Below, piece by piece: positions 1 to 64,000 of a DNA stretch of 64,000 nt. The number at the start of each line of letters is the position of its first letter. The stretch's first letter is position 1. Source of the stretch: Amanita rubescens (taxonomy: Eukaryota > Basidiomycota > Agaricomycetes > Agaricales > Amanitaceae). The notes under the pieces are model-generated. The model was not told the origin of the DNA. It saw only the letters and a program-made list of their open reading frames with translations, and did no database searches. The translations under genes were made by a program, and so were the position numbers. The stretch covers positions 40,345 to 104,344 of the forward strand of contig WION01000191.1 in assembly GCA_015039365.1 (NCBI GenBank). Direction: 5' to 3'.

Positions 1-1
1 C

Positions 2-1255
2 TACAAATCGTCTTCAGGCAAATCGTCAAAACTGTCGGGGAGGAAGTTCGTAAAGAAGCCTAAGAAAGAGGCAAGGGACGACAAGCCGACGGACCCGTCA
101 TCGAAGTCAGTGGAATGCTACCACTGTAAGAGAAAAGGACACATCAGTAAAGATTGTCCCAAAAAGACGGGCAAGAACAGATCCGCCAACGCGGAGCCTG
201 CTGACGAGGATGAGGAAGCGGAAGCGCAAGGCAATGCTGCAGACGCTGACACCGGAGACTCTGAAGATTCAGAGTCAGGCCAAGATGATGATCACGAGGA
301 TCAATCGGATGAACAAGCAGAAAATGGCCCAGACTCGGACAATCTGTCCCTGAACGACTGGTGCCCCCAGGCTTGCGCTATAAGGCCTTACGTGGAGTCG
401 TTGGATGACGAAGACGACGTCGTCGTTCACCACGAGCCAGGATCTCGTGGGAGGCCAGAACTTGTCGACTGGTCTCTAATGCCAGGCAGCAGCGTTGAAT
501 ACGAGGACACCTCCTCTGTCGACGAACACGCTCAGGACGACATGCCAGAGCCAATGGTGTGGGATTGCCGAACAACACGCATAGTAGAAGACGACGAACG
601 TATGGAGTCCTGCAAAGCTAATGAGACGAATGGCGAACTTGTCGCGTATCGACAACGAGCTACCAAAGAATTCGGGTCACTCAGATTTGAGGATGGGCCG
701 AAAAGAGACTTCAAGCGTTTGGGCGTTATAGAAGGTTACATGTGGATTAACGGCAACAGGGCCCACATATTAATGGATGGGGGAAGTACCCTCGACATGA
801 TATCGGCCAATTTCGCGTCTGTACTCGCGCTGGAAATGTTCCAGCTCAAGAAGCCAATAAAACTGCAAATGGCTACCTCTGGATCAAGGTCTTCCATTAA
901 TCATGGAGCACGCGCAGAACTCCAAGTAGGGGAGCTCAAACAAATGCGATACTTCGACGTGGTCAACCTTGACCGTTACAACGTTATTCTCGGGACACCA
1001 TTCCTGAAGGAACACAAGATTATATTGAATTATGCTGGACACGGATCCTTCAAGTTGAAGGACAGATGGTTCCCAGTCCGGGAAGGCGATTTTAGCAGTC
1101 CTGTCTCCAAAAATGGGGAGGAAACGGGTGACGCCGTCGATAAAACCAAGTCTAGCACAAAAGGAAACGGGTTTAGCTCGCAACCACGCAAGTCTATGAG
1201 CAGCAGCAACGGGAGGAATCCTAGCCCCTCGGTGCCGTATAAACGCTCTCATTGA
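2..1255 (+). CDS. gag-pro: Ty3/Gypsy Gag C-terminus plus aspartic protease (5'-truncated by window edge)
   Basis: The frame is open from base 2, so the true start lies outside the window. A retroviral CCHC zinc knuckle (C-YH-C-KRKGH-ISKD-C) sits at about 113-156 and should bind RNA during particle assembly. An acidic D/E/S-rich linker follows, then a retropepsin-like domain with active site ILMDGGSTLDMI near 772; the usual DSG/DTG is DGG here. A second protease landmark, NVILGTPFL, is near 980. The ORF ends at TGA 1253-1255 followed by CTA, and the same frame continues into pol, so Pol may be made by stop readthrough. A C-terminal S/T/K-rich tail precedes the stop. Family assignment is firm from the knuckle, the protease and the neighbouring Ty3-type pol. 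Confidence 0.9.
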   Translation, partial: YKSSSGKSSKLSGRKFVKKPKKEARDDKPTDPSSKSVECYHCKRKGHISKDCPKKTGKNRSANAEPADEDEEAEAQGNAADADTGDSEDSESGQDDDHEDQSDEQAENGPDSDNLSLNDWCPQACAIRPYVESLDDEDDVVVHHEPGSRGRPELVDWSLMPGSSVEYEDTSSVDEHAQDDMPEPMVWDCRTTRIVEDDERMESCKANETNGELVAYRQRATKEFGSLRFEDGPKRDFKRLGVIEGYMWINGNRAHILMDGGSTLDMISANFASVLALEMFQLKKPIKLQMATSGSRSSINHGARAELQVGELKQMRYFDVVNLDRYNVILGTPFLKEHKIILNYAGHGSFKLKDRWFPVREGDFSSPVSKNGEETGDAVDKTKSSTKGNGFSSQPRKSMSSSNGRNPSPSVPYKRSH

Positions 1256-1273
1256 CTACAAGGACCCGAGAAT

Positions 1274-4200
1274 ATGAAACCCTATTCCGCAGCAGCAGAC
1301 GTTGGGCGGAAGGGTACCACCTCCATAACGATGGAGGAAAGAAATAAATTACGCCTGAAATGGATCGACAAAGTAAAAGACTTACAAGCGCCAGAGGAGT
1401 TAACCATGCCTCCTCTACGTATAATCAACCACGAGATTCCACTAATAAATCCGAATCTCAAGATCGTTCACAGAGTGGCAAAATGCCCGGAGCCACTCAG
1501 AGATGAACTCAAGGAGAAAGTAGACCGATACCTAAAGGCGGGATACTGGGTCAGGACGGAACTACCCTCCTCGGCCCCTATGCTGATAGCCTTCAAGAAA
1601 AGCAGAAAAATAAGGACCGTCATTGACGCCAGACAACGCAACGATAACACACTATCTGATTCCACGCCCATGCCTGATCAAGAGATGATTAGGAACGATG
1701 TGGCCCGAGCGAAATTCCGCTCGAAGATTGACTTATCCGACGCCTACGAACAGATCCGTATCTCCCCTGAACACGAGTCCCGGACTGTATTCTCCACAAT
1801 CTACGGGAACATGAAAAGCATGGTAATGCAACAGGGAGACAAAAACGGGCCCGCTACTTTCCAGAAGTTAATGAACTTCTCCTTTGCCGACATGTCAGCC
1901 GTCTTCGTCCATTGCTATCAAGACGACATATTCGTGTTCTCAGACACTCACGAGGAACACGAAGATCACTTACAGATGGTCTTTGACCGTCTCAGAAAGC
2001 TCAGGTTGTACCTAAGCAGAAACCCGGAAAAGATCGACCTATTTTTGACAAATATGGACTGTCTGGGGTTCATAGTTGACGACGAGGGAATACATATTGA
2101 TCCCTCGAAAGTTGACAAGATCACACAATGGCGAACGCCCAGAAACTACCAGGACGTCCTGAGATTCAACGGGGTCATTCAATACCTCGCTCAATACATT
2201 CCAAAGGCTACAGAATATACTGCTCCGTTAACTGGAATGTGCAGTAATAACAGAGAATTTGTGTGGACAGACTTCCACGATCTCTGCTTCAAGAAACTCA
2301 AGAATTTGGTCGAGAAGAACATTGTCTGTCGACCCATAAACGGGAAACTTGACGTCCCGATTTGGGTAATCACGGACGCTTCTGCGACAGGAGTCAGCTG
2401 CTGGTACGGACAAGGGCCGACCTGGGATACGATATGGCCCGCGGGATTCTTCTCGCGGAAATTCACGCCTGCCCAAATGAATTACTGCACTTGGGAACAA
2501 GAGCTACTAGGCGTCCTGGAAGCATTACTGCGCTGGGAAGACAAACTCCTAGGTCTCGCTTTTACCGTCGTCACCGACCATCAGGCATTAACGTTCTTCA
2601 ACGAGGCCCCGACACGATCCCACCGTAGAACACGATGGTGGGAATACCTCTCCAGATTCAACTTTAAAATGCAGTACCTGAAGGGAGAGAAGAACATTGT
2701 CGCGGACGCGCTGTCTAGATACTTTGCGAGCGATGAGCCGGACGAAACTCACGATGTTTCAGCATACGTCAACGCGGATTTCAGACTGGATCCGGAGCGT
2801 AATGACCTCACCATTGCTCGAACAGCAGAGTTGATCGCGTTTAAAGTGAATGCATATCCTACTTCTGGGAGGAAGGAGCTGGTCCGCGACCATGTTGAAC
2901 AACGAGCTGTAGAAGCTCAAAATATATCTCGAAGCAAAGAAACGGAGACAGAGAATCCTCCGGATATCAACCCTATCGACGGAAGCTTCCAGTCGATATT
3001 CAAGGCTTTTCCCGAGTCGTACACAAAGGACAAGTTCCTAGCTCATATCTGGGAACATACCGACAGGTTCAACAAGTTTTTAAAGCAGAAGGATCTGCTT
3101 TGGACCAATAACAGGACGGGATCAAGAGTCGTCTGTGTCCCTGACGGCCTGCTCAAAGGGAAATCTCTGAAAGGGCTCGTCATTGACGCCTGTCACCAGA
3201 CTATCGGCCACTTAGGAACTGAGCGAACGCTCAAATACATCAGACGTTGGTTCTGGTGGGCCACAATGGCTGAAGATGTCGATGACTTCTGCAAATCATG
3301 CGGAAAATGTCAGACGACGAAACACTCCCGACAGAAGAGCCCAGGATGGCTCCATAACATGACATTCCCTTCACGGCCTTGGGAAAGCATCGGCATGGAC
3401 TTCGTTGGCCCCTTCGTTGAAGTAGACAACTTCAACTACATCCTCCTTGTCGTTTGTCGAATGACAGGGATGGTACACTTAATCCCGACGCGAACCGACG
3501 TATCAGCCAAACGAGTGGCTGAATTATACGTTAAGGAGATCGTCAGGCTTCATGGCATCCCGGAGTCCATCGTGTCTGACCGCAACACGAAGTTCACGTC
3601 CCAATTCTGGAAGGAATTAAGCAAAATCCTAGGCCAGCGTTTGCTGATGTCCTCGTCATACCACCCTCAAACCGACGGTTCGTCGGAAAGAGCCATTCAA
3701 ACCATGTCGCAAGTTCTGCAATCAGTGGTGAATGACTACCAGACGAACTGGGTGGAACAATTGCCACTGGTGGAATTCGCCATGAACTCTGCTCACAACA
3801 AAACCACTGGCCACGCCCCCTTTGAAGCAAACTATGGATGGCTACCTCGTATGATACGTGGCGCCAGCTTCGATAGCCCACGAGAGGGCGTGAAGCAATT
3901 CGTCGAGCAGATCACAGGCGTACTGGACAAGACCTTCGACAACATCACCGTACAAAGAACTCGTCAGGCTAAACAGGCTAACAAGCACCGACGAGACGGA
4001 CAAAATTTCCAAAAGGATGACTTAGTGCTCCTTTCGACGGAAAACATTAACCTCCCTCGTGGACGCGCTAGGAAACTGTGTCCGAAGTTTATCGGACCAT
4101 TCAAGATCATCAAAGCTTACCCGGAGAGTTCAACTTACAAGCTGGAGCTCTCTCCCGACTTACTATCTTGTAAAATGCATGATGTATTCCACGAGAAGCT

Positions 4201-4468
4201 ACTAAAACAATTCGTTGGGAATGATCCTGACAAGTTCCCGAAAAGGGAATCGCAAACGAACTACGACGTCGGTGTGGACCCGGAACGTGAATGGGTTGTA
4301 GAGGCCATCGAGGATCACAAGTGGACGCCCCGCCTTAAATTCAAGGTGCGATGGGCTCTGGGTGATTTCACCTGGGAACCACTACATGTGGTCAATGATC
4401 TCGAAGCCTTGGATCACTACCTGGAACTCGAAGGAGTTACCAAGCCCTCCGAACTTCGGAGAGTTTGA
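1274..4468 (+). CDS. pol: Ty3/Gypsy Pol: reverse transcriptase, RNase H, integrase, chromodomain
   Basis: This 1064-codon frame carries the Ty3 order RT-RH-IN. RT contains the fingers/palm motif KIDLSDAYEQIRI and the catalytic box CYQDDIFVF (near 1914). RNase H shows ITDASATGVSCWYG and TDHQAL. Integrase has an HHCC zinc module (H-QTIGH, then C-KSCGKC) and a D,D-35-E core: GMDFVGPF, VSDRNTKF, YHPQTDGSSERAIQ. A C-terminal chromodomain follows (EWVVEAIEDHKW..LKFKVRWALGDFTWEPL), placing it among chromoviruses, whose chromodomain directs insertion to marked chromatin. It lies in the same frame as the protease ORF, 18 nt after that stop. ATG 1274 is the first Met, but initiation there is doubtful if Pol is made by readthrough. 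No internal stop is seen, so Pol appears intact. Confidence 0.95.
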   Translation: MKPYSAAADVGRKGTTSITMEERNKLRLKWIDKVKDLQAPEELTMPPLRIINHEIPLINPNLKIVHRVAKCPEPLRDELKEKVDRYLKAGYWVRTELPSSAPMLIAFKKSRKIRTVIDARQRNDNTLSDSTPMPDQEMIRNDVARAKFRSKIDLSDAYEQIRISPEHESRTVFSTIYGNMKSMVMQQGDKNGPATFQKLMNFSFADMSAVFVHCYQDDIFVFSDTHEEHEDHLQMVFDRLRKLRLYLSRNPEKIDLFLTNMDCLGFIVDDEGIHIDPSKVDKITQWRTPRNYQDVLRFNGVIQYLAQYIPKATEYTAPLTGMCSNNREFVWTDFHDLCFKKLKNLVEKNIVCRPINGKLDVPIWVITDASATGVSCWYGQGPTWDTIWPAGFFSRKFTPAQMNYCTWEQELLGVLEALLRWEDKLLGLAFTVVTDHQALTFFNEAPTRSHRRTRWWEYLSRFNFKMQYLKGEKNIVADALSRYFASDEPDETHDVSAYVNADFRLDPERNDLTIARTAELIAFKVNAYPTSGRKELVRDHVEQRAVEAQNISRSKETETENPPDINPIDGSFQSIFKAFPESYTKDKFLAHIWEHTDRFNKFLKQKDLLWTNNRTGSRVVCVPDGLLKGKSLKGLVIDACHQTIGHLGTERTLKYIRRWFWWATMAEDVDDFCKSCGKCQTTKHSRQKSPGWLHNMTFPSRPWESIGMDFVGPFVEVDNFNYILLVVCRMTGMVHLIPTRTDVSAKRVAELYVKEIVRLHGIPESIVSDRNTKFTSQFWKELSKILGQRLLMSSSYHPQTDGSSERAIQTMSQVLQSVVNDYQTNWVEQLPLVEFAMNSAHNKTTGHAPFEANYGWLPRMIRGASFDSPREGVKQFVEQITGVLDKTFDNITVQRTRQAKQANKHRRDGQNFQKDDLVLLSTENINLPRGRARKLCPKFIGPFKIIKAYPESSTYKLELSPDLLSCKMHDVFHEKLLKQFVGNDPDKFPKRESQTNYDVGVDPEREWVVEAIEDHKWTPRLKFKVRWALGDFTWEPLHVVNDLEALDHYLELEGVTKPSELRRV

Positions 4469-4588
4469 CCTTCGGTGGCAGTGTACCCTCCCGATTGGCC
4501 CATCTTACGCCAGTTACCAAATTGGGAGATCCATGTAAGACAGCTGTGGGAACCTCCCATGCGTCCTCTCTTTTATCACTCCATCCTC

Positions 4589-6532
4589 ATGTCCACATCG
4601 CGCGACTTCACCTTTAGCCGACAACCCTCGCAAAACGAGAATACGCGCTCAAAGCGCGGTCTGTCCTCACCCCCACAAGTCATGGGTAGGGAAAAAGATC
4701 GCCGGAGACGCACTCGCTCTCCCTCACCCGATGAATCCTGAGGACTCTCCTCGCGTCGCCGGCCCGTCGACGCTGCCGATTTCCTTTCCAAAGTACTGCC
4801 GGAGTGGGAAGTACATGAATCCACTCATATCCTACTCCACCTCACCAAATGCGAAGAGTGTGCGGACTTCGCCGCACACGTAGCCAAACAGACTCAGGGT
4901 GGAGCCCTTGAGATTTTTATCGACAAACAGAAACGACACTGGCGTTGAGTTCTAGAAGAAGAAAACAGAAGAGATCGGGAAGACGCCTACCAAGCGGGTA
5001 TCCGATCTGCTGATCGAGAAGTCGGTGCTCTTAAGGACGAGCTTGACTGGTACCGCCGCCGTGCCGAAAACTTGGAACGAGACATAGACGAGTTACTTGA
5101 TAAGAACCGTCGGCTCGAAAGCCGCCTGAATAGCCAAGGGCCTCATTTCCGTAGGGGAGAAACCCGAGGTAGACCCACGGGCAGTGAATTCAGGAGACCT
5201 CAATCTCCAGCATGGGGATATGAACGAAGCCAACCGCCATCAGTCCCTGTACAGCCGGACCGATCCTTGCTATCTAGAATCGAAGGAAGCCCTGCTCCTT
5301 CGACGGCCAAACCCACCTCCGCTCCTGCTCCCTCGTCGGCCAAACCCACCTCCTCTGCGAAAGAGAAGGAAAAAGAACAGGCTACGGGCCTAGACGCGCC
5401 ACCTCCTCCTACTGAGCCAACCCCGCGATCCCCATCACCTCAGAGCGACGTATCTTCAAACATTCGAGTAAAAGGGACCGGCAAAGCTCCCAAGATGTAC
5501 CTGACGGACAACTCTGATGAGGTTTCGATACCGGATGAAGAAGGGCTAGATCGACACGATACGCCCGAGGGGGAAGATTCTCCCCCTTCCAAGGCAGAAG
5601 ATGCTTTTCAACCGATGACAAACAGTCAATACATTGGAGATCAAACCCCCTTCCGTCTCGACAAGGATTCTAAAGCATTCCAGAGCAAACACGGTCACGT
5701 CTGCGTTAGCGACCCGACACACTGGAATTGTAGTAGCTCAGCGCTGTTCGAAAAGGCGAACCGTCTCAGAGGATATCGACTATGGGTCAGCGGATTCCCG
5801 ATGCAGATGGCGAAGGAAGCTTCCTTTGTCCCATTCGACCAATGATCGGACGCTCAACGTTGGACCGTTCGAGATGCTACAAGAGTTGGGTACCTTCCCC
5901 TGCTTAGCGCTCGGGCTGAGCCCGACGTTGAAAAGCTGGCGGAGGAGAACCGCTTACCCTCCTTCTTGCGATGAAACCCAGACGGCCGCCTGAACGCGAA
6001 GGACGTCACGGCTTGGCTACTCCTTAAGATGACAGAACCTGAAGAACCACAGGTTACTGAGTGGTTCTGGTGGACTGCCTGCCGCCTGTTTGCACGTCTC
6101 GGAGATTACAAGGAGGCATTAGATCGGCTAAGCCTGCACGACGAGCCGAAGGGCTATGTCCCTATCCGTCTCACGTTCTTCTGAGAGCTCACTAGGGATG
6201 AACTCGCACTCCACTTCCACCGCTGCGGAGTCCGAGTATCCGATTGCACCAGTCACCTGTGGGACTTCTCGAGGAATTACCTTCGAGGAAGATCATCCCC
6301 AGCACTGCCCCCCTGGTCAACCTTGCCCCCCTCACGGCCTAGAGAATCCCGGCCGTCGAGCTCTCAGAGAAAGAAACGTGGCTACAAGGCCTTCACCGAT
6401 CGCGGTCAGGAACCACCTCACCACCACTCTTCAAATACCGTCACTGGATCGACCAGTGAACCTGCAAGACACCATCAAGGCCATCGCATCCAAGGACCTT
6501 CTCAGAACGATGCAAGCATGCACGTCGATTAA
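4589..6532 (+). pseudogene. Third ORF of the Ty3 element, unknown protein, broken by five TGA codons
   Basis: Downstream of pol, in the same frame, a reading frame runs from ATG 4589 (MSTSRDFTFS) to TAA 6530. It has five in-frame stops, at 4739, 4946, 5843, 5967 and 6181, and all are TGA. Read through them, the protein has a basic SR-rich start, a segment with a CEEC pair (LTKCEECADFAAH, near 4842), a long charged helical stretch likely to be coiled coil (about 4949-5130), a P/S-rich low-complexity middle (5140-5500) and a Trp-rich globular-looking part (WFWWTACRLFARLGDY, near 6062). I recognise no domain. It sits where some retroelements carry an extra 3' gene, but I see no signal peptide or membrane segment to support an envelope. 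Likely once a ~647-aa accessory protein, now decayed. Confidence 0.6.
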
Positions 6533-6587
6533 GCACAACGTCAGTTTAATTGATCGGATCTCCCAGGTTCAATCCTGCAGGGGAGAG

Positions 6588-6859
6588 TGTAAGGCTCGTA
6601 CGTCAGTAGAAGCCGGACGTTGTATATATCTATGCTCAAGACTCTGGGGAGTTTGTCTAACTCCCAATTTTATCTCTTTCCGTATATAGCATTAGTATAG
6701 TTACGTGTGACTACTTAAGTCACCTTATACCTATTAGATAAGCAGTCAATTCTTGTAACGCGCACATTAGCACTACCGGAATACACCCAGTACAGTGCAC
6801 CGCGCGTTTGAATAACTCGGAGATTATATCTCCACTATTATAAACTTATCCACTTTACA
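6588..6859 (+). repeat. Probable 3' LTR of the Ty3 element
   Basis: A purine tract (GGGGAGAG, 6580-6587) directly precedes TGTAAGG, the expected polypurine tract/LTR junction. A near-inverted end CTTTACA lies at 6853-6859. TATATATC at about 6621 could be promoter sequence. The 5' LTR is outside the window, so the right boundary rests only on the short inverted ends; the true end could lie up to about 40 bp further right. Confidence 0.5.
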
Positions 6860-7229
6860 CTGTTGGAGTATTGTCAGTCTGAGACCCAACGATCATGAAA
6901 CAATTGCGCACTATCATGACACCATTACTACAATATCAATGCCAGTACCATAGTGTTATTACCTCAGTAGTGTTACAAATGTGTCACATCACATCTTTTT
7001 TCAGTGGCACAGCCACTGTTCTCTCTTTTTTATTTTATTTTTATTTTTAATCCTTGTTTATACCCCATTGGGCCACTGGCCTACGGTAGGGTGTACATTT
7101 AACTATGTAACTATTTGGTATTCTGTCATTGTAATTGTCTTCAACTTCTGCTATAAAAAACCCAGAACTAACAAGAGCCCAGGGGGCTGTAAAGTAATAA
7201 GTCAGTAAATACTGGGACCAGAGCACCAA
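6860..7229. other. Gene-free AT-rich stretch
   Basis: Contains a T-rich run around 7024-7050 and no convincing ORF, RNA gene or repeat structure. It ends at the 8-bp TSD of hAT-A1. Confidence 0.5.
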
Positions 7230-7237
7230 CTAGGAGA

Positions 7238-8086
7238 TAGTGTTTACAGGTCAGGTCACAATAACTGGAAAATAACTGTAACCTGACCTAACCGCTACCA
7301 GTTATAACCTGACCATCGGTCACAGTTATACCGGTCAGTGATCAGTTACAGTTACAGTTATGGCAAATGGCCCAATTGGTATAACTGGTCTATAACTGGT
7401 CATGACCGGTCATGACCGGTTATGATGACCAACTTGAAATGGGTTATTTGTTGTGAACTACACTGTCTATATTATCTTGAATTACCCTATGTCTTGAGCT
7501 CTAAAAGTGATACACCCATGAATTTAAAAAGAAATTTTGAAAAAGATGACTACATGACCACTATACCTCCCAATTCTCTACCTTACAATCTTCAGAGAAA
7601 TAGCAAAATACTCTGCCAATAATGACACTGCAATTGGCAGAGCATTTTCTATTTTTATTTTGCAGATTATCATATACATGCCACCACCAACCATCAGAAA
7701 AAATAGCAAAATACTCTGCCAATGACAACACTGCAATTATTGGAGGATTTTCTATGTCTATTTGCAAATTATCCTATACATACATGCCACTAACCCTCAG
7801 AAAGAATAGCAAAATACTCCACTGGTGATGGGACTGAAATTGGTGGAGCATTTTCAATTTCTATTTGCAGATTTTTAACTGGTCATGACCGGTTATGAAC
7901 TGGTCATAACTGGTCATCTTCTAACCAGTTATAACTGGTTATGCAAGGTTAACCTGACCAGTTGTGACCGGTTACAACTGGTCAGGTTACAGTTACTAGG
8001 TTTAGGGGTCATTCAATAACCGGTTACAGTCACAGTTATTCAAAATTTGGGCAAATAACCTAACCTGACCTGACCTGTAAACACTA
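7238..8086. mobile_element. Non-autonomous hAT-type element A1 with internal tandem repeat
   Basis: Terminal inverted repeats begin TAGTGTTTACAGGTCAGG (left) and end with the exact reverse complement (right). They are flanked by a perfect 8-bp duplication CTAGGAGA (7230-7237 and 8087-8094). An 8-bp TSD with ends fitting YARNG is characteristic of the hAT superfamily. Subterminal regions are full of GACCGGTTATGACC-like motifs on both strands, plausible transposase-binding sites. The centre (7592-7876) holds about three copies of a ~103-bp repeat starting near 7592, 7695 and 7797 (shared core AATAGCAAAATACTC). No transposase is encoded, so it would depend on a protein supplied in trans. Confidence 0.85.
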
Positions 8087-8094
8087 CTAGGAGA

Positions 8095-8837
8095 GGCAGA
8101 TCAGTAAAGCGAAGACCTATACTACAGCTATGATGGGGGTTTAAGTGGCAGTGGGCTTGACTTGGGCAGTCTCTTTCTGTGTGTTTCTAATTGGCTTCTT
8201 CTCTGTCCATGCATGCATGGTACAGGCCTTGCTGAAGAGGAATGCCTTCTTTTGTCTGAGGACCTCCTGTTGGGCTTTGCCATCATCATCCTCAAATGTC
8301 AGTACCACCATGGACCTGCAGCCTGGTTTGATTTTGGATGGAGGGCAAATCCAATAGGGCTTTATTGGCATGTGGAGTTGGTTTGACCACTTGTTGTTTT
8401 GGATCAGCTGGGCCGCTACACATATCACCTGGTGTGTATGCGGGACCTTTCTCAGGGGCTGGGACCCCATTTATGCATACACATCTCCATTGAACACCTG
8501 TGAAGGCCTTGACAGGGAAACCTGCATCTGCAAAGACCGGGTGGATATAGGGTAGAGCATTGGCAAGTTGAGCTGTTGATGTGTGACTCCTGGGCCACCA
8601 ATTAGGACTATGTTCCCCTTTGCCATCCTATTTACTGCTGACAGGTGGACAGAGGACAGCACTGGGGGAAAAGGTATTTTGCCACCAGTCACGGAAGGGG
8701 CTGTGGTTGGGTTGGCTAGAGCATTGTTCAAAGTGTGACATGCATCATTGTTGTCATAAGTTTCGGTGTCAAGCAGTACCTGGGGTACCAGAACTATATG
8801 AGCCCTCGTGAGGGGTTCTCAGGGGGCCTTGGGTGGG
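8095..8837. other. Gene-free stretch between hAT-A1 and the nested cluster
   Basis: Several short overlapping ORFs on both strands, none with a recognisable domain, codon signal or splice structure. I see no repeat or RNA gene here. Confidence 0.5.
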
Positions 8838-9305
8838 CAGGGTACTAGGGTTTTAAAGTCCAGTTGGGTCCAGTCTTTTTGTTATTTTTTGGGCAACTGC
8901 AACTGCAACCAGTCTTTTTTTTTTTGGAAATTTCATAGGACTGGACCAGGACCACAAAAGACTGGTTGCATGTGGTCTTTTGCGGTTGTGCAACCAGTTG
9001 CAACTGATGTTACCATTATTAAAGACATTTGCAACCAGTTTTTGGACTACACTGACATCACCATTGGATTCAGAGATCCAAAGAACCCCCAGAAACATTG
9101 AATACTCTATCTACAAACCCTTATCAAGTCCAGGCCTGAGACTTGTCCTCTTTGGTGATCTCTTTGATGATTTCTTTGTCAATGTTGGCACAATGCTCAA
9201 AATAGTGCTGCAGAGTCCTGTCCTGTCCTGTCCTTTGGCCCTGGAGGGCAAGACCAAGGACAGGACCAAAGACTGAATGCTCAAAAAATGAGAGGACAGG
9301 ACCGA

Positions 9306-9621
9306 TGTAACAACTCAAAGGAGGCTGTGTTGCACACAACCCCCAAGTGTTTCGGCGTGTGCCGAATGAGTTCGGTGGACGGGGCAGTTGCACCCAACCT
9401 CGGCCGCACTGTCGGACGATTGCACTGAAGTGGTCTAAAGGGAAGATGTATAAAAAACTAAACTACGACACATTTATATAACGTCGACCTCATGTACTAC
9501 ATGCGTCCGACGATCCGATGCATCCAACATCGGGTTTTGGGGTCCGCAGTGTCGGAGGTCGGAGCTGCCATGTGTCAGGTTTGAGCACTGAGTACAACGT
9601 AGCCGGTATCAGCACGTTACA
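9306..9621 (-). repeat. LARD-1 left LTR (316 bp)
   Basis: Pairs with 24218-24533. The two differ at 17 positions, every one a C/T or G/A transition at a CpG in one of the copies. No indels are seen. Confidence 0.9.
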
Positions 9622-10020
9622 CTCGCTCACCAGTTTTGAATGTTGACGTCACCGTCAACCCGCGTCATGTTGGTGGAAGACCGACATGAATGTTGGAGGT
9701 GAGGGGAGTATTGGCGAGGAAGGATGGAATGTTGGAGGTGAGAGAGGATGTCGGTGGAGCAGTGGAGGTCGGTAGTAGTCATAGACAAGAGTCTGCGGAG
9801 TCCGATTATGCGTAGATAGTCACGAATAAAGGAGGAGTCGTCAGTGGCGATAGGGCTCGGTGGTCGTCGGAGGTCTCAGTTGTGGTCGGCATGATGTGGA
9901 TGCTGTCGGGATGTGGAGGAGGGGCGTGTCGAGGTGCGGATAGCAGATGGCATGTCGGCGGTGGTCATTATAGGCGGTAGAAAATGTCGGCGAGGAGGGG
10001 CGCAACTCCCCCGATCGCGG

Positions 10021-10683
10021 TCATCCCAGTAATCCGATCAATAGCACTGACCCCGTAAGGCTGCTATGATGTTTCCTGAGATGCTGTTGGTGCAATACGG
10101 TGTTAAAGAAAGGCGGAGACGAAGTCGGTAAAATCAGCGGTGCTAGTCGAGTCATAAAGGGCCTAATGTGAGTCCTGCGTTGTGCGTACTGATATCCGTT
10201 ATCTGAGTCTGTCCCAACATCCCCCACACTCCAATTTCGCTGCAGGTTGACTTGGCGAGGGTTTCTGTGCGGAGATATTGCTGATGGTGATGAGACATGT
10301 GTTGAGGGTCCGATTGAGCATGAAACGTAGCCATTTGAACGAATACGGCTGCGCCGTATCCCGATCCTGGGTAGAAAAGAAAAAATGCTGAAAAAAAAAA
10401 GATCTTGACTTGCATGCGTCGGAGGAATGGCGGTAGCGTGTGCTGAGGTGTTGGCAGTGTCCAAACGCGGTGGTGGATGGCTAGGCAAGTGCGAGAGGTG
10501 AAGGGAGGGTGCAGCGTGGTCTACATGTGTCGGAGAAACAGGTGAAGTGGCAAGGAGTGCGGTCCGAATAACGAAGGGTTGGGTTGGCATGGAATAACTG
10601 GCGGCTGTGCTCCAGGAGTGTCTGATACATGAGGCCTGAACATGAGGTATGCTACAAGTTGGCAGCTGAGGAATAGGGTGCAC
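10021..10683 (-). other. Open frame in LARD-1 interior, similar to one in LARD-2; probably not a gene
   Basis: This 220-codon frame is rich in Ser, Pro, His and Thr. Only one stretch, FLPRIGIRRSRIRS, is shared with the LARD-2 minus frame at 38363-39415. That stretch overlaps a DNA palindrome (ATACGGC..GCCGTAT), so nucleic-acid structure may be what is conserved rather than a protein. No gag, protease or polymerase motif is present. Confidence 0.3.
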
Positions 10684-11581
10684 GATAGCAGTCGATGGGC
10701 TCCGATAAGTCCCGATAAGGCTGCAATAGGCTGTGGACGTCGTGTGGTGGGCTCAGCAGGCTTGGATGGGTCGTAGGCCAGCAATTTGGGGTAGTGTTTA
10801 CAGGTCAGGTCACTGTGACCGGAAAATAACCGTGACTGGACCGAACTGCTACTGGTTATGACTGGACCATCGGTCACAGTTTTACCAGTTAGCTCTGGTT
10901 TCAGTCATGGTCATGGCCAATGGCCTAATTCATGTAACCGATGTGCAACTGGTCATGACCAGTTGCAACCGAGAAGTCAGGTCATAGACTCAATTACTAG
11001 TTTACTTCTACTAATAAATAATGCTGCACTGCGTGGTGAACCAAAATGCTGGTTGTCAAATGGGTAATGTGCCTAGGAAGAGTGTTGGAAACACTACAAA
11101 TCAAGCCCTAAGCAAAGGAAAACCGTTAAGAAATGGATAAGATATGTGTTAATGAAACTCACCCATCAACCCATACAGAAAACATTGTACCACCAGCAAA
11201 CAAGGATACCGATTGTCAAACGGTTAACGTGCCTAGGAAGAGTGTTAGAAGCGCTACAAATTGAGTCCTAAGTGAAGGAAATCCGTTAAGGAATGGATAA
11301 GATATGGGTTAATGAAACTCACCTATCAACCCATACAGAAAACATTGTACCACCAGCGAACAAGGATGCCGATTGTCAAACGGTTAATGCACCTAGGAAG
11401 AGTGTTAGAAACGCTACAAATTGAGTCCTAAGTGAAGGAAATCCGTTAAGGAACGGATGAGATATGGGTTAATGAAACTCACTTATCAACCCATGCAGAA
11501 AGTGATGTACCGCCAGTGAACAAGGATTCCGATTGTCAAACGGTTAATGCACCTAGGAAGAGTGTTAGAAACGCTACAAAT

Positions 11582-12750
11582 TGTTGAAACTAGGGGTAAC
11601 AAGTCCCTAGCGAGCAGCGCAGTCTAGTACATGGAATGTACTACTTACCGAGTGTGGTGTGGAGTTGTTAAGAGCTTACTGGAGCTGGGGCTCAACAGTA
11701 GACAGTACTAGAGAGGATAATAGGATAAGGATTGACGCTACTAGAGTACAGTTTATATACTACTAAACTACAAATAAGTACAAAGAGTCTTATCAGTATG
11801 AGTCAAAGGTATTTGACTCATAAGGCGTCATTCCACAGCAATGCACAGCTATTGTACAGCAATGCATAGCTTTGCGCAGCACTTGACTCATCAATTATAG
11901 TATTGACTGACTCATCACATTATCAATCTTCAATGTGATAGGTTGATAACCATAACGTATATATGTCTTCTATTCTCATGTCAACATATATTCACATCAT
12001 CAATAGTTCCACTATTATGATTGGATGATCTTATGAGAATATCTCTAGGATATTCTCATGTCAGAATATGTTCTCATCATCAATCATCCACTATTATGAT
12101 TGGTAGATGAGTATGAGAATATGTCGAATATATTCTCATGTCAATATATTATCTCACACTCAATCATCCACTATTATGATTGGTTGAGAGACGAGTAAGT
12201 AACTGAGCGTTATTACATTAGTTAGTGTAAACTAATGATATCACTTATATTTACTATATACTGAATGTATATCGTTGTTACAACACGGTACGGACTCCCG
12301 CATTATGCTTACATGATACGTCGGACATGTTTATTTTCCTTTATGCCTACCTTACTTGTCGTCTCCCTTATACTCGATTCATACGGACAAGCTCGTTTCC
12401 TTACTTATACCATCCCTTGTTCCACATATGATGCCGTCCTTATACATACTTTTGTACTCACCATTATTCACTAATTAGTACGTCTCATTGTACTTGCTAG
12501 TATAAGTACCGCATGTATTCTAGTGTCGAACCCTAAGTTCGACTTAGCTGTTTATTGTTGTCTGGCAATATAACCCTACTCTTAACTCATCTACCACAAT
12601 CGTCCTCAGATCCTAAGTCAACGTCTTGACTTAGTATTGAACTTATAATCTTAACGTTTGACTTAAGACTTGTAATCGTAACTAGAGTTGCCGTTGCAAC
12701 TCAGGTTGAGATTAATGAGTTCGTAACAATCATATATTATAAGTTCAACA
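11582..12750 (-). repeat. Copia 3' LTR (left copy), interrupted by a solo LTR
   Basis: It matches the 711-bp right LTR after removal of 12276-12733 (the insert plus its second TSD copy): 1169 minus 458 is exactly 711. Confidence 0.92.
12276..12728. repeat. Solo LTR (453 bp) inserted in the copia LTR
   Basis: Begins TGTTACAAC and ends GTTCGTAACA (short inverted ends). It is flanked by ATCGT (12271-12275) and ATCAT (12729-12733), a 5-bp TSD with one CpG-type G-to-A change. The undisturbed site is visible in the other copia LTR near 22075 (TATATCGTATATTAT). A solo LTR normally remains after recombination between the two LTRs of a full element. Confidence 0.82.
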
Positions 12751-12796
12751 CTCCCCTTCGCTAAGTTATTTATTAGCTTTCAAAAGGGTAGTCAAT

Positions 12797-14611
12797 TTAA
12801 TTTTCTCTTTCATAGTATTTAAAGATTTCTTCAAGATATCCTCGCACTTCAAGATCTTGAATTCTTTCAAATATTTTACTATGTTGTCCTGGGGACTTAT
12901 TAAGGGTTTTACTTTTGATATAATTAGCAAAAGTTTGTGATGCCTTAATGTGATTAGATAATGATATTTGACTATCATCTAGGATTAATCCCATCTTCAT
13001 TCGGAATATTACAAATTTTGAATATGGTAGATTTTTGGTCATTATATCCGCAACTTGTTCATTGGTAGGAATGTATGTGAGTTTAACTTTCTCACTTTCG
13101 ACACATTCTCTAATGTAGTGAAATCTTATGTCAATATGTTTTGAACGATGTTCTTGTGCAGGGTTACTGGCTAAGAACATTGCTCCTTGATTGTCACAAC
13201 ATAAGAAAATAGTTTTAATTGGAAATTCAAGTTCACTCATAAGTGATTCAATCCAAACTATTTGTCTTGATGTATCAGACATTGACATGTATTCTGCTTC
13301 AGTTGAAGACAGTGCCACTACTTTTTGTTTTCGTGAAACCCATGATATAGCTCCTCCTGCGAGTTTTACTATATATCCAGTGACAGATTTTCTTGTAATT
13401 TTGTCAGCACCCCAGTCAGCATCAGTAAAGGCTATAAAGCCTTCTTTATTTAAACCATTATAAACTATTTTAGTTTGTACTGTGGTATTAACATAGCATA
13501 CTATGTATAATGCTTTCTGTATGTGTTCTTCATTTGGGTTTGCACAAAACTGAGACATTAATATTACTTGATAAGTAATATCAGGTCTTGTTCCTAATGC
13601 AAGATATAACAACGATCCTATTATTTGTTGAAAATAAGATCGCATTTCTGCTGTACATTCCTTTGTAGCAGCAGTTGGAATATATCCTGTTGGTAAAGGT
13701 GTACGAGTTGGTTTACAATTTTCTAAACCAAATCTTGATACAACTTTTTTAGCGTATGCATGTTGATCAATAATAAGAGTACCCATGTTCTTATTGTAAT
13801 TGATTTGCATACCTAAATATTCTTTAACTTTTCCAAGATCGTGACATTCCCATTTCTTCATAAAAGCATTTTTGACTTTATGAATTTCTGGTGTATTATC
13901 ACCCATGAAAAGCATGTCATCGACATATACTATACACACTATTATAGTGTCGTCTTCTCTTCTGACGTATATGCCAGAATCAGATAAACAGTGTATAAAT
14001 CCTAAATCCTCTAAGGATTTATTGGCTTGTTTATTCCAGGCATATGAGGCTTGTTTAAGTCCATATATTGCCTTTTTAAGTTGGTAAACTTTTTGTTCTT
14101 GGCCTTTGACTACATATCCTTCTGGTTGTTGCATATAGATATCCGCTTCGAGATCTCCGTACAAAAAGGCTGTTTTAACATCTAGTGCTTCAATATCCCA
14201 TTTTTCTAGCACAGATATTGCTAACAAAAGGCGAATCGTTTCATATCTTGCCACTGGCGAAAACGTTTCATCATAGTCAAGTCCAGGTCTTTGAGAAAAT
14301 CCTTTGGTGACAAGTCGAGCCTTCTTTCGACCGTCAGATTTAATATCGTATACCCATCTACATTTAATAGGTGTACGATTATGAGGTAATTCTGCAAGCT
14401 CCCAGATTTTTCTATCATTCAATGATTTCATTTCATCATTCATTGCTGTCTCCCATTGTTCATAAGATTTGGGATCAGTAATTTTGACTTTTTGAATATC
14501 TTTGTATTGATATTCTCTGATATTATCTCTTGAAATATCAATGGCAGGAATTGCTTGTGCGAGTAAGTAATTCAGAAAACCATTACCTTGCTCTTTAATG
14601 AGATTTGACAT
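12797..14611 (-). CDS. pol: Copia Pol: reverse transcriptase and RNase H
   Basis: This 604-codon frame begins just before the canonical copia RT entry (WETAMNDEMKSL, KCRWVYDIK). It continues with VKTAFLYGDLEADIYMQQPEG, the catalytic box IVYVDDMLFMGD, and RNase H motifs FTDADWGADKITRKS, SSTEAEYMSM and the C-terminal EHRSKHIDIRFHYIRE. It overlaps the upstream gag-integrase frame by 40 nt and lies in the -1 frame relative to it. Expression would therefore need a -1 frameshift unless the shift is a one-base loss. No obvious slippery heptamer is seen. No internal stop, so RT-RH looks functional. The annotated start is the ORF start, not a proven initiation codon. Confidence 0.93.
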   Translation of the reverse strand: MSNLIKEQGNGFLNYLLAQAIPAIDISRDNIREYQYKDIQKVKITDPKSYEQWETAMNDEMKSLNDRKIWELAELPHNRTPIKCRWVYDIKSDGRKKARLVTKGFSQRPGLDYDETFSPVARYETIRLLLAISVLEKWDIEALDVKTAFLYGDLEADIYMQQPEGYVVKGQEQKVYQLKKAIYGLKQASYAWNKQANKSLEDLGFIHCLSDSGIYVRREDDTIIVCIVYVDDMLFMGDNTPEIHKVKNAFMKKWECHDLGKVKEYLGMQINYNKNMGTLIIDQHAYAKKVVSRFGLENCKPTRTPLPTGYIPTAATKECTAEMRSYFQQIIGSLLYLALGTRPDITYQVILMSQFCANPNEEHIQKALYIVCYVNTTVQTKIVYNGLNKEGFIAFTDADWGADKITRKSVTGYIVKLAGGAISWVSRKQKVVALSSTEAEYMSMSDTSRQIVWIESLMSELEFPIKTIFLCCDNQGAMFLASNPAQEHRSKHIDIRFHYIRECVESEKVKLTYIPTNEQVADIMTKNLPYSKFVIFRMKMGLILDDSQISLSNHIKASQTFANYIKSKTLNKSPGQHSKIFERIQDLEVRGYLEEIFKYYEREN

Positions 14612-17600
14612 TTCATTAATTTGAGCATTGTGTAATGTTGAATAAAGTAATTTAACTTTATCAATGTGTTGTCGTATTCAATTGTAGATCTGAGAGAATA
14701 TCTGATTGTAACATCAAGTCTTGGATCAGATTTATCTTTTTCTTTAAGATCTTGAATCAATTCACGAACAACATCTTGTTCTTCTGTAATTTCTTTTTCA
14801 ATTTCCAATGGTGTTTTATTACCATAAGCATTGTCTTTCTGTATAACCGGTTTTTGAAATCTTTCAGATCTTCGAGTAGGTTCTACCGGTTTTTTAGCAG
14901 TTCCTTTGCCTTTTCCTTTAGTAGGTTTATCTTTAAGACTTTGTACAGGTAGATCTAATTCAATGCCTGTAGGTTGATCTAATTCAGCACCTTTGTCTTT
15001 TGAAGATATATCTTTCTTTTCAAAGAAAGATTCTAATTTATCATCCCATTTAGTGTCATCATCATCATTGTCTGATGAATCAGAACTAGAATGATTTTCA
15101 AAGTTGAAATCAAAGAAATCATCATCTGAATGCTGCTGTTCAGATGAAATATCTCCTTTATCATCTGGTTTACCATCAGAGATATTTTTATCTGAGTTTT
15201 CAGAATTATCCTGCTCAATAGGCCTGATAGGATCCAAGTTTTTTGTATAATTTTCATCTTGAGGTTTGGCTCTTGGAAATTTGGTTTCATCAAATTCAGC
15301 TTGGGTGGATACTCGAAGTTGATTTGTATTTGTGATGAAGCGGTATGCTTTTGCATTCGGTTCGTATCCAATAAAGGTCATTATTTCAGACCTTGGTGTT
15401 AATTTATTTTCGCACGATTCATGTGGGATAAATACCCAAGCTTTAGATCCGAATATCTTAAAGTAAGAAACATCAGGTTTCTTTCCAGTAAGATTTTCAA
15501 CAGGGGTCTTCCATTTGGTTTGTCTAAGTGGAGTACGATTATAAACATGTACGGCAGTTTCAATCGCAAAGTTCCACCAAGATTGAGGGCATGAAGCATG
15601 TAATCTTAATGCTTCACTTTTTTCCCAAAGTGTTCTATTCATGCGTTCAACCTTTCCATTTTGTTGATGTATATATGGAGTAGATTTTTCATGAATGATT
15701 CCTACATCAGTTAAGTAATCTTGTATATTTGTGGACATAAATTCGCCCCCTCGATCGGAACGAACAATTTTCAAGTTATATCCATATTGGTTGTATATTT
15801 GTTTGTGCCAGCCTTCAAATACTACAGCGACGTTAGACTTTTTCTGTAATGGTTTTACCCATACATGTGATGTACAATCATCAAATATTACAAGTAAATA
15901 TTTTTGTTTATGATAAGATTGTATTGGAAAAGTCATCAAGTCACAGTGTATACGTTCAAAGGGTTGGGTAGCACATTTTTCTGAAAGAGGAAAGCTCTGT
16001 GAAACAGCTTTTCCTTTTAGACAACCGTTACAAGGTTCTAAGTCTTTAGGAATTGTTAAGGGAGGGAAACCCTCTAAGTTTTTAGAGCCTAATTTTAATA
16101 TTTGTTGGCTAGGATGACCCATCCGTTGATGCCAAATTTCATATCCAACAACATTAATAGTGGTCATCATTAATTTATAATTTGAAGGTTTAATAATTTG
16201 ACCTTCTGTCCACATTAATGTTTCGTTACCATCTCCTGGAAATCCTTCCAGTGATGCGTTTTCAGAGCCTTCTCTGTAGAAAGAAATCCTATCATTATCT
16301 TGTTTTGCAATAAAACCTTGTTTACACAATGTTCCATTGCTTATTAGTCGTAGTGTGGCACTTGGCATATGGAGGACCGGATAAAGTTTCAATCTTGAAA
16401 CCAAACCATTTTTAAGAGTGTGATCCAAAATCACAGTCCCTATACCTAATATATCTGCTTGATTATCAGCTGTAAATACTGAAGTAGGAACTTCGTATTT
16501 TTTATAGCTAACAAAATCTTCTAAGTGTGCGGTGAAATGATGTGATGCACCTGAGTCACACATCCATATTGTAAGTCCTTTATTATTTTTATAACATTCA
16601 GGACATCTGCAAGAAGGTGATTTATCACAAAGTAGACTATATGGATCCTGAAGATGTCCAATGTTTATTACATTAGCATATCTTTCATTTAATTCACTTA
16701 ATGTTTGATCATAGATTTCATCTATATAATTCTGATCATAAAGATGAGCTATTCTTTGATGATCATTTAAGTTTTCACGCATATTGGCATCAAAATAAAA
16801 TAAATTTCGAAGATCAGTAGATCTTCTTGGTGTAGGGTATACAATCGGAACATTAGATGGTATTACCGGTACAGTGTCAATAGTACGATCAGTTGGATAA
16901 TCGTATAAATTGAAAAAATCTTCATAAGGCATAATAGGCCTTGTTGGGATTTGTGATGATGCCATAGATTCTGGAGCCGTATGGTAAACAGAATCTTGAT
17001 CAGATTGATAGAAGTAATTTAAATCTGATGAACTTACAGATTCTGGTCGGAGGAATACAGTGTCTTGGTCAATTACCATCCCTCTAATCATATTTTGTAA
17101 GTGTTCTAAAGTGCGTGCATTAGTATTCATTCTTCGAGCTTCCAAATTAGCTCGTCGAACTTGATCCACATAATATTGTCTGGTATGTACATACCACCAA
17201 CTTAATTGTTCATCATCAAAGGAACCAGGCATTGGTCCTTCAGGCTCCTCATCGGTATAAAGTCCTTCATACCCTGAAGAATTGGCCTCAGATTGATGTG
17301 ATTCATTATCTGTTTGATATCCTTCATTATCGGTTTGATGATGGGATATACTAGGGGAAGCAAAGATAGGACTAGCAAGATCGTCCACACTTTGAGCATC
17401 CTTAGTATCTGCAAATATTGCAGAATCAAAGATATCAGAGTAGTCTGTTGTTTCAGTTTGTACTTTTTGTACATCTCTGGATACAGAATCTCCCGAATCT
17501 TCGGATATCTCATCAATTCTCCCCATGAAGTCGTCCGTGGGAACCGCACGAGTACCTTTGTACTTGTAAATCTTGGGGACAAATTCTTCATCAAAATCTG

Positions 17601-18714
17601 TCATTACCTGATCTCCAATTCTGGCAATCAGAGGTAAAGATGCTGATGTCGAAGATGCCATAGCATGCCCAGAACCAAGTGTTGATTGAGCTGCTGTGCG
17701 AGCAGCAAGTTTATTCGCATGATTCTTTGCTTTAGCTGCCTTATTGCGTTCCCAATTTGGTCCTTTAGACTGATTAGGGATTTGACCAGCCCATTGGGGT
17801 CTAAAAGGAGTCTGAGATTGGCCAGGTGTATGTTTTGGTCCATTAGATGGTCCACCTGTCGAAGTATGTTGTGTTGGGTTTCTTCGATTTCCCATTGGTT
17901 TTCTTCCACCTCTGCCTTGAAAGGACTTCCCATGATAGGGAGTCCAAGGGGTACGAGGTTGTCCTTGTTGCAATTGTTGGCGTGCCATATTTGCAACTAC
18001 TTGAGAGTTAGAATGTTTATTCCCTCTCATGACAACAGAAGTATTGGCATTGTTCCTGTTACCTTTCCTTCGGGACCATTCCTCAGATATGAGATTAAGG
18101 AATTCATCTACAGTGTCATCATCTGTGGAGTGTGCCAACAGATTTGCAACAAAGCTATCCCATGAAGGAGGTAAGGCATGTAGGATCGTCATAATTTGCA
18201 TTTTGATGGTTAAGGTTACACCTTGGTTTGATACTCTATTAATCAAGTCCATAAGATGTGGAACTTGAGTGTTTGGATTGGAATTCTCTTTGAGTTTCCA
18301 ATCAACAATTTGTCTATAGAGTCCAAACGTAGCAGCCAGACCTTGTTTACCAAATTTATCCTTTAGAGATTTCCAAAGGACTTCGGCTTTATCATTTTTA
18401 TCGTCAACAAGGTGTACAAGATTAGGTGCTAGTTTTAAGGTAATGTAACCCTTGGCTTTCATATTGTCCTCTTTGAATTCGACGTATTCTTTGCAAATTT
18501 CTTTAAGAGATTTTAACTGATCTGGCTTTATATCAGATGTCTTGATCGCCTCTTTTTCAGAAGGTTCAAGATCTCTGGGCCAGTCAAGTTTAGGATCAAT
18601 ATGTGCACCAAGACCTTGACTGTTTAAGTACGCAGTCATAAGTCTTTCGAATGCAAGCCAATTTGATCCGGTAAGAACAGGAACAATGGAGTTTATCGAA
18701 TTGGAAGAAGACAT
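14572..18714 (-). CDS. gag: Copia Gag, protease and integrase polyprotein
   Basis: The 1380-codon frame starts at ATG 18714 (MSSSNSINSIVPVLTGSNW). An N-terminal copia-type Gag of the UBN2 kind occupies about residues 10-210. It is followed by a basic G/Q/N/R-rich tail instead of a CCHC zinc knuckle, which I could not find. A long acidic linker leads to the protease active site IWMCDSGASHHFTA (about residue 720). Then comes the GAG-pre-integrase zinc module (WHQRMGHPS..CNGCLKGK) and the integrase D,D-35-E core: IHCDLMTF, VRSDRGGEF, QQNGKVERMNRT. The frame ends shortly after an acidic linker, before RT. Translation of RT is separated by a -1 frame change near 14611-14680. The missing knuckle is unusual but known in some copia lineages. 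Confidence 0.93.
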   Translation of the reverse strand: MSSSNSINSIVPVLTGSNWLAFERLMTAYLNSQGLGAHIDPKLDWPRDLEPSEKEAIKTSDIKPDQLKSLKEICKEYVEFKEDNMKAKGYITLKLAPNLVHLVDDKNDKAEVLWKSLKDKFGKQGLAATFGLYRQIVDWKLKENSNPNTQVPHLMDLINRVSNQGVTLTIKMQIMTILHALPPSWDSFVANLLAHSTDDDTVDEFLNLISEEWSRRKGNRNNANTSVVMRGNKHSNSQVVANMARQQLQQGQPRTPWTPYHGKSFQGRGGRKPMGNRRNPTQHTSTGGPSNGPKHTPGQSQTPFRPQWAGQIPNQSKGPNWERNKAAKAKNHANKLAARTAAQSTLGSGHAMASSTSASLPLIARIGDQVMTDFDEEFVPKIYKYKGTRAVPTDDFMGRIDEISEDSGDSVSRDVQKVQTETTDYSDIFDSAIFADTKDAQSVDDLASPIFASPSISHHQTDNEGYQTDNESHQSEANSSGYEGLYTDEEPEGPMPGSFDDEQLSWWYVHTRQYYVDQVRRANLEARRMNTNARTLEHLQNMIRGMVIDQDTVFLRPESVSSSDLNYFYQSDQDSVYHTAPESMASSQIPTRPIMPYEDFFNLYDYPTDRTIDTVPVIPSNVPIVYPTPRRSTDLRNLFYFDANMRENLNDHQRIAHLYDQNYIDEIYDQTLSELNERYANVINIGHLQDPYSLLCDKSPSCRCPECYKNNKGLTIWMCDSGASHHFTAHLEDFVSYKKYEVPTSVFTADNQADILGIGTVILDHTLKNGLVSRLKLYPVLHMPSATLRLISNGTLCKQGFIAKQDNDRISFYREGSENASLEGFPGDGNETLMWTEGQIIKPSNYKLMMTTINVVGYEIWHQRMGHPSQQILKLGSKNLEGFPPLTIPKDLEPCNGCLKGKAVSQSFPLSEKCATQPFERIHCDLMTFPIQSYHKQKYLLVIFDDCTSHVWVKPLQKKSNVAVVFEGWHKQIYNQYGYNLKIVRSDRGGEFMSTNIQDYLTDVGIIHEKSTPYIHQQNGKVERMNRTLWEKSEALRLHASCPQSWWNFAIETAVHVYNRTPLRQTKWKTPVENLTGKKPDVSYFKIFGSKAWVFIPHESCENKLTPRSEIMTFIGYEPNAKAYRFITNTNQLRVSTQAEFDETKFPRAKPQDENYTKNLDPIRPIEQDNSENSDKNISDGKPDDKGDISSEQQHSDDDFFDFNFENHSSSDSSDNDDDDTKWDDKLESFFEKKDISSKDKGAELDQPTGIELDLPVQSLKDKPTKGKGKGTAKKPVEPTRRSERFQKPVIQKDNAYGNKTPLEIEKEITEEQDVVRELIQDLKEKDKSDPRLDVTIRYSLRSTIEYDNTLIKLNYFIQHYTMLKLMKCQISLKSKVMVF

Positions 18715-18908
18715 TTTCTTACTTTGGTTAAGTTTGTTTAAAATCTAAGAAGATTTTTCGTAAGAAAAGGTTCAAATAATAATAAGGCATAAGAATATAT
18801 GTGATGATGTAATTTCCGTCCTGATTTCTTAAGCTTAATGTCATTCATGTCAGAAATGACAAGAATATAGTATTTTTTACTATTCTAGTGTTAATACTAG
18901 AAAGTAAA

Positions 18909-20164
18909 CTAGGGAATATCTTTTTTACACATCCTTTCAGGTATGTAATATCGAATTTCCGTCACAGGGTTAGATGCGAATCTAGCCCTCCTATTGTCTC
19001 TATCATCGACAGGTTTGTCGAAAATAGATTCTTTAGGTAATTTTATGTGAGGAAAGTCTTTATACCGTCCGGGAAGCCTTCCAGTTTCCTGCCATATTCC
19101 CATATCATTACTATATTCGTCAACAACCCTTTTCACTTCAGTTCCTTCTTGATTTGAAGGAAACACTCCAGCCGCTCTGCTTTCGGCTCGAGTTTTAGAT
19201 ACAATATATCCCCAACTTGCAATGTTGGGGGCGCATCTACTCCAGGTAGGTGTTGTTGACTTTTGCCATCCTTTTTGTTCTGTATTACGTTTTAGTTGGG
19301 TCTTATATACATTAAAAGGTGTATTTACCTTTCCTTTTTTGTATATTTGAGTGATCTCCTCCGGAAGAGGAATTCTGCCCCTTTCGTCAGATGCGATGCC
19401 AAGGAAATGTTGGCGGTACGCATCCGAATCCAAAGCATTAGGGATATTCGTCTTACTTTTCCATTGACGATTACCCTTATGCCAGTCGTTTTTGGTGACT
19501 GGCCTGAATTGGACATGGGCATTGTTTGGTGGTCCATAGGACCACTCTTCCGGTTTAGCGTTGTGGATCCAAGGCAATCCACGATCTTTGTTATATCGCC
19601 AACCTTTGTTGACGATAACAGGTCGTCCTTGTGGACGAGAGACTGGCCCAACAGCCTTCGTGGCCTTGGCGTATGAGACTAGATTATCTTTATTAGATAA
19701 AGATGCATACCTAGTATTTTTAGAAGACTGACCTGTTGGGCTCCGCATTGATTTGGGAGCCGTCGGGACTCCTTTATAGTCGAAGGCGACTTTTTGTACA
19801 CAGCGGTGTACATGATGTATCGCATCGGGATGCGAACAGTGGCAGCCCTTTGCTGCATGAGGCATATATGGGCGCGAGCCCATGGGAACAGGATACTTTT
19901 TATAGTTCCTATTAAGCCTCACAGCTTGAGGCGCAGAAGTCGGAACAGGAATATGTAATGAAGGTACCATTTCTGGTACCTGTGCCTTTGCAGGTGGTGG
20001 CGAGTTCTTTGGTAAGGCCCTAACGGGGCCTGGAGGTGCCGGGCGCCAGAGTTCGGCAAAGCGTTGCCAAAGGTGTTCTGGCGGGGGCTCCCGTGTGAAA
20101 AAGTCGGTGTGCCAGGGGCAACACCAGTGCGGGACAACAACGAAAAGGAATTTTCGAACGACAT
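18909..20164 (-). CDS. Extra ORF between 5' LTR and gag of the copia element, unknown protein
   Basis: A 353-codon frame starts at ATG 19970 (MVPSLHIPVPTSAP) and stays open upstream without an ATG to near 20190. ATG 20164 (MSFENSFSLLSRTGVAP) lies in another frame. A -1 change at the T-run near 20111 would join them into ~417 aa (..GTPTF + FTREPPPEHLWQRF..). The protein is basic, Trp/Pro/Asn-rich, with a Cys/His cluster (GCHCSHPDAIHHVHRC, near 19850) that could bind metal. No known domain is recognised. It is in the same orientation as gag, 194 nt upstream of the gag ATG, and lies inside the LTRs, so it belongs to the element. Such pre-gag genes are unusual in copia. Function unknown. Confidence 0.55.
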
Positions 20165-20189
20165 TTTTATATAAAATGAAAAAATGAAT

Positions 20190-21375
20190 TTAAAAATTGC
20201 TGAAATCAGGAGGTTTAATCATCACATAGTTCTTTGGATAAGATCAAAAGAAAGGAATGGGCGTTCAGAGCCTTCAGCCCTTACTAATCCCAGAAAACAG
20301 ATAATTTGTATGCAAATTGGATGTTTTGGCACAAGTTTCACACATCATTGTTTCTTCTTGTCATGCATGTTGAATTTGGTACTAATCGTTATGAAAGGTG
20401 TTATATTAACCAAGATCTATGTCACATTGGTATCCACTTCGATGTTTTTAGCATCTAATAACGCAGTATTATATTTGCGTGGGATATGATCCAATGTAGG
20501 TAAGAATAGCCAACCCAAGCGTCTGACAATAGATTAAAGACTCGGGGATCGGCCCTTGTCCCTTTTTAAACGATTAAATCATAATCGTTTAATCTCTGGA
20601 ATAACCATGACGATAACGACTGTATTCCCAAATGCATGAGATAAGTCCATCACTTAGATGGTCTATGGGGTCTCAATCCCCCACTAGACGTGTATGTACA
20701 AGTATTAAGAATTAATCTAGACACCGCTGGGTTACAGCTGAGTGTATTCCTAATCTAGAGAAGTCCCTAAGGGCACATTCTCGATAGGCAGAGTGTACGG
20801 TCCACAATGTGACCTCATCTCACCCCTTATACTAGAATCTATTATTACTTGTACATATATTAGGTTTTTTAAGGATCGAAAATCCTGATGATGGTATAGC
20901 GTGGTTCAATACGTCCAATCACATCACACTGCCCAAGCGGTAATACAGTGTGGGACGTCACCCTTTTATACGGTAGGTAATAACCGGTGAAGTTCACACT
21001 TCACAAGTGAGCCAATTTCTATTGATGCAGTAATGGTCCACTGTGAGATTTTTAAGGCGATCTAGGCCGGTTTTTAACGTCATCCAAGACTGTCCCTTGT
21101 ACAGGGATACTCGTAATTTAGACCGCTGAGTAATTAACGGGGTCCCCTTAGCCCTGGGTCCGGGCATATACAATCCAGGTAAGCGGATGACTCTGAGTCT
21201 ATCCCTCACTTCCCAGAAGGGTTAGCCAAGTGCGGTGACTAATCTAACAAGAAAATGAAAACCACACTGGGTGCCTCGCCCAGTTACCTTTGTTTTACCT
21301 TTTCTCTCCGTCAATGACTTGAGAGTGTGCGTCGCTTGGCTTCACAACCAATAGCGCCAAAGGCGTCTGGTTTCG
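20190..21375 (-). other. Copia 5' leader, non-coding
   Basis: About 1.2 kb between the primer-binding site and the extra ORF, without a convincing frame on either strand. It is long for a retrotransposon leader and may hold packaging or translation signals. No recognisable RNA gene was found. Confidence 0.5.
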
Positions 21376-21387
21376 GGGCCCATAACC
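21376..21387 (-). promoter_or_regulatory. Copia primer-binding site (half initiator tRNA-Met type)
   Basis: The minus strand reads GGTTATGGGCCC immediately inside the 5' LTR. This is complementary to the anticodon stem-loop of initiator tRNA-Met (GGGCCCAUAACC, anticodon CAU), not to a tRNA 3' CCA end. Drosophila copia is known to prime with such a half tRNA and has a very similar site. Confidence 0.8.
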
Positions 21388-22098
21388 TGTTGAAACTAGG
21401 GGTAACAAGTCCCTAGCGAGCAGCGCAGTCTAGTACATGGAATGTACTACTTACCGAGTGTGGTGTGGAGTTGTTAAGAGCTTACTGGAGCTGGGGCTCA
21501 ACAGTAGACAGTACTAGAGAGGATAATAGGATAAGGATTGACGCTACTAGAGTACAGTTTATATACTACTAAACTACAAATAAGTACAAAGAGTCTTATC
21601 AGTATGAGTCAAAGGTATTTGACTCATAAGGCGTCATTCCACAGCAATGCACAGCTATTGTACAGCAATGCATAGCTTTGCGCAGCACTTGACTCATCAA
21701 TTATAGTATTGACTGACTCATCACATTATCAATCTTCAATGTGATAGGTTGATAACCATAACGTATATATGTCTTCTATTCTCATGTCAACATATATTCA
21801 CATCATCAATAGTTCCACTATTATGATTGGATGATCTTATGAGAATATCTCTAGGATATTCTCATGTCAGAATATGTTCTCATCATCAATCATCCACTAT
21901 TATGATTGGTAGATGAGTATGAGAATATGTCGAATATATTCTCATGTCAATATATTATCTCACACTCAATCATCCACTATTATGATTGGTTGAGAGACGA
22001 GTAAGTAACTGAGCGTTATTACATTAGTTAGTGTAAACTAATGATATCACTTATTTTTACTATATACTGAATGTATATCGTATATTATAAGTTCAACA
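21388..22098 (-). repeat. Copia 5' LTR (711 bp)
   Basis: Intact copy beginning TGTTGAAACT and ending GTTCAACA, next to TSD CAAAT at 22099-22103. It contains several ATTCTCATGTCA-type internal repeats between about 21779 and 21950, which may be regulatory. Confidence 0.93.
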
Positions 22099-22985
22099 CA
22101 AATTGAGTCCTAAGTAAAGGAAATCCGTTAAGTAATGGATGAGATATGGGTTAATGAAACTCACCTATCAGCCCATGCAGAAAATGATGTACCGCCAGTG
22201 AGCAAGAACACCGATTGTCAAACGGTTAATGCACCTAGGAAGAGTGTTAGAAACGCTACAAATTGAGTCCTAAGTGAAGGAAATCCGTTAAGTAATGGAT
22301 GAGATATGGGTTAATGAAACTCACCTATCAACCCATGCAGAAAATGATGTACTGCTGGCGAACAAGGATTCCGATTGTCAAACTGTTAATGCACCTAGGA
22401 AGAGTGTTAGAAACGCTACAAATTGAGTCCTAAGTGAAGGAAATCCGTTAAGTAATGGATGAGATATGGGTTAATGAAACTCACCTGTTAACTTCCTGAA
22501 GCAGTCACTCCTGCAGAAAACATAATGCTGGTTCAGGATGATGGTGATTGCTTCTCTGTGGTGCCCTATGGCCATAAATCACATGCTGGACTCGGAGGTG
22601 ACCAGAGAAGAGAGGGAGCGATGTGAAAGACTAGAGCATCATGGTGATGGTGTCACACTCCTGTGACTGATTGTTCTACCAGTCATAACCGGTCATAACT
22701 GGTTATGTGAGGCTGACCGGACCAGTAATAACCGGTTACAACTGGTCCGGTCAGGTTACTAGATTTGGGGGGTCATTCAGTGACCGGTTACGGTCACGGT
22801 TTTTCCAAATTTGGGGAAAAAACTGGACCTGACCTGACCTGTAAACACTAATTTGGGGCTGCTGAGACAGATAGCGGCGCTGTGCAAGTGTCGAAGAGCT
22901 GGGATACAAGCTGGGGTCCGATGGAGTCCGATATGTGCGTGCAGGTGTGTGCTACAAGGCGGTGCGTGCGGATTGGGTGCGATTA

Positions 22986-24032
22986 GGGATTGGCGTGGGT
23001 TGGCCAAACCCTTGAGGGTCTTGGGTGTGGGTGTACAGTGGGTATGGGTGGGGGTACAGACTCCATGGACCCTCATTCAAACCCATACCCTCAACGTGGG
23101 TTTGGGTATCATCAGGCATACCCACTCCTGTACCCACTCCTATGTCAGGATAAGGTGGGATGTGGGTAGCTCTGTTGGGACAGAGGCCAGGCCCAGGTCA
23201 CAAATGCAGCCTGTGTGGGTGTCTGATAGTTGCAGTGGGGCAGGGGGAGCCTTGGAAGCAGAACCTGTGAAGGGCCACTGGGCCACATGCATCAGTGGCT
23301 CACTCCATGGGTCATGATGATGGCAGAGGGTGGTGATTACAGAGGCTGGACCTGGGTGTGGCCTGTACACCTGAGGTCTTAGGGTGGCAGCCTGAGTAGT
23401 GAGCTGCTGGGTGGGGTTTCACTGTTTGGATTGCTCCAGAACAGGTGTGGCTAGAGAGTTGAATTGGGGGTGGCAGTACCTCAGGTGGAGGGTGGGGGAT
23501 CAGGAGTGTGTTCTCCTTCTGGTGGTCCATGGGTGCAATGCTGGTGGGCCTGTGGGGTCACTCAGTCTCTGTCAGCCAGCAAAGGAAAGGGACAGAGGGG
23601 TCAGAAGGGAATGGAGGGGAAGGAGACTCCTGGTCCTGTTTGCTTCAAATTGTCTCACATGGCTTAAAGGAGGTGGCAGTGATGAGCACCATTGGAGGCT
23701 GGACTGGGCCTACTAGAGTAGGGGGATGTTGATGGGATATGATTTTGAATGGAAAGGCCAAAAGGGACTCAGGTGGGACTCACCTTAGTTTCAATTACTA
23801 GTTTTTTCTTTTCTTTTTCATTTTAATTAACTCATATTACACATATCATTACCTTCATCAAGGGGTATAACCCATAAGGGTGTGGGTGTGGGTATGGAAG
23901 TGGGTGTGGGTATGGGTCAGCTTGCCATGTACCCTGATCCAAACCCATACCCAGAGTGAGGGTATGGGTATGTCACAGGGTGTGGGTGTGGGTATGCATC
24001 TGGATACCCAGGGGTTCACCCAAGCCAATCCC
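22986..24032. mobile_element. TA-flanked inverted-repeat element inside LARD-1
   Basis: GGGATTGGCGTGGGT at 22986 and its near reverse complement ending 24032 form short inverted ends, each next to a TA dinucleotide (22984-22985, 24033-24034). The region is absent from the homologous position of LARD-2. Subterminal repeats of GGGTGTGGGTATGG occur at both ends in both orientations. A TA target fits Tc1/mariner-like elements, but no transposase is present and the TSD is only two bases, so the class is uncertain. Confidence 0.45.
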
Positions 24033-24217
24033 TATGTGCATGTTGGCGAGCTGGGGTGCAGATGCAGCATGTTTGGCAGTAACTAGCAGATGCATGAGAG
24101 CGGGGATGAGTTGATGGGGCCATCCAGAAAGAATGAGCGCCTCCGGGGCTGTTTGTGAATGAAAAACGAGGGTTTCTTGAGTGCGGCCAAAGGCTGGACC
24201 GAGCAGTGGGCTCCAGT

Positions 24218-24533
24218 TGTAACAACTCAAAGGAGGCTGTGTTGCGCACAACCCCCGAGTGTTTTGGTGTGTGCCGAATGAGTTCGGTGGATGGGGCAGT
24301 CGCACCCAACCTCGGCCGCACTGTCGGACGATTGCACTGAAGTGGTCTAAAGGGAAGATGTATAAAAAACTAAACTACGACACATTTATATAATGTCGAC
24401 CTCATGTACTACATGCGTCCAACGATCCGATGCATCCAACGTTGGGTTTCGGGGTCCACAGTGTCAGAGGTCGGAGCTGCCATGTGTCGGGTTTGAGCAC
24501 TGAGTACAACGTAGCTGGTATCGGCATGTTACA
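24218..24533 (-). repeat. LARD-1 right LTR (316 bp)
   Basis: Partner of 9306-9621. It is the 5' LTR if the minus orientation is correct. Confidence 0.9.
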
Positions 24534-24649
24534 CCGAGACTGCAGCAGGACAGGACTGCAGTCCTGCATTGGTCTCGGACTGAATGTGGTCTCGGACCAG
24601 TCCTGAGCAGTCTTGACAAGAGAGGACTTGGCTGGTGCATGATATGATG

Positions 24650-25530
24650 CATGTGTGAGAGAGCTGGGGTGCACGCCAAGAGAGCTATGGGGTGCATGCA
24701 AGAGAGCTGGGGTGTGTGTGTGCTAGAGAGGGAGAGCTATCTGGGTGTGTGTGCAAGAGAGCTGGGTGTGCATACAAGAGAGAGCTGGGGTGCACAAGAG
24801 AGAGTGAGATGGTGTGTGAGAGAGAGAGAGAGAGCTATGGTGTGTGCACAAGAGAGCTGGGGTGTGCGTGCGAGTGAGAGAGCTGGGTGTGTGTGTGAGA
24901 GAGAGCTGGGGTGCACAAGAGAGAGTGAGATGGTGTGCAAGAGAGAGAGAGAGAGCTATGGTGCATTGGTGCCTGTGCAAGAGAGCTGGGGTGCGCGTGC
25001 GAGAAAGCCGGTGTGCAAGAGAGCCAGGGTGTGTGAGATGGCTGGCGAGAGAGCTGGATGAGCATGTGAGAGAGAGCTGGATGCGCATGCGAGAGAGAGC
25101 TGGGGGTGCAGGCAGTGCGTGTGCGAGAAAGCTGGGGTGTGTGAGAGAGCCAGGGTGTGTGAGATGGCTGGCTAGATGGCTGGTGAGAGAGCTGGATAAG
25201 CATGTGAGAGAGAGCAGGATGCCCATGCGAGAGAGAGCTAGGCGTGCGGGCAAGAGAGAGCTGGGGTGCATGAGAGAGAGAGCTATGGTGTGTGTGCAAG
25301 AGAGCTGCCAGTGGGGTGTGCAAGAAAGAGAGCTATGGTGCATGTGCAGAGCTGGAGTGCACGTGCGAGAAAGCCAGGGTGAGTGAGAGAGTTGGGGTGT
25401 GAGAGAGCACTGGGGGGCTTGAGAGAGTGAGCTGGGGTGCATCCAAGAGTGAGTCGAGCCCATGAAAGATGGCTGGCGAGAGAGCCTGGTGCACCAAGAG
25501 CTGAGAGGATTCACGAGGGAGAGAGCAGAG
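24650..25530. repeat. GA-rich minisatellite inside hAT-B
   Basis: Irregular tandem units built on GAGAGAGCTGGGGTGCA, mixed with (TG)n and longer shared blocks; for example the GTGTGAGATGGCTGG block occurs near 25030 and 25155. It makes long spurious ORFs on both strands (Ser/Leu/His/Thr-rich on minus) that are not genes. Confidence 0.85.
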
Positions 25531-26208
25531 AGCCATGATAAGATCGGTTGGGACCGGTCCTGACTGGTCTTGGCCAGTCCTCAGGATCTTGAGAAGATGA
25601 AAGACCGGGACCGGGACCAAGACAAGACCAAAAAAGACCAAGCTGCAGTCCAGTCTTTTATCGGTCCTACTCTGGTCTTTGACCAGTCCTGGACCGGTCT
25701 GAGACCGGACTCTGCAGCACTAGCTCAAAATCATTCTGGCATATTTTCAGCCAGTTTGTGTACTATGCTGATATCACCATTGGATTCAGTGACCCAAAAA
25801 ACCCTAGAAACAATTGAATACTCCATCTACAAGCCCAAGCTTGACCATGACTGGGCTCAATCTCTTTGATAGAAAACTGATGATGTCACTGGCATACAAT
25901 GACTGAAATATTGTTGGAAATGTGCCATAAATTATGGGCATGTGCATACAGACATTGGTCTTTGCAAATAGCCAGTTGCAAGGTCTTTGGCCGGTCTTTT
26001 GTTTTTCCCAAAATTGAAAGACTGCAACCAGTTGCTCCCACAAAACTAGGCAACTGCAACTGATGGTCCGGTTGCAACTGGTCTGGTCCTGGTCTGGTCC
26101 TGGTCTTTTTCCAGTCCTATCAACTGGACTTCGAATCCCTACAGGGTACTGTCTCTGGTGCAGCAGCTGCAGCCGCAGCATATGTTCTGGGTGTCTTCTG
26201 AATGTAAG

Positions 26209-26507
26209 TGTAACAGGTGTAACCTGTTATGCCAGTTGATACCTGAGGGTATCTAGGTATGGGATAGCCTGGTAGGGCTGTTCTCAGGGTTCTGGGACAT
26301 GGTCTATGGCCGTGTTAAGGTCTCTTCACTTGAGGTACACTGAATCCAGTTATATTGGTTCATGTATCGAGTAAAGAATGGGTGTTTGTACAAGTTGATG
26401 ACGTGTTCTATAGTTGCACATCACATAAGTCACGAATACTATATACAGTAATTAAGCTGTATCTACAAATGGAGAGGATTGAGCATGGTAATGGACTACC
26501 CGTTACA
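26209..26507 (-). repeat. Probable LTR remnant with adjacent polypurine tract
   Basis: TGTAACAGG at 26209 and CCGTTACA ending 26507 form LTR-like ends. CTCTCCCCC follows at 26508-26516, which on the minus strand is GGGGGAGAG directly before the LTR, as expected for a 3' LTR. Only ~160 bp of internal sequence follows. No partner LTR or TSD was found. Confidence 0.45.
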
Positions 26508-26668
26508 CTCTCCCCCACTAGATTGAACCCAAGAGTTCAATCTACACATATAGGCAAGGCACACATCGAATTTCGACATTCCTTCCTAGTATGGAAATTC
26601 ATCACATCGTGTGACTAGCGCATGTAGGTAATATTGGGCGTCCTCGTTGGATAGGCCTTGCACGACAT

Positions 26669-26967
26669 GTAGAAGTAACACTCAGCTGTGTACAACAAAC
26701 GACTGTATTCAGTAGCTAACCTGTAGAAGTAACACTACAATAATGTAAGCTAAATCATAAATAGAATAACTATGTACTCACCTCAGCCGTGTACGACAAA
26801 CAACTGAGGTGTACTGTCCATATGGGCAAGCCACTAGTACTGGGAAGCATAACCAAATATGGAAAGTCGGATCAATCCAACTTTCCTGCGTATGCGCCAA
26901 AGTGCTGAACGCTCGTACAATGAGAGTACGACACACTGTGATTGCTTCCATATCCCATATACTCCAA
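26669..26967 (-). repeat. Second probable LTR remnant
   Basis: On the minus strand TGTTGGAGTATATGG starts at 26967 and is preceded by a polypurine tract (GATTGAGGGGGAG, 26968-26980). Candidate LTR ends ACTTCTACA lie at 26669 or 26719, because TGTAGAAGTAACACT occurs twice. Boundary and partner are unresolved. Confidence 0.4.
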
Positions 26968-27447
26968 CACTCCCCCTCAATCACGAGAGTGTCCAAGGCA
27001 ACTTGAAAAATGCCACCAAACGTCTTCGTCAAGAAAATAAGGCCGGGAAGCCAAAGTTCCCGCATAAAATTCTTCAAGAATTCTTCTTCAACTGCATAGC
27101 AACCGGAATCGCTTGTCTCTTGCATGTAGGTCCCTAACTCGCCATAAGCTCGATATCTCATCAGAGCGACAGGCCGTTCTTCTCCCATGTCCTCCGCTCT
27201 AATACCGCGACCATCAAAACGTGTACCACATGAGATACAATTGGCCATGTCAAGAATTCCAAGGTGCATCTTCTTTACAGCAAATGTGAGCATTCTGAAT
27301 GACCCAAGGCATCCATTTTCAAATAGATGAGGACCAGGATCCACGAGGAAGCCTTTCAGAATTGCTACTATGAAATCAAACCATTCGCAGGCCAATAGGA
27401 CATAGGATGCCAGGAATGATAGCCAGGTATGCCTCTTCATCTCTCCT
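26968..27447 (-). pseudogene. Unrecognised ORF, downstream part, split by a large inverted-repeat element
   Basis: The frame opens at ATG 27440 (MKRHTWLSFLAS) and runs towards the LTR remnant. It has a hydrophobic stretch (YVLLACEWFDFIVAIL) and a CISCG motif. Removing the 27448-30299 insertion joins it in frame to the 30293-30508 ORF (..IVKGE + MKRHTW..), so both were one reading frame before insertion. It runs directly into a retroelement-type polypurine tract, so it could be internal LTR-element sequence rather than a host gene. Function unknown. Confidence 0.4.
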
Positions 27448-27529
27448 CAATAGTGGCTGCAGATTTTTATGATAAATCTGTGGCAAAATGCGCCGCCAAT
27501 CGTAACGGGCTGCCACTAGCTCATGAGAA

Positions 27530-28220
27530 GGCGATTTCATAGGCGATTTCATAGGTGATTTCATGTTTTTTCATAGGTGATTTCATTGGTTTGCCAGGGC
27601 GATTTCATTGGTTTGCCAGGGCGATTTCATAGGCGATCTCATCCTTTTGCCAGGGCGATTTCATAGGCGATCTCATTGTTTTGCCAGGGTGATTTCATAG
27701 GCGATCTCATTGGTTTGCCAGGGCGATTTCATAGGCGATCTCATTGGTTTGCCAGGGCGATTTCATAGGCGATCTCATTGTTTTGCCAGGGCGATTTCAT
27801 AGGCGATTTCATAGGCGATTTCATAGGCGATTTCATAGGTTTGCCTAGGCGATTTCATAGGTGATTTCATGTTTTTTCATAGGTGATTTCATTGGTTTGC
27901 CAGGGCGATTTCATAGGCGATCTCATCCTTTTGCCAGGGCGATTTCATAGGCGATCTCATTGTTTTGCCAGGGTGATTTCATAGGCGATCTCATTGGTTT
28001 GCCAGGGCGATTTCATAGGCGATCTCATTGGTTTGCCAGGGCGATTTCATAGGCGATCTCATTGTTTTGCCAGGGCGATTTCATAGGCGATTTCATAGGC
28101 GATCTCATAGGCGATTTCATAGGCGATTTCATAGGCGATCTCATCCTTTTGCCAGGGCGATTTCATAGGCGATTTCATCCTTTTGCCAGGGTGATTTCAT
28201 AGCCGATTTCATTGGTTTGC
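27530..28220. repeat. Left outer subterminal array of the inverted-repeat element
   Basis: Short units mixing CGATTTCATAGG, CGATCTCATTGG and TTTGCCAGGG. A ~305-bp block is itself duplicated: AGGTGATTTCATGTTTTTTC occurs near 27552 and 27858, giving a higher-order repeat. Confidence 0.85.
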
Positions 28221-29417
28221 CTAGGGAATTTCATTCTCATTTTTGGGCAGTTGCCTTTTTAGGAAATACCCATTTTGGGAGATTGCCTATTTAGGAAATT
28301 CCATTGTGGTTGCCTTTTTAGGAAAGAATCAAATATTTGAGTAGTTGCCTTTTTAGGAAATTCCATTTTGGTAGTTGCCTATTTAGGAAATAAATGATTT
28401 AGTAGGTTGCCTTTTTAGGAAATAACTCATTTGAACCCTTGCCTTTTTAGGAAATAGATGATTTGGATAGTTGCCTTTTTAGGGAATAGATGATTTGGAT
28501 AGTTGCCTTTTTAGGGAATAGTTCATTTGAGTCATTGCATTTTTTGGAAACATTCCAACAGAAGGTCAAATAAAGTAGAAGGGAAACCTTTTTGTTTACC
28601 TTTTTTGTATCTAGTTGCAGGTGGTGTATCACTAGCCATGGTTTGGCATGAAGAAGTTGTCAGTAGTTAGTTACTGTTGGTTAGAGTTGCTATTGTTGGT
28701 TGTGAGAGTGATTCAAGTTGTTGTAAATGGTGATTGATAGTGGCATTGAGGTGGTTGGTGTGTTGAGGCAGACTCTGTGGTTTGAGTGGTTGGTTGTTTG
28801 AGGTGGTTGTTGACAGTGGTCATGGCAACTGGTCATTTGGTGGCAAGTAAATTTGTCTTGAATATGTGTTAATAAATGATCATTGAAGATGGTTGCCATT
28901 TGGTGTCAATGTAATGTGTTGGCATTAGCCATGGTCAAGCAAGAACAGTGGTAATTTGATTGAAGAGGCCACCATTTGGTGGGTGTATGTATTTGCACTG
29001 GCCATGGTAAGGTAATCATTGAAAAAGTGCATTGGTTACTAGAGTTGTTGGTCCCAGTGATTGGGATCATGGTCACAAGTGGCAGACAATGGAAGTTGCT
29101 GATGATCATCAGGAAACACATTTTCTACTGTAGTTAGTGCATGAATTATGTAGCTTTGGTAGACTGTGGTGAATTATGTATCTACTACTGACTTGTCTAC
29201 CAAACTACTACACATGCTATGTAAGCTATGTAGCTTGTGGTAGCATTGTTGTTGTTTCCTGATGATTGGTGGTTGGTGATTGAGGTGGCACTCACATTGT
29301 TCAACTTCAAGTTGGTCAAAGTTGTGAAGGGTTGCCACATACAATCACCAGTGTCAAATGGTATTTAAGGAGCTATTGGAGTTATTTGACCATTGGCAGC
29401 AGGCTCTGACAATGTCC

Positions 29418-29459
29418 TAAAACTCTAACCCTAAACTCTAACCCTAAACCCTAAACCCT
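29418..29459. repeat. Short telomere-like run
   Basis: ACTCTAACCCTAAACTC.. followed by two CCCTAAA units, inside the core of the inverted-repeat element. It is too short and degenerate to be a telomere. Confidence 0.5.
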
Positions 29460-29519
29460 GAAAATGAATTTAGCTTGGAATGTCAAAATCACTACAAATA
29501 TCAGCTATTACTCAAATCA

Positions 29520-30215
29520 CAATATTTCCTAAAAAGGCAACTACCTAAATGGAATTTCCTAAAAAGGCAATTACTCAAATATCTGATTATTTCCTAAAAA
29601 GGCAACTGCTTAAATATTTGGTTATTTCCTACAAAGGGAACTACCTAAATGGATTTCCTAAAAAGGCAACTACCAAATTGTCTATTTCCTAAATAGGCAA
29701 TCTCCCAAAATGGGTATTTCCTAAAAAGGCAACTGCCCAAAAATGGGAATGAAATTCCCTAGGCAAACCAATGAAATCGGCTATGAAATCGCCCTGGCAA
29801 AACAATGAAATCGCCTATGAAATTGCCCTGGCAAACCAATGAGATCGCCTATGAAATCGCCCTGGCAAAAGGATGAGATCACCTATGAAATCGCCCTGGC
29901 AAAAGGATGAGATCGCCTATGAAATCGCCCTGGCAAAAGGATGAGATCGCCTATGAAATCGCCCTGGCAAAAGGATGAGATCGCCTATGAAATCGCCCTG
30001 GCAAAAGGATGAGATCGCCTATGAAATCGCCCTGGCAAACCTATGAGATCGCCTATGAAATCGCCCTGGCAAACCTATGAAATTGCCTATGAAATTGCCC
30101 TGGCAAACGGATGAGATCACCTATGAAATTGCCCTGGCAAACCAATGAAATCACCTATGAAAAAACATGAAATCGCCTATGAAATCACCTAGGCAAACCT
30201 ATGAAATCGCCTTCT
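29520..30215. repeat. Right inner and outer subterminal arrays (inverted)
   Basis: Reverse-complement versions of the left arrays: AAAAAGGCAACTAC units at 29520-29740, then ATGAAATCGCCCTGGCAAA units at 29750-30215. Here the dominant phrase is GGCAAAAGGATGAGATCG, so this arm was homogenised separately from the left arm. Confidence 0.85.
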
Positions 30216-30292
30216 CATGAGCTAGTGGCAGCCCGTTATGATTGGCGGCGCACTTTGCCACAGTTTTATCATAAAAAGTGTAGCCACGAGTC

Positions 30293-30508
30293 CTCTCCTT
30301 TGACGATTTGAAGCCAATGAAGTCCAATTGAATCAGATAAATTGAAGAATGCATTGCCAGCGACTACTAAGCACAATGCCCAAGAATCTTCATATGATGC
30401 TAATTGATTCGCATCCCTCTTCGTTTCAAACACCTGCGCAATCCAGCCTAGCCATTTAATCAGAGTGACCGTCCACCATAACACGTCCAAATGCAAAGCT
30501 CGATCCAT
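30293..30508 (-). pseudogene. Unrecognised ORF, upstream part, cut by the inverted-repeat element
   Basis: ATG 30508 (MDRALHLDVLWWTVTLIKW) to the insertion point. The same frame is open about 80 nt further upstream. Trp-rich, with no domain recognised. It joins in frame with 27440 once the element is removed. Confidence 0.4.
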
Positions 30509-31934
30509 GCACAGCCTCGACCAATTCCAGTCAACAGCCTCAACAATAACAAGGGGTTTTTTGTTGCAATTGAACGTGGCTGTTCAATTCGGCACCAGGG
30601 TGGATGGAGGCAGCGGGAGAAAGCGGCCGGGGCCGGGGAACACGCTCAGGCGGGGCTAAACCTTGGTGGGATGCTCAGAATTGTCCCTGGCGCAACAGCA
30701 GTGCTTTACGTGCTAGGGCTGGGCTGGGAAACGTTACCATTACGAGCAGTGTTTGCCTGCATTTGTCCGATCGCCTTCTACGATAGATCATAGATCTCAT
30801 TTCTATTATCAACAGTATTGGTACCCTCCTCGCTCCCTCCCACCTTGAGGCTTTCAATCGAGGTCAAGAGGTTGTGTTCTCAGAATGGGCGCGATAACCC
30901 AGAGACTGGAGGCGCGACTGGCATATTAAGATGCGCGACAAGGCCATCGAAATTTCCCATGCGTTTAGAATGGCCCTAGCCTAGATCTTCCCAAGGAACA
31001 CCATGACAACCCCATGTTCCGCATTCTCCCCTTCATCGTTACTCCGCCCACTTTCGTCAAAGTTAAGGGAGAGGAGGCCAACGGTACCTACAGTACGGGC
31101 ATCACAAAAGGAGGACTCGAGGATGTCCATATTGTCGGCCCCGATCATGATGGTGATCAGCCGCCCAATCCGCTCTATAGTATCACCCACACCACCATCA
31201 TCACAGACGTCGCAAGGCCCCCTTCTTAAAGTTTGCCCTCAGGGCCTTGAGTCCGTGGGAGGGCCGTGCTGTCGCATTTGTTCTTGGTAGGTATGTAAGC
31301 AGATTTTTTGATTTTTTTTTTTAAATATTGATTTGAATTTGGTTTGAATTTCTTCAGGCTGTGGTCTCGGTGTTTTGTCGAGAATGATGTGGGTCCTCTG
31401 TGTCATGGCTTCAGGCTGTGGTCTCGCCTGCGCAACGATTCACGTCACATGGATTCTCTGCCCAAGGGTTGAAGTAGGTACTATGGCCGGAAGATTACCA
31501 TAACTCAAATTCCATGACCTTAAGTAACACTGCTGTCGTGATCATGATCTACATACGCCCTGAGATGACACACAGGGTAAAGCCAAGACTCACACCGTGG
31601 TCTGCGGCAGGGTCGCCGACGCTAGGTGAGTTTCTGATCCGCCTGTGGCAGGCTGGCCCAACTGGCTCATTTGAACATTTGTTCAAACAGGCCGGCTGAA
31701 AAGAACAAATTGTTCAATCGAACCGACGATAAGTGGTATTTTCCACTTATTTCACTGTATGGGCTCGACTTATCACTACTTAGCAGTTCATTTCCCCCTC
31801 CGAACCTAGGATTGGGGCTTGTTTGGCTGGCACCATCCAGACAAACAAACAACTTCCGAGCAGAAGTCTCAGTCTCCCGTATCGTTGCTCAACGACTTGA
31901 AGACCAGATTCACTGACTACCCCTTCATACAAGC
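30509..31934. other. Stretch without a supported gene
   Basis: A plus frame at 31014-31229 looks mildly coding (VTPPTFVKVKGEEANGTYS) but has no match, start context or splice partner I can defend. A T-run lies near 31310. No RNA gene or repeat was recognised. Confidence 0.4.
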
Positions 31935-32616
31935 ATGGGTGTACGGGGCTTGTGGAAAGTAAGTGCAATCTACATGCACAGACAATTTTTTTGAGTGCCG
32001 GGACTTACTACACACACTGGCAGGTGCTGGAGTGTGTTGGACAAGAGCGCTCATTGCAGCAGCTCTCTCTGGATGACGGCCTCAAGAAAGTACCACGAAG
32101 CGATGGCTTGCTGAGGGTCGGAGTGGATGCAAGGCACGTAAAAATCCCTGCATCACCAATGGTCGCCGGTCGGCTGACTTTGCATCAATGTCGGTAGCAT
32201 TTGGACACAGCAGGTCGAACGCGCTCGCTTTCCATCGAGCACAGGTGAAAATCCGGAGCTGCACGCTCTGTTTTACAAACTCACGCGGCTCCTCAATACT
32301 TGCATTTTGCCTGTTTTCGTGTTTGACGGAGTCTGGCGTCCAGCTGTGAAACGTGGCCGAACCGTGTTGACAGCTCCTAGTTGGACTACTGGGGACTTCA
32401 AGCAATTTATAGAAGCATTCGGGTTTTGTTGGCATCAGGTTTGTGTTAAGGCTAGAACAGTGCATGCTACACTGATTGTGTTGTCGCTATCAGGCACCCG
32501 GAGAAGCAGAGGCTGAGCTAGCTTATCTCAACAGGAAGGGCATGATTGATGTGATCCTCACGGAAGACAGTGACGCTTTCGTATTCGGCGGAACCCATGT
32601 AATTCGCACAAAGTAG
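31935..32616 (+). CDS. XPG/FEN1-like PIN-domain nuclease, C-terminally truncated
   Basis: Four exons: 31935-31958, 32024-32133, 32198-32438 and 32494-32616. Together they encode MGVRGLWK.. through a TAG after HVIRTK, about 165 aa. Catalytic acidic motifs of the XPG/FEN family are all visible: GVDAS, VFVFDG, APGEAEAE and TEDSDAF. Family members cut branched DNA using these residues to bind metal, and agaricomycetes carry many lineage copies. Intron 2 starts GCACGT, a GC-AG intron. The normal protein continues with the helix-hairpin-helix region. Here it stops just after the I-domain and the next kilobase belongs to another gene, so this is a truncated copy, perhaps a pseudogene, although the remaining exons are open. 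Confidence 0.8.
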
Positions 32617-32856
32617 GTGGTGATTTGTTATCCGTCCAAAAAGGTACTGACGCAAGCACATGATCTTGTACAACTTAGTAACGGAGCGCGAGATGTGCTC
32701 GTACCTTCATGGCACATGTATCTGCCAACTGTGGTCACTTTAAGCAGTCTAGGTGTAGGTATATGATTGATTTCATTGAGTTGTCTACGATAGGTACAGC
32801 GGAATCAATGCCGGATGTCTAACAACTTCCTTTCTCTAACTCCGAGTCCATGACTC

Positions 32857-35241
32857 ATGCCGAAAGCCGCAAAACGGACCACCTCTGCCACGACACCTGC
32901 CTCATCTAAACCCTCCATCAATGGTTCACAGCGGAACTCGAAGAAGGGTGCACAGGTGGCACCTGAGGAGGTATTGAGTGTGGAGGAAATGATGCAGCTG
33001 GGAGCGACGAACCGGGAAGAGTTTGGCTTGGCCAAGTGCACACGGGAACAATACGCTCGGTATCTTCAACAAGGGAAGGAATATCTTGCTCTCTGCATTC
33101 AAAGGCGACGTGAGACGATGGCAGCGGCAAAGGATGGGATGGATGACAATCTTCTGTCGAAGGCCTTCGACAAACCACCGAATAAATACTCCCACATTGC
33201 ACTCGAGCTGTTCTTGACTCAGAAGTGCCTTCGAGATTCAGAGGCACAATGCGGTGCAGCTACGGGAGTGTCTATATATGCAGCCTTTGTGTGGTACTGG
33301 GATAATATGTAAGTGCCTGTTTGATACGCCATGACAGTGATGACACACCTCTGATTGCCATGACGGTCATTTGTGACATGTTTAGGGATGGGGATCGGTA
33401 CGCCGGGGAATACAAGTATGACGAGGAGAAGGAGAAGGTCTCTGGCTGTCCCGCTCGTGCATCTGATGTCCAATCACTTGTCAAGACCATCAGGGCAAAA
33501 GTGGTGGCAGAGGGGAAGTGCTGAAAGCAGGCGCAGCCAATGAGCATCGAAGATTTGGCGCATATTGTCCGATGGTCGGAGGCCCAATGCCCGCCGGAGT
33601 CGCTCGACTCTCCAGCATCCGATTCCCGTGCACAGGCACTTGTGACAAGGCACGCCTTCATGCGTGCTTTCATGACCACGGCGTTTACACTCTGGACCAG
33701 GTACGAGTCATGCCAAATGCTGTGGGATATGCCATCAGTTTCCAACTATGATCGCGGAACAGAAATTTCGAACTGTGCGCCCTTCACATCTCCAACATCT
33801 CGACAATTCTCAAGCAACCGCCCTACAACCTCCCACACTTTGACGTGATGATCGGAAACCGCAAGGGATGGCTTCGAAAGTTGAACAACGATGGCAACAG
33901 CCGGGAAGAGGGCTCCTTGGAGAGTGCGTCGTGGCTTAACCTTCCTATCACATTCTGCCCCTTGATCTGATTCTGAGAACAGGCAGAACGTACAAAATAT
34001 ATGAGCAAGACATCCATGAGATTGACATGTACACGCACCTGCTGGCCTGGCGTCGACATCTTGAAATGCGTCTGGGCCATCTTCCTGAGGGGAACACTTA
34101 CCTCTTCCCATTTGTTTCCAGTGGTGGCGACCCACATGTGTACAAGCCGATGTCTTACAAAAAGGCGCAGGCTCAGATCACTGCTTTCGCAGAGGAGTCG
34201 GGCCTACACAAGCATTTCACCACGCACTGTTTCCGCAGGGGAGGTGCACAGTACCGTTTTATGTATGCTCCTCCTGGTGATCAGTGGTGTTTAAACATGA
34301 TTTGGTGGTGGGGTGGGTGGGCAGAGAATGAACAGGTGAGTTTTCTCACTGGCGGGAAATCTAGATATTGACATCTTACTCACTGATAACCTTATCAGAC
34401 CGATACGTTGATACGGTACCTTGTCAACTCCTTGCAGGCCCAAGAGAACAGTTACGATGATGCTCTCAATCCACTCAGGAACGATCCGACGAAGAGTTTC
34501 ATGGGCGAACACTGTGAGCTGAAAAAAGCAGTGACCGTTGGCGAGATTCGGGTGATGGGAACGGCCCTGATGGACGCCATCCAAGCCAACCGTGCAGCCA
34601 GTAGTACCCCAGCCACCATGCAAGTTGAACTGACCCTCAGTGGTGCCATAACGATACCATCATCAGGTGACACTCAGCCTGCTGCCGCAGCGGCCTCAAC
34701 TCTCCGGATGCATCAGCAAATCCCTTATTCCTGAGCTGATGGTCGCAGACGCACCGACATCAACGAAAATGTGCCACCCGGAGCGGAGTGCAGCGAGGGG
34801 CCTCAGCAGCCTCAGCCAATTCACCAGTGGGTCTATGTCATACCAGACCTCGGTCGCGGGGAATGGAAGAAGGCGGTAGAGCAGTGGGATTACGGCGACG
34901 CCTCGGTCCAGGTGCAGGCACTCAGGGATTGGCCAGCGCGCGAGTGGCAAGGGCGCAAAAAGAAGCGGCTGGGCACAAAGCAAAGGATAAGGGAATTGAT
35001 CGCGCAAGAGTACTGAAGGTGAGGAACTACGTGCATTCGCAGCAGCAGTCGGCGCTCACCCGTTTCCCTGCTCTCTCTCTCTAGCTTCAACTCAGACGAC
35101 GCCGCGTTTGTCGGCGCATACCCAGAGGCCAACCTCACCATCACCTCCCTCCTGAACACCATCCGCGCACGCAAGGGACTGCGCCGCAGGACCAGGAACG
35201 GCACGCTACCACTTCAAGAGCTCCCCCCCGTATCTCGTTAA
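32857..35241 (+). pseudogene. Crypton-type tyrosine recombinase, interrupted by two TGA codons
   Basis: Exons inferred: 32857-33308, 33386-33700, 33763-33923, 33983-34335, 34399-35009 and 35085-35241. All introns are about 59-77 nt with GT..AG ends. The product would be about 680 aa. The tyrosine-recombinase catalytic set is visible: Arg in LWTRNFELC, HxxR box HCFRRGGAQ, a WWWGGW box, and Tyr in DTLIRYL. This resembles Cryptons, DNA transposons that move by a recombinase rather than a DDE transposase. In-frame TGAs occur at 33522 and 34732, and both would be CGA (Arg) before a CpG transition; coding continues in frame after each. No element termini were found, so a domesticated or host-embedded copy is possible. 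Confidence 0.75.
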
Positions 35242-35754
35242 CTCTCAACTCGACAGGATAGCTAAGCATTCCCCTTCGTTCTCGTTCTCGTTCTCGTTTT
35301 TTATTTTTACTATTATCATCCATCATCATCATCATTGGCATCTCTTTCTCTCCACTTTCTTGAAGCATATCTCATCCTACCAACTTGCACACACACTCAC
35401 TCACAGTCACACATATCTCTCCTTTCTCTTTTTCCTCCTCTTTATTACCATACTCGAGTAAATCGCTTAGTTTGCGTATAATCGTACTAAAATAATGTCA
35501 CCCCTTTGCCGGAAAAGGAAGGAGGAAGCTCAGGGCTCCACACCGGCACCGGAATCACTTTTCAGGCACCACCTCCACGTTCTTTTTCAATCACGCGATC
35601 GGTGACCAATCCATTCCCACCCGCCGCCGCACGTTCAATCGAGCGCAATAACAGTCTTCAAGTCCAATGCTTCAACAATTTGCGGTCTTCTCTCAGTCTG
35701 TCCCTCATATCCAATCCCAGTTAACTCACCCAATCATGAGTAACCATCAAAATA
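35242..35754. other. Stretch without a gene
   Basis: Contains a CT-rich tract (TCGTTCTCGTTCTCGTT near 35279), a short ATC repeat near 35320 and no supported ORF. Confidence 0.5.
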
Positions 35755-37080
35755 TCACGCCGGCCAACGCCAGCCAACATCCCAAACACTTTCGGTGACA
35801 GCCACCACACCGCTCGACCTTCTCAACACTTTTTCAACAGAAATACTATCGGGGTTGAGTCCTTCAAGACCCATACTCCCCCTGGACTCATCCATGATCA
35901 AGCCCGTGACCAGTAAGTCCGTTTCTTCAATAACTTTGAAAATTTCTTCATCGTTAATGGTGCCACATTCACGTCTATAGATATCATGTTCAATGTCTTC
36001 AAACCACACGAACGAAAACTTGTCAATGGGTAAACCACCCGGGTCTTCTTTGGCATCACCAGGACAGGCTTTGGTGTTGAATGCAATCGACCGTGTGCCT
36101 TCCATTGCCTGAGCATCGGTAGTAGGCTCTTTCAAGGTATGTTGTCCCAGAATATTCAATTCTTCGTTTAACTGTTTCTCCATCCCCACAACAATAGCTG
36201 TGATGATCAAAACGCAGACAGCCAACCATACTCCCCCTGAATCCAGTATTCGTGCCTGGACCTCATCACTGTCCGTTTAGGTTCGTCGGCCCAACCGCTT
36301 TCAAGTGAACCCAAACAGCTGGCATCCAAACTGATGCAGCCCTCAAGGTCATTCGCTAACTCCGGCAACTTCAACGACTTCTCAAAGACGGTCTCAACAG
36401 GTTTATTGCAATAACCCAACACATGATGACTCACACTTGAGTCATCAAGACTACAGGGTTCTTCCGCAGGTACGCCGACCTCTTCAGCTTTAAGTTCAGT
36501 GGGAATAACAACTATGTATATCCCCTTTAGATTCGTCTTCATGAGACTCTTCAACATCTGCCCTATCACGACGCTTCCAGCATGGATTGCATGGCAGTAA
36601 AGAGGTGTTTGACGGGAATACGACGACATCAGCGATGTTCACAACGTCCAGCTTATCACATTCACCCAACATCTCCACAACATCAGGGTCATTGACCTCA
36701 TCAATAGCCTTGTAAGTGGATAATTCGATAACAGCCTCAATAGCTAACACAGATATTCCTCCAGCGTCATTTGAATCTTCTTCCAATGGAGCAGCGCTCA
36801 TGTCCAGATCCCTCGATCTCGACCTTGACCTCTCGGAGCTAGAGTCAGAACAGGAACTGCCAGGTGCATTCCATTCACTCTCTTCAGAATCTGACTGACA
36901 CATTCTTATAGAACGTTCTTGATCGCTAATGACCATATCCGGACTGGCACAGGCATCGCGTCTATGCCCTCGGCCCCCGCAATTCCAGCGGGTGCCTGGT
37001 TTCCTGTGTTTTCGGCTCCTACTACCGCCCGACCACGTAATGGCCTCCTCAACAGGAACCATCATCAGGGCAGTACCCAT
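35755..37080 (-). pseudogene. Decayed retroelement gag with damaged zinc knuckle
   Basis: Three frames on the minus strand (37080-36496, 36629-36207, 36225-35755) together look like one protein broken by frameshifts. The N-terminal part has RWNCGGRGHRRDACASP, a CCHC knuckle whose first Cys is replaced by Arg. SR-rich and acidic stretches typical of a Gag tail follow, then a long acidic region (GTINDEEIFKVIEETDLL). No protease or polymerase follows. This is a remnant, probably of a Ty3-type element. The knuckle is the only firm motif. Confidence 0.45.
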
Positions 37081-37409
37081 AGTACCTTCTTCTGTTCACC
37101 TGTCCTGCCCAAAATAGCCCTCTTATTAGCTGGGACGTGCACATCACCGTCCCGTCTAATTAGGGCTCTTAGCAGCTCTCTCAGCCTCCTATAAATTTCC
37201 CTTAATCCTGCAATAAAATCTCAACTTCCCGGGTTATCCCCAGCTACTCTATTCTTAGGACATCTAATTAGAGTAATTTAGCGGGCCCAGCAATAAAGCC
37301 CTTTCTAATTAGCCCGCATTCCATTAACCCGTCTATAATCCTGCATTAAATTTGGACTTTTGGGGAGATACCTGCCCGTCTTGGAAGGCGCGTTTCCCAC
37401 GCAGCGCGC
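37081..37409. other. Stretch without a supported gene, flanking LARD-2
   Basis: AT-rich with repeated CTAATTAG motifs (about 37139-37345). A short GC-rich part at 37380-37409 abuts the LARD-2 LTR and may be the displaced continuation of the secreted-protein gene on the minus strand. Confidence 0.35.
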
Positions 37410-39639
37410 TGAAACAACGCAAGAGAGGCTGACTTGGGGTGCAGCCTCCGAGATGCGATGCGGCCGGCGAGTTCGGCAGCACCGAAAGGTGCTCGTCCGA
37501 GCTCGGTCGCACTCGTTGACTCTCGGAACGTAGATGCGAAGTGCGGGGGAGAAGAAGATGTATATCCGAACTAACTACGACATAATATATACTGTGTACC
37601 TCGTGTACTACGTGCGCTACTCGGTCCGAGACGTATCCGATGCCGAGGTTGGGGGTCCGAGGTGTCGGAGGTCCGAGTCCGGATGTCGGAAGGGTTTCAG
37701 TATCGGTTCCAGCATAGCCGGAATCGATACGTTACACCCGCTGGGGACTTTTAAACGTTGACGTCCTCGTCAACCTGCGTCGCGTTGGTGAAGACCGAGA
37801 TAGGACGTCGGAAGCGAGAGGAGTGTCGGCGAGGAGGGGATGGAACGTCGGAGATGAGGCGTAGTGTCGGTGATGGTGTATCGGACGAGCGTCAGTGGGT
37901 CGTGTGTGGGTAGTCGATGAATTCAGAAGTGGATTGGCAGTGGCGAGGGGGCTCATAGGTCGTTGGTGGTCTCGGTGGTCATCAGCGGTGGTCGGCGTGA
38001 TGCAGCGGCTGTCAGAGTGTAGGGGAGGGGCATGTCGAGGGCGCAGGTAGCAGATGGCGGTTGCGGTAGTCATTGTCGGCAGTGTGAGAGATCCAGAAAT
38101 GTAGGCCACCCCGCTCGGTGTGGGGTGTCTGTTCGAAAGTGAAAATCCTAAAATGGAGGCCACTCCCGCTCGGTGTGAAGTGTCTCGTAGAAATTGAAAG
38201 AGTAGGCCACCCCCGCTCGGTGGGGAGTGTACCTTGGCGCGCGCTTCGTCAAAATTGCTAAATTCGGTTCGGGGTAAGGGTTCCTGTATGATTCCTGCGG
38301 TGTGCGTACTGATATCCGTATCCTAGAGTCATCCCAACTTCCCCCACACTCCGTTTTGGGCTTCAAGTGTCGTGGCAAGGCGGTTGTGTGGAGACGATGC
38401 CGGTAGTGATGAGAGGTGATGTCGAGGGTCCGGTGAGCGTGGAAGTTGGCCGTTTTGAACGAATACGGCTACGCCGTATGCCTATCCTGGGTAGAAAAGA
38501 AAAAAAATCGCTAAAAAAAAGAAGGTCGACTCGCGTTCGTAGGTGAGATGGCACCGAAGCGTGTAAGTGTGCTGGTAGTGTCCGTTGGGCAAGGGACGTG
38601 GTAGCGGACGGCTGTGGCGAGTGCGAGAGATGAAAGAAGGGGGCAGCGTGGTCGACACGTGTTGATGGAGGGAAGGAATGCAGCGAATTAATGATGGGGC
38701 GAGTTGGCGTGAAGTAAATGGTAAACGGCTGGCTGGGGTGTGCTCCGGTTTCGTCCGATGCGTGAGTGCATGAGGCAGGTGCGTGCTGCGGGGCAGTGCA
38801 TGCAGATGGGGTGCGATGGCATCCGATAAGGGTATGGCTGGGTGCAGACATCGAGCGGTTGGCTAGGTGAGCTCTGATGACTTCCGATGGACTCCGATAA
38901 GGGCTCGGTAGGCTGTAGGCATCGATCGGCAGGGTGCAAGTGCTTGGGATAGAGCGTAGGCCAGCAGATCGGAGCTGCTGAGGCAGATAGCGGCTCGCAC
39001 TAGCGTTTGTGCATGTCTCGGCAGGCTGGGATGCGGAAGCAGGGGTCCGATGGGGTCTGATAGAGCTGCAGCGGGTGGAATCCGATAAGGCTGTAGGCTG
39101 TGGACGTCGTGCAGCGGCTCGGTGGACTGGGATGCAGAGGCAGTGCGTTTGGCGGTAACCAATGGACGTGTGTGAGCAAGGATGAGCTGATGGGGCCGTC
39201 CAGAAGGAGATGAAAGCCTCCGGGGCTGTGCGCAAGAAGAGAGAGTGTGAAAGCAAGTACGAGTGAGCGTGTTTGAGTGCGATCCAAGCTGGACCGAGCG
39301 GTGGGCTCCAGTTGAAACAACGCAAGAGAGGCTGACTTGGGGTGCAGCCTCCGAGATGCGATGCGGCCGGCGAGTTCGGCAGCACCGAAAGGTGCTCGTC
39401 CGAGCTCGGTCGCACTCGTTGACTCTCGGAACGTAGATGCGAAGTGCGGGGGAGAAGAAGATGTATATCCGAACTAACTACGACATAATATATACTGTGT
39501 ACCTCGTGTACTACGTGCGCTACTCGGTCCGAGACGTATCCGATGCCGAGGTTGGGGGTCCGAGGTGTCGGAGGTCCGAGTCCGGATGTCGGAAGGGTTT
39601 CAGTATCGGTTCCAGCATAGCCGGAATCGATACGTTACA
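37410..39639 (-). mobile_element. LARD-2: young non-autonomous LTR retrotransposon
   Basis: Two 327-bp LTRs (37410-37736, 39313-39639) begin TGAAACAACGC and end GATACGTTACA. They appear identical on reading, implying recent insertion. The 1576-bp interior matches LARD-1 by eye (shared ATACGGCTACGCCGTAT palindrome near 38463 and CTGCTGAGGCAGATAGCGG near 38974). Minus orientation is suggested by TGGAGCCCACCGCTCGG just inside the right LTR on the minus strand. No gag or pol. The flanks show no TSD (GCGCG on the left, CCGGT on the right), unlike LARD-1. Confidence 0.85.
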
Positions 39640-40053
39640 CCGGTTTTGTCCTACGCACAGTACACGTCAGAAATAGTATCTATAAAGCAAATAATACGCT
39701 CGAGACTCACAATCTTGATTGAAATGTAAAGCCCGGCCTTTCCTTTCACCGTGGACAAAGACCCCACTGGGCTTCCGAGTGCAATCGGGGGATCTATAGT
39801 AACAAGCTGCCGCCCAGAACATTCAGACGCGTTACGGAACTAGAGTCGGAGGACTTACGGAGTTGCGAACATTCTCATGGTGGGCGGGGATGGTGATGAC
39901 TCTGTGGCCCTCCTGTTCATTTCCATCGCTGAAAATTACACGAGAGGTTTCAAGGCTGGTGATCCTAAACGAGGGAACCGGATGAATGGCAGAGATGAGA
40001 GCGAATAGGTTGGCAAGGATCAAGAATGCGGATGCAAAAGTGAACTTGACCAT
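39640..40053 (-). pseudogene. Small secreted-protein gene truncated by LARD-2
   Basis: ATG 40053 opens a clear signal peptide (MVKFTFASAFLILANLFALI, then SAIHP). Exon 1 is 40053-39859 and exon 2 is 39806-39711 (LVTIDPPIALGSPVGSLSTV), with introns 39807-39858 (GTAAGT..CAG) and 39651-39710 (GTGAGT..TAG). Exon 3 starts at 39650 with GACAAAACCGG and is cut after 11 nt by the LARD-2 LTR. A TATAAAAA box lies at 40096-40103, about 45 nt upstream of the ATG. The product would be extracellular. I do not recognise the family. GC-rich sequence left of 37410 can be read as a continuation (..ALRGKRAFQDGQ) but with a one-base mismatch in phase. Confidence 0.6.
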
Positions 40054-40095
40054 GGTAGTGAAAACTTGAGAAGCACAGGACGACGTGGCGAACGA

Positions 40096-40103
40096 TTTTT
40101 ATA
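40096..40103 (-). promoter_or_regulatory. TATA box of the secreted-protein gene
   Basis: TATAAAAA on the minus strand, 43 nt upstream of ATG 40053. Confidence 0.45.
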
Positions 40104-40869
40104 TGGAGCCATGTGTGGAAGTGGGATGCCTGAAACCAAACAAGCTCAAGGCTGGCTGTCCAGGCTCGGTCACCGTCGCACTCCTGCCTTTTTGGGCGTA
40201 CCCACGGATCAGCCATGGACGGCCATCTACGGCCATCCACCGCCCGTCGTCGATGCACAGGTGAGGGAATTGCGACGTGTCTTCTCTCGAATCTTCAGAG
40301 CGGTAATATCGAGCACATAGATCAGTGAAGGTGAAAAATACATTGATTGCCGGAGATTCATAGTAGCCGAGCTAAGGCGGTGACACTCTCGCCAATACCT
40401 ATTCATACATCCCTCCTGGCGCCATTGGAGGTATCGTGGAAAACTTCGCGTCAAGTGAGAGTTCAGAAATCCAGTTCATATGAATCCTTACACATTTTTG
40501 CATACCTGGGAAGCTTTGTGCACCTAGCCCTTTTCCATCATCACGCTTTTGGCCACAACCTTACAATCACGCCCGCATCAAAAATGAATACTCCCTTGCT
40601 GGTACAAGTGGAAAGCACGGTCGAAGCGGTTGAGGCTATCGTTGATCTCATCGCGCGTGCAAAGAGCAAGTGAGCACGAGAACATACGGAAACGGTGGAA
40701 AAGCTGACGAGGGTCAGGATGGACATGGAGGATTCTTCTCCGAGTCTTCGGGTGAATTATCATTCTGAGATGAATTGGGACGGCAACGGAAACGGAAACG
40801 ATGAATAGAACTTGGGAAATTTCCGCCAACTCACCCATGAACATCGCAACGTCAAATTGGAACAGGACA

Positions 40870-41830
40870 CCTTATGCCGCATTTGGACCCAACACCCCAA
40901 TGGCTGCCCACTTGAATTCTTGAGCGAAGAAGGCTGGAATTACTTCGACGGCAAAGGAAAAGTGGCAAACTGCGTACCGCTCGCGGTAAGAAGACGAATC
41001 GATTCTTGGCCCGCGCCATGCAAAGGTGCCGTTGGAGATGACATCTGACGATAATGACCTACCGATGGTGTTATCGTCTGAAAGTAACGATCTGTGCACC
41101 GCCCGGCCGGCGGCTACACGATCATCGGTGCCAATACGGATTCAAAAGAGCTGTGGGTCCCTGGTTGGGAGACGCGCAGTTTAGTATGCACAATGCGACG
41201 ATATTGGGGTGGAAGGGACGAAAAGCGCTGGAACGGATTTGCATTCATATTTCCATAAAGGGCCGCAACAATTACCGATCCGACCGTTTTATCAAAAGTA
41301 TCGGAGATTCCGAGAGGTTCGTGTTTAACAAGCTCGAGGAGATTGTGAATTCAGAGAAGCCTAGGATGCCTGCGTTGGGATGCGGCGTGACGTACGCATT
41401 GAGCAAGGAGTACCCTCGAACGAATTCGGATCAGATCATATGCCTTCAAGCTGGGTCGTCCAATCCTCGGGTGTGGCTTACCTCCACATGCTGATCGTAC
41501 TATCCTCATCAAGCGGTACCATATCCGAGCGCGATGCCTCATCTCGGTGCAGGACGAACTGTGGTACCTCGTCAAAGAGGAAGACAAGTACTGCGCTGCG
41601 CTGGCATTTCAAATTTGTGGACGAGAACAATGGTCGCATATATGCTCAGCTCGATATGGATGATTTACAGGTGGCATCGCGTTTTTCTTGTGGATAAGTG
41701 GTTGGGGAAGGAGGTGAATATGGAATGCGTGGCCCCTAGATAGCCGGTGCCAATTCCGCCCGGGGAGTCTCAATATTTGAGGGTGTGTTGGAAAAGATGA
41801 GAGGAAGTTTGGCCGAAGAATAGCGGAACT
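40870..41830 (+). pseudogene. mip1: Mitochondrial DNA polymerase gamma (Mip1) C-terminal fragment, decayed
   Basis: Pieces of the family-A polymerase of mitochondria appear in order across shifting plus frames. GCPLEFLSEEGWNYF is near 40905, then APPG..GYTIIGANTDSKELW near 41097-41155, and GDAQFSMHNATILGW near 41170-41210. SWVVQSSGVAYLHMLIVL is near 41450, followed by IRARCLISVQDELWYLVKEE near 41522, LWTRTMVAY near 41619 and PVPIPPGES near 41748. These match the polymerase core (NWAVQSSGVDYLHMLI, SVHDE), from knowledge of the family. The catalytic HDE has become QDE. At least four frameshifts and several stops are needed to link the parts, so this is a dead duplicate; the working gene must be elsewhere. 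Confidence 0.75.
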
Positions 41831-44193
41831 TGTTGGACGAGTATCATTATCAGTGTAATTTTTGTTAATTTTTCGAAATCAGGTAGTTGTTATACAGTCT
41901 ATACAAAATACCAGAGCTAAGACCCAGGCACTTCCTCGTGAAAACATTCACCAAGCATAGCAAAGGGAGCATTCAAGAACGATGCGAATGTCTTCTGGAC
42001 TGAATTTATCATGGACTAAGGGCGACGTCAATTTCAACCGACTTTTCTTTTCCTATTTCCTTGTGACTGTACACGGCAGGAAGAGAAAGGACAGGCGGTT
42101 CATAAGCAGAATGGAATGTGCGAGAGGCGTAGGAAGTGCCGGCTGTATGGCGGAATCTGTGGAAAGGCGAGGTCGGTAGCAAAGAAGACACGGGTAGCAA
42201 TATCTGAACGCGAGATACACGTTCACCAGAAGCAATAGTATCGGCCGGAGTGGCATTTCGCGGACCTATACCTCGACAACGGATCTAAGCCGTGTGGGGT
42301 GAGGGGGAAGTAAGGTCTCCAATCATGCAAGGGGATGAGGAGGAGGAGAGGAAGTAGGACGGCAGTGACGATTTTTTCCGTGGGAAGAAGAAGATTGGGA
42401 GGCAGCCGAGGAAGATGAAGCCGTGTTGAGAGACATGTCTGCAGCAGCAGGGACCAAACCAGATGGAGCGGAGTAGGCGGCAGGCAGACATGAACGAGGC
42501 TGGTCATAGCTGGATTACGTTCGACGACATGCCATGGGCATGTGCACGTTGGTATTTTTCAGGTTGGATCGTGACGTACGGATATCGGGTAGGAGATGGC
42601 GCCGATATGGAGTTTATAGACGTTGACGGGCGCAAGAAGGACCTGACTCGGAAGCGGGGTAAGTCAAGGTTTTGATACAGTAAGAGATGAACGCACCTTC
42701 GTACCCCGCTGTCCGTCTCCGTTGTTTGCGTGTAGCGCCGTACAGCCTGTTCGGAACAGCTCGCATACCCCGTCCGTTAGCCTTATCCTCCGCATATTGC
42801 CAGTAGCTCGATTATAAGATTAGTTAGGCCCAAATGGCCTCGACTAGGATCATGTCCCTTTAACAGTTGGCGGCGGCGGACCACCGCCTAATAACAGCCT
42901 TTTCCGTTTTATATCCAGTTCCAAAGATCGTGGGGGCAGCACTATACCACAAGGGCCCCTCGAAGAGTTTATTGTTTCCGGAACAGCATTTGGTAAGCGC
43001 AAATATGTCACGCATTCCCACATCATTGGGGTTATTCAATCTGGCACTCTCCTTGTTACCGAGAACAGCTAGGTAAGGATTCTTACATATCTCTGTTGTC
43101 GAAAACGACTTACACTCACCTCAGACGAGTCGTTGATATGTTCATTGCCTCCGATCAACGAAGCGCGTTACGTGCTCCAAGGGTTGCATATGACTGACCA
43201 TATCAGGCAAAATTCAGTTAAACATATATTTTCATTGCGGTACATAGTGACCCAGCATGATCTAGCGTGACCCACCGGGATCCGGCGTGAATCGGCGTGA
43301 TCGAGAGTGATCCTGCGTGAACTGAAGTGAACATTTTTTCGCATGATTAACCAGAAAGAAAACCCCGCAGGTCATTTCCACCATGCCCAACTCGTGCACG
43401 CTGGTCCACTCCGGCGCTATGCATACCGAGAAATAGTTGTACATGCGCATGCCTTGCAGGCCAGCTTCCGACTCTAGCATAACTTAATCTGTAGACTGTG
43501 CATCAGGCAACGTAACAACACCTGGCCCAAAATCCGCGGCCCGCGACCGCAGCAGGTACAACGTCTAGCGCTGGTAATGATGCTAAAGAGCCGCTGATGA
43601 AGGCCGCTGGGGGTGATGTCGAAGTGACTCAGTGATAGCAGGCCGAAGTTGCCCAGGTAAATCAGAGGACCCTTTGTACTAGTACTAGTACCACCGGCAA
43701 TTGACTCAGAAACAGAGTTATATTAAAAACTAAACATGTACAACGATAAAACGATGCTAGAAAGAAGCTCAGCATTGTACCGTCGCGTGGAGGTGCAGAG
43801 ACGAGGGCGAGAGAAGCCGAATGGCGTTGGACCCTCAACGTCGTGTGGGGTCCATGGGGTGTGGAGACGAGTGTGTGTTAGGAGCGGACTGGCATTGGAT
43901 GTGTTCACCATCTTGTGGGGTCCATGAGGTGTGGAGACGCGGGTGTGAGAACCAGAAAGGTGTTGGACGCGCCCAGCGTCATGCTGGGTTCACAAGGTGC
44001 GAAGACAAGGATGTGAGAAGCGGAACTAGTACGAAAAACTGAATATATGCAACTTACATGAGCATAACTTAGCTCAGTTCAGTGTGTTGCTGCTAACACT
44101 GAACTCTGGACATGCGCAGTGCGAACAGTTGCTAGAGGCGGAGGATTAGGATGTGAGCTGACACATTATGCGCATATAGTAGCACGTACCTCA
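41831..44193. other. Long stretch without a supported gene
   Basis: Scattered ORFs under 100 codons on both strands with no recognised domain. It contains a GTGACC/GATCC/CGTGA-rich patch (43245-43335) and a minisatellite (about 43780-44030). Confidence 0.4.
43780..44030. repeat. ~75-bp minisatellite
   Basis: About three diverged units built around GGGTCCATGRGGTGTGGAGACG (shared pieces near 43850, 43920 and 43990). Confidence 0.55.
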
Positions 44194-44766
44194 TCAGCGA
44201 TGGTCTGAATCTACCTTTGCAGATGTAGATTGGGTTGACATTATGCGCATATAGTAGTCGGCTCGTACCTCGTCAGCGATGATCCGGCGCTCTTGGGCCC
44301 AGTCAGGGCAAGTGGACGTTGAAGATCCCGATTCCCGGTCAGCCACATCAGACCGGAGAAGGGCCAGGGGCAGCAATGCAGCGTGGTCAATTTCATACAA
44401 CAAGTAGAATCTGCGTCCATCTTCCGTTAGAAATGCAGAGGAAAAAGTATAAGTATGGGGGACATACCTGTAGCGCGGTCTTTCCAGATAGAGAGAGATA
44501 ACTACGCCGCTGTGTAACAATTCGTGCAAAGGATAAGATAAACGTTAACGCTTTCGTCGAATTAGTTCAAGATACCTCTGGAACTGGAAATTAATCCCTT
44601 GCTTGTCCCCGAGAAGGAAGGGCGGCCCCCCAAACATTTTCTTGTGGTAAACCCTTACGCCCAGTGCGTTCATCAACGACTTCTTTGACCTCTTGCTATG
44701 TGCGATCTCAGAGCTGGATAGGGAGGGGGACGTGGGTTGCTGCCATGCCAGGTGCGTTTGTAACAA
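44194..44766 (-). CDS. Possible small hypothetical gene
   Basis: Two minus frames, 44766-44545 (FGGPPFLLGDKQG) and 44529-44194 (TFSSAFLTEDGRRFYLLYEI, then DWAQERRIIADEV), have codon use and composition that look real. GT/AG joins are possible but not unique. A ~48-bp duplicate (ACATTATGCGCATATAGTAG) lies near its 3' end at 44163 and 44238. No known domain. It may be an exon pair of an orphan gene or relic coding sequence. Confidence 0.3.
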
Positions 44767-45143
44767 TTCAATTCGAACGCCCTTTCACCCTAGTAGCGAA
44801 CTGGATTCGAGATAATCTCAAACGAACGGGGAACATGATGGGGTTGGTTTTGCTAAAAGCTGCGTTCACCAGCGACTATGTCTTTGCCACTAAATGTTGA
44901 GAAGGTAAAGCGAGGAATGTAGTATTCTGGATAGGAAATGTGTTCAACAAATTGGCAGCGGTCGTTGTTTCTTCCACACGTGCTTCCACCGACGCCCGTT
45001 AACAGCGTTTGATCCATGAAACATGAAGTAGTGGATTCGGCAACTGGGAGGTGTGAGAACAAGGAACCCCTAATTATAGTCCAGCAGAGACGGCCGGGGA
45101 GATGAGGGCCGGGGAGCACATTTCTTGCACCTAAAAGGAACAT

Positions 45144-45536
45144 TCATTTTTGTATCCATGGCGAATTTTTTGTGTCTGCGCTTTTGGATATTCGACGACC
45201 CCGTTTATCTTGCCAGCGGATCTTCATACGCTATCTTTACCACCCTTTTTTTCGCTGATATATCCCGTTCGTCATCGCCACCTAAGTGATCCGTTCCTAC
45301 CATCAAGCGGATCACATAATCCCCTAATGTATCAGCGATAAGAAACATTTATTCCCAAGAGGCAATTCTGAATGAAATATGGATTAGATTGTGTCGTCGA
45401 CAAGCAGGGAATCGGGGTCACTAAATTGTTGATCATGTAGACTCGGGGACGGAACACATATCCCCGCATTTATTTAAGCTGATATAGACATTTTGAAGAG
45501 TAAAGAAACAAGTTTGTAACGGAAACAGCCAAAAAA
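45144..45536. other. Stretch without a gene
   Basis: No ORF, repeat or RNA gene supported. It is the presumed 3' flank of the 45537-47613 gene. Confidence 0.5.
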
Positions 45537-47613
45537 TCAGTCTTCAAGATACATGGGTACGGTTGCTGCGCGGCCAAAAAAACGGAAGAAGGACTGGGTG
45601 TAGAAATGTGCTACGGCTTCCTCGTAGACCATCCCTTCAACCACTGGAGCATCTTCTGTCAGCACCTCCAAGCGGCCAATCGGATGAACCTCATAACCAT
45701 CCCATTCTTTCATGACCGCCCGCAACGCATTGAGATACGGTATTCGATCTCGAATTGTTGGTGACGCCAAACCGCGCCGGGCATGTTGACGGTCGACGAA
45801 TGCGAGATGACGAGGATCGGCCGGGCCAAATGGAAAGCAAGCCATGATTAACCGTTGGCGAGACAGAGGAGATAGCAACTGCATATTGTAGGCAGTATTC
45901 TCCAGTCCCCGAGCGGCTAGTGCCTTCTTGTCCAACATGACCAAATCAAATCTGAAAGACATTTCTGCAAGTTCCCATAACACCCCCTGCGCGTCACGTA
46001 TCGAATATTCGCCGACTTCCACCTCGTGAATCTTGGACAATCCCACTCCCAAATCCAAAGCATCTTGAGACAAGAGATCGGTTATGGAGGCGCGCACAGA
46101 CCCTCTCTTCGTTTTGTCATTGGGTTCACGTCCTGCGAGGAGGATGCGCCACTGTTCGTTGGATAACAGGGATACGCTACCCAGGTCGGAGCTCATGCGA
46201 TTGACAACGACAGGTTGCAAAATTTCCCAAACGGTCAGAAACTTGTTGCGTCGACGAGCATTATCACCGGAACAGAAAATGCCCGGTTCGGGGAATGCAT
46301 ATTTCCCGTCATTGGAGCTTAACTTTTCAAGAGAGTAAAGACATTGACGCCTTTGGTCTACCGCGCGCAATGCGGCTCTCCATGAATCTAGGCAAGGAGG
46401 CATGTAGAGGCTATTTACGAGGTCGAATTTGTCTCGCCCACCAGTATTCCCACCCGACGGTTTCTTATCTGATTGTAGAAGTCAGTTTACGTACATCATG
46501 ATTAAAAATCCAACATACATGGTTGAAAGGAAGTAGTGTGGTTGCGAGTAGAGCCCTCTCGCGATCGACCAGCCTGGGAAATCATCTGAGAGAAATTATG
46601 AGGGGATATGCCTCTTGGTAGTACTCCACAGAACGGGTCCGCGTAACCCATGAACTTGAGCGAGTAATTACAGATAGTCATATACCGATTGTCGTTGGAA
46701 TCGCCCTGGTAGATGCGAGGAGCATATGTGGGATGATCTTCGACCACCAACATATCTTGAGGCTTGACAATTGTACCGATAGAGAGGATGTTTTCCTTAT
46801 CAAATGTACGTACTTCGCGTACGACCCAGTATGGTATCCCCGCCGAGAAGAGTCGTTGAGCACTATTAGCCGTATGAACAAAACAACCAACGACGTCCGC
46901 AATCTGGGTTTCAGGAGGAGCCCGGCCTTCCATGGATGGAAGATATTTATCCACGTACTCCATCAGAGCATATAACTCCAACCATAATCGCTGCGCCAGT
47001 CGTAGACAGATCACTGCCCCTCGGTAGCCCACCGGAACCGCACGCAACCTAGATAAGGCACGCTCCAGATTTGTTGATAATGCTACAACCTCTGGATGTG
47101 AATCCAGCGTTTTGTTATTCGCACGGCGGCGAGCCAACTCCTCCAATAGCCAATTATTGCTCTTGCGTAATGCCTCAAGCAATGATCCGGACCATTTGCC
47201 TAACCCAATAATATCATTCTGAATTCGTTCAAAGTCATGTATCTGAGGATTTTCCCAGATGACAGAATGTGGATTGCCCTGCTTCTTTTTGGGTATGCAG
47301 CACAAATGCGGAAACCTACGTGAAAATGGCTGCGGCCATTGCGTATGGTCGTCTGGTCCAAAGCGGCCATCGAAGCGTACGTAAACGTTGCATCGGGTAC
47401 CAGGAGGCAACGCTATGTAATCGCAGTTAGGTGACAAGATGAACCATCCAGGTCGCTCAGGGTGAAGAACAGCAACACGACCGTCGAATGCCCCTAATGG
47501 TTCTAAAAAACATTTAGCAGAGAATACATGAACGTCGATTCGAAAGGCATACTGTTGGTATTGCGATTACGAAGAAGGTCCTGCTCGATGTTTGACGCGC
47601 TTGTTCGATCCAT
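45537..47613 (-). CDS. Intact orphan multi-exon gene, 658 aa
   Basis: Three exons: 47613-47553, 47502-46519 and 46468-45537. Both introns are 50 nt (GTATGC..TAG, GTATGT..CAG) and the joins keep frame exactly (total 1977 nt). The protein begins MDRTSASNIEQDLLRNRN and contains ERPGWFILSPNCDYIALP, a long helical middle, VVGCFVHTANSAQRLFSAGI and a C-terminal PMYLED. I recall similar large hypothetical protein families in agaricomycetes, often near transposons, but know no function. No signal peptide or membrane segment. Open, well-spliced structure argues for a working gene. A repeat patch lies just upstream (47690-47850). Confidence 0.7.
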
Positions 47614-47689
47614 ACCTACAAATTCAATACTCAGATGCATGTAAAATGAACGAGGATCATGATACCTTTTTATCACGGGTCAGACAGTC

Positions 47690-47850
47690 CTCCCTGAATT
47701 TAATGTCCGTTTGCTTCGTGAATGCGAGGGTGACACGAGGTCTAACACTCCGGAGTAACCAAATGTCTAGCCCCGAAAGTCGGTTTAAGCAAATTTGGGC
47801 GGGCAACTCGAGGTCTAACCCACGGGAGTGACAATTGTCTAGCTCAATAC
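47690..47850. repeat. Two copies of the dispersed GAGGTCTAAC motif
   Basis: GACACGAGGTCTAACACTCC.. near 47730 and CAACTCGAGGTCTAACCCAC.. near 47805, each followed by GGAGT..ATGTCTAG or GGAGTGACAATTGTCTAG. Related to the arrays at 52390-53810. Confidence 0.65.
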
Positions 47851-48212
47851 TGAGAGGTTCCAATAACAGCAGCAGGATCTAGAGTTGGGAGAGCGAGAGC
47901 GAGAGAGACGAGCCCTGAAGCCCAATTTGAAATAATGAACTTCGCGTAATGCTCCAGCTGAACCAAATATATGCAAAGCATGCAATGACATGTGATTCCG
48001 TTGCTGAGACGTTCTTTTACAACATATCTACCGCCTATCTTTGTGAGAATGAAAGTTCTAGGGAATCTACTATATAATGATTTTGTTCAACTGTTTGTGT
48101 CAGTCGCAATTACGTTCTCTCAGACATAATCCATAGTATGTACTAGCTTTATCTAATGGAAATGTGAGCAGCACGTTTGGCGAAACAAAATATTGATGGC
48201 TGGTACCTTCAT

Positions 48213-49992
48213 CTATCCTTGACGTTGCTGGACTAAGGTACGACATAGCTCCAACCCTCTATTCCAGATGAGCATGCGTTCCGGCATGCTTCGAAAGTGG
48301 TTTGTGCCAAACTCATGCGCAATGGTTGCGTCAAGCCATTCTTTCTCTTCCGCGGAAAGAGAGCAACCTGGAGGCTCGCAGGTTACCTCGTGAAGCTCGC
48401 CGGGGCGATTATCAATTTGAAAAGGCCCCTGATCTTGACCGCCTTGTGCCAAATCACGGGCAACTTCATCTTCGAGATCCTCCCATGCCACCCCGTAGTT
48501 CGGCAAATCGTCTACAACCTCTTCTTGTTGTTCAATCCATTCGCGGACGCCCGGCGTTTCACGCTCCACCATACCCACCAAGAACATCTCAATCGGCGAC
48601 TGGTTCCTCTCCCCTCTCAATTGCATCTTGTGATGATTCCAACCCTTGACCCATTCCTGAAGTTCGCTGTTCAATTCTTCCAAGAAAAGATGAAGAAGAA
48701 GCCACGTATGGTCACCGTCTTCAGCGTTCATGCCGTGGTGAGTTTCCAGGTCCTGAAAGAACTTTTTCCATTTTTGAGAAAGATCGTTCACTAGATCCAC
48801 CCATAGTCGTTCGGATCTTGTATTATGGACGGAGCTGGGAGATATTTATCGTCAGATTAGGCACATACACGTCAATGTCACTTACCGGCCCCAAAGATAC
48901 GAGCCTCTCCCGTTCCCTCTTAGTTCCAACATGCGGTCTGCCACCCTTACGTTCTCAGTACCGTGGTCACCCCGAACCCGACTCGGCAAACCATGTAATC
49001 TCACAGCTCGTTCAAATACTTCTAACACGGTATCTGCCCGATTATTGTCGTTGAACTGTGCAGCTGTAATAAGGCGCGTCTTCCCATCCACGAAAGCGTG
49101 GCATACGATTCCCCATCGAATCAACTCTGTGATCATCTAAGTAATTGAAATGAAGCATGCGCTTGTCTTTTACTTACTGTGGTTCCCGTCGTGATGCCAA
49201 AGACTATTAGGAGCTGGCACATAATAAGTTCGTCTCTCTATCTGTCGTCTTGCGAAGTGTGCAGGTGCGCCATGTACACGAACGTACGACTCCCTTAGCC
49301 GCTCCCTGGGAATACGGCAGCCTCTTGCTTTTAGCAACCCGTCCAACTTTTGTCTCCCAGAGTTCGGAAAGGTTTGCAACACATCCCTGACCAACTCATC
49401 CAGCGCATTAGGGTCGTCAGCAATAGCTGAGTATTCAGGGGTGGACGACGAGGCCCATGCACGAGACACTGTTCCATCAGGGTTCTGAACGGTCTGAAAC
49501 ACAGGTGGAGCTTCATTCCTGAGACCATATTCGACCGCTCGCCTTCTGATTGTCCGCGGGCTACACTTCATCACCTGCCCCAATTGATATGGACCCCGAA
49601 CTTTCAATGCATTCTCCAAGAAATTCCTGTCGATTTCGACGCGTGGCCGTCCTACCCTGCCTTTCACTCTACATGTAACTTGCAAACCAGGGGCAGGGGG
49701 GTCCATTGCCTCGTTCTCTGCAGTGCGAAGGCACTCTATCATAGTGTTCACAGACTCTTGTAACGATATGAAATCCTGTACTGGCACCTGATTCTGGTAC
49801 TAGAACGTGTCAGAGCCCTGACATGTAACGGTTGTTTTGGCTACAGACCTGTCCGGCGACATTGAAGAACTCCAGCACCTCGTTGCGTAGCTGTCGATAT
49901 CGCATCGCGTCGCCGACGTGTATCTGTAGAGAAACTCGTACCCTTTCAGCCAAGCGTAAGTACGCCTGCCGCAGGTTTTCTATCTGGTCCAT
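48213..49992 (-). CDS. DDE integrase-core gene, intact, 538 aa
   Basis: Four exons: 49992-49849, 49787-49178, 49126-48886 and 48834-48213 (total 1617 nt, exact frame). Introns are 51-61 nt with GT..AG. The N-terminal half is helical and includes a helix-turn-helix-like segment ([21 protein letters not shown]). The rve-type integrase core follows: WHHDGNHKLIRWGI (first D), [11 protein letters not shown] (second D) and [12 protein letters not shown] (E). A helical C-terminal domain ends in [11 protein letters not shown]. The catalytic residues are kept. It resembles stand-alone integrase-like genes known across fungi and animals, which may be transposases or domesticated copies. I saw no LTR, RT or clear termini around it. 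Confidence 0.8.
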
Positions 49993-50639
49993 GGGCGTTG
50001 CAATCGGGAATAGGAATGGGAAATGCCGCTTGTGACATGTGCTGCGGATGCAAAACCTTGGAGGCGAAATTTTTCAGCCGGTCCTTCCAATTGTTTCCAC
50101 CACTTCCTCTCACCCAACCACCCGCCAACTCCCCTTCTTCTACCACCGTTCTATGACCACCGTAACGCGGGCGGGACGCTGTCGTAGACCCCCGCTCAAT
50201 AGAGACGAAGCCATGGTGCCGATCATGCAAAGACGAGGAGAGCGTCAGGCGACAAACACTCGCCCTCCATCCTCCGCAGATTCAACCCTCGACACTGGTA
50301 GGTAACTCATTGAGCGTCAGGCGATGAACGCTCATCCTCCTTCCTCCGTAGATTCCACCCTCGACACTGGTAGGTAACAGATCTACCCGCTCTTGTCCGC
50401 AGCATAATCCTACGGTTAGGCAACACGGGGAACGTCCAGTCAGCGACGTCAACGATGGCGCCAGACGAAGCCAGTAGGTGACTGAAACACATATGCCACT
50501 GCTTCTTAGTGTTGTTCTAGATTCAGCTGCGGACGCTATTGCTGGAGAACCAGAAGCAGGTTGAGATACGTTGATTCTTTTTGTGGGCAGAGAAACTTAC
50601 CATCTCTGTTGTTAGACGTAATTGACCTCACTAGCACCA
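49993..50639. other. Intergenic region between divergent genes
   Basis: Separates the minus integrase gene from the plus 446-aa gene, so likely holds both promoters. It contains a 72-bp tandem duplication (about 50241-50385) whose units end in CTCGACACTGGTAGGTAAC, including an intron-donor-like GTAGGT. Confidence 0.55.
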
Positions 50640-52129
50640 ATGAACAAGACGGTGTCGACGGAGGTGCGTGATCTTGCAGTCCTCAACACCAACGCTGATC
50701 GGTTGCCCGTAGATGTTGCATCTGTGGATGCGTTCAGGACCTTTGCAAGTAGGACCTTCACACTTTTGTTTACTCATGACCTCAATCCATAACGTTAACG
50801 TCAGATTTGGGACCTGAGTTTGAGATGTATGCACGCTCGTCGCTTAGCTCGCCGATTACCGTGCCGGAGCAGACCGACGTGCATTTCCAGGACCTAATTG
50901 CTGCTGCCAATGCGCAGGGTATCGTCTATACCTCGCGTAAAGGTAAAGAAAAAGAAGTACGAGCGATGCCCGCGGTTTCTGCAAATGGGGGAAGTACTGT
51001 CTTTACCTCCCATAAAGAAACAAACGGGGAACCTCCGTCATCTTCTGGGCATCCCGTATTCGAGGACGCAAATGATAACAAGCTGTCGGTCTTGATGGTC
51101 AGCACTCAATGCCCCAGGGGGATGAATAGCCATACCATGTTCACTGTTATGACCCGTGATACTGGAATCCCGGGGAATCCTGCAAATGTGGTTGATCTGT
51201 ATGATGCCCTCCGCAGCTCTCAACAACTGGAGTTCCGGGCTGTGAACTTGGACATCGACGGCATGGACGAATCAGAAATTCAGCTTGGCACCGCTGGCGT
51301 CCCTGTATTCATGGATGACCTCGACAATTTTGGTCGTTCGTGGACAGGTTTTCGAGCCCTGGGTTTCCTCAAAGACTTGGAAATGAATTTCTTGATTAAG
51401 CCAGTACGCGACAGCGAGGGCAAGTCCTCAATAATGGATCTTTACAACCAGGATCCCACTCTTGACTTGTACATTCTCTATGTTTGGGAAGGGGTGAGTC
51501 TAGGAACCGATGATGAGGATGCGTCTTCTAATGTCTATTAGAAACCTAACATACCTTCAAGGCCGATAAATTCTTCTACACCCCAGGCCATCGCGACGGT
51601 GTCAACTACATCCACAATTGTCGGGTCTCTCGTCCAGCAGTACTACGATAACTTCCAGAAGCTAGTCCTGAGGAAAAACGGAGAGAACGAAAGCGCATTT
51701 GCCCTGTTCATGTTTGTCCGAATTGTAACAGAGGTGTGCACGGCATTGGGGATCCCGTGCGGACGCCGCGTGGCCATTTTTACGAAATTCCAAGCCGGCA
51801 ATGAACAAATTTGTATCGCGGACATTGTTGAGGCGTTCAAAGATGGGACAACGCCATACAGGAGTCCCAATACATTCAAAAACTACCGTGGATTGAAGCT
51901 TAATGCAGCGGCTCTGTTGGAATATATGGAAAGGGAAAGAATGGTTACATCCCCTCGGGATATCCGATATATAAACCGAGCGAAGGAATTGTTGTTAACG
52001 CCACTCGACGAAGCTGTCCGCCTGACAGCTTCTTGGTACGGAAAAATAAAGAATTTCGAATATGAAGTTAAGGAGATGGCGCGTTTATGTAACATGGGGT
52101 CCCAGCTGACGCTGGAAGAGGACGATTGA
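50640..52129 (+). CDS. Intact orphan gene, 446 aa
   Basis: Three exons: 50640-50748, 50805-51493 and 51587-52129 (1341 nt, exact frame). Introns are 50749-50804 (GTAGGA..CAG) and 51494-51586 (GTGAGT..CAG). It starts MNKTVSTEVRDLAVLNTNAD, includes NKLSVLMVSTQCPRGMNSHT, and ends GSQLTLEEDD. No motif or domain is recognised, and no signal peptide or membrane segment is seen. The last ~110 bp of exon 3 and the 3' flank are duplicated right after the gene (52191-52310). Probably a lineage-specific gene. Confidence 0.65.
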
Positions 52130-52190
52130 TTGTGTACTTCGTCAGAATGTAAAGTCGCTGCTTACTTCTTGACGCCAATGTATACATTAA

Positions 52191-52316
52191 GAATTTCGAT
52201 CATGAAGTCAAGCGGATGGCGCGTTCATGTAAAATGGGCCCCAGTTGATGCTGGAAGAGGACGATGTCGTCAGCAATTGAGAAAAAGAACGTAAAGTCGC
52301 TGCTTACTTGACGCTG
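52191..52316 (+). pseudogene. Partial duplicate of the 3' end of the preceding gene
   Basis: GAATTTCGATCATGAAGTCA.. repeats 52051 onward with ~140 bp offset, including TGGAAGAGGACGAT and the downstream GTAAAGTCGCTGCTTACTT. The stop codon region has diverged. Confidence 0.75.
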
Positions 52317-52389
52317 CTACCTCAGGAGCGATGTTTGCGACAAGCGACAGTTCCAAGTAGAATAACGTTGGCGTGAATGTCAGAGGATC

Positions 52390-53810
52390 TGGACAAAAGG
52401 GGCGACACGAGGTCTAACCCATTGGAGAGACAATTGTCTATCTCCTTGCATTCCAGGTCTCCTTTGCGAGTTGGACGACATCACAAGGGTTGCTCAACAG
52501 AGCTGGTGAGTCATGGTGTCAGGGTCGCCACCGTAGACCCCCAGATGCTTCGCTTGTCCTGTAACGTGACGACGCGAGCAAGGGTAACGAGAATAGCCTA
52601 ACATTCATAGCATCAGTGTTGAACAGTGATATCAAGAGGCATATTGGCTCACCATTGGTGAGGTGGTGATTTTGATGAAGGGCAGCTCGTGGATGAAAGG
52701 GCGACACGAGGTCTAACCTTCTGGAGAGACAAAGGTCTATCTCCTTGCGCTCCGAGCTCGCGTAACGAGAAAAGCCTAACATTTATAGTGTTAAACGGCG
52801 ACGGCGTGATGGCAAGAAGAGGTGTGTGGCTCACGATATAGAAAGAGCGTCAGTGACTGGATGAAAGGGGACACGAGCTCTAACCCTCTGGAGAGACAAT
52901 GGTCTATCTCCTTGCGTTCCGGGTGACGACGCGAGCTCGCGTTAACGAAAGCCTAGTAACAGTCGTAGTGTTGAACGGCGTGACGGCGTGAAAAGGCGAC
53001 ACGAGGTCTAACCATCTGGAGAGACACTGGTCTATCTCCTTGCGTTCCGGGTTACGACGCGAGCTCCCGTTAACGAGAAAGCCTAAACAGTCTTAGTGTC
53101 GGACGGTGTGATGGCAAGAACAGGCGTATGGCTCACCATATATAAAGAGCGTGATGGCGGGTAAGGAGCGACGGAATGTGAGCGACGGAATGTCTAGCTC
53201 ATGTTTCATGACGAGGTTCAACTTCCCAACTTGGAAACAACCCCAATTGGGCTGTTGTTTCACGACGAAGTTTAACTTCCCAATTGGGAAACAATCCTAA
53301 TTTGGCCCAAGTCTCACGTATTCCTACCTCTTTACTTCTCGCTTTCTCTGTTGCTCTACTTCCTCATTGACACGTTTCCCCAAAAGGTGAGTTTTCTGGA
53401 GAAAAAAAGGCCGCGAAAGTCAGCCAACGGATGTTTGACACAGATACCAAAGAAACGGCGTGGAACTTTCTGAGTTGGACACTTGTCGCTCATGTAGGTT
53501 AGACCTCGAGTCGCCTGCTCATTTGCCGTTTCACTGCTACAATCGCGTTTAAAGGCTACCCTCACCATCTTTCAAACGACCCTACTGCCCCATTGACAGT
53601 GCGAAAGAGTGCGTTCTACCGACATGCGGGCGTCGGCTTTGTATTTTTTGAGTCAGACAGTTGTCGCTCACGTAGGTTAGACCTCGAGTCGCCTGCTCCA
53701 TGTGCAAGTGTCAAGGGAGGGGCGTACTAGTGCGGATTTTTTGAGTTAGACAGTTGTCGCTCACGTAGGTTAGACCTCGAGTCGCCTGCTCATGTGCAAG
53801 TGTCAAGGCT
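52390..53810. repeat. Array of GAGGTCTAACC repeats, forward then inverted
   Basis: Forward units (GCGACACGAGGTCTAACC.. followed by GGAGAGACAA..GTCTATCTCC) lie near 52398, 52708, 52869 and 52996. Inverted units (GTAGGTTAGACCTCGAGTCG) lie near 53495, 53666 and 53755. Each forward unit is followed by diverged filler including CTTGCGTTCCGGG. It spans the gap between two genes and is non-coding. Confidence 0.75.
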
Positions 53811-53957
53811 GCATAGCTGTCGCCCTTGGGATTGACATCACTTCTCTCGGACACTGACGATCTGTAAACATGGGAGGAGGCAGCCTGTATTGCGCAACGA
53901 CCGCATGCTCAACCATTAACTAATCTATATACGTACGTGTGTGTTTTTATCGCGTGC

Positions 53958-56900
53958 TCAAGCTCTGTTAAAATCATCTCCAAGAATCATTTGCGCGTGC
54001 CACCACATGTCAAACTCCGTACAGACTTCCTTTCCTTTAGCATCGTGACGGTATAATAGGCCGGGTTGGACCAGAAGACGGGCTATTTCTTTGTTGATGT
54101 TGAGATAGATCGTATTTGTGCAAACGGAAAACTTGATGGTGTCTTCATCACGGACAAGTGGCCGGTAAGCCAAGCGGATCTATTATGTTGTGAATATGGT
54201 TGACGTGAAGAACATTCTTTCCCATACATTGATAAACTCATCCTGCAAATTTAGTTTCAATGAGCACCCCGTAACCACCTGATGAAAGAGCCTTGCTCGT
54301 AGACCACGGTCGAGTCGTGCTTGCGCGTATTGCTGCGAAGTTACAAGGTTATCTTTCGTCTCACGAGGGTGCCCGATTCCTTCGATCCAACGCGTAAACC
54401 GCATGATGAACAGGCAGCAAAGGTTGTAAGTTGCGGGATCGTCCACATCTGTAGCATGCCAACGAATTAGCGGAATGACGTCTCCGGGGATTTCAATGCG
54501 ATGATTATATAGAGTGGCGAGGAAACGTTGGAGGTACCGAGGCTCGTCCCATCGCGCAAGTGGAAACTAGTCAACGTGAGATAGATCAACTTGGTTTGGA
54601 CTATGAACTTACCTTTAGAAAGGGACCGGATGCGATGGAATTGAAACCCTCTTTGAACGCTTGGAAATTTGTATGCTTCCAAGGGTCACGATCACCGATG
54701 AGGTAGTACGCAAGCATTTGCTTCTGCATTTTCTGGTGTGCCTCAACCGGGCGTGATTGCGTCAAATGGTTTGCCTGAAAGACATCAGGCGTGTTCTGGT
54801 TTAGCGGTCAATGGTTGCACTTACAGGGAGTTCAATATCCGAGGCCAGGGAATGTAACCAATCTTTTGACATGTCGGTCGCGTCGATCTTGCCAACAGGT
54901 AAGTTAATAATGTGTTCTACCTTGTTCAAAAGGTCTTCATCTGGGATCATAGCCCTCGCAAACTCCACATCAAATTCAAATTCTTCCAACTTAGTTAAGG
55001 TGGCGGCGAGAATGACAAAGGGAGAGATGGGATCGGGACCAATAGCGAGGTGTGTAGTGAAAAGCGCAGCAATGTGCCCTTCAACCTTGTAGTCTATAGT
55101 TTGATTAACTATATCAAGGTCCGGGTTCCGAGATAAGTGAAGCTTATGGTATCCCTTGTTCACACTGGGGATCCACCTGTGGGATTTTGTAGATTGCTGT
55201 AGCGCTGATTGAAATACAGTACGGAGAAGGCCGTTTCCGGAAGTGTCAATTCCAAGGTCAGTTACGGAGATCTCAGTTCTTAAGAGGATTTAGAGCATGA
55301 AAGCGGATAGACGCGAGAAGGCTCTTACACGATGAAAGTTGGGAACGGTTTAAATAAGGAATAAAGGGTTTTGATATGGTTAGAAGTCACGCCTAATTCA
55401 TTGTCTTTTTCTGGTACGGGTTCTTGTTTGGCAAGTGCGTAGACTGCGCTAATAAGAAATGTCGCAAGATCAGTGGCTTTTGGCCCCTTTATGTGCGGTG
55501 TCGGTGCCCTTGTTACTTCCCGTTTTATCTGAAGGGAGTCTTGCCACTGACGGATGACCGAATCGGGTAGGCGATCATCGAGTGCGGGCCGCAATAAAAT
55601 AGGTGGAGGGGTGGGAGAACGGCTATCGTGGCGTGAGCATTCAGCAGGTGGACTGTCGGGTGTAAAGAGTGGTTCGGTTACGACAGCCTGAGATGACGAG
55701 GGGACACGAGATTCAGAAAGAAATGATGGGAGGGGAGGTTGAGATTGACCAGGCCCGCTATCCAAACGAACGCGGCGAACGGGCCGAGGATGAACAATCG
55801 GAGGTAAGTAGCGCTTGCGGGTAACAGGAGATGGTTGAAACTAACAAACAGTCAGGAGAAAATGGAGGTGCCGACACACGGTCAAACTTACTTCATCGTC
55901 ATCGCCGCTAGCCCCTCCGTCATTAATTTGACACTCAACTATGCAGGAATTTGCTTGGTAGAGATCGTTCTCGCCTCCAAACCTGAGCCAGTCATGGAAA
56001 GGAGATACAACCCGCCATGGCCAACAGGGATGGTGGCTGAGATCACTTGATTCTGGTAGTGGCCCTCGGAGGTGGTTTTTACGGGGAGCTGATGGGGGTA
56101 GGTTGATTCAGCCTTGGATGACGGTAGTAAAATGGAATAACTGACCGACAAAAAACACACCGTAGCCTTCCTCGATTGGATCGGGCCATGCTAGCCCCTG
56201 CAAATAATTAAACGTAAAAGCATACTGGGGAGGCGTCGACGGGGTATAATTGCTGATTCCCGTTTTGTTGGTACGCGCGGCTTGGCAGACGGACCATGAA
56301 AGGTTGAAGTAGGGATGGTCCTGCAAAGCAGGAGGTTGTTCGATAGTAATATTATGCGCCTGGAGATGGTGAGTAATAGTTTCATCAAGTACTTCCCATA
56401 TAGTTTCTGACTGTTCTGGTTCCGTAAGTGGGATGACAAGGTTCCACTTCGCAAGCTGCGGAAGCAACTGATCACGTTGGATGTCAGTAAGGCGGAACAT
56501 ATTCGGAGGACAGGGAGTCTCAGAGTTGGTGCGGTTCTAAACGGTTAAATTCGTAAGTACATCTGATCTAAAGAATTAACAATTGATTGAATACCGCGAA
56601 AGGTATTATTGCACATTTAAGTTTCGACGGCAAGGGCATCGCCATTGTCCTTTTGCCCTTTCTTGAAGGGATGGTGGTGGGTGGGCCGGGTGTTGGACCC
56701 TGGCTTGGATTGTATCCAAAACCACTCGTGCCGGCGCGGCGGGTCCTAGTGGCAGAAACTTGACGCTGCTGAGATGCAGAAAGTGATGATGCAACAGGGG
56801 CGACAAATGCAGGGCTGTACGTCCCAACTGTGCGTACCGCGGCGAGTGGTGTTGGGATTCCAGTCGTGACACCTGTGGGTAGCGCAGGTAGAGGCGTCTC

Positions 56901-57486
56901 AATTTGGGCTGGAGTGAGATGGCCAGGCGCGGCGTGGGTATTTGATATTCGGGGTGGAGGAGCCACACTTAGAGATAAACAAAAGGTGAGTCTGCTGTCG
57001 TGAAAGAAAGAGAATTATGGACTGACTCTGGTATGTCCCGAGTATGCTGAAGATAAGGTGCGCCACAAGCGCAAAGAGTTTGCAAGGTCATCGTTGTGGA
57101 CATTGATGACTGTAAGTGTTGATTATTCAGATGAAAACTTGTGTTGTATTGATCGTTACCAAAGGAATGAAGCCTCCACATCCAGTCGCTTGACAGTTAC
57201 CACGAGCTACGGCTGACACACTCGATGCATTAGGAGCCAATCGAATCGCCGGTTGGGTGATATAATGCTGCCAGTAAGGGTGGCCGCAACCGCAAAGCTC
57301 CGTAGCGTTTATTGGTTCATGACGTTGAACAAAGAACTAAGCAAGATAAGGTGTGCTCATAGACTGGGAAGCATAGAAATCACTTACTTGTCCAAAGGTG
57401 GCACCCGCGCACACTGTCGTGCATTGTGTGCAACGATCACGAGGGATGAGAGGAAACAGCTCAGCGACAGAGGTGGTTATGGGCAT
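53958..57486 (-). CDS. Large orphan multi-exon gene with Cys-rich N-terminus
   Basis: ATG 57486 (MPITTSVAELFPLIP). Exons worked out exactly: 57486-57388, 57336-57160, 57109-57027, 56967-56595, and one starting at 56536; frame is kept throughout. Further exons are approximate: ~56050-55869, ~55810-55330, ~55165-54825, ~54780-54620, ~54450-54190 and ~54173-53958. The N-terminus has paired cysteines and histidines (CTQCTTVC, ELCGCGHPYWQH, NCQATGCGGF, LCACGAPYLQH), suggesting repeated zinc-binding modules. A P/S/T-rich linker follows, then an acidic helical region and the stretch HTNFQAFKEGFNS, which is faintly like the start of a HECT-type ligase lobe. I would not assign that function. It ends MILGDDFNRA. 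Confidence 0.6.
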
Positions 57487-58204
57487 GACGAAGAAACGAG
57501 GAAGAGAGGGGAAGGGAATTTTTTCTGTTTGTCACGGCGCTACTCTGTTTTACTTTTGCCGCTATAGTCACACGGCTGGGGGATGTCAGGTGGGCATTGC
57601 CATATTATTTTTCCGGTAACGATGAACAACGAGCACAGTGAATAGGTATTGGTCGATATGCAAGGTGCTACTGCCGACCGCCAGCTCACTGGGTGACCCT
57701 CAGTGTCAAGATTTTCCTCAACATGTACCGGGATCGGAGTGACCTGAAGGGCTACGATGATCGAAAGGTCACGACAGGCATGCACGATGGGTATGCACGA
57801 TGAAGCACGGCGGGGCATGATAGATCACGACGGATCACGCCGATTCACGCTCGATCGCGGCGGATCACGGCGGATCACGGTAGATCACAATGATAATTAA
57901 ATGTAATTAGATATTGTCCGATACGGACCGTCATATAACGGCTTGATGTCTTCCGTTTTTTCCACCCGTCTTTTCATACATTCCTAGGACTAAGTTGGGA
58001 GGACTGTTGTAGTCTTGTGGAAAGCAATTTGACGTGAAGAACTGCCTACCTTGACCCAACAATAGACCATTATCCACCAAGATAATAACGAAGTCGTATT
58101 CGACCAGCTGACGAACTTTACTGACCCCCGCGTGTGCGAGGAGGTCAGCGCGAGGAACGTGTTCATCTCTGAAGATCTTAGCCCGCTTTGTAGCAGCCTA
58201 GGGT
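57487..58204. other. Stretch without a gene, with GATCACG repeat
   Basis: 57800-57895 holds short direct repeats GATCACGRCGGATCACG.. and TCGATCGCGGCGG, similar in style to 43245-43335. No ORF supported. Confidence 0.5.
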
Positions 58205-61200
58205 CATTGAAGTTGAGCGCTCACATAATAACTATGATGTAACAGGCTTACCGTTCCTGCAGTTGTGCTCGCAACTGCGGCTGCATTTGCTGCATTTCCA
58301 CTCGATGTATCTGTGTCGTCCATGCCCTTTGCACCTTTCGCCGATGTCTTCCATCGTGCACCGCGTTCCAATCCTGTCCGACAGCAACGTCTTTCTGCTC
58401 TGTATAACCTCCCGCCACAGCTGAGCAATGTTCTTCAAGACGCTCCTTCTCACAGCTTTTGGGTCATCATTTTCACCGTCATTCGCAGCAGTTGGTTTGT
58501 GTTGAATCTTGAAGCTGGTTGGAAGTCTTTGTTCTAACACCGGTTGCGGCCTGTCTTGTCTGGTTTCGCATGCGTATTTCGATGAGTACGTTGTAATTTA
58601 TTTCAAACGCCGAGGAGTTAAGGTCTATCCCAACCCCGAATCCGGGGTCCAAGCCCTTCATTGAACTTCTTCGGGCCGACTCGGCCGAGAGACGAATCGA
58701 GTCCATCGAGGCTTGAGTGAAGTTCTGCGTAATCCTCCCCTACAATCTCATTGTATGCTTCGTCATCGATATCGGGTATTGAATGACTGGTAGACACGAA
58801 TAAGCACTGTAACATGGAGGCTGGACTGTACTAATCAAGAACTTACAGTTTGTGGTGGTCGTCAATCATCAATGCAAAGGTAGCGCACGCGAGGTCATTG
58901 AGTTCATTTTCTTGCCTTTGGGTGCGAAACTCTGATGACATATTCTCGGATTCCAGATGCCCTTGTAGTAAAGCAAACTCTTGGTTTTCTATAGTCTCAT
59001 AGTAAACGGATGCATCTTCGTCGAATCGAGCATCATCATTGTGGTCCCAATTCAGACGCGGCACTGCCACTTTTTCTTTCAACCTTCTTAAGCGATGCGG
59101 AGACAGACCAAGCATCCCCAAGAGGGTATTGGCTTCTCCTGCTGCTTGTTCAGCTACCTCGTTGATCTCATCATTTGACGGGTATTTGGCAAGATTGATC
59201 AGATCGAGGCCCAAAGTGTCGAAGTAGGTGTGTGCGTATCCGCTGGCCCGTGCCTTTGGGTTTGACATGGTCATATGAAGAATCGCATGACGTATCGTGA
59301 CTCGGAGCTTAGGTATCATATAAATGAAGTCCAGGTATGTGAAATCCTTGATTATTTGACGCGCTTCACCAAAGATGTGTTCGCAAGCTTCGCTGGAGTG
59401 TAACCAAGGGAGAAAAGGATAATTGCCGTCGATGTAGTCACGGTGGACATATATCAAGCCAATGAATCCATCAATTATATAATTGCAGATGTCCAAGGCT
59501 TCGCGAGACAAACAGTATTGCCGTTCCGAGTATCCCACCACATCCAAAAACATGCGCCAAAGATCGAGGAAACAACGCGCCCGGAGGACCAACTTGATAC
59601 GTTCAAGATGATATGGATCGGTTCTGGTAAGCATCTATGAGTTCACCGAAGATGAACAGGTATACAATCTCTCCTCGATAATCTGGATGATTATCACAGA
59701 TGTATTTCAGAGTATCCGCCGAGAACAGGCGCGTGGCTGCGTTATCGTCTTGCCGATCAAGCTTCTCCACATCTCGCAGATATAGAGGACTATTCTCTTC
59801 AAATGCCAGCTGTCGAATGTGGGAGTACATAGCGACGTAGTTTCCCAGCACCAGAAGGCGCGCTCCAGAGAACAAATTGTTGCGAAAAGTCTTGAGGGCA
59901 TGTTTTGAATCTTGAACCATACATATTGGAATTCCCTTGAAGATTGGTATGTTTATCTGAATTTTGGATTGGGTTGAAGCGATTTTAATGGTATAATCGT
60001 CTACTCGTCCAGCCCATTTGGCAATGAGTTGTCGCTGAACGGCACGCTCAGTCTCCGTCCCATCGCATGCATACGAAATAACTTGTATTCCCCGTTCTAT
60101 GAGTCCAAAAATTATTTGTTTCGAAAGCTCGGCAACTTCTTCGGCTTTTGAATCACTTGGCATTGGGAGTGCTGCGACTACACATGGTGTCATCTTGGGA
60201 AATGGAATGGTAAGACACCATATGCGGACCTATAGGAATGTGGCTACTGTAAGTATGACGGGTCGCAATCTTCTAAGCGGTGAGATTCGAACCTTTTCGG
60301 CCTTACGGCTATTTGCTTTCTTCAGAGCGTCATCAACTTGTTCCGCATCCAGTACCTTGAGCGGGCCATTGACGCCTCCAACAATATAATAAGCTTTTTG
60401 GGATCCATCCCAGAATAGACGGTACGTCGCAAATAGTTTCGTCTCATCACTGCTGAGGCCAGTCGGTCCCTTATAGCCCAGAGCGTTCACATGCTCTGCC
60501 GCCAAATCAAATGTTCGGTCACAGATCTCCATAGGAAACCGGGGTTGACGAGATTCCTTCATGCGAAATGTACGTTCATTAGGCATGGGGAGAAATCCTT
60601 TGAGTACTCGATATGCGCGAGGACTATGAATCCGTATTATGTGGCAAAGTTCCTCCCATGCTGGGGCATATCTGAAGTTCTGCATGCCTACGCCGCGATC
60701 CTCTCGTCATCCTTTGCGAGGACTGCCTGCATTAGGCCACTGAATAACTTATTGGTATGCTTCCCGGACAGCACACCAAGTGCGAATTTCACGCCGGGAG
60801 TTTCTTTGCATTCTTATGTGAAAAAAGATGAGATTGTATGGAGGGAACGTGAGGAACTTATACGTACTTGTGTTTCAATGATATCTTTAAGACCAATGTG
60901 GCGGCCATAAAGTTCACCTTTCACGCGGTCTCTGTATCTTAGGTTCGTGTAAATCTGGTTCTCGGGCCGTGGCATAGGTTTGTGCAGAGCTCTCGTAAAT
61001 GCACGCGATTTCAAGACCGTTTGACATGCCGTGCAAGGATGGACGTAATCACCGCCGAGCCTGGGAACTTCCTTTCCGCACTCTTTTGCATAAACACGCA
61101 GGTTCTGATGGTCATTTCGCCATGTATGCCCATGTCGCTGTATGGCCCAGACTTCCTCTTTCTCTTCCTCTTCCAGTTGTCTAAAGCACCGCTCGAAGCG

Positions 61201-61305
61201 CTCTTCTGCAATCTTGGTAATACTTCTACCTCCTCCACCATTGACGGCGGTTCGCATCAAAAGCTTTGGAATGCGCTTGTCATCTTTCTCTGACAATCCG
61301 GGCAT
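58205..61305 (-). pseudogene. P-element/THAP9-like transposase, broken
   Basis: Successive minus frames (61305-60860, ~60830-60700, 60685-60290, ~60228-59603, 59634-58843, 58815-58618 and relics to 58205) read as one protein. Motifs resemble the P superfamily: GLSSDETKLF (first acid), YACDGTETER (second), MVQDSKHALKTFRNNL (P-like DxxHxxKxxRN) and SSEACEHIFGEAR (P-like C-terminal acid). One intron is likely at ~60229-60291 (GTTCGA..TAG). A two-base GA gain near 60700 and a two-base change near 59620 break the frame. The C-terminal end is degenerate. Family assignment rests on motif resemblance only; hAT or another RNase-H-fold family is the alternative. Confidence 0.55.
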
Positions 61306-61818
61306 GGGTGTGTGCTTGGTTTTATGTTTGTAAGTTTCAACTTGCGGCTTGTTTCATCTTTCTGACTCGATTGTTCTTCCTTCGGGTTTCTCATGCGCGA
61401 AAAACCATGACACTAGTGACATCGTGCTGGCCGCCTTTCCTTGGCCTTACAGCTTTTCAGATGCGATCGCCAACGTGTCAAGTCGTAAAGTTGCTTGACT
61501 GAAATGAAGCGACCACAGACACTGTGCCGAACTTGACAGGATCTTTGGGATTGAACTCAGCAAGCCGATCGTCATTGAGGACTCGTTCCATCCATTGTTG
61601 TGACTTCACAGGGTCAACAGCTAGTCTCCCATCCCTCAAGTCCTGCCGTTTGTTGCGCGCCCATACAGATGACTTGCTTTTGCCCTGTCCTGCCTTCGGC
61701 TTCTTCAAAACTCTCTTCCGACTTGTCATCTCGCCGTCACTTTCAGCATCAAATGAGTTCACTGAACTGCTTCGGTCTGACCTCTTCCCCAAGCAAACGC
61801 TAGTTGTTACATATTCTC
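61306..61818 (-). pseudogene. Zinc-finger-like linker between protease and transposase modules
   Basis: Frame 61792-61478 (basic, RKRVLKKPKAGQGKSK) passes into VKQLYDLTRWRSHLKSCKAK near 61490-61440. The spacing W..HL..C resembles the end of a BED- or C2H2-type DNA-binding finger, but the expected upstream cysteines are not visible (damaged or spliced differently). Probably the DNA-binding part of the same transposon protein. Confidence 0.4.
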
Positions 61819-63559
61819 CTACGTCGCTAGCGCCCTCCAGTTGTCATTGGAGTCGTTATCAAGAGTGATCAGTGAGTCGGTCTCACATCTTCCTCCATCG
61901 GCATCACCAACGCTCAACTGACAGTCATCAATAGGTACCATCGATGAACTATTCATATCAGAAGAGTCGGTGAGGATGACACGCAAGTCATTTGCATCCG
62001 GAAAGTCATCATCCGCCATTGGTGAGTCGCTCTCATCGGAGTTCAACAAATCAGCAATGGTCATCCTATTCCGTTTAGGGGCCTGAGTAATTGAGGCCTC
62101 AATCTGAGGTTCTTCGCAAGGTACGGTAATCGTTTGCGGTGGCAGTGTATGCGCCAGCTTCAGAAACCACTGTGCACGTTCCCGCACTGCCTTTTCTGGA
62201 GTCCATAGGTCGGCGTCAAGAACGGCGTGCGCAATTGTATTGATTGCAACAATGCCGCAATTGAAGGAATCATTTTGATTCCCATGCTGAAGGACATCGC
62301 CAACATCCTCAGCACGGATCTGAAGCTGTGTCCACAACCACCGCTGTGCCCCTTTCATGAAAGCGGTAGGACGTCGAGCGAAATGAGACGAGGACAGTGA
62401 GTCACCTTGCGATTTTACATCAGCTTACATCTCATTATACAAGAGTGGCTGTAGCTGCTTACCGTATCCGATTTTTTGCTCAGTAAAGTCAATAAACCCT
62501 GCAATCCAATGATTCTCATTCACATGGATCGGAAAGTAAAGTTTCTCCAGCTGATTTTCCTTGAATAAACCCTCATAGCGAGAAAGGAGCGATCGACTCT
62601 CGTTGTGACTGTGTACATTTTGGGTCCCATTTGTGGCTATCTCATACGCAAAGCGGGAGGGTGCGACCATTACTTGGATCTCTGCAGATTGGGATTTCTT
62701 GTGATGCGACTTGACAGATCATCAACCATCATATCCATGTGGTCATCGTCCAACCATTCCTCCCCAAGGAGATTTGCAAGAGTCTTTGTACTACATATCC
62801 TGGAGAATAGCTTTGTATCCCAGCCAATACAAGAAAGCCGAGATATTACATCGTCCAGGACTCCCCGGTTATTATTGGATCGGTTTGATATCTTCTCTTC
62901 TCACGTGCGAGCCATTTCTGACTTTTCTTCCAGGTTTCTCTGGCTCGTGATATGTATAACATCCTTTTCCAGAATGTTAGAACCCAAAGCGGCCAGCGTA
63001 CAGCATCATCATAGCGAGGATCGACAAGCGACGCCATGCCATCCAGCCATGCCTGACCAGCATGATTTCCAAGCTGGAATACGAACTCGCGCTTGGGGAT
63101 CGGGCGTGAACAAAGCAATGAGATGTTTGGCCCGGGATCAGCAGGTTCTTTGCTGAACCATGCGTCGACCTTTGTCATGATGAACTGGGATGAAAGTGCG
63201 GGGAGCTGGATATCCACGAATTGGGCAACCGGTATCTCTGGTGAAGGTAAGACATATTGGTATGCCATTGGTATATCAAAAGCGCGATCCTTAGCTTCCT
63301 CGACATTTACAGGTATTTTGTCGTCATAGACCTTCCCACATCCGATCCACTCTGATTCCTTGAACTTGACAGTGGTGGCGAGGTCAATGATGTTTTGTTG
63401 CTGTCCATATATGATGGAATGGGTATCTCGAGGAAGAAGAGGGTAGCCTGGCACAGATGGAGCAAAAACTGTCGTTGCCGCTACGATCACAATATCAGCA
63501 GTAGTAATATGTCTCGTGTAATCTATTTGAAATTTATTCTTTGAAGTAATATATGACAT
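61819..63559 (-). pseudogene. Ulp1-type (C48) cysteine protease module
   Basis: Ulp1/SENP landmarks appear in order on the minus strand: LANLLGEEWLDDDHMDMM (near 62770), FPIHVNENHWIAGFID (catalytic His, near 62540) and QNDSFNCGIVAINT (catalytic Cys, near 62270). An acidic D/S-rich tail follows. The upstream part (63559-62846, MSYITSKNKFQIDYTRH..) is unrecognised. Loss of one G in TGGGAC near 62851 shifts the frame between ..GESW and DDVISRL. An intron between 62450 and 62360 is likely. Such proteases remove SUMO-like tags in hosts, and Ulp1 domains are known as passengers of several transposon groups. Same strand and close spacing suggest one polyprotein with the transposase below it. Confidence 0.65.
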
Positions 63560-64000
63560 GTCTACATCTATATAACTTTCAGGATCATAGATTTACACTC
63601 TTGTACTTCAATTCAAGCATCCGCTGTTCGCAAGAAATGTGTCTGGCCAATCACTTGCAAAAAAAATACCAAAAAAAATCAATGCTTGTGCAGAATCGAA
63701 CTCAGAACCTTCCATCCCTGGATTACAGACTGTAGCAATGTACCAGTGAACTATAGAACTTGGCTAACATGTCCGAACTTTGACCTAGCATGCGTGTCAT
63801 ACCAAGCGCCGTGTCCGAATGGCCTGACCCAGCATTCTGGGCCAAAATCACCGTTGGCTGTCCGTATTTGCCATTTTGTCCCCGGCCTAACGGCCGGAAT
63901 CCGACAATTTCTGTCCGAATTCCGTCCCTAACATTTGTACCAATATTCCGGGGGCCTCGTGTAGTTGGCTAGTCTCCGTTGCTGACCTAATACACAGACT
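63560..64000. other. Right edge without a protein gene
   Basis: A-rich stretch near 63659-63682, then a tRNA-like sequence (63686-63762). The remainder up to the window end is unassigned. Confidence 0.45.
63686..63762 (-). repeat. tRNA-like sequence, probably a SINE head
   Basis: On the minus strand an A-box-like TAGTTCACTGG (63753-63743) and a B-box-like GAGTTCGATTC (63703-63693) are about 40 nt apart, with CAGTCTGTAATCC in the anticodon position. The T-stem does not pair well, so a functional tRNA is unlikely. It is followed in sense by a poly-T/A-rich stretch (plus 63659-63682), in keeping with a tRNA-derived SINE. Confidence 0.45.

Follow-up and report, generated by a model that had tools for sequence, protein, structure and literature searches.

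In the nested plant LTR retrotransposons described by Jedlicka et al. 2019 (PMC6911290), elements lie within elements, the order of arrival is read from the nesting, and some families nest more than others. The locus described here was found in a 64,000-nucleotide stretch (hereafter the window) of the basidiomycete Amanita rubescens (assembly GCA_015039365.1, contig WION01000191.1, positions 40,345-104,344, forward strand). It is built in the same way, but differs from the plant nests in that hAT-type elements alternate with LTR elements, the host is a fungus, and a second genomic copy serves as a check. The MarorhAT families of Marasmius oreades (PMC9674265) are comparable short non-autonomous hAT elements with TIRs common to a transposase-bearing relative, and CpG methylation in that fungus is higher in repeats; the likeness is one of description, and activity at our locus is suggested only by near-identical copies. 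Chromoviruses, the chromodomain Ty3/gypsy elements (PMC3605345, PMC2864245), are a further point of comparison. Their Chromo domain at the integrase C-terminus is also seen in the family of our innermost LTR and in an insert within hAT-B of the second copy, whereas the window keeps a solo LTR only.

The third layer, a LARD-like element, invites comparison with Drosophila ZAM, an LTR element with a CG-containing target (CGCGCg; PMC2527525). The ZAM target is fixed, whereas the LARD-like element is probably non-autonomous, its sites share only a CG core with varied outer bases, and its integrase is putative. Among the titles and abstract openings listed for the non-subscription literature, ZAM was the sole near case of a CpG- or NCGN-centred LTR-element target; passages of PMC10886601 give TSD lengths of 5 bp for fungi and 4 bp for animals, and the term CpG is absent from those passages. 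Decay of basidiomycete TE copies by C-to-T change at CpG is described for Microbotryum in sections of PMC4352252, whereas here it shows up when the two near-identical copies of this locus are compared, and again between the paired LTRs of a single element. The nest is a structure of known kind, nesting being common for mobile elements, and is here unusually well documented; the newest point is that target sites of the LARD-like family are centred on CpG.

Junctions and order of the six insertions

The first-pass annotation described six nested layers, nearly all of them dated by their own target-site duplication (TSD), and from these a relative order of six insertions. Exact junctions were read at all six boundaries, which carry the TSDs in Table 1, confirming that the six-deep nest is real; the order (from outside in: hAT-C, hAT-B, LARD-like element, hAT-A2, copia and solo LTR) is borne out by insert-free sites for five layers and, for copia, by array register and a second contig.

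Table 1. Features of the nest, in window coordinates.
Feature	Layer	Position	Strand	Own sequence or LTRs	TSD (left / right)	TIR or remark
Whole nest		8838..26149				outermost TSDs included
hAT-C	1	8846..26141	.	8846-9202 + 25733-26141 (~0.77 kb)	CAGGGTAC, 8838..8845 / 26142-26149, exact	TAGGGnTTnnAAGTCCAGTTG
hAT-B	2	9203..25724	.	9203-9305 + 24539-25724 (~1.29 kb)	GCTCAAAA, 9195-9202 / 25725-25732, exact	TAGTGCTGCAGAGTCC
LARD-like, putatively non-autonomous LTR element	3	9306..24534	(-), putative	LTRs 9306-9622 + 24218-24534 (317 bp)	CCGA, 9302-9305 / 24535-24538	
hAT-A2	4	10792..22850	.	10792-11581 + 22104-22850 (~1.5 kb)	ATTTGGGG, 10784-10791 / 22851-22858, exact	TAGTGTTTACAGGTCAGGTC; holds 160-bp array
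160-bp tandem array		left 11053..11581, right 22099 to ~22486	.			in hAT-A2
Ty1/copia retrotransposon	5	11582..22098	(-)	LTRs 11582-12750 (interrupted) + 21388-22098 (711 bp)	CAAAT, 11577-11581 / 22099-22103, exact	
Solo LTR	6	12276..12728	(+)		ATCGT, 12271-12275 / ATCAT, 12729-12733	chromodomain Ty3/gypsy family, by LTR identity
hAT-D	seventh insertion	22984..24034	.	1.05 kb		TAGGGATTGGC; in LARD-like element

The predicted empty sites were searched for among relatives and in the second copy, and were found for every layer except copia. Relatives of hAT-C at 79% identity cross the join without an insert on contigs C289 (aligned) and C585 (from a match listing); the hAT-B site is uninterrupted in a hAT-C relative on C650, and the LARD-like site in a hAT-B relative on C78. 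The joined hAT-A2 site matches a second LARD-like element in the window (38955-38994) at 35/40 bases and a relative on C278 at 29/40, values equalled by none of 500 shuffles, although the comparison fades with distance (for C278, 40/80 ungapped bases, no better than shuffles, maximum 42). For the innermost LTR the clean empty site ATCGT is present on C164; the one-mismatch TSD already noted at first reading is genuine, the mismatch being a CpG transition where C164 has uninterrupted ATCGTATATT.

The copia layer is without a true empty site, and its place rests on C164 and on the 160-bp array, whose register is kept across the element (copies at 11096, 11256, then 22098, 22258), just as had been noted for its removal. 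Counting both LTRs likewise upheld the noted return to exactly 711 bp, the left LTR minus its insert measuring 694 + 17 bp and so equalling the right one.

The chain depth of six stands, but a seventh insertion, hAT-D, had been overlooked; like its sibling hAT-A2 it lies within the LARD-like element, and the chain is no deeper for it. No clear TSD was seen for it at 22976-22983 / 24035-24042. Near-identical copies lie on C84, C495, C38 and C546, and an 8-bp TSD is present at 5 of 6 other copies examined, one with one mismatch.

Family membership of the layers

An 8-bp TSD and short TIRs starting TAG or CAG, the marks of hAT elements, are found in hAT-A2, hAT-B and hAT-C, and TSDs were also read for a further hAT-A copy near 7960 in the window (hAT-A1, CTAGGAGA) and for a hAT-B copy on C78 (GGGGTGAA). 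The own sequence of hAT-B carries AG-rich imperfect tandem repeats. No TSD was seen at the hAT-C relative on C650, which counts against hAT membership of hAT-C. Ends common to elements with the hAT dimerisation domain PF05699 are a further mark. For hAT-D, in 6 of 39 matches outside the nest locus the domain lies inside the element ends, on the same strand and at 290-351 bp (a seventh is 4.8 kb away, on the outer side), against 0.21 expected within 1.5 kb, and by this test hAT-D belongs to the hAT group. For hAT-A, 7 of 36 matches lie within 5 kb of PF05699 against 0.66 expected. This plain count was set aside as support because orientation places the domain outside the element in four of the seven; only three (C495, C551 and C26) have it inside, on the same strand, at 3.2-3.5 kb, and these lend modest support to the view that hAT-A ends are common to PF05699-bearing elements. 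The corresponding figures within 5 kb are 2 of 12 listed matches for hAT-B and 4 of 36 for hAT-C (partial matches only, two over just 39 bases), with 0/39, 3/37 and 4/36 for the chromovirus, copia and LARD controls.

The copia layer encodes Retrotran_gag_2, gag_pre-integrs, rve and RVT_2 domains, and the position of integrase ahead of reverse transcriptase (RVT_2), the LTR pair and the 5-bp TSD identify it as Ty1/copia. Exact 5-bp TSDs occur at 8 sites (the window and seven other copies), and its protein homologues, taken from the best 120 of 4477, place it among basidiomycete elements.

A LARD has a non-coding interior longer than about 4 kb. The name LARD-1 originally given to the third layer does not hold, the element being only ~2.1 kb once inserts are removed, with an interior of about 1.5 kb; LTR pairs of its relatives are spaced about 1.9-2.1 kb apart, with one pair (C515) at 4.4 kb. 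Its LTR pair and TSD would fit a non-autonomous LTR retrotransposon. The minus strand is suggested by a primer-site-like stretch starting TGG, read by eye 2 bases inside the LTR on that strand; ARAGORN found no tRNA within the 64-kb window for comparison, and the longest ORF (243 aa) had no Pfam match. The duplication first recorded as CCGA/ACCGA is present but is 4 bp long (CCGA), and the two 4-mers are identical at 13 of 17 sites of the family read on both sides.

The innermost LTR has at least 39 other copies, 94-96% identical and many paired ~7.7 kb apart. In the one member examined, on C146, a Chromo domain is found at the integrase C-terminus (E 1.5e-17), and on LTR identity the window solo LTR would belong to this chromovirus (Ty3/gypsy) family. 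Both flanks were read at 14 sites, window included, and the 5-bp TSDs are exact at 12.

A second copy of the locus

Contig C164 is about 99% identical to the window copy and collinear with it over window positions 88-36534. It holds the same outer five layers, with copia reduced to a solo LTR flanked on both sides by CAAAT, and the 160-bp array, for which close matches were found on C103 and C164 only, is one unit longer there. Six further insertions are present, one of them a chromovirus within hAT-B (Chromo domain, E 1.1e-14). Among the C164-specific LTR elements, two have TSDs ACAGG and GCTAT (LTRs 327/328 in one, identical save for a 21-bp indel in the other) and a third has repeats identical at 408/408. 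Comparison with the second copy confirms the nesting order and reveals ongoing change in the inner layers.

C164 is probably the other haplotype. It could instead be a segmental duplication, as one Rpb1-type gene is found on three contigs. Rpb1-type genes occur on one, two or three contigs, which suggests that the assembly separates the haplotypes in only part of the genome. Window 59603-62424, tried as a ploidy marker, is itself repeated (four near-identical copies) and uninformative. Plasmid and viral-contig searches found nothing.

Of 173 substitutions between C103 and C164, 158 are CpG transitions, leaving 15 non-CpG substitutions in 26,350 aligned bases. The LTRs of the LARD-like element differ at 17/317 positions, all CpG, and those of copia at 1/689. 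The layers had been called dated, and this is correct for their relative order; dates from LTR divergence are ruled out, because divergence is almost entirely CpG decay.

Ordinary transposition and target bias

We consider it very probable that the nest grew by one ordinary transposition after another in a TE-rich and presumably CpG-methylated part of this basidiomycete genome. hAT-C arrived first, followed by hAT-B and then the LARD-like element, which next received hAT-A2 and, separately, hAT-D. The 160-bp array grew within hAT-A2 before copia landed in it. In the window copy only, a chromovirus then entered the left copia LTR, and a solo LTR is what remains of it; in the homologous copy, copia is a solo LTR and further elements, including the second chromovirus within hAT-B, came in. 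Recombination between LTRs presumably gave rise to the solo LTRs. Insertions would accumulate here because such regions tolerate them; for chromoviruses, the regions may also attract them.

Chromodomains can direct integration to heterochromatin. That integration machinery steers some of the layers to heterochromatic or methylated repeats is a serious possibility, which we place a little short of even. Two chromovirus families carry the domain, and of 18 innermost-family insertions at least 10 are flanked within 1.5 kb by TE-like or repeated DNA (a raw count). Against this, five of the 18 (C3, C154, C114, C662 and C776) match no repeat in a small comparison set, which does not equate to unique DNA, and flank ORFs scanned at C3, C662 and C776 gave no Pfam match. 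The LARD-like family adds a TSD of the form NCGN, read on one or both sides in 19 of 20 cases. A bias is thus possible in these two families, but nothing comparable is seen in the hAT layers or in copia. A bolder and rather unlikely extension is that an integrase serving the LARD-like family and a putative autonomous partner cuts around CpG (N-CG-N), possibly reading methyl-CpG and so homing to methylated repeats, the element's own CpGs being later deaminated.

The suggested preference of these families for landing in each other was not demonstrated, and active preference of one family for the sequence of another is, in our view, an improbable origin for the nest. In favour of such a preference, the pattern recurs once: on C374 a further hAT-A copy holds a copia solo LTR (TSD AACCT), with the same spacing on C93 and C32 by coordinates, and the corresponding site in hAT-A1 is without insert; a LARD-like copy on C57 is flanked by matches to LARD interior; and the three same-spacing hAT-A copies and a fourth sit just outside hAT transposase fragments. 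Outside the nest locus, the matches listed for seven families gave 7 between-family pairs closer than 2 kb where uniform placement predicts 1.36, or 5 with the three same-spacing loci taken as one event (Poisson P about 0.013). This excess is small, comes from listed matches and is what any TE-rich compartment would give. Moreover, copia and chromovirus TSDs have no motif in common, the host element differs at each layer, and the locus was chosen for being nested. Erroneous joining of repeats during assembly is hardly credible: every layer is a repeat and both contigs could share one error, but the outer junctions are the same on two contigs that differ by 173 substitutions and by several inserts private to one or the other, and the TSDs agree base for base.

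The locus provides a well documented nested insertion, checked against comparison sites and a second copy, and a warning that LTR divergence is no guide to age in sequence dominated by CpG decay. It also illustrates the speed of rebuilding: six inserts, the reduction of copia to a solo LTR and the arrival of one LTR stand against 15 non-CpG substitutions in 26,350 bases. Finally, it brings to light a family of retroelements with a target centred on CpG, which is directly testable; if the methyl-CpG reading were true, such an element would have the silencing mark of its host as its target site.

Layers of the nest and their comparison sites

Target-site duplications (TSDs) at all six layers of the nest were read where the first-pass annotation had placed them; as it had also claimed, the copia LTR measures 711 bp with its insert excluded, and copies in the 160-bp array stay in register once the layers are removed. 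The array is private to the nest locus, and among the other matches listed identity is only 67–74%. The copia element, on the minus strand, codes for gag, integrase and an RVT_2 reverse transcriptase; named entries in the top 120 of 4477 matches to its protein belong to Moniliophthora, Trametes, Ganoderma, Phanerochaete and Rhodofomes, which makes the host a basidiomycete and probably an agaricomycete.

The proposed search of the genome (75.7 Mb, 786 contigs; the window is C103:40345–104344) for empty sites gave comparison sites for hAT-C, hAT-B, the putatively non-autonomous LTR (LARD-like) element, hAT-A2 and the innermost LTR. A relative on contig C289 (79%) is continuous over the hAT-C join, with one ACAGGGTAT only, and C585, judged from the matches listed only, covers the same stretch; the host DNA of hAT-C is therefore a dispersed, decayed repeat. 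Sites lacking hAT-B and the LARD-like element were found in a hAT-C relative on C650 (GTGCTCAAAATCATT) and a hAT-B relative on C78 (GGACCGAGACTGC), respectively. Over 40 bases of the joined hAT-A2 site, a second LARD-like element in the window (38955–38994) has 35 matches and relatives on C278 and C2 have 29 and 27, values reached by none of 500 shuffles. When the comparison is widened to 80 ungapped bases, these two relatives match at only 40 each, and 200 shuffles against C278 gave up to 42, so the case for the hAT-A2 layer leans on the second LARD-like element of the window. An empty site for copia was sought and none was found; array register and the related copy of the nest on C164 substitute for one.

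A related copy on a second contig

C164 (reverse strand) is collinear with 88–36534 of the window and has the same five outer layers. There copia consists of a single LTR with CAAAT on each side, the 160-bp array is longer by one unit, and the innermost LTR is lacking, its site reading ATCGTATATT. Six inserts are private to C164, the 8.5-kb one coding for a Ty3/gypsy polyprotein that includes a Chromo domain. The alignment of the two copies (pieces L011–L018) omits the copia interior, the left LTR of copia and the tandem arrays at ~27.4–30.3 kb; its 26,350 bases contain 173 substitutions, of which 158 are transitions at CpG, 8 are transitions elsewhere and 7 are transversions. C164 could be a duplication; it is probably the other haplotype.

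Features of the window and private inserts of C164
Feature	Window position	TSD or flanks	Remarks
Ty3/gypsy element	1–6861 (with L019 7386–10000)		~274-bp repeats
hAT-A1	7238–8086	CTAGGAGA	
160-bp array	11053–22486		
hAT-D	22984–24034	no clear TSD	
Inverted pair of 34-bp tandem arrays	27500–30212		large; around spacer
Second LARD-like element	37410–39641	GCGC vs CCGG, unlike; each fits NCGN	repeats 37410–37709/39313–39612 identical
C164, 8.1 kb	inside the Ty3/gypsy element above		repeats 408/408
C164, 0.32 kb	8145–8148		inverted repeat; window has TGG, perhaps an excision footprint
C164, 8.2 kb		ACAGG	LTRs 327/328
C164, 8.5 kb	inside hAT-B	GCTAT	LTRs identical except 21-bp indel
C164, 2.4 kb	inside 27500–30212		C/G-run ends
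C164, 1.4 kb			

Targets and flanks of the inserted families

Outer flanks of the LARD-like family were read at all 40 LTR matches listed (69 candidates, 40 scored), and merging of same-flank contigs left 20 distinct sites. With the nest site included (9302–9305/24535–24538), N-CG-N was found at 33 of 37 flanks and the remaining four have TG or CA at the centre, a pattern that suggests a CpG-centred target; a site on C124 is the sole one with CG on neither side. The 4-mers are identical at 13 of 17 two-sided sites (a 4-bp TSD). CG makes up 4.7% of dinucleotides in the window and has no fixed place in control TSDs (by position, 0, 0, 2, 2 at 14 chromovirus sites and 0, 0, 0, 1 at 8 copia sites).

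The innermost LTR is part of a 7.7-kb chromovirus family, whose C146 member has an integrase ending in a Chromo domain. The TSD is 5 bp; both sides were read at 14 sites, 12 exact and the window and C114 with one mismatch each. At least 10 of 18 insertions have a flank bearing a TE protein domain or repeat match (C103, C124, C146, C737, C128, C354, C748, C783, C786 and C650), repeats being matched against a small set of sequences only. Short flank matches occur at C756/C646, C19 and C224, and flanks at C3, C154, C114, C662 and C776 matched nothing in that set.

For hAT-D, a seventh insertion, a hAT transposase domain lies 290–351 bp inward of the right end in six copies, and identity among copies reaches nearly 100%. 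Its right flank differs between the window and C164 (TGTGCATG vs TCAGTGCA). To judge from longer relatives, adjoining LARD sequence is missing. Seven of 36 hAT-A end matches are <5 kb from such a domain, three on the inner side and four outside the element, so these four copies adjoin other hAT genes; among LTR controls the counts are 0/39 (chromovirus), 3/37 (copia) and 4/36 (LARD). The tie of hAT-B and hAT-C to the domain is weak. hAT-A ends on C374, C486, C339 and C599 lie 158–406 bp outside transposase fragments, and the three at 405–406 bp are perhaps one older insertion beside another hAT gene. The site taken by a copia solo LTR in the C374 copy is without insert in hAT-A1.

Dating and clustering of the insertions

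The layers had been described as dated; this stands as a relative order and fails by divergence, since CpG decay confounds LTR differences. The LARD LTR pair differs at 17 of 317 sites, every one at CpG, with 13 of 30 CpG positions intact in both. For copia, the 689 LTR sites compared include 10 CpGs and show a single difference. Age is thus not the sole source of the contrast between 5% and 0.15%, to which CpG content and decay contribute too. In the innermost TSD, the copy reading ATCAT likewise shows a CpG change. The safe clock at the nest is nesting order alone.

Beyond the nest locus, seven between-family pairs lie <2 kb apart among the matches listed, against an expectation of 1.36; counting three pairs of equal spacing as a single event, which they may be, leaves five. 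The families had been suggested to prefer landing in one another, but a repeat compartment that tolerates insertions accounts for the clustering equally well. The chromodomain could add a real attraction, for one layer.
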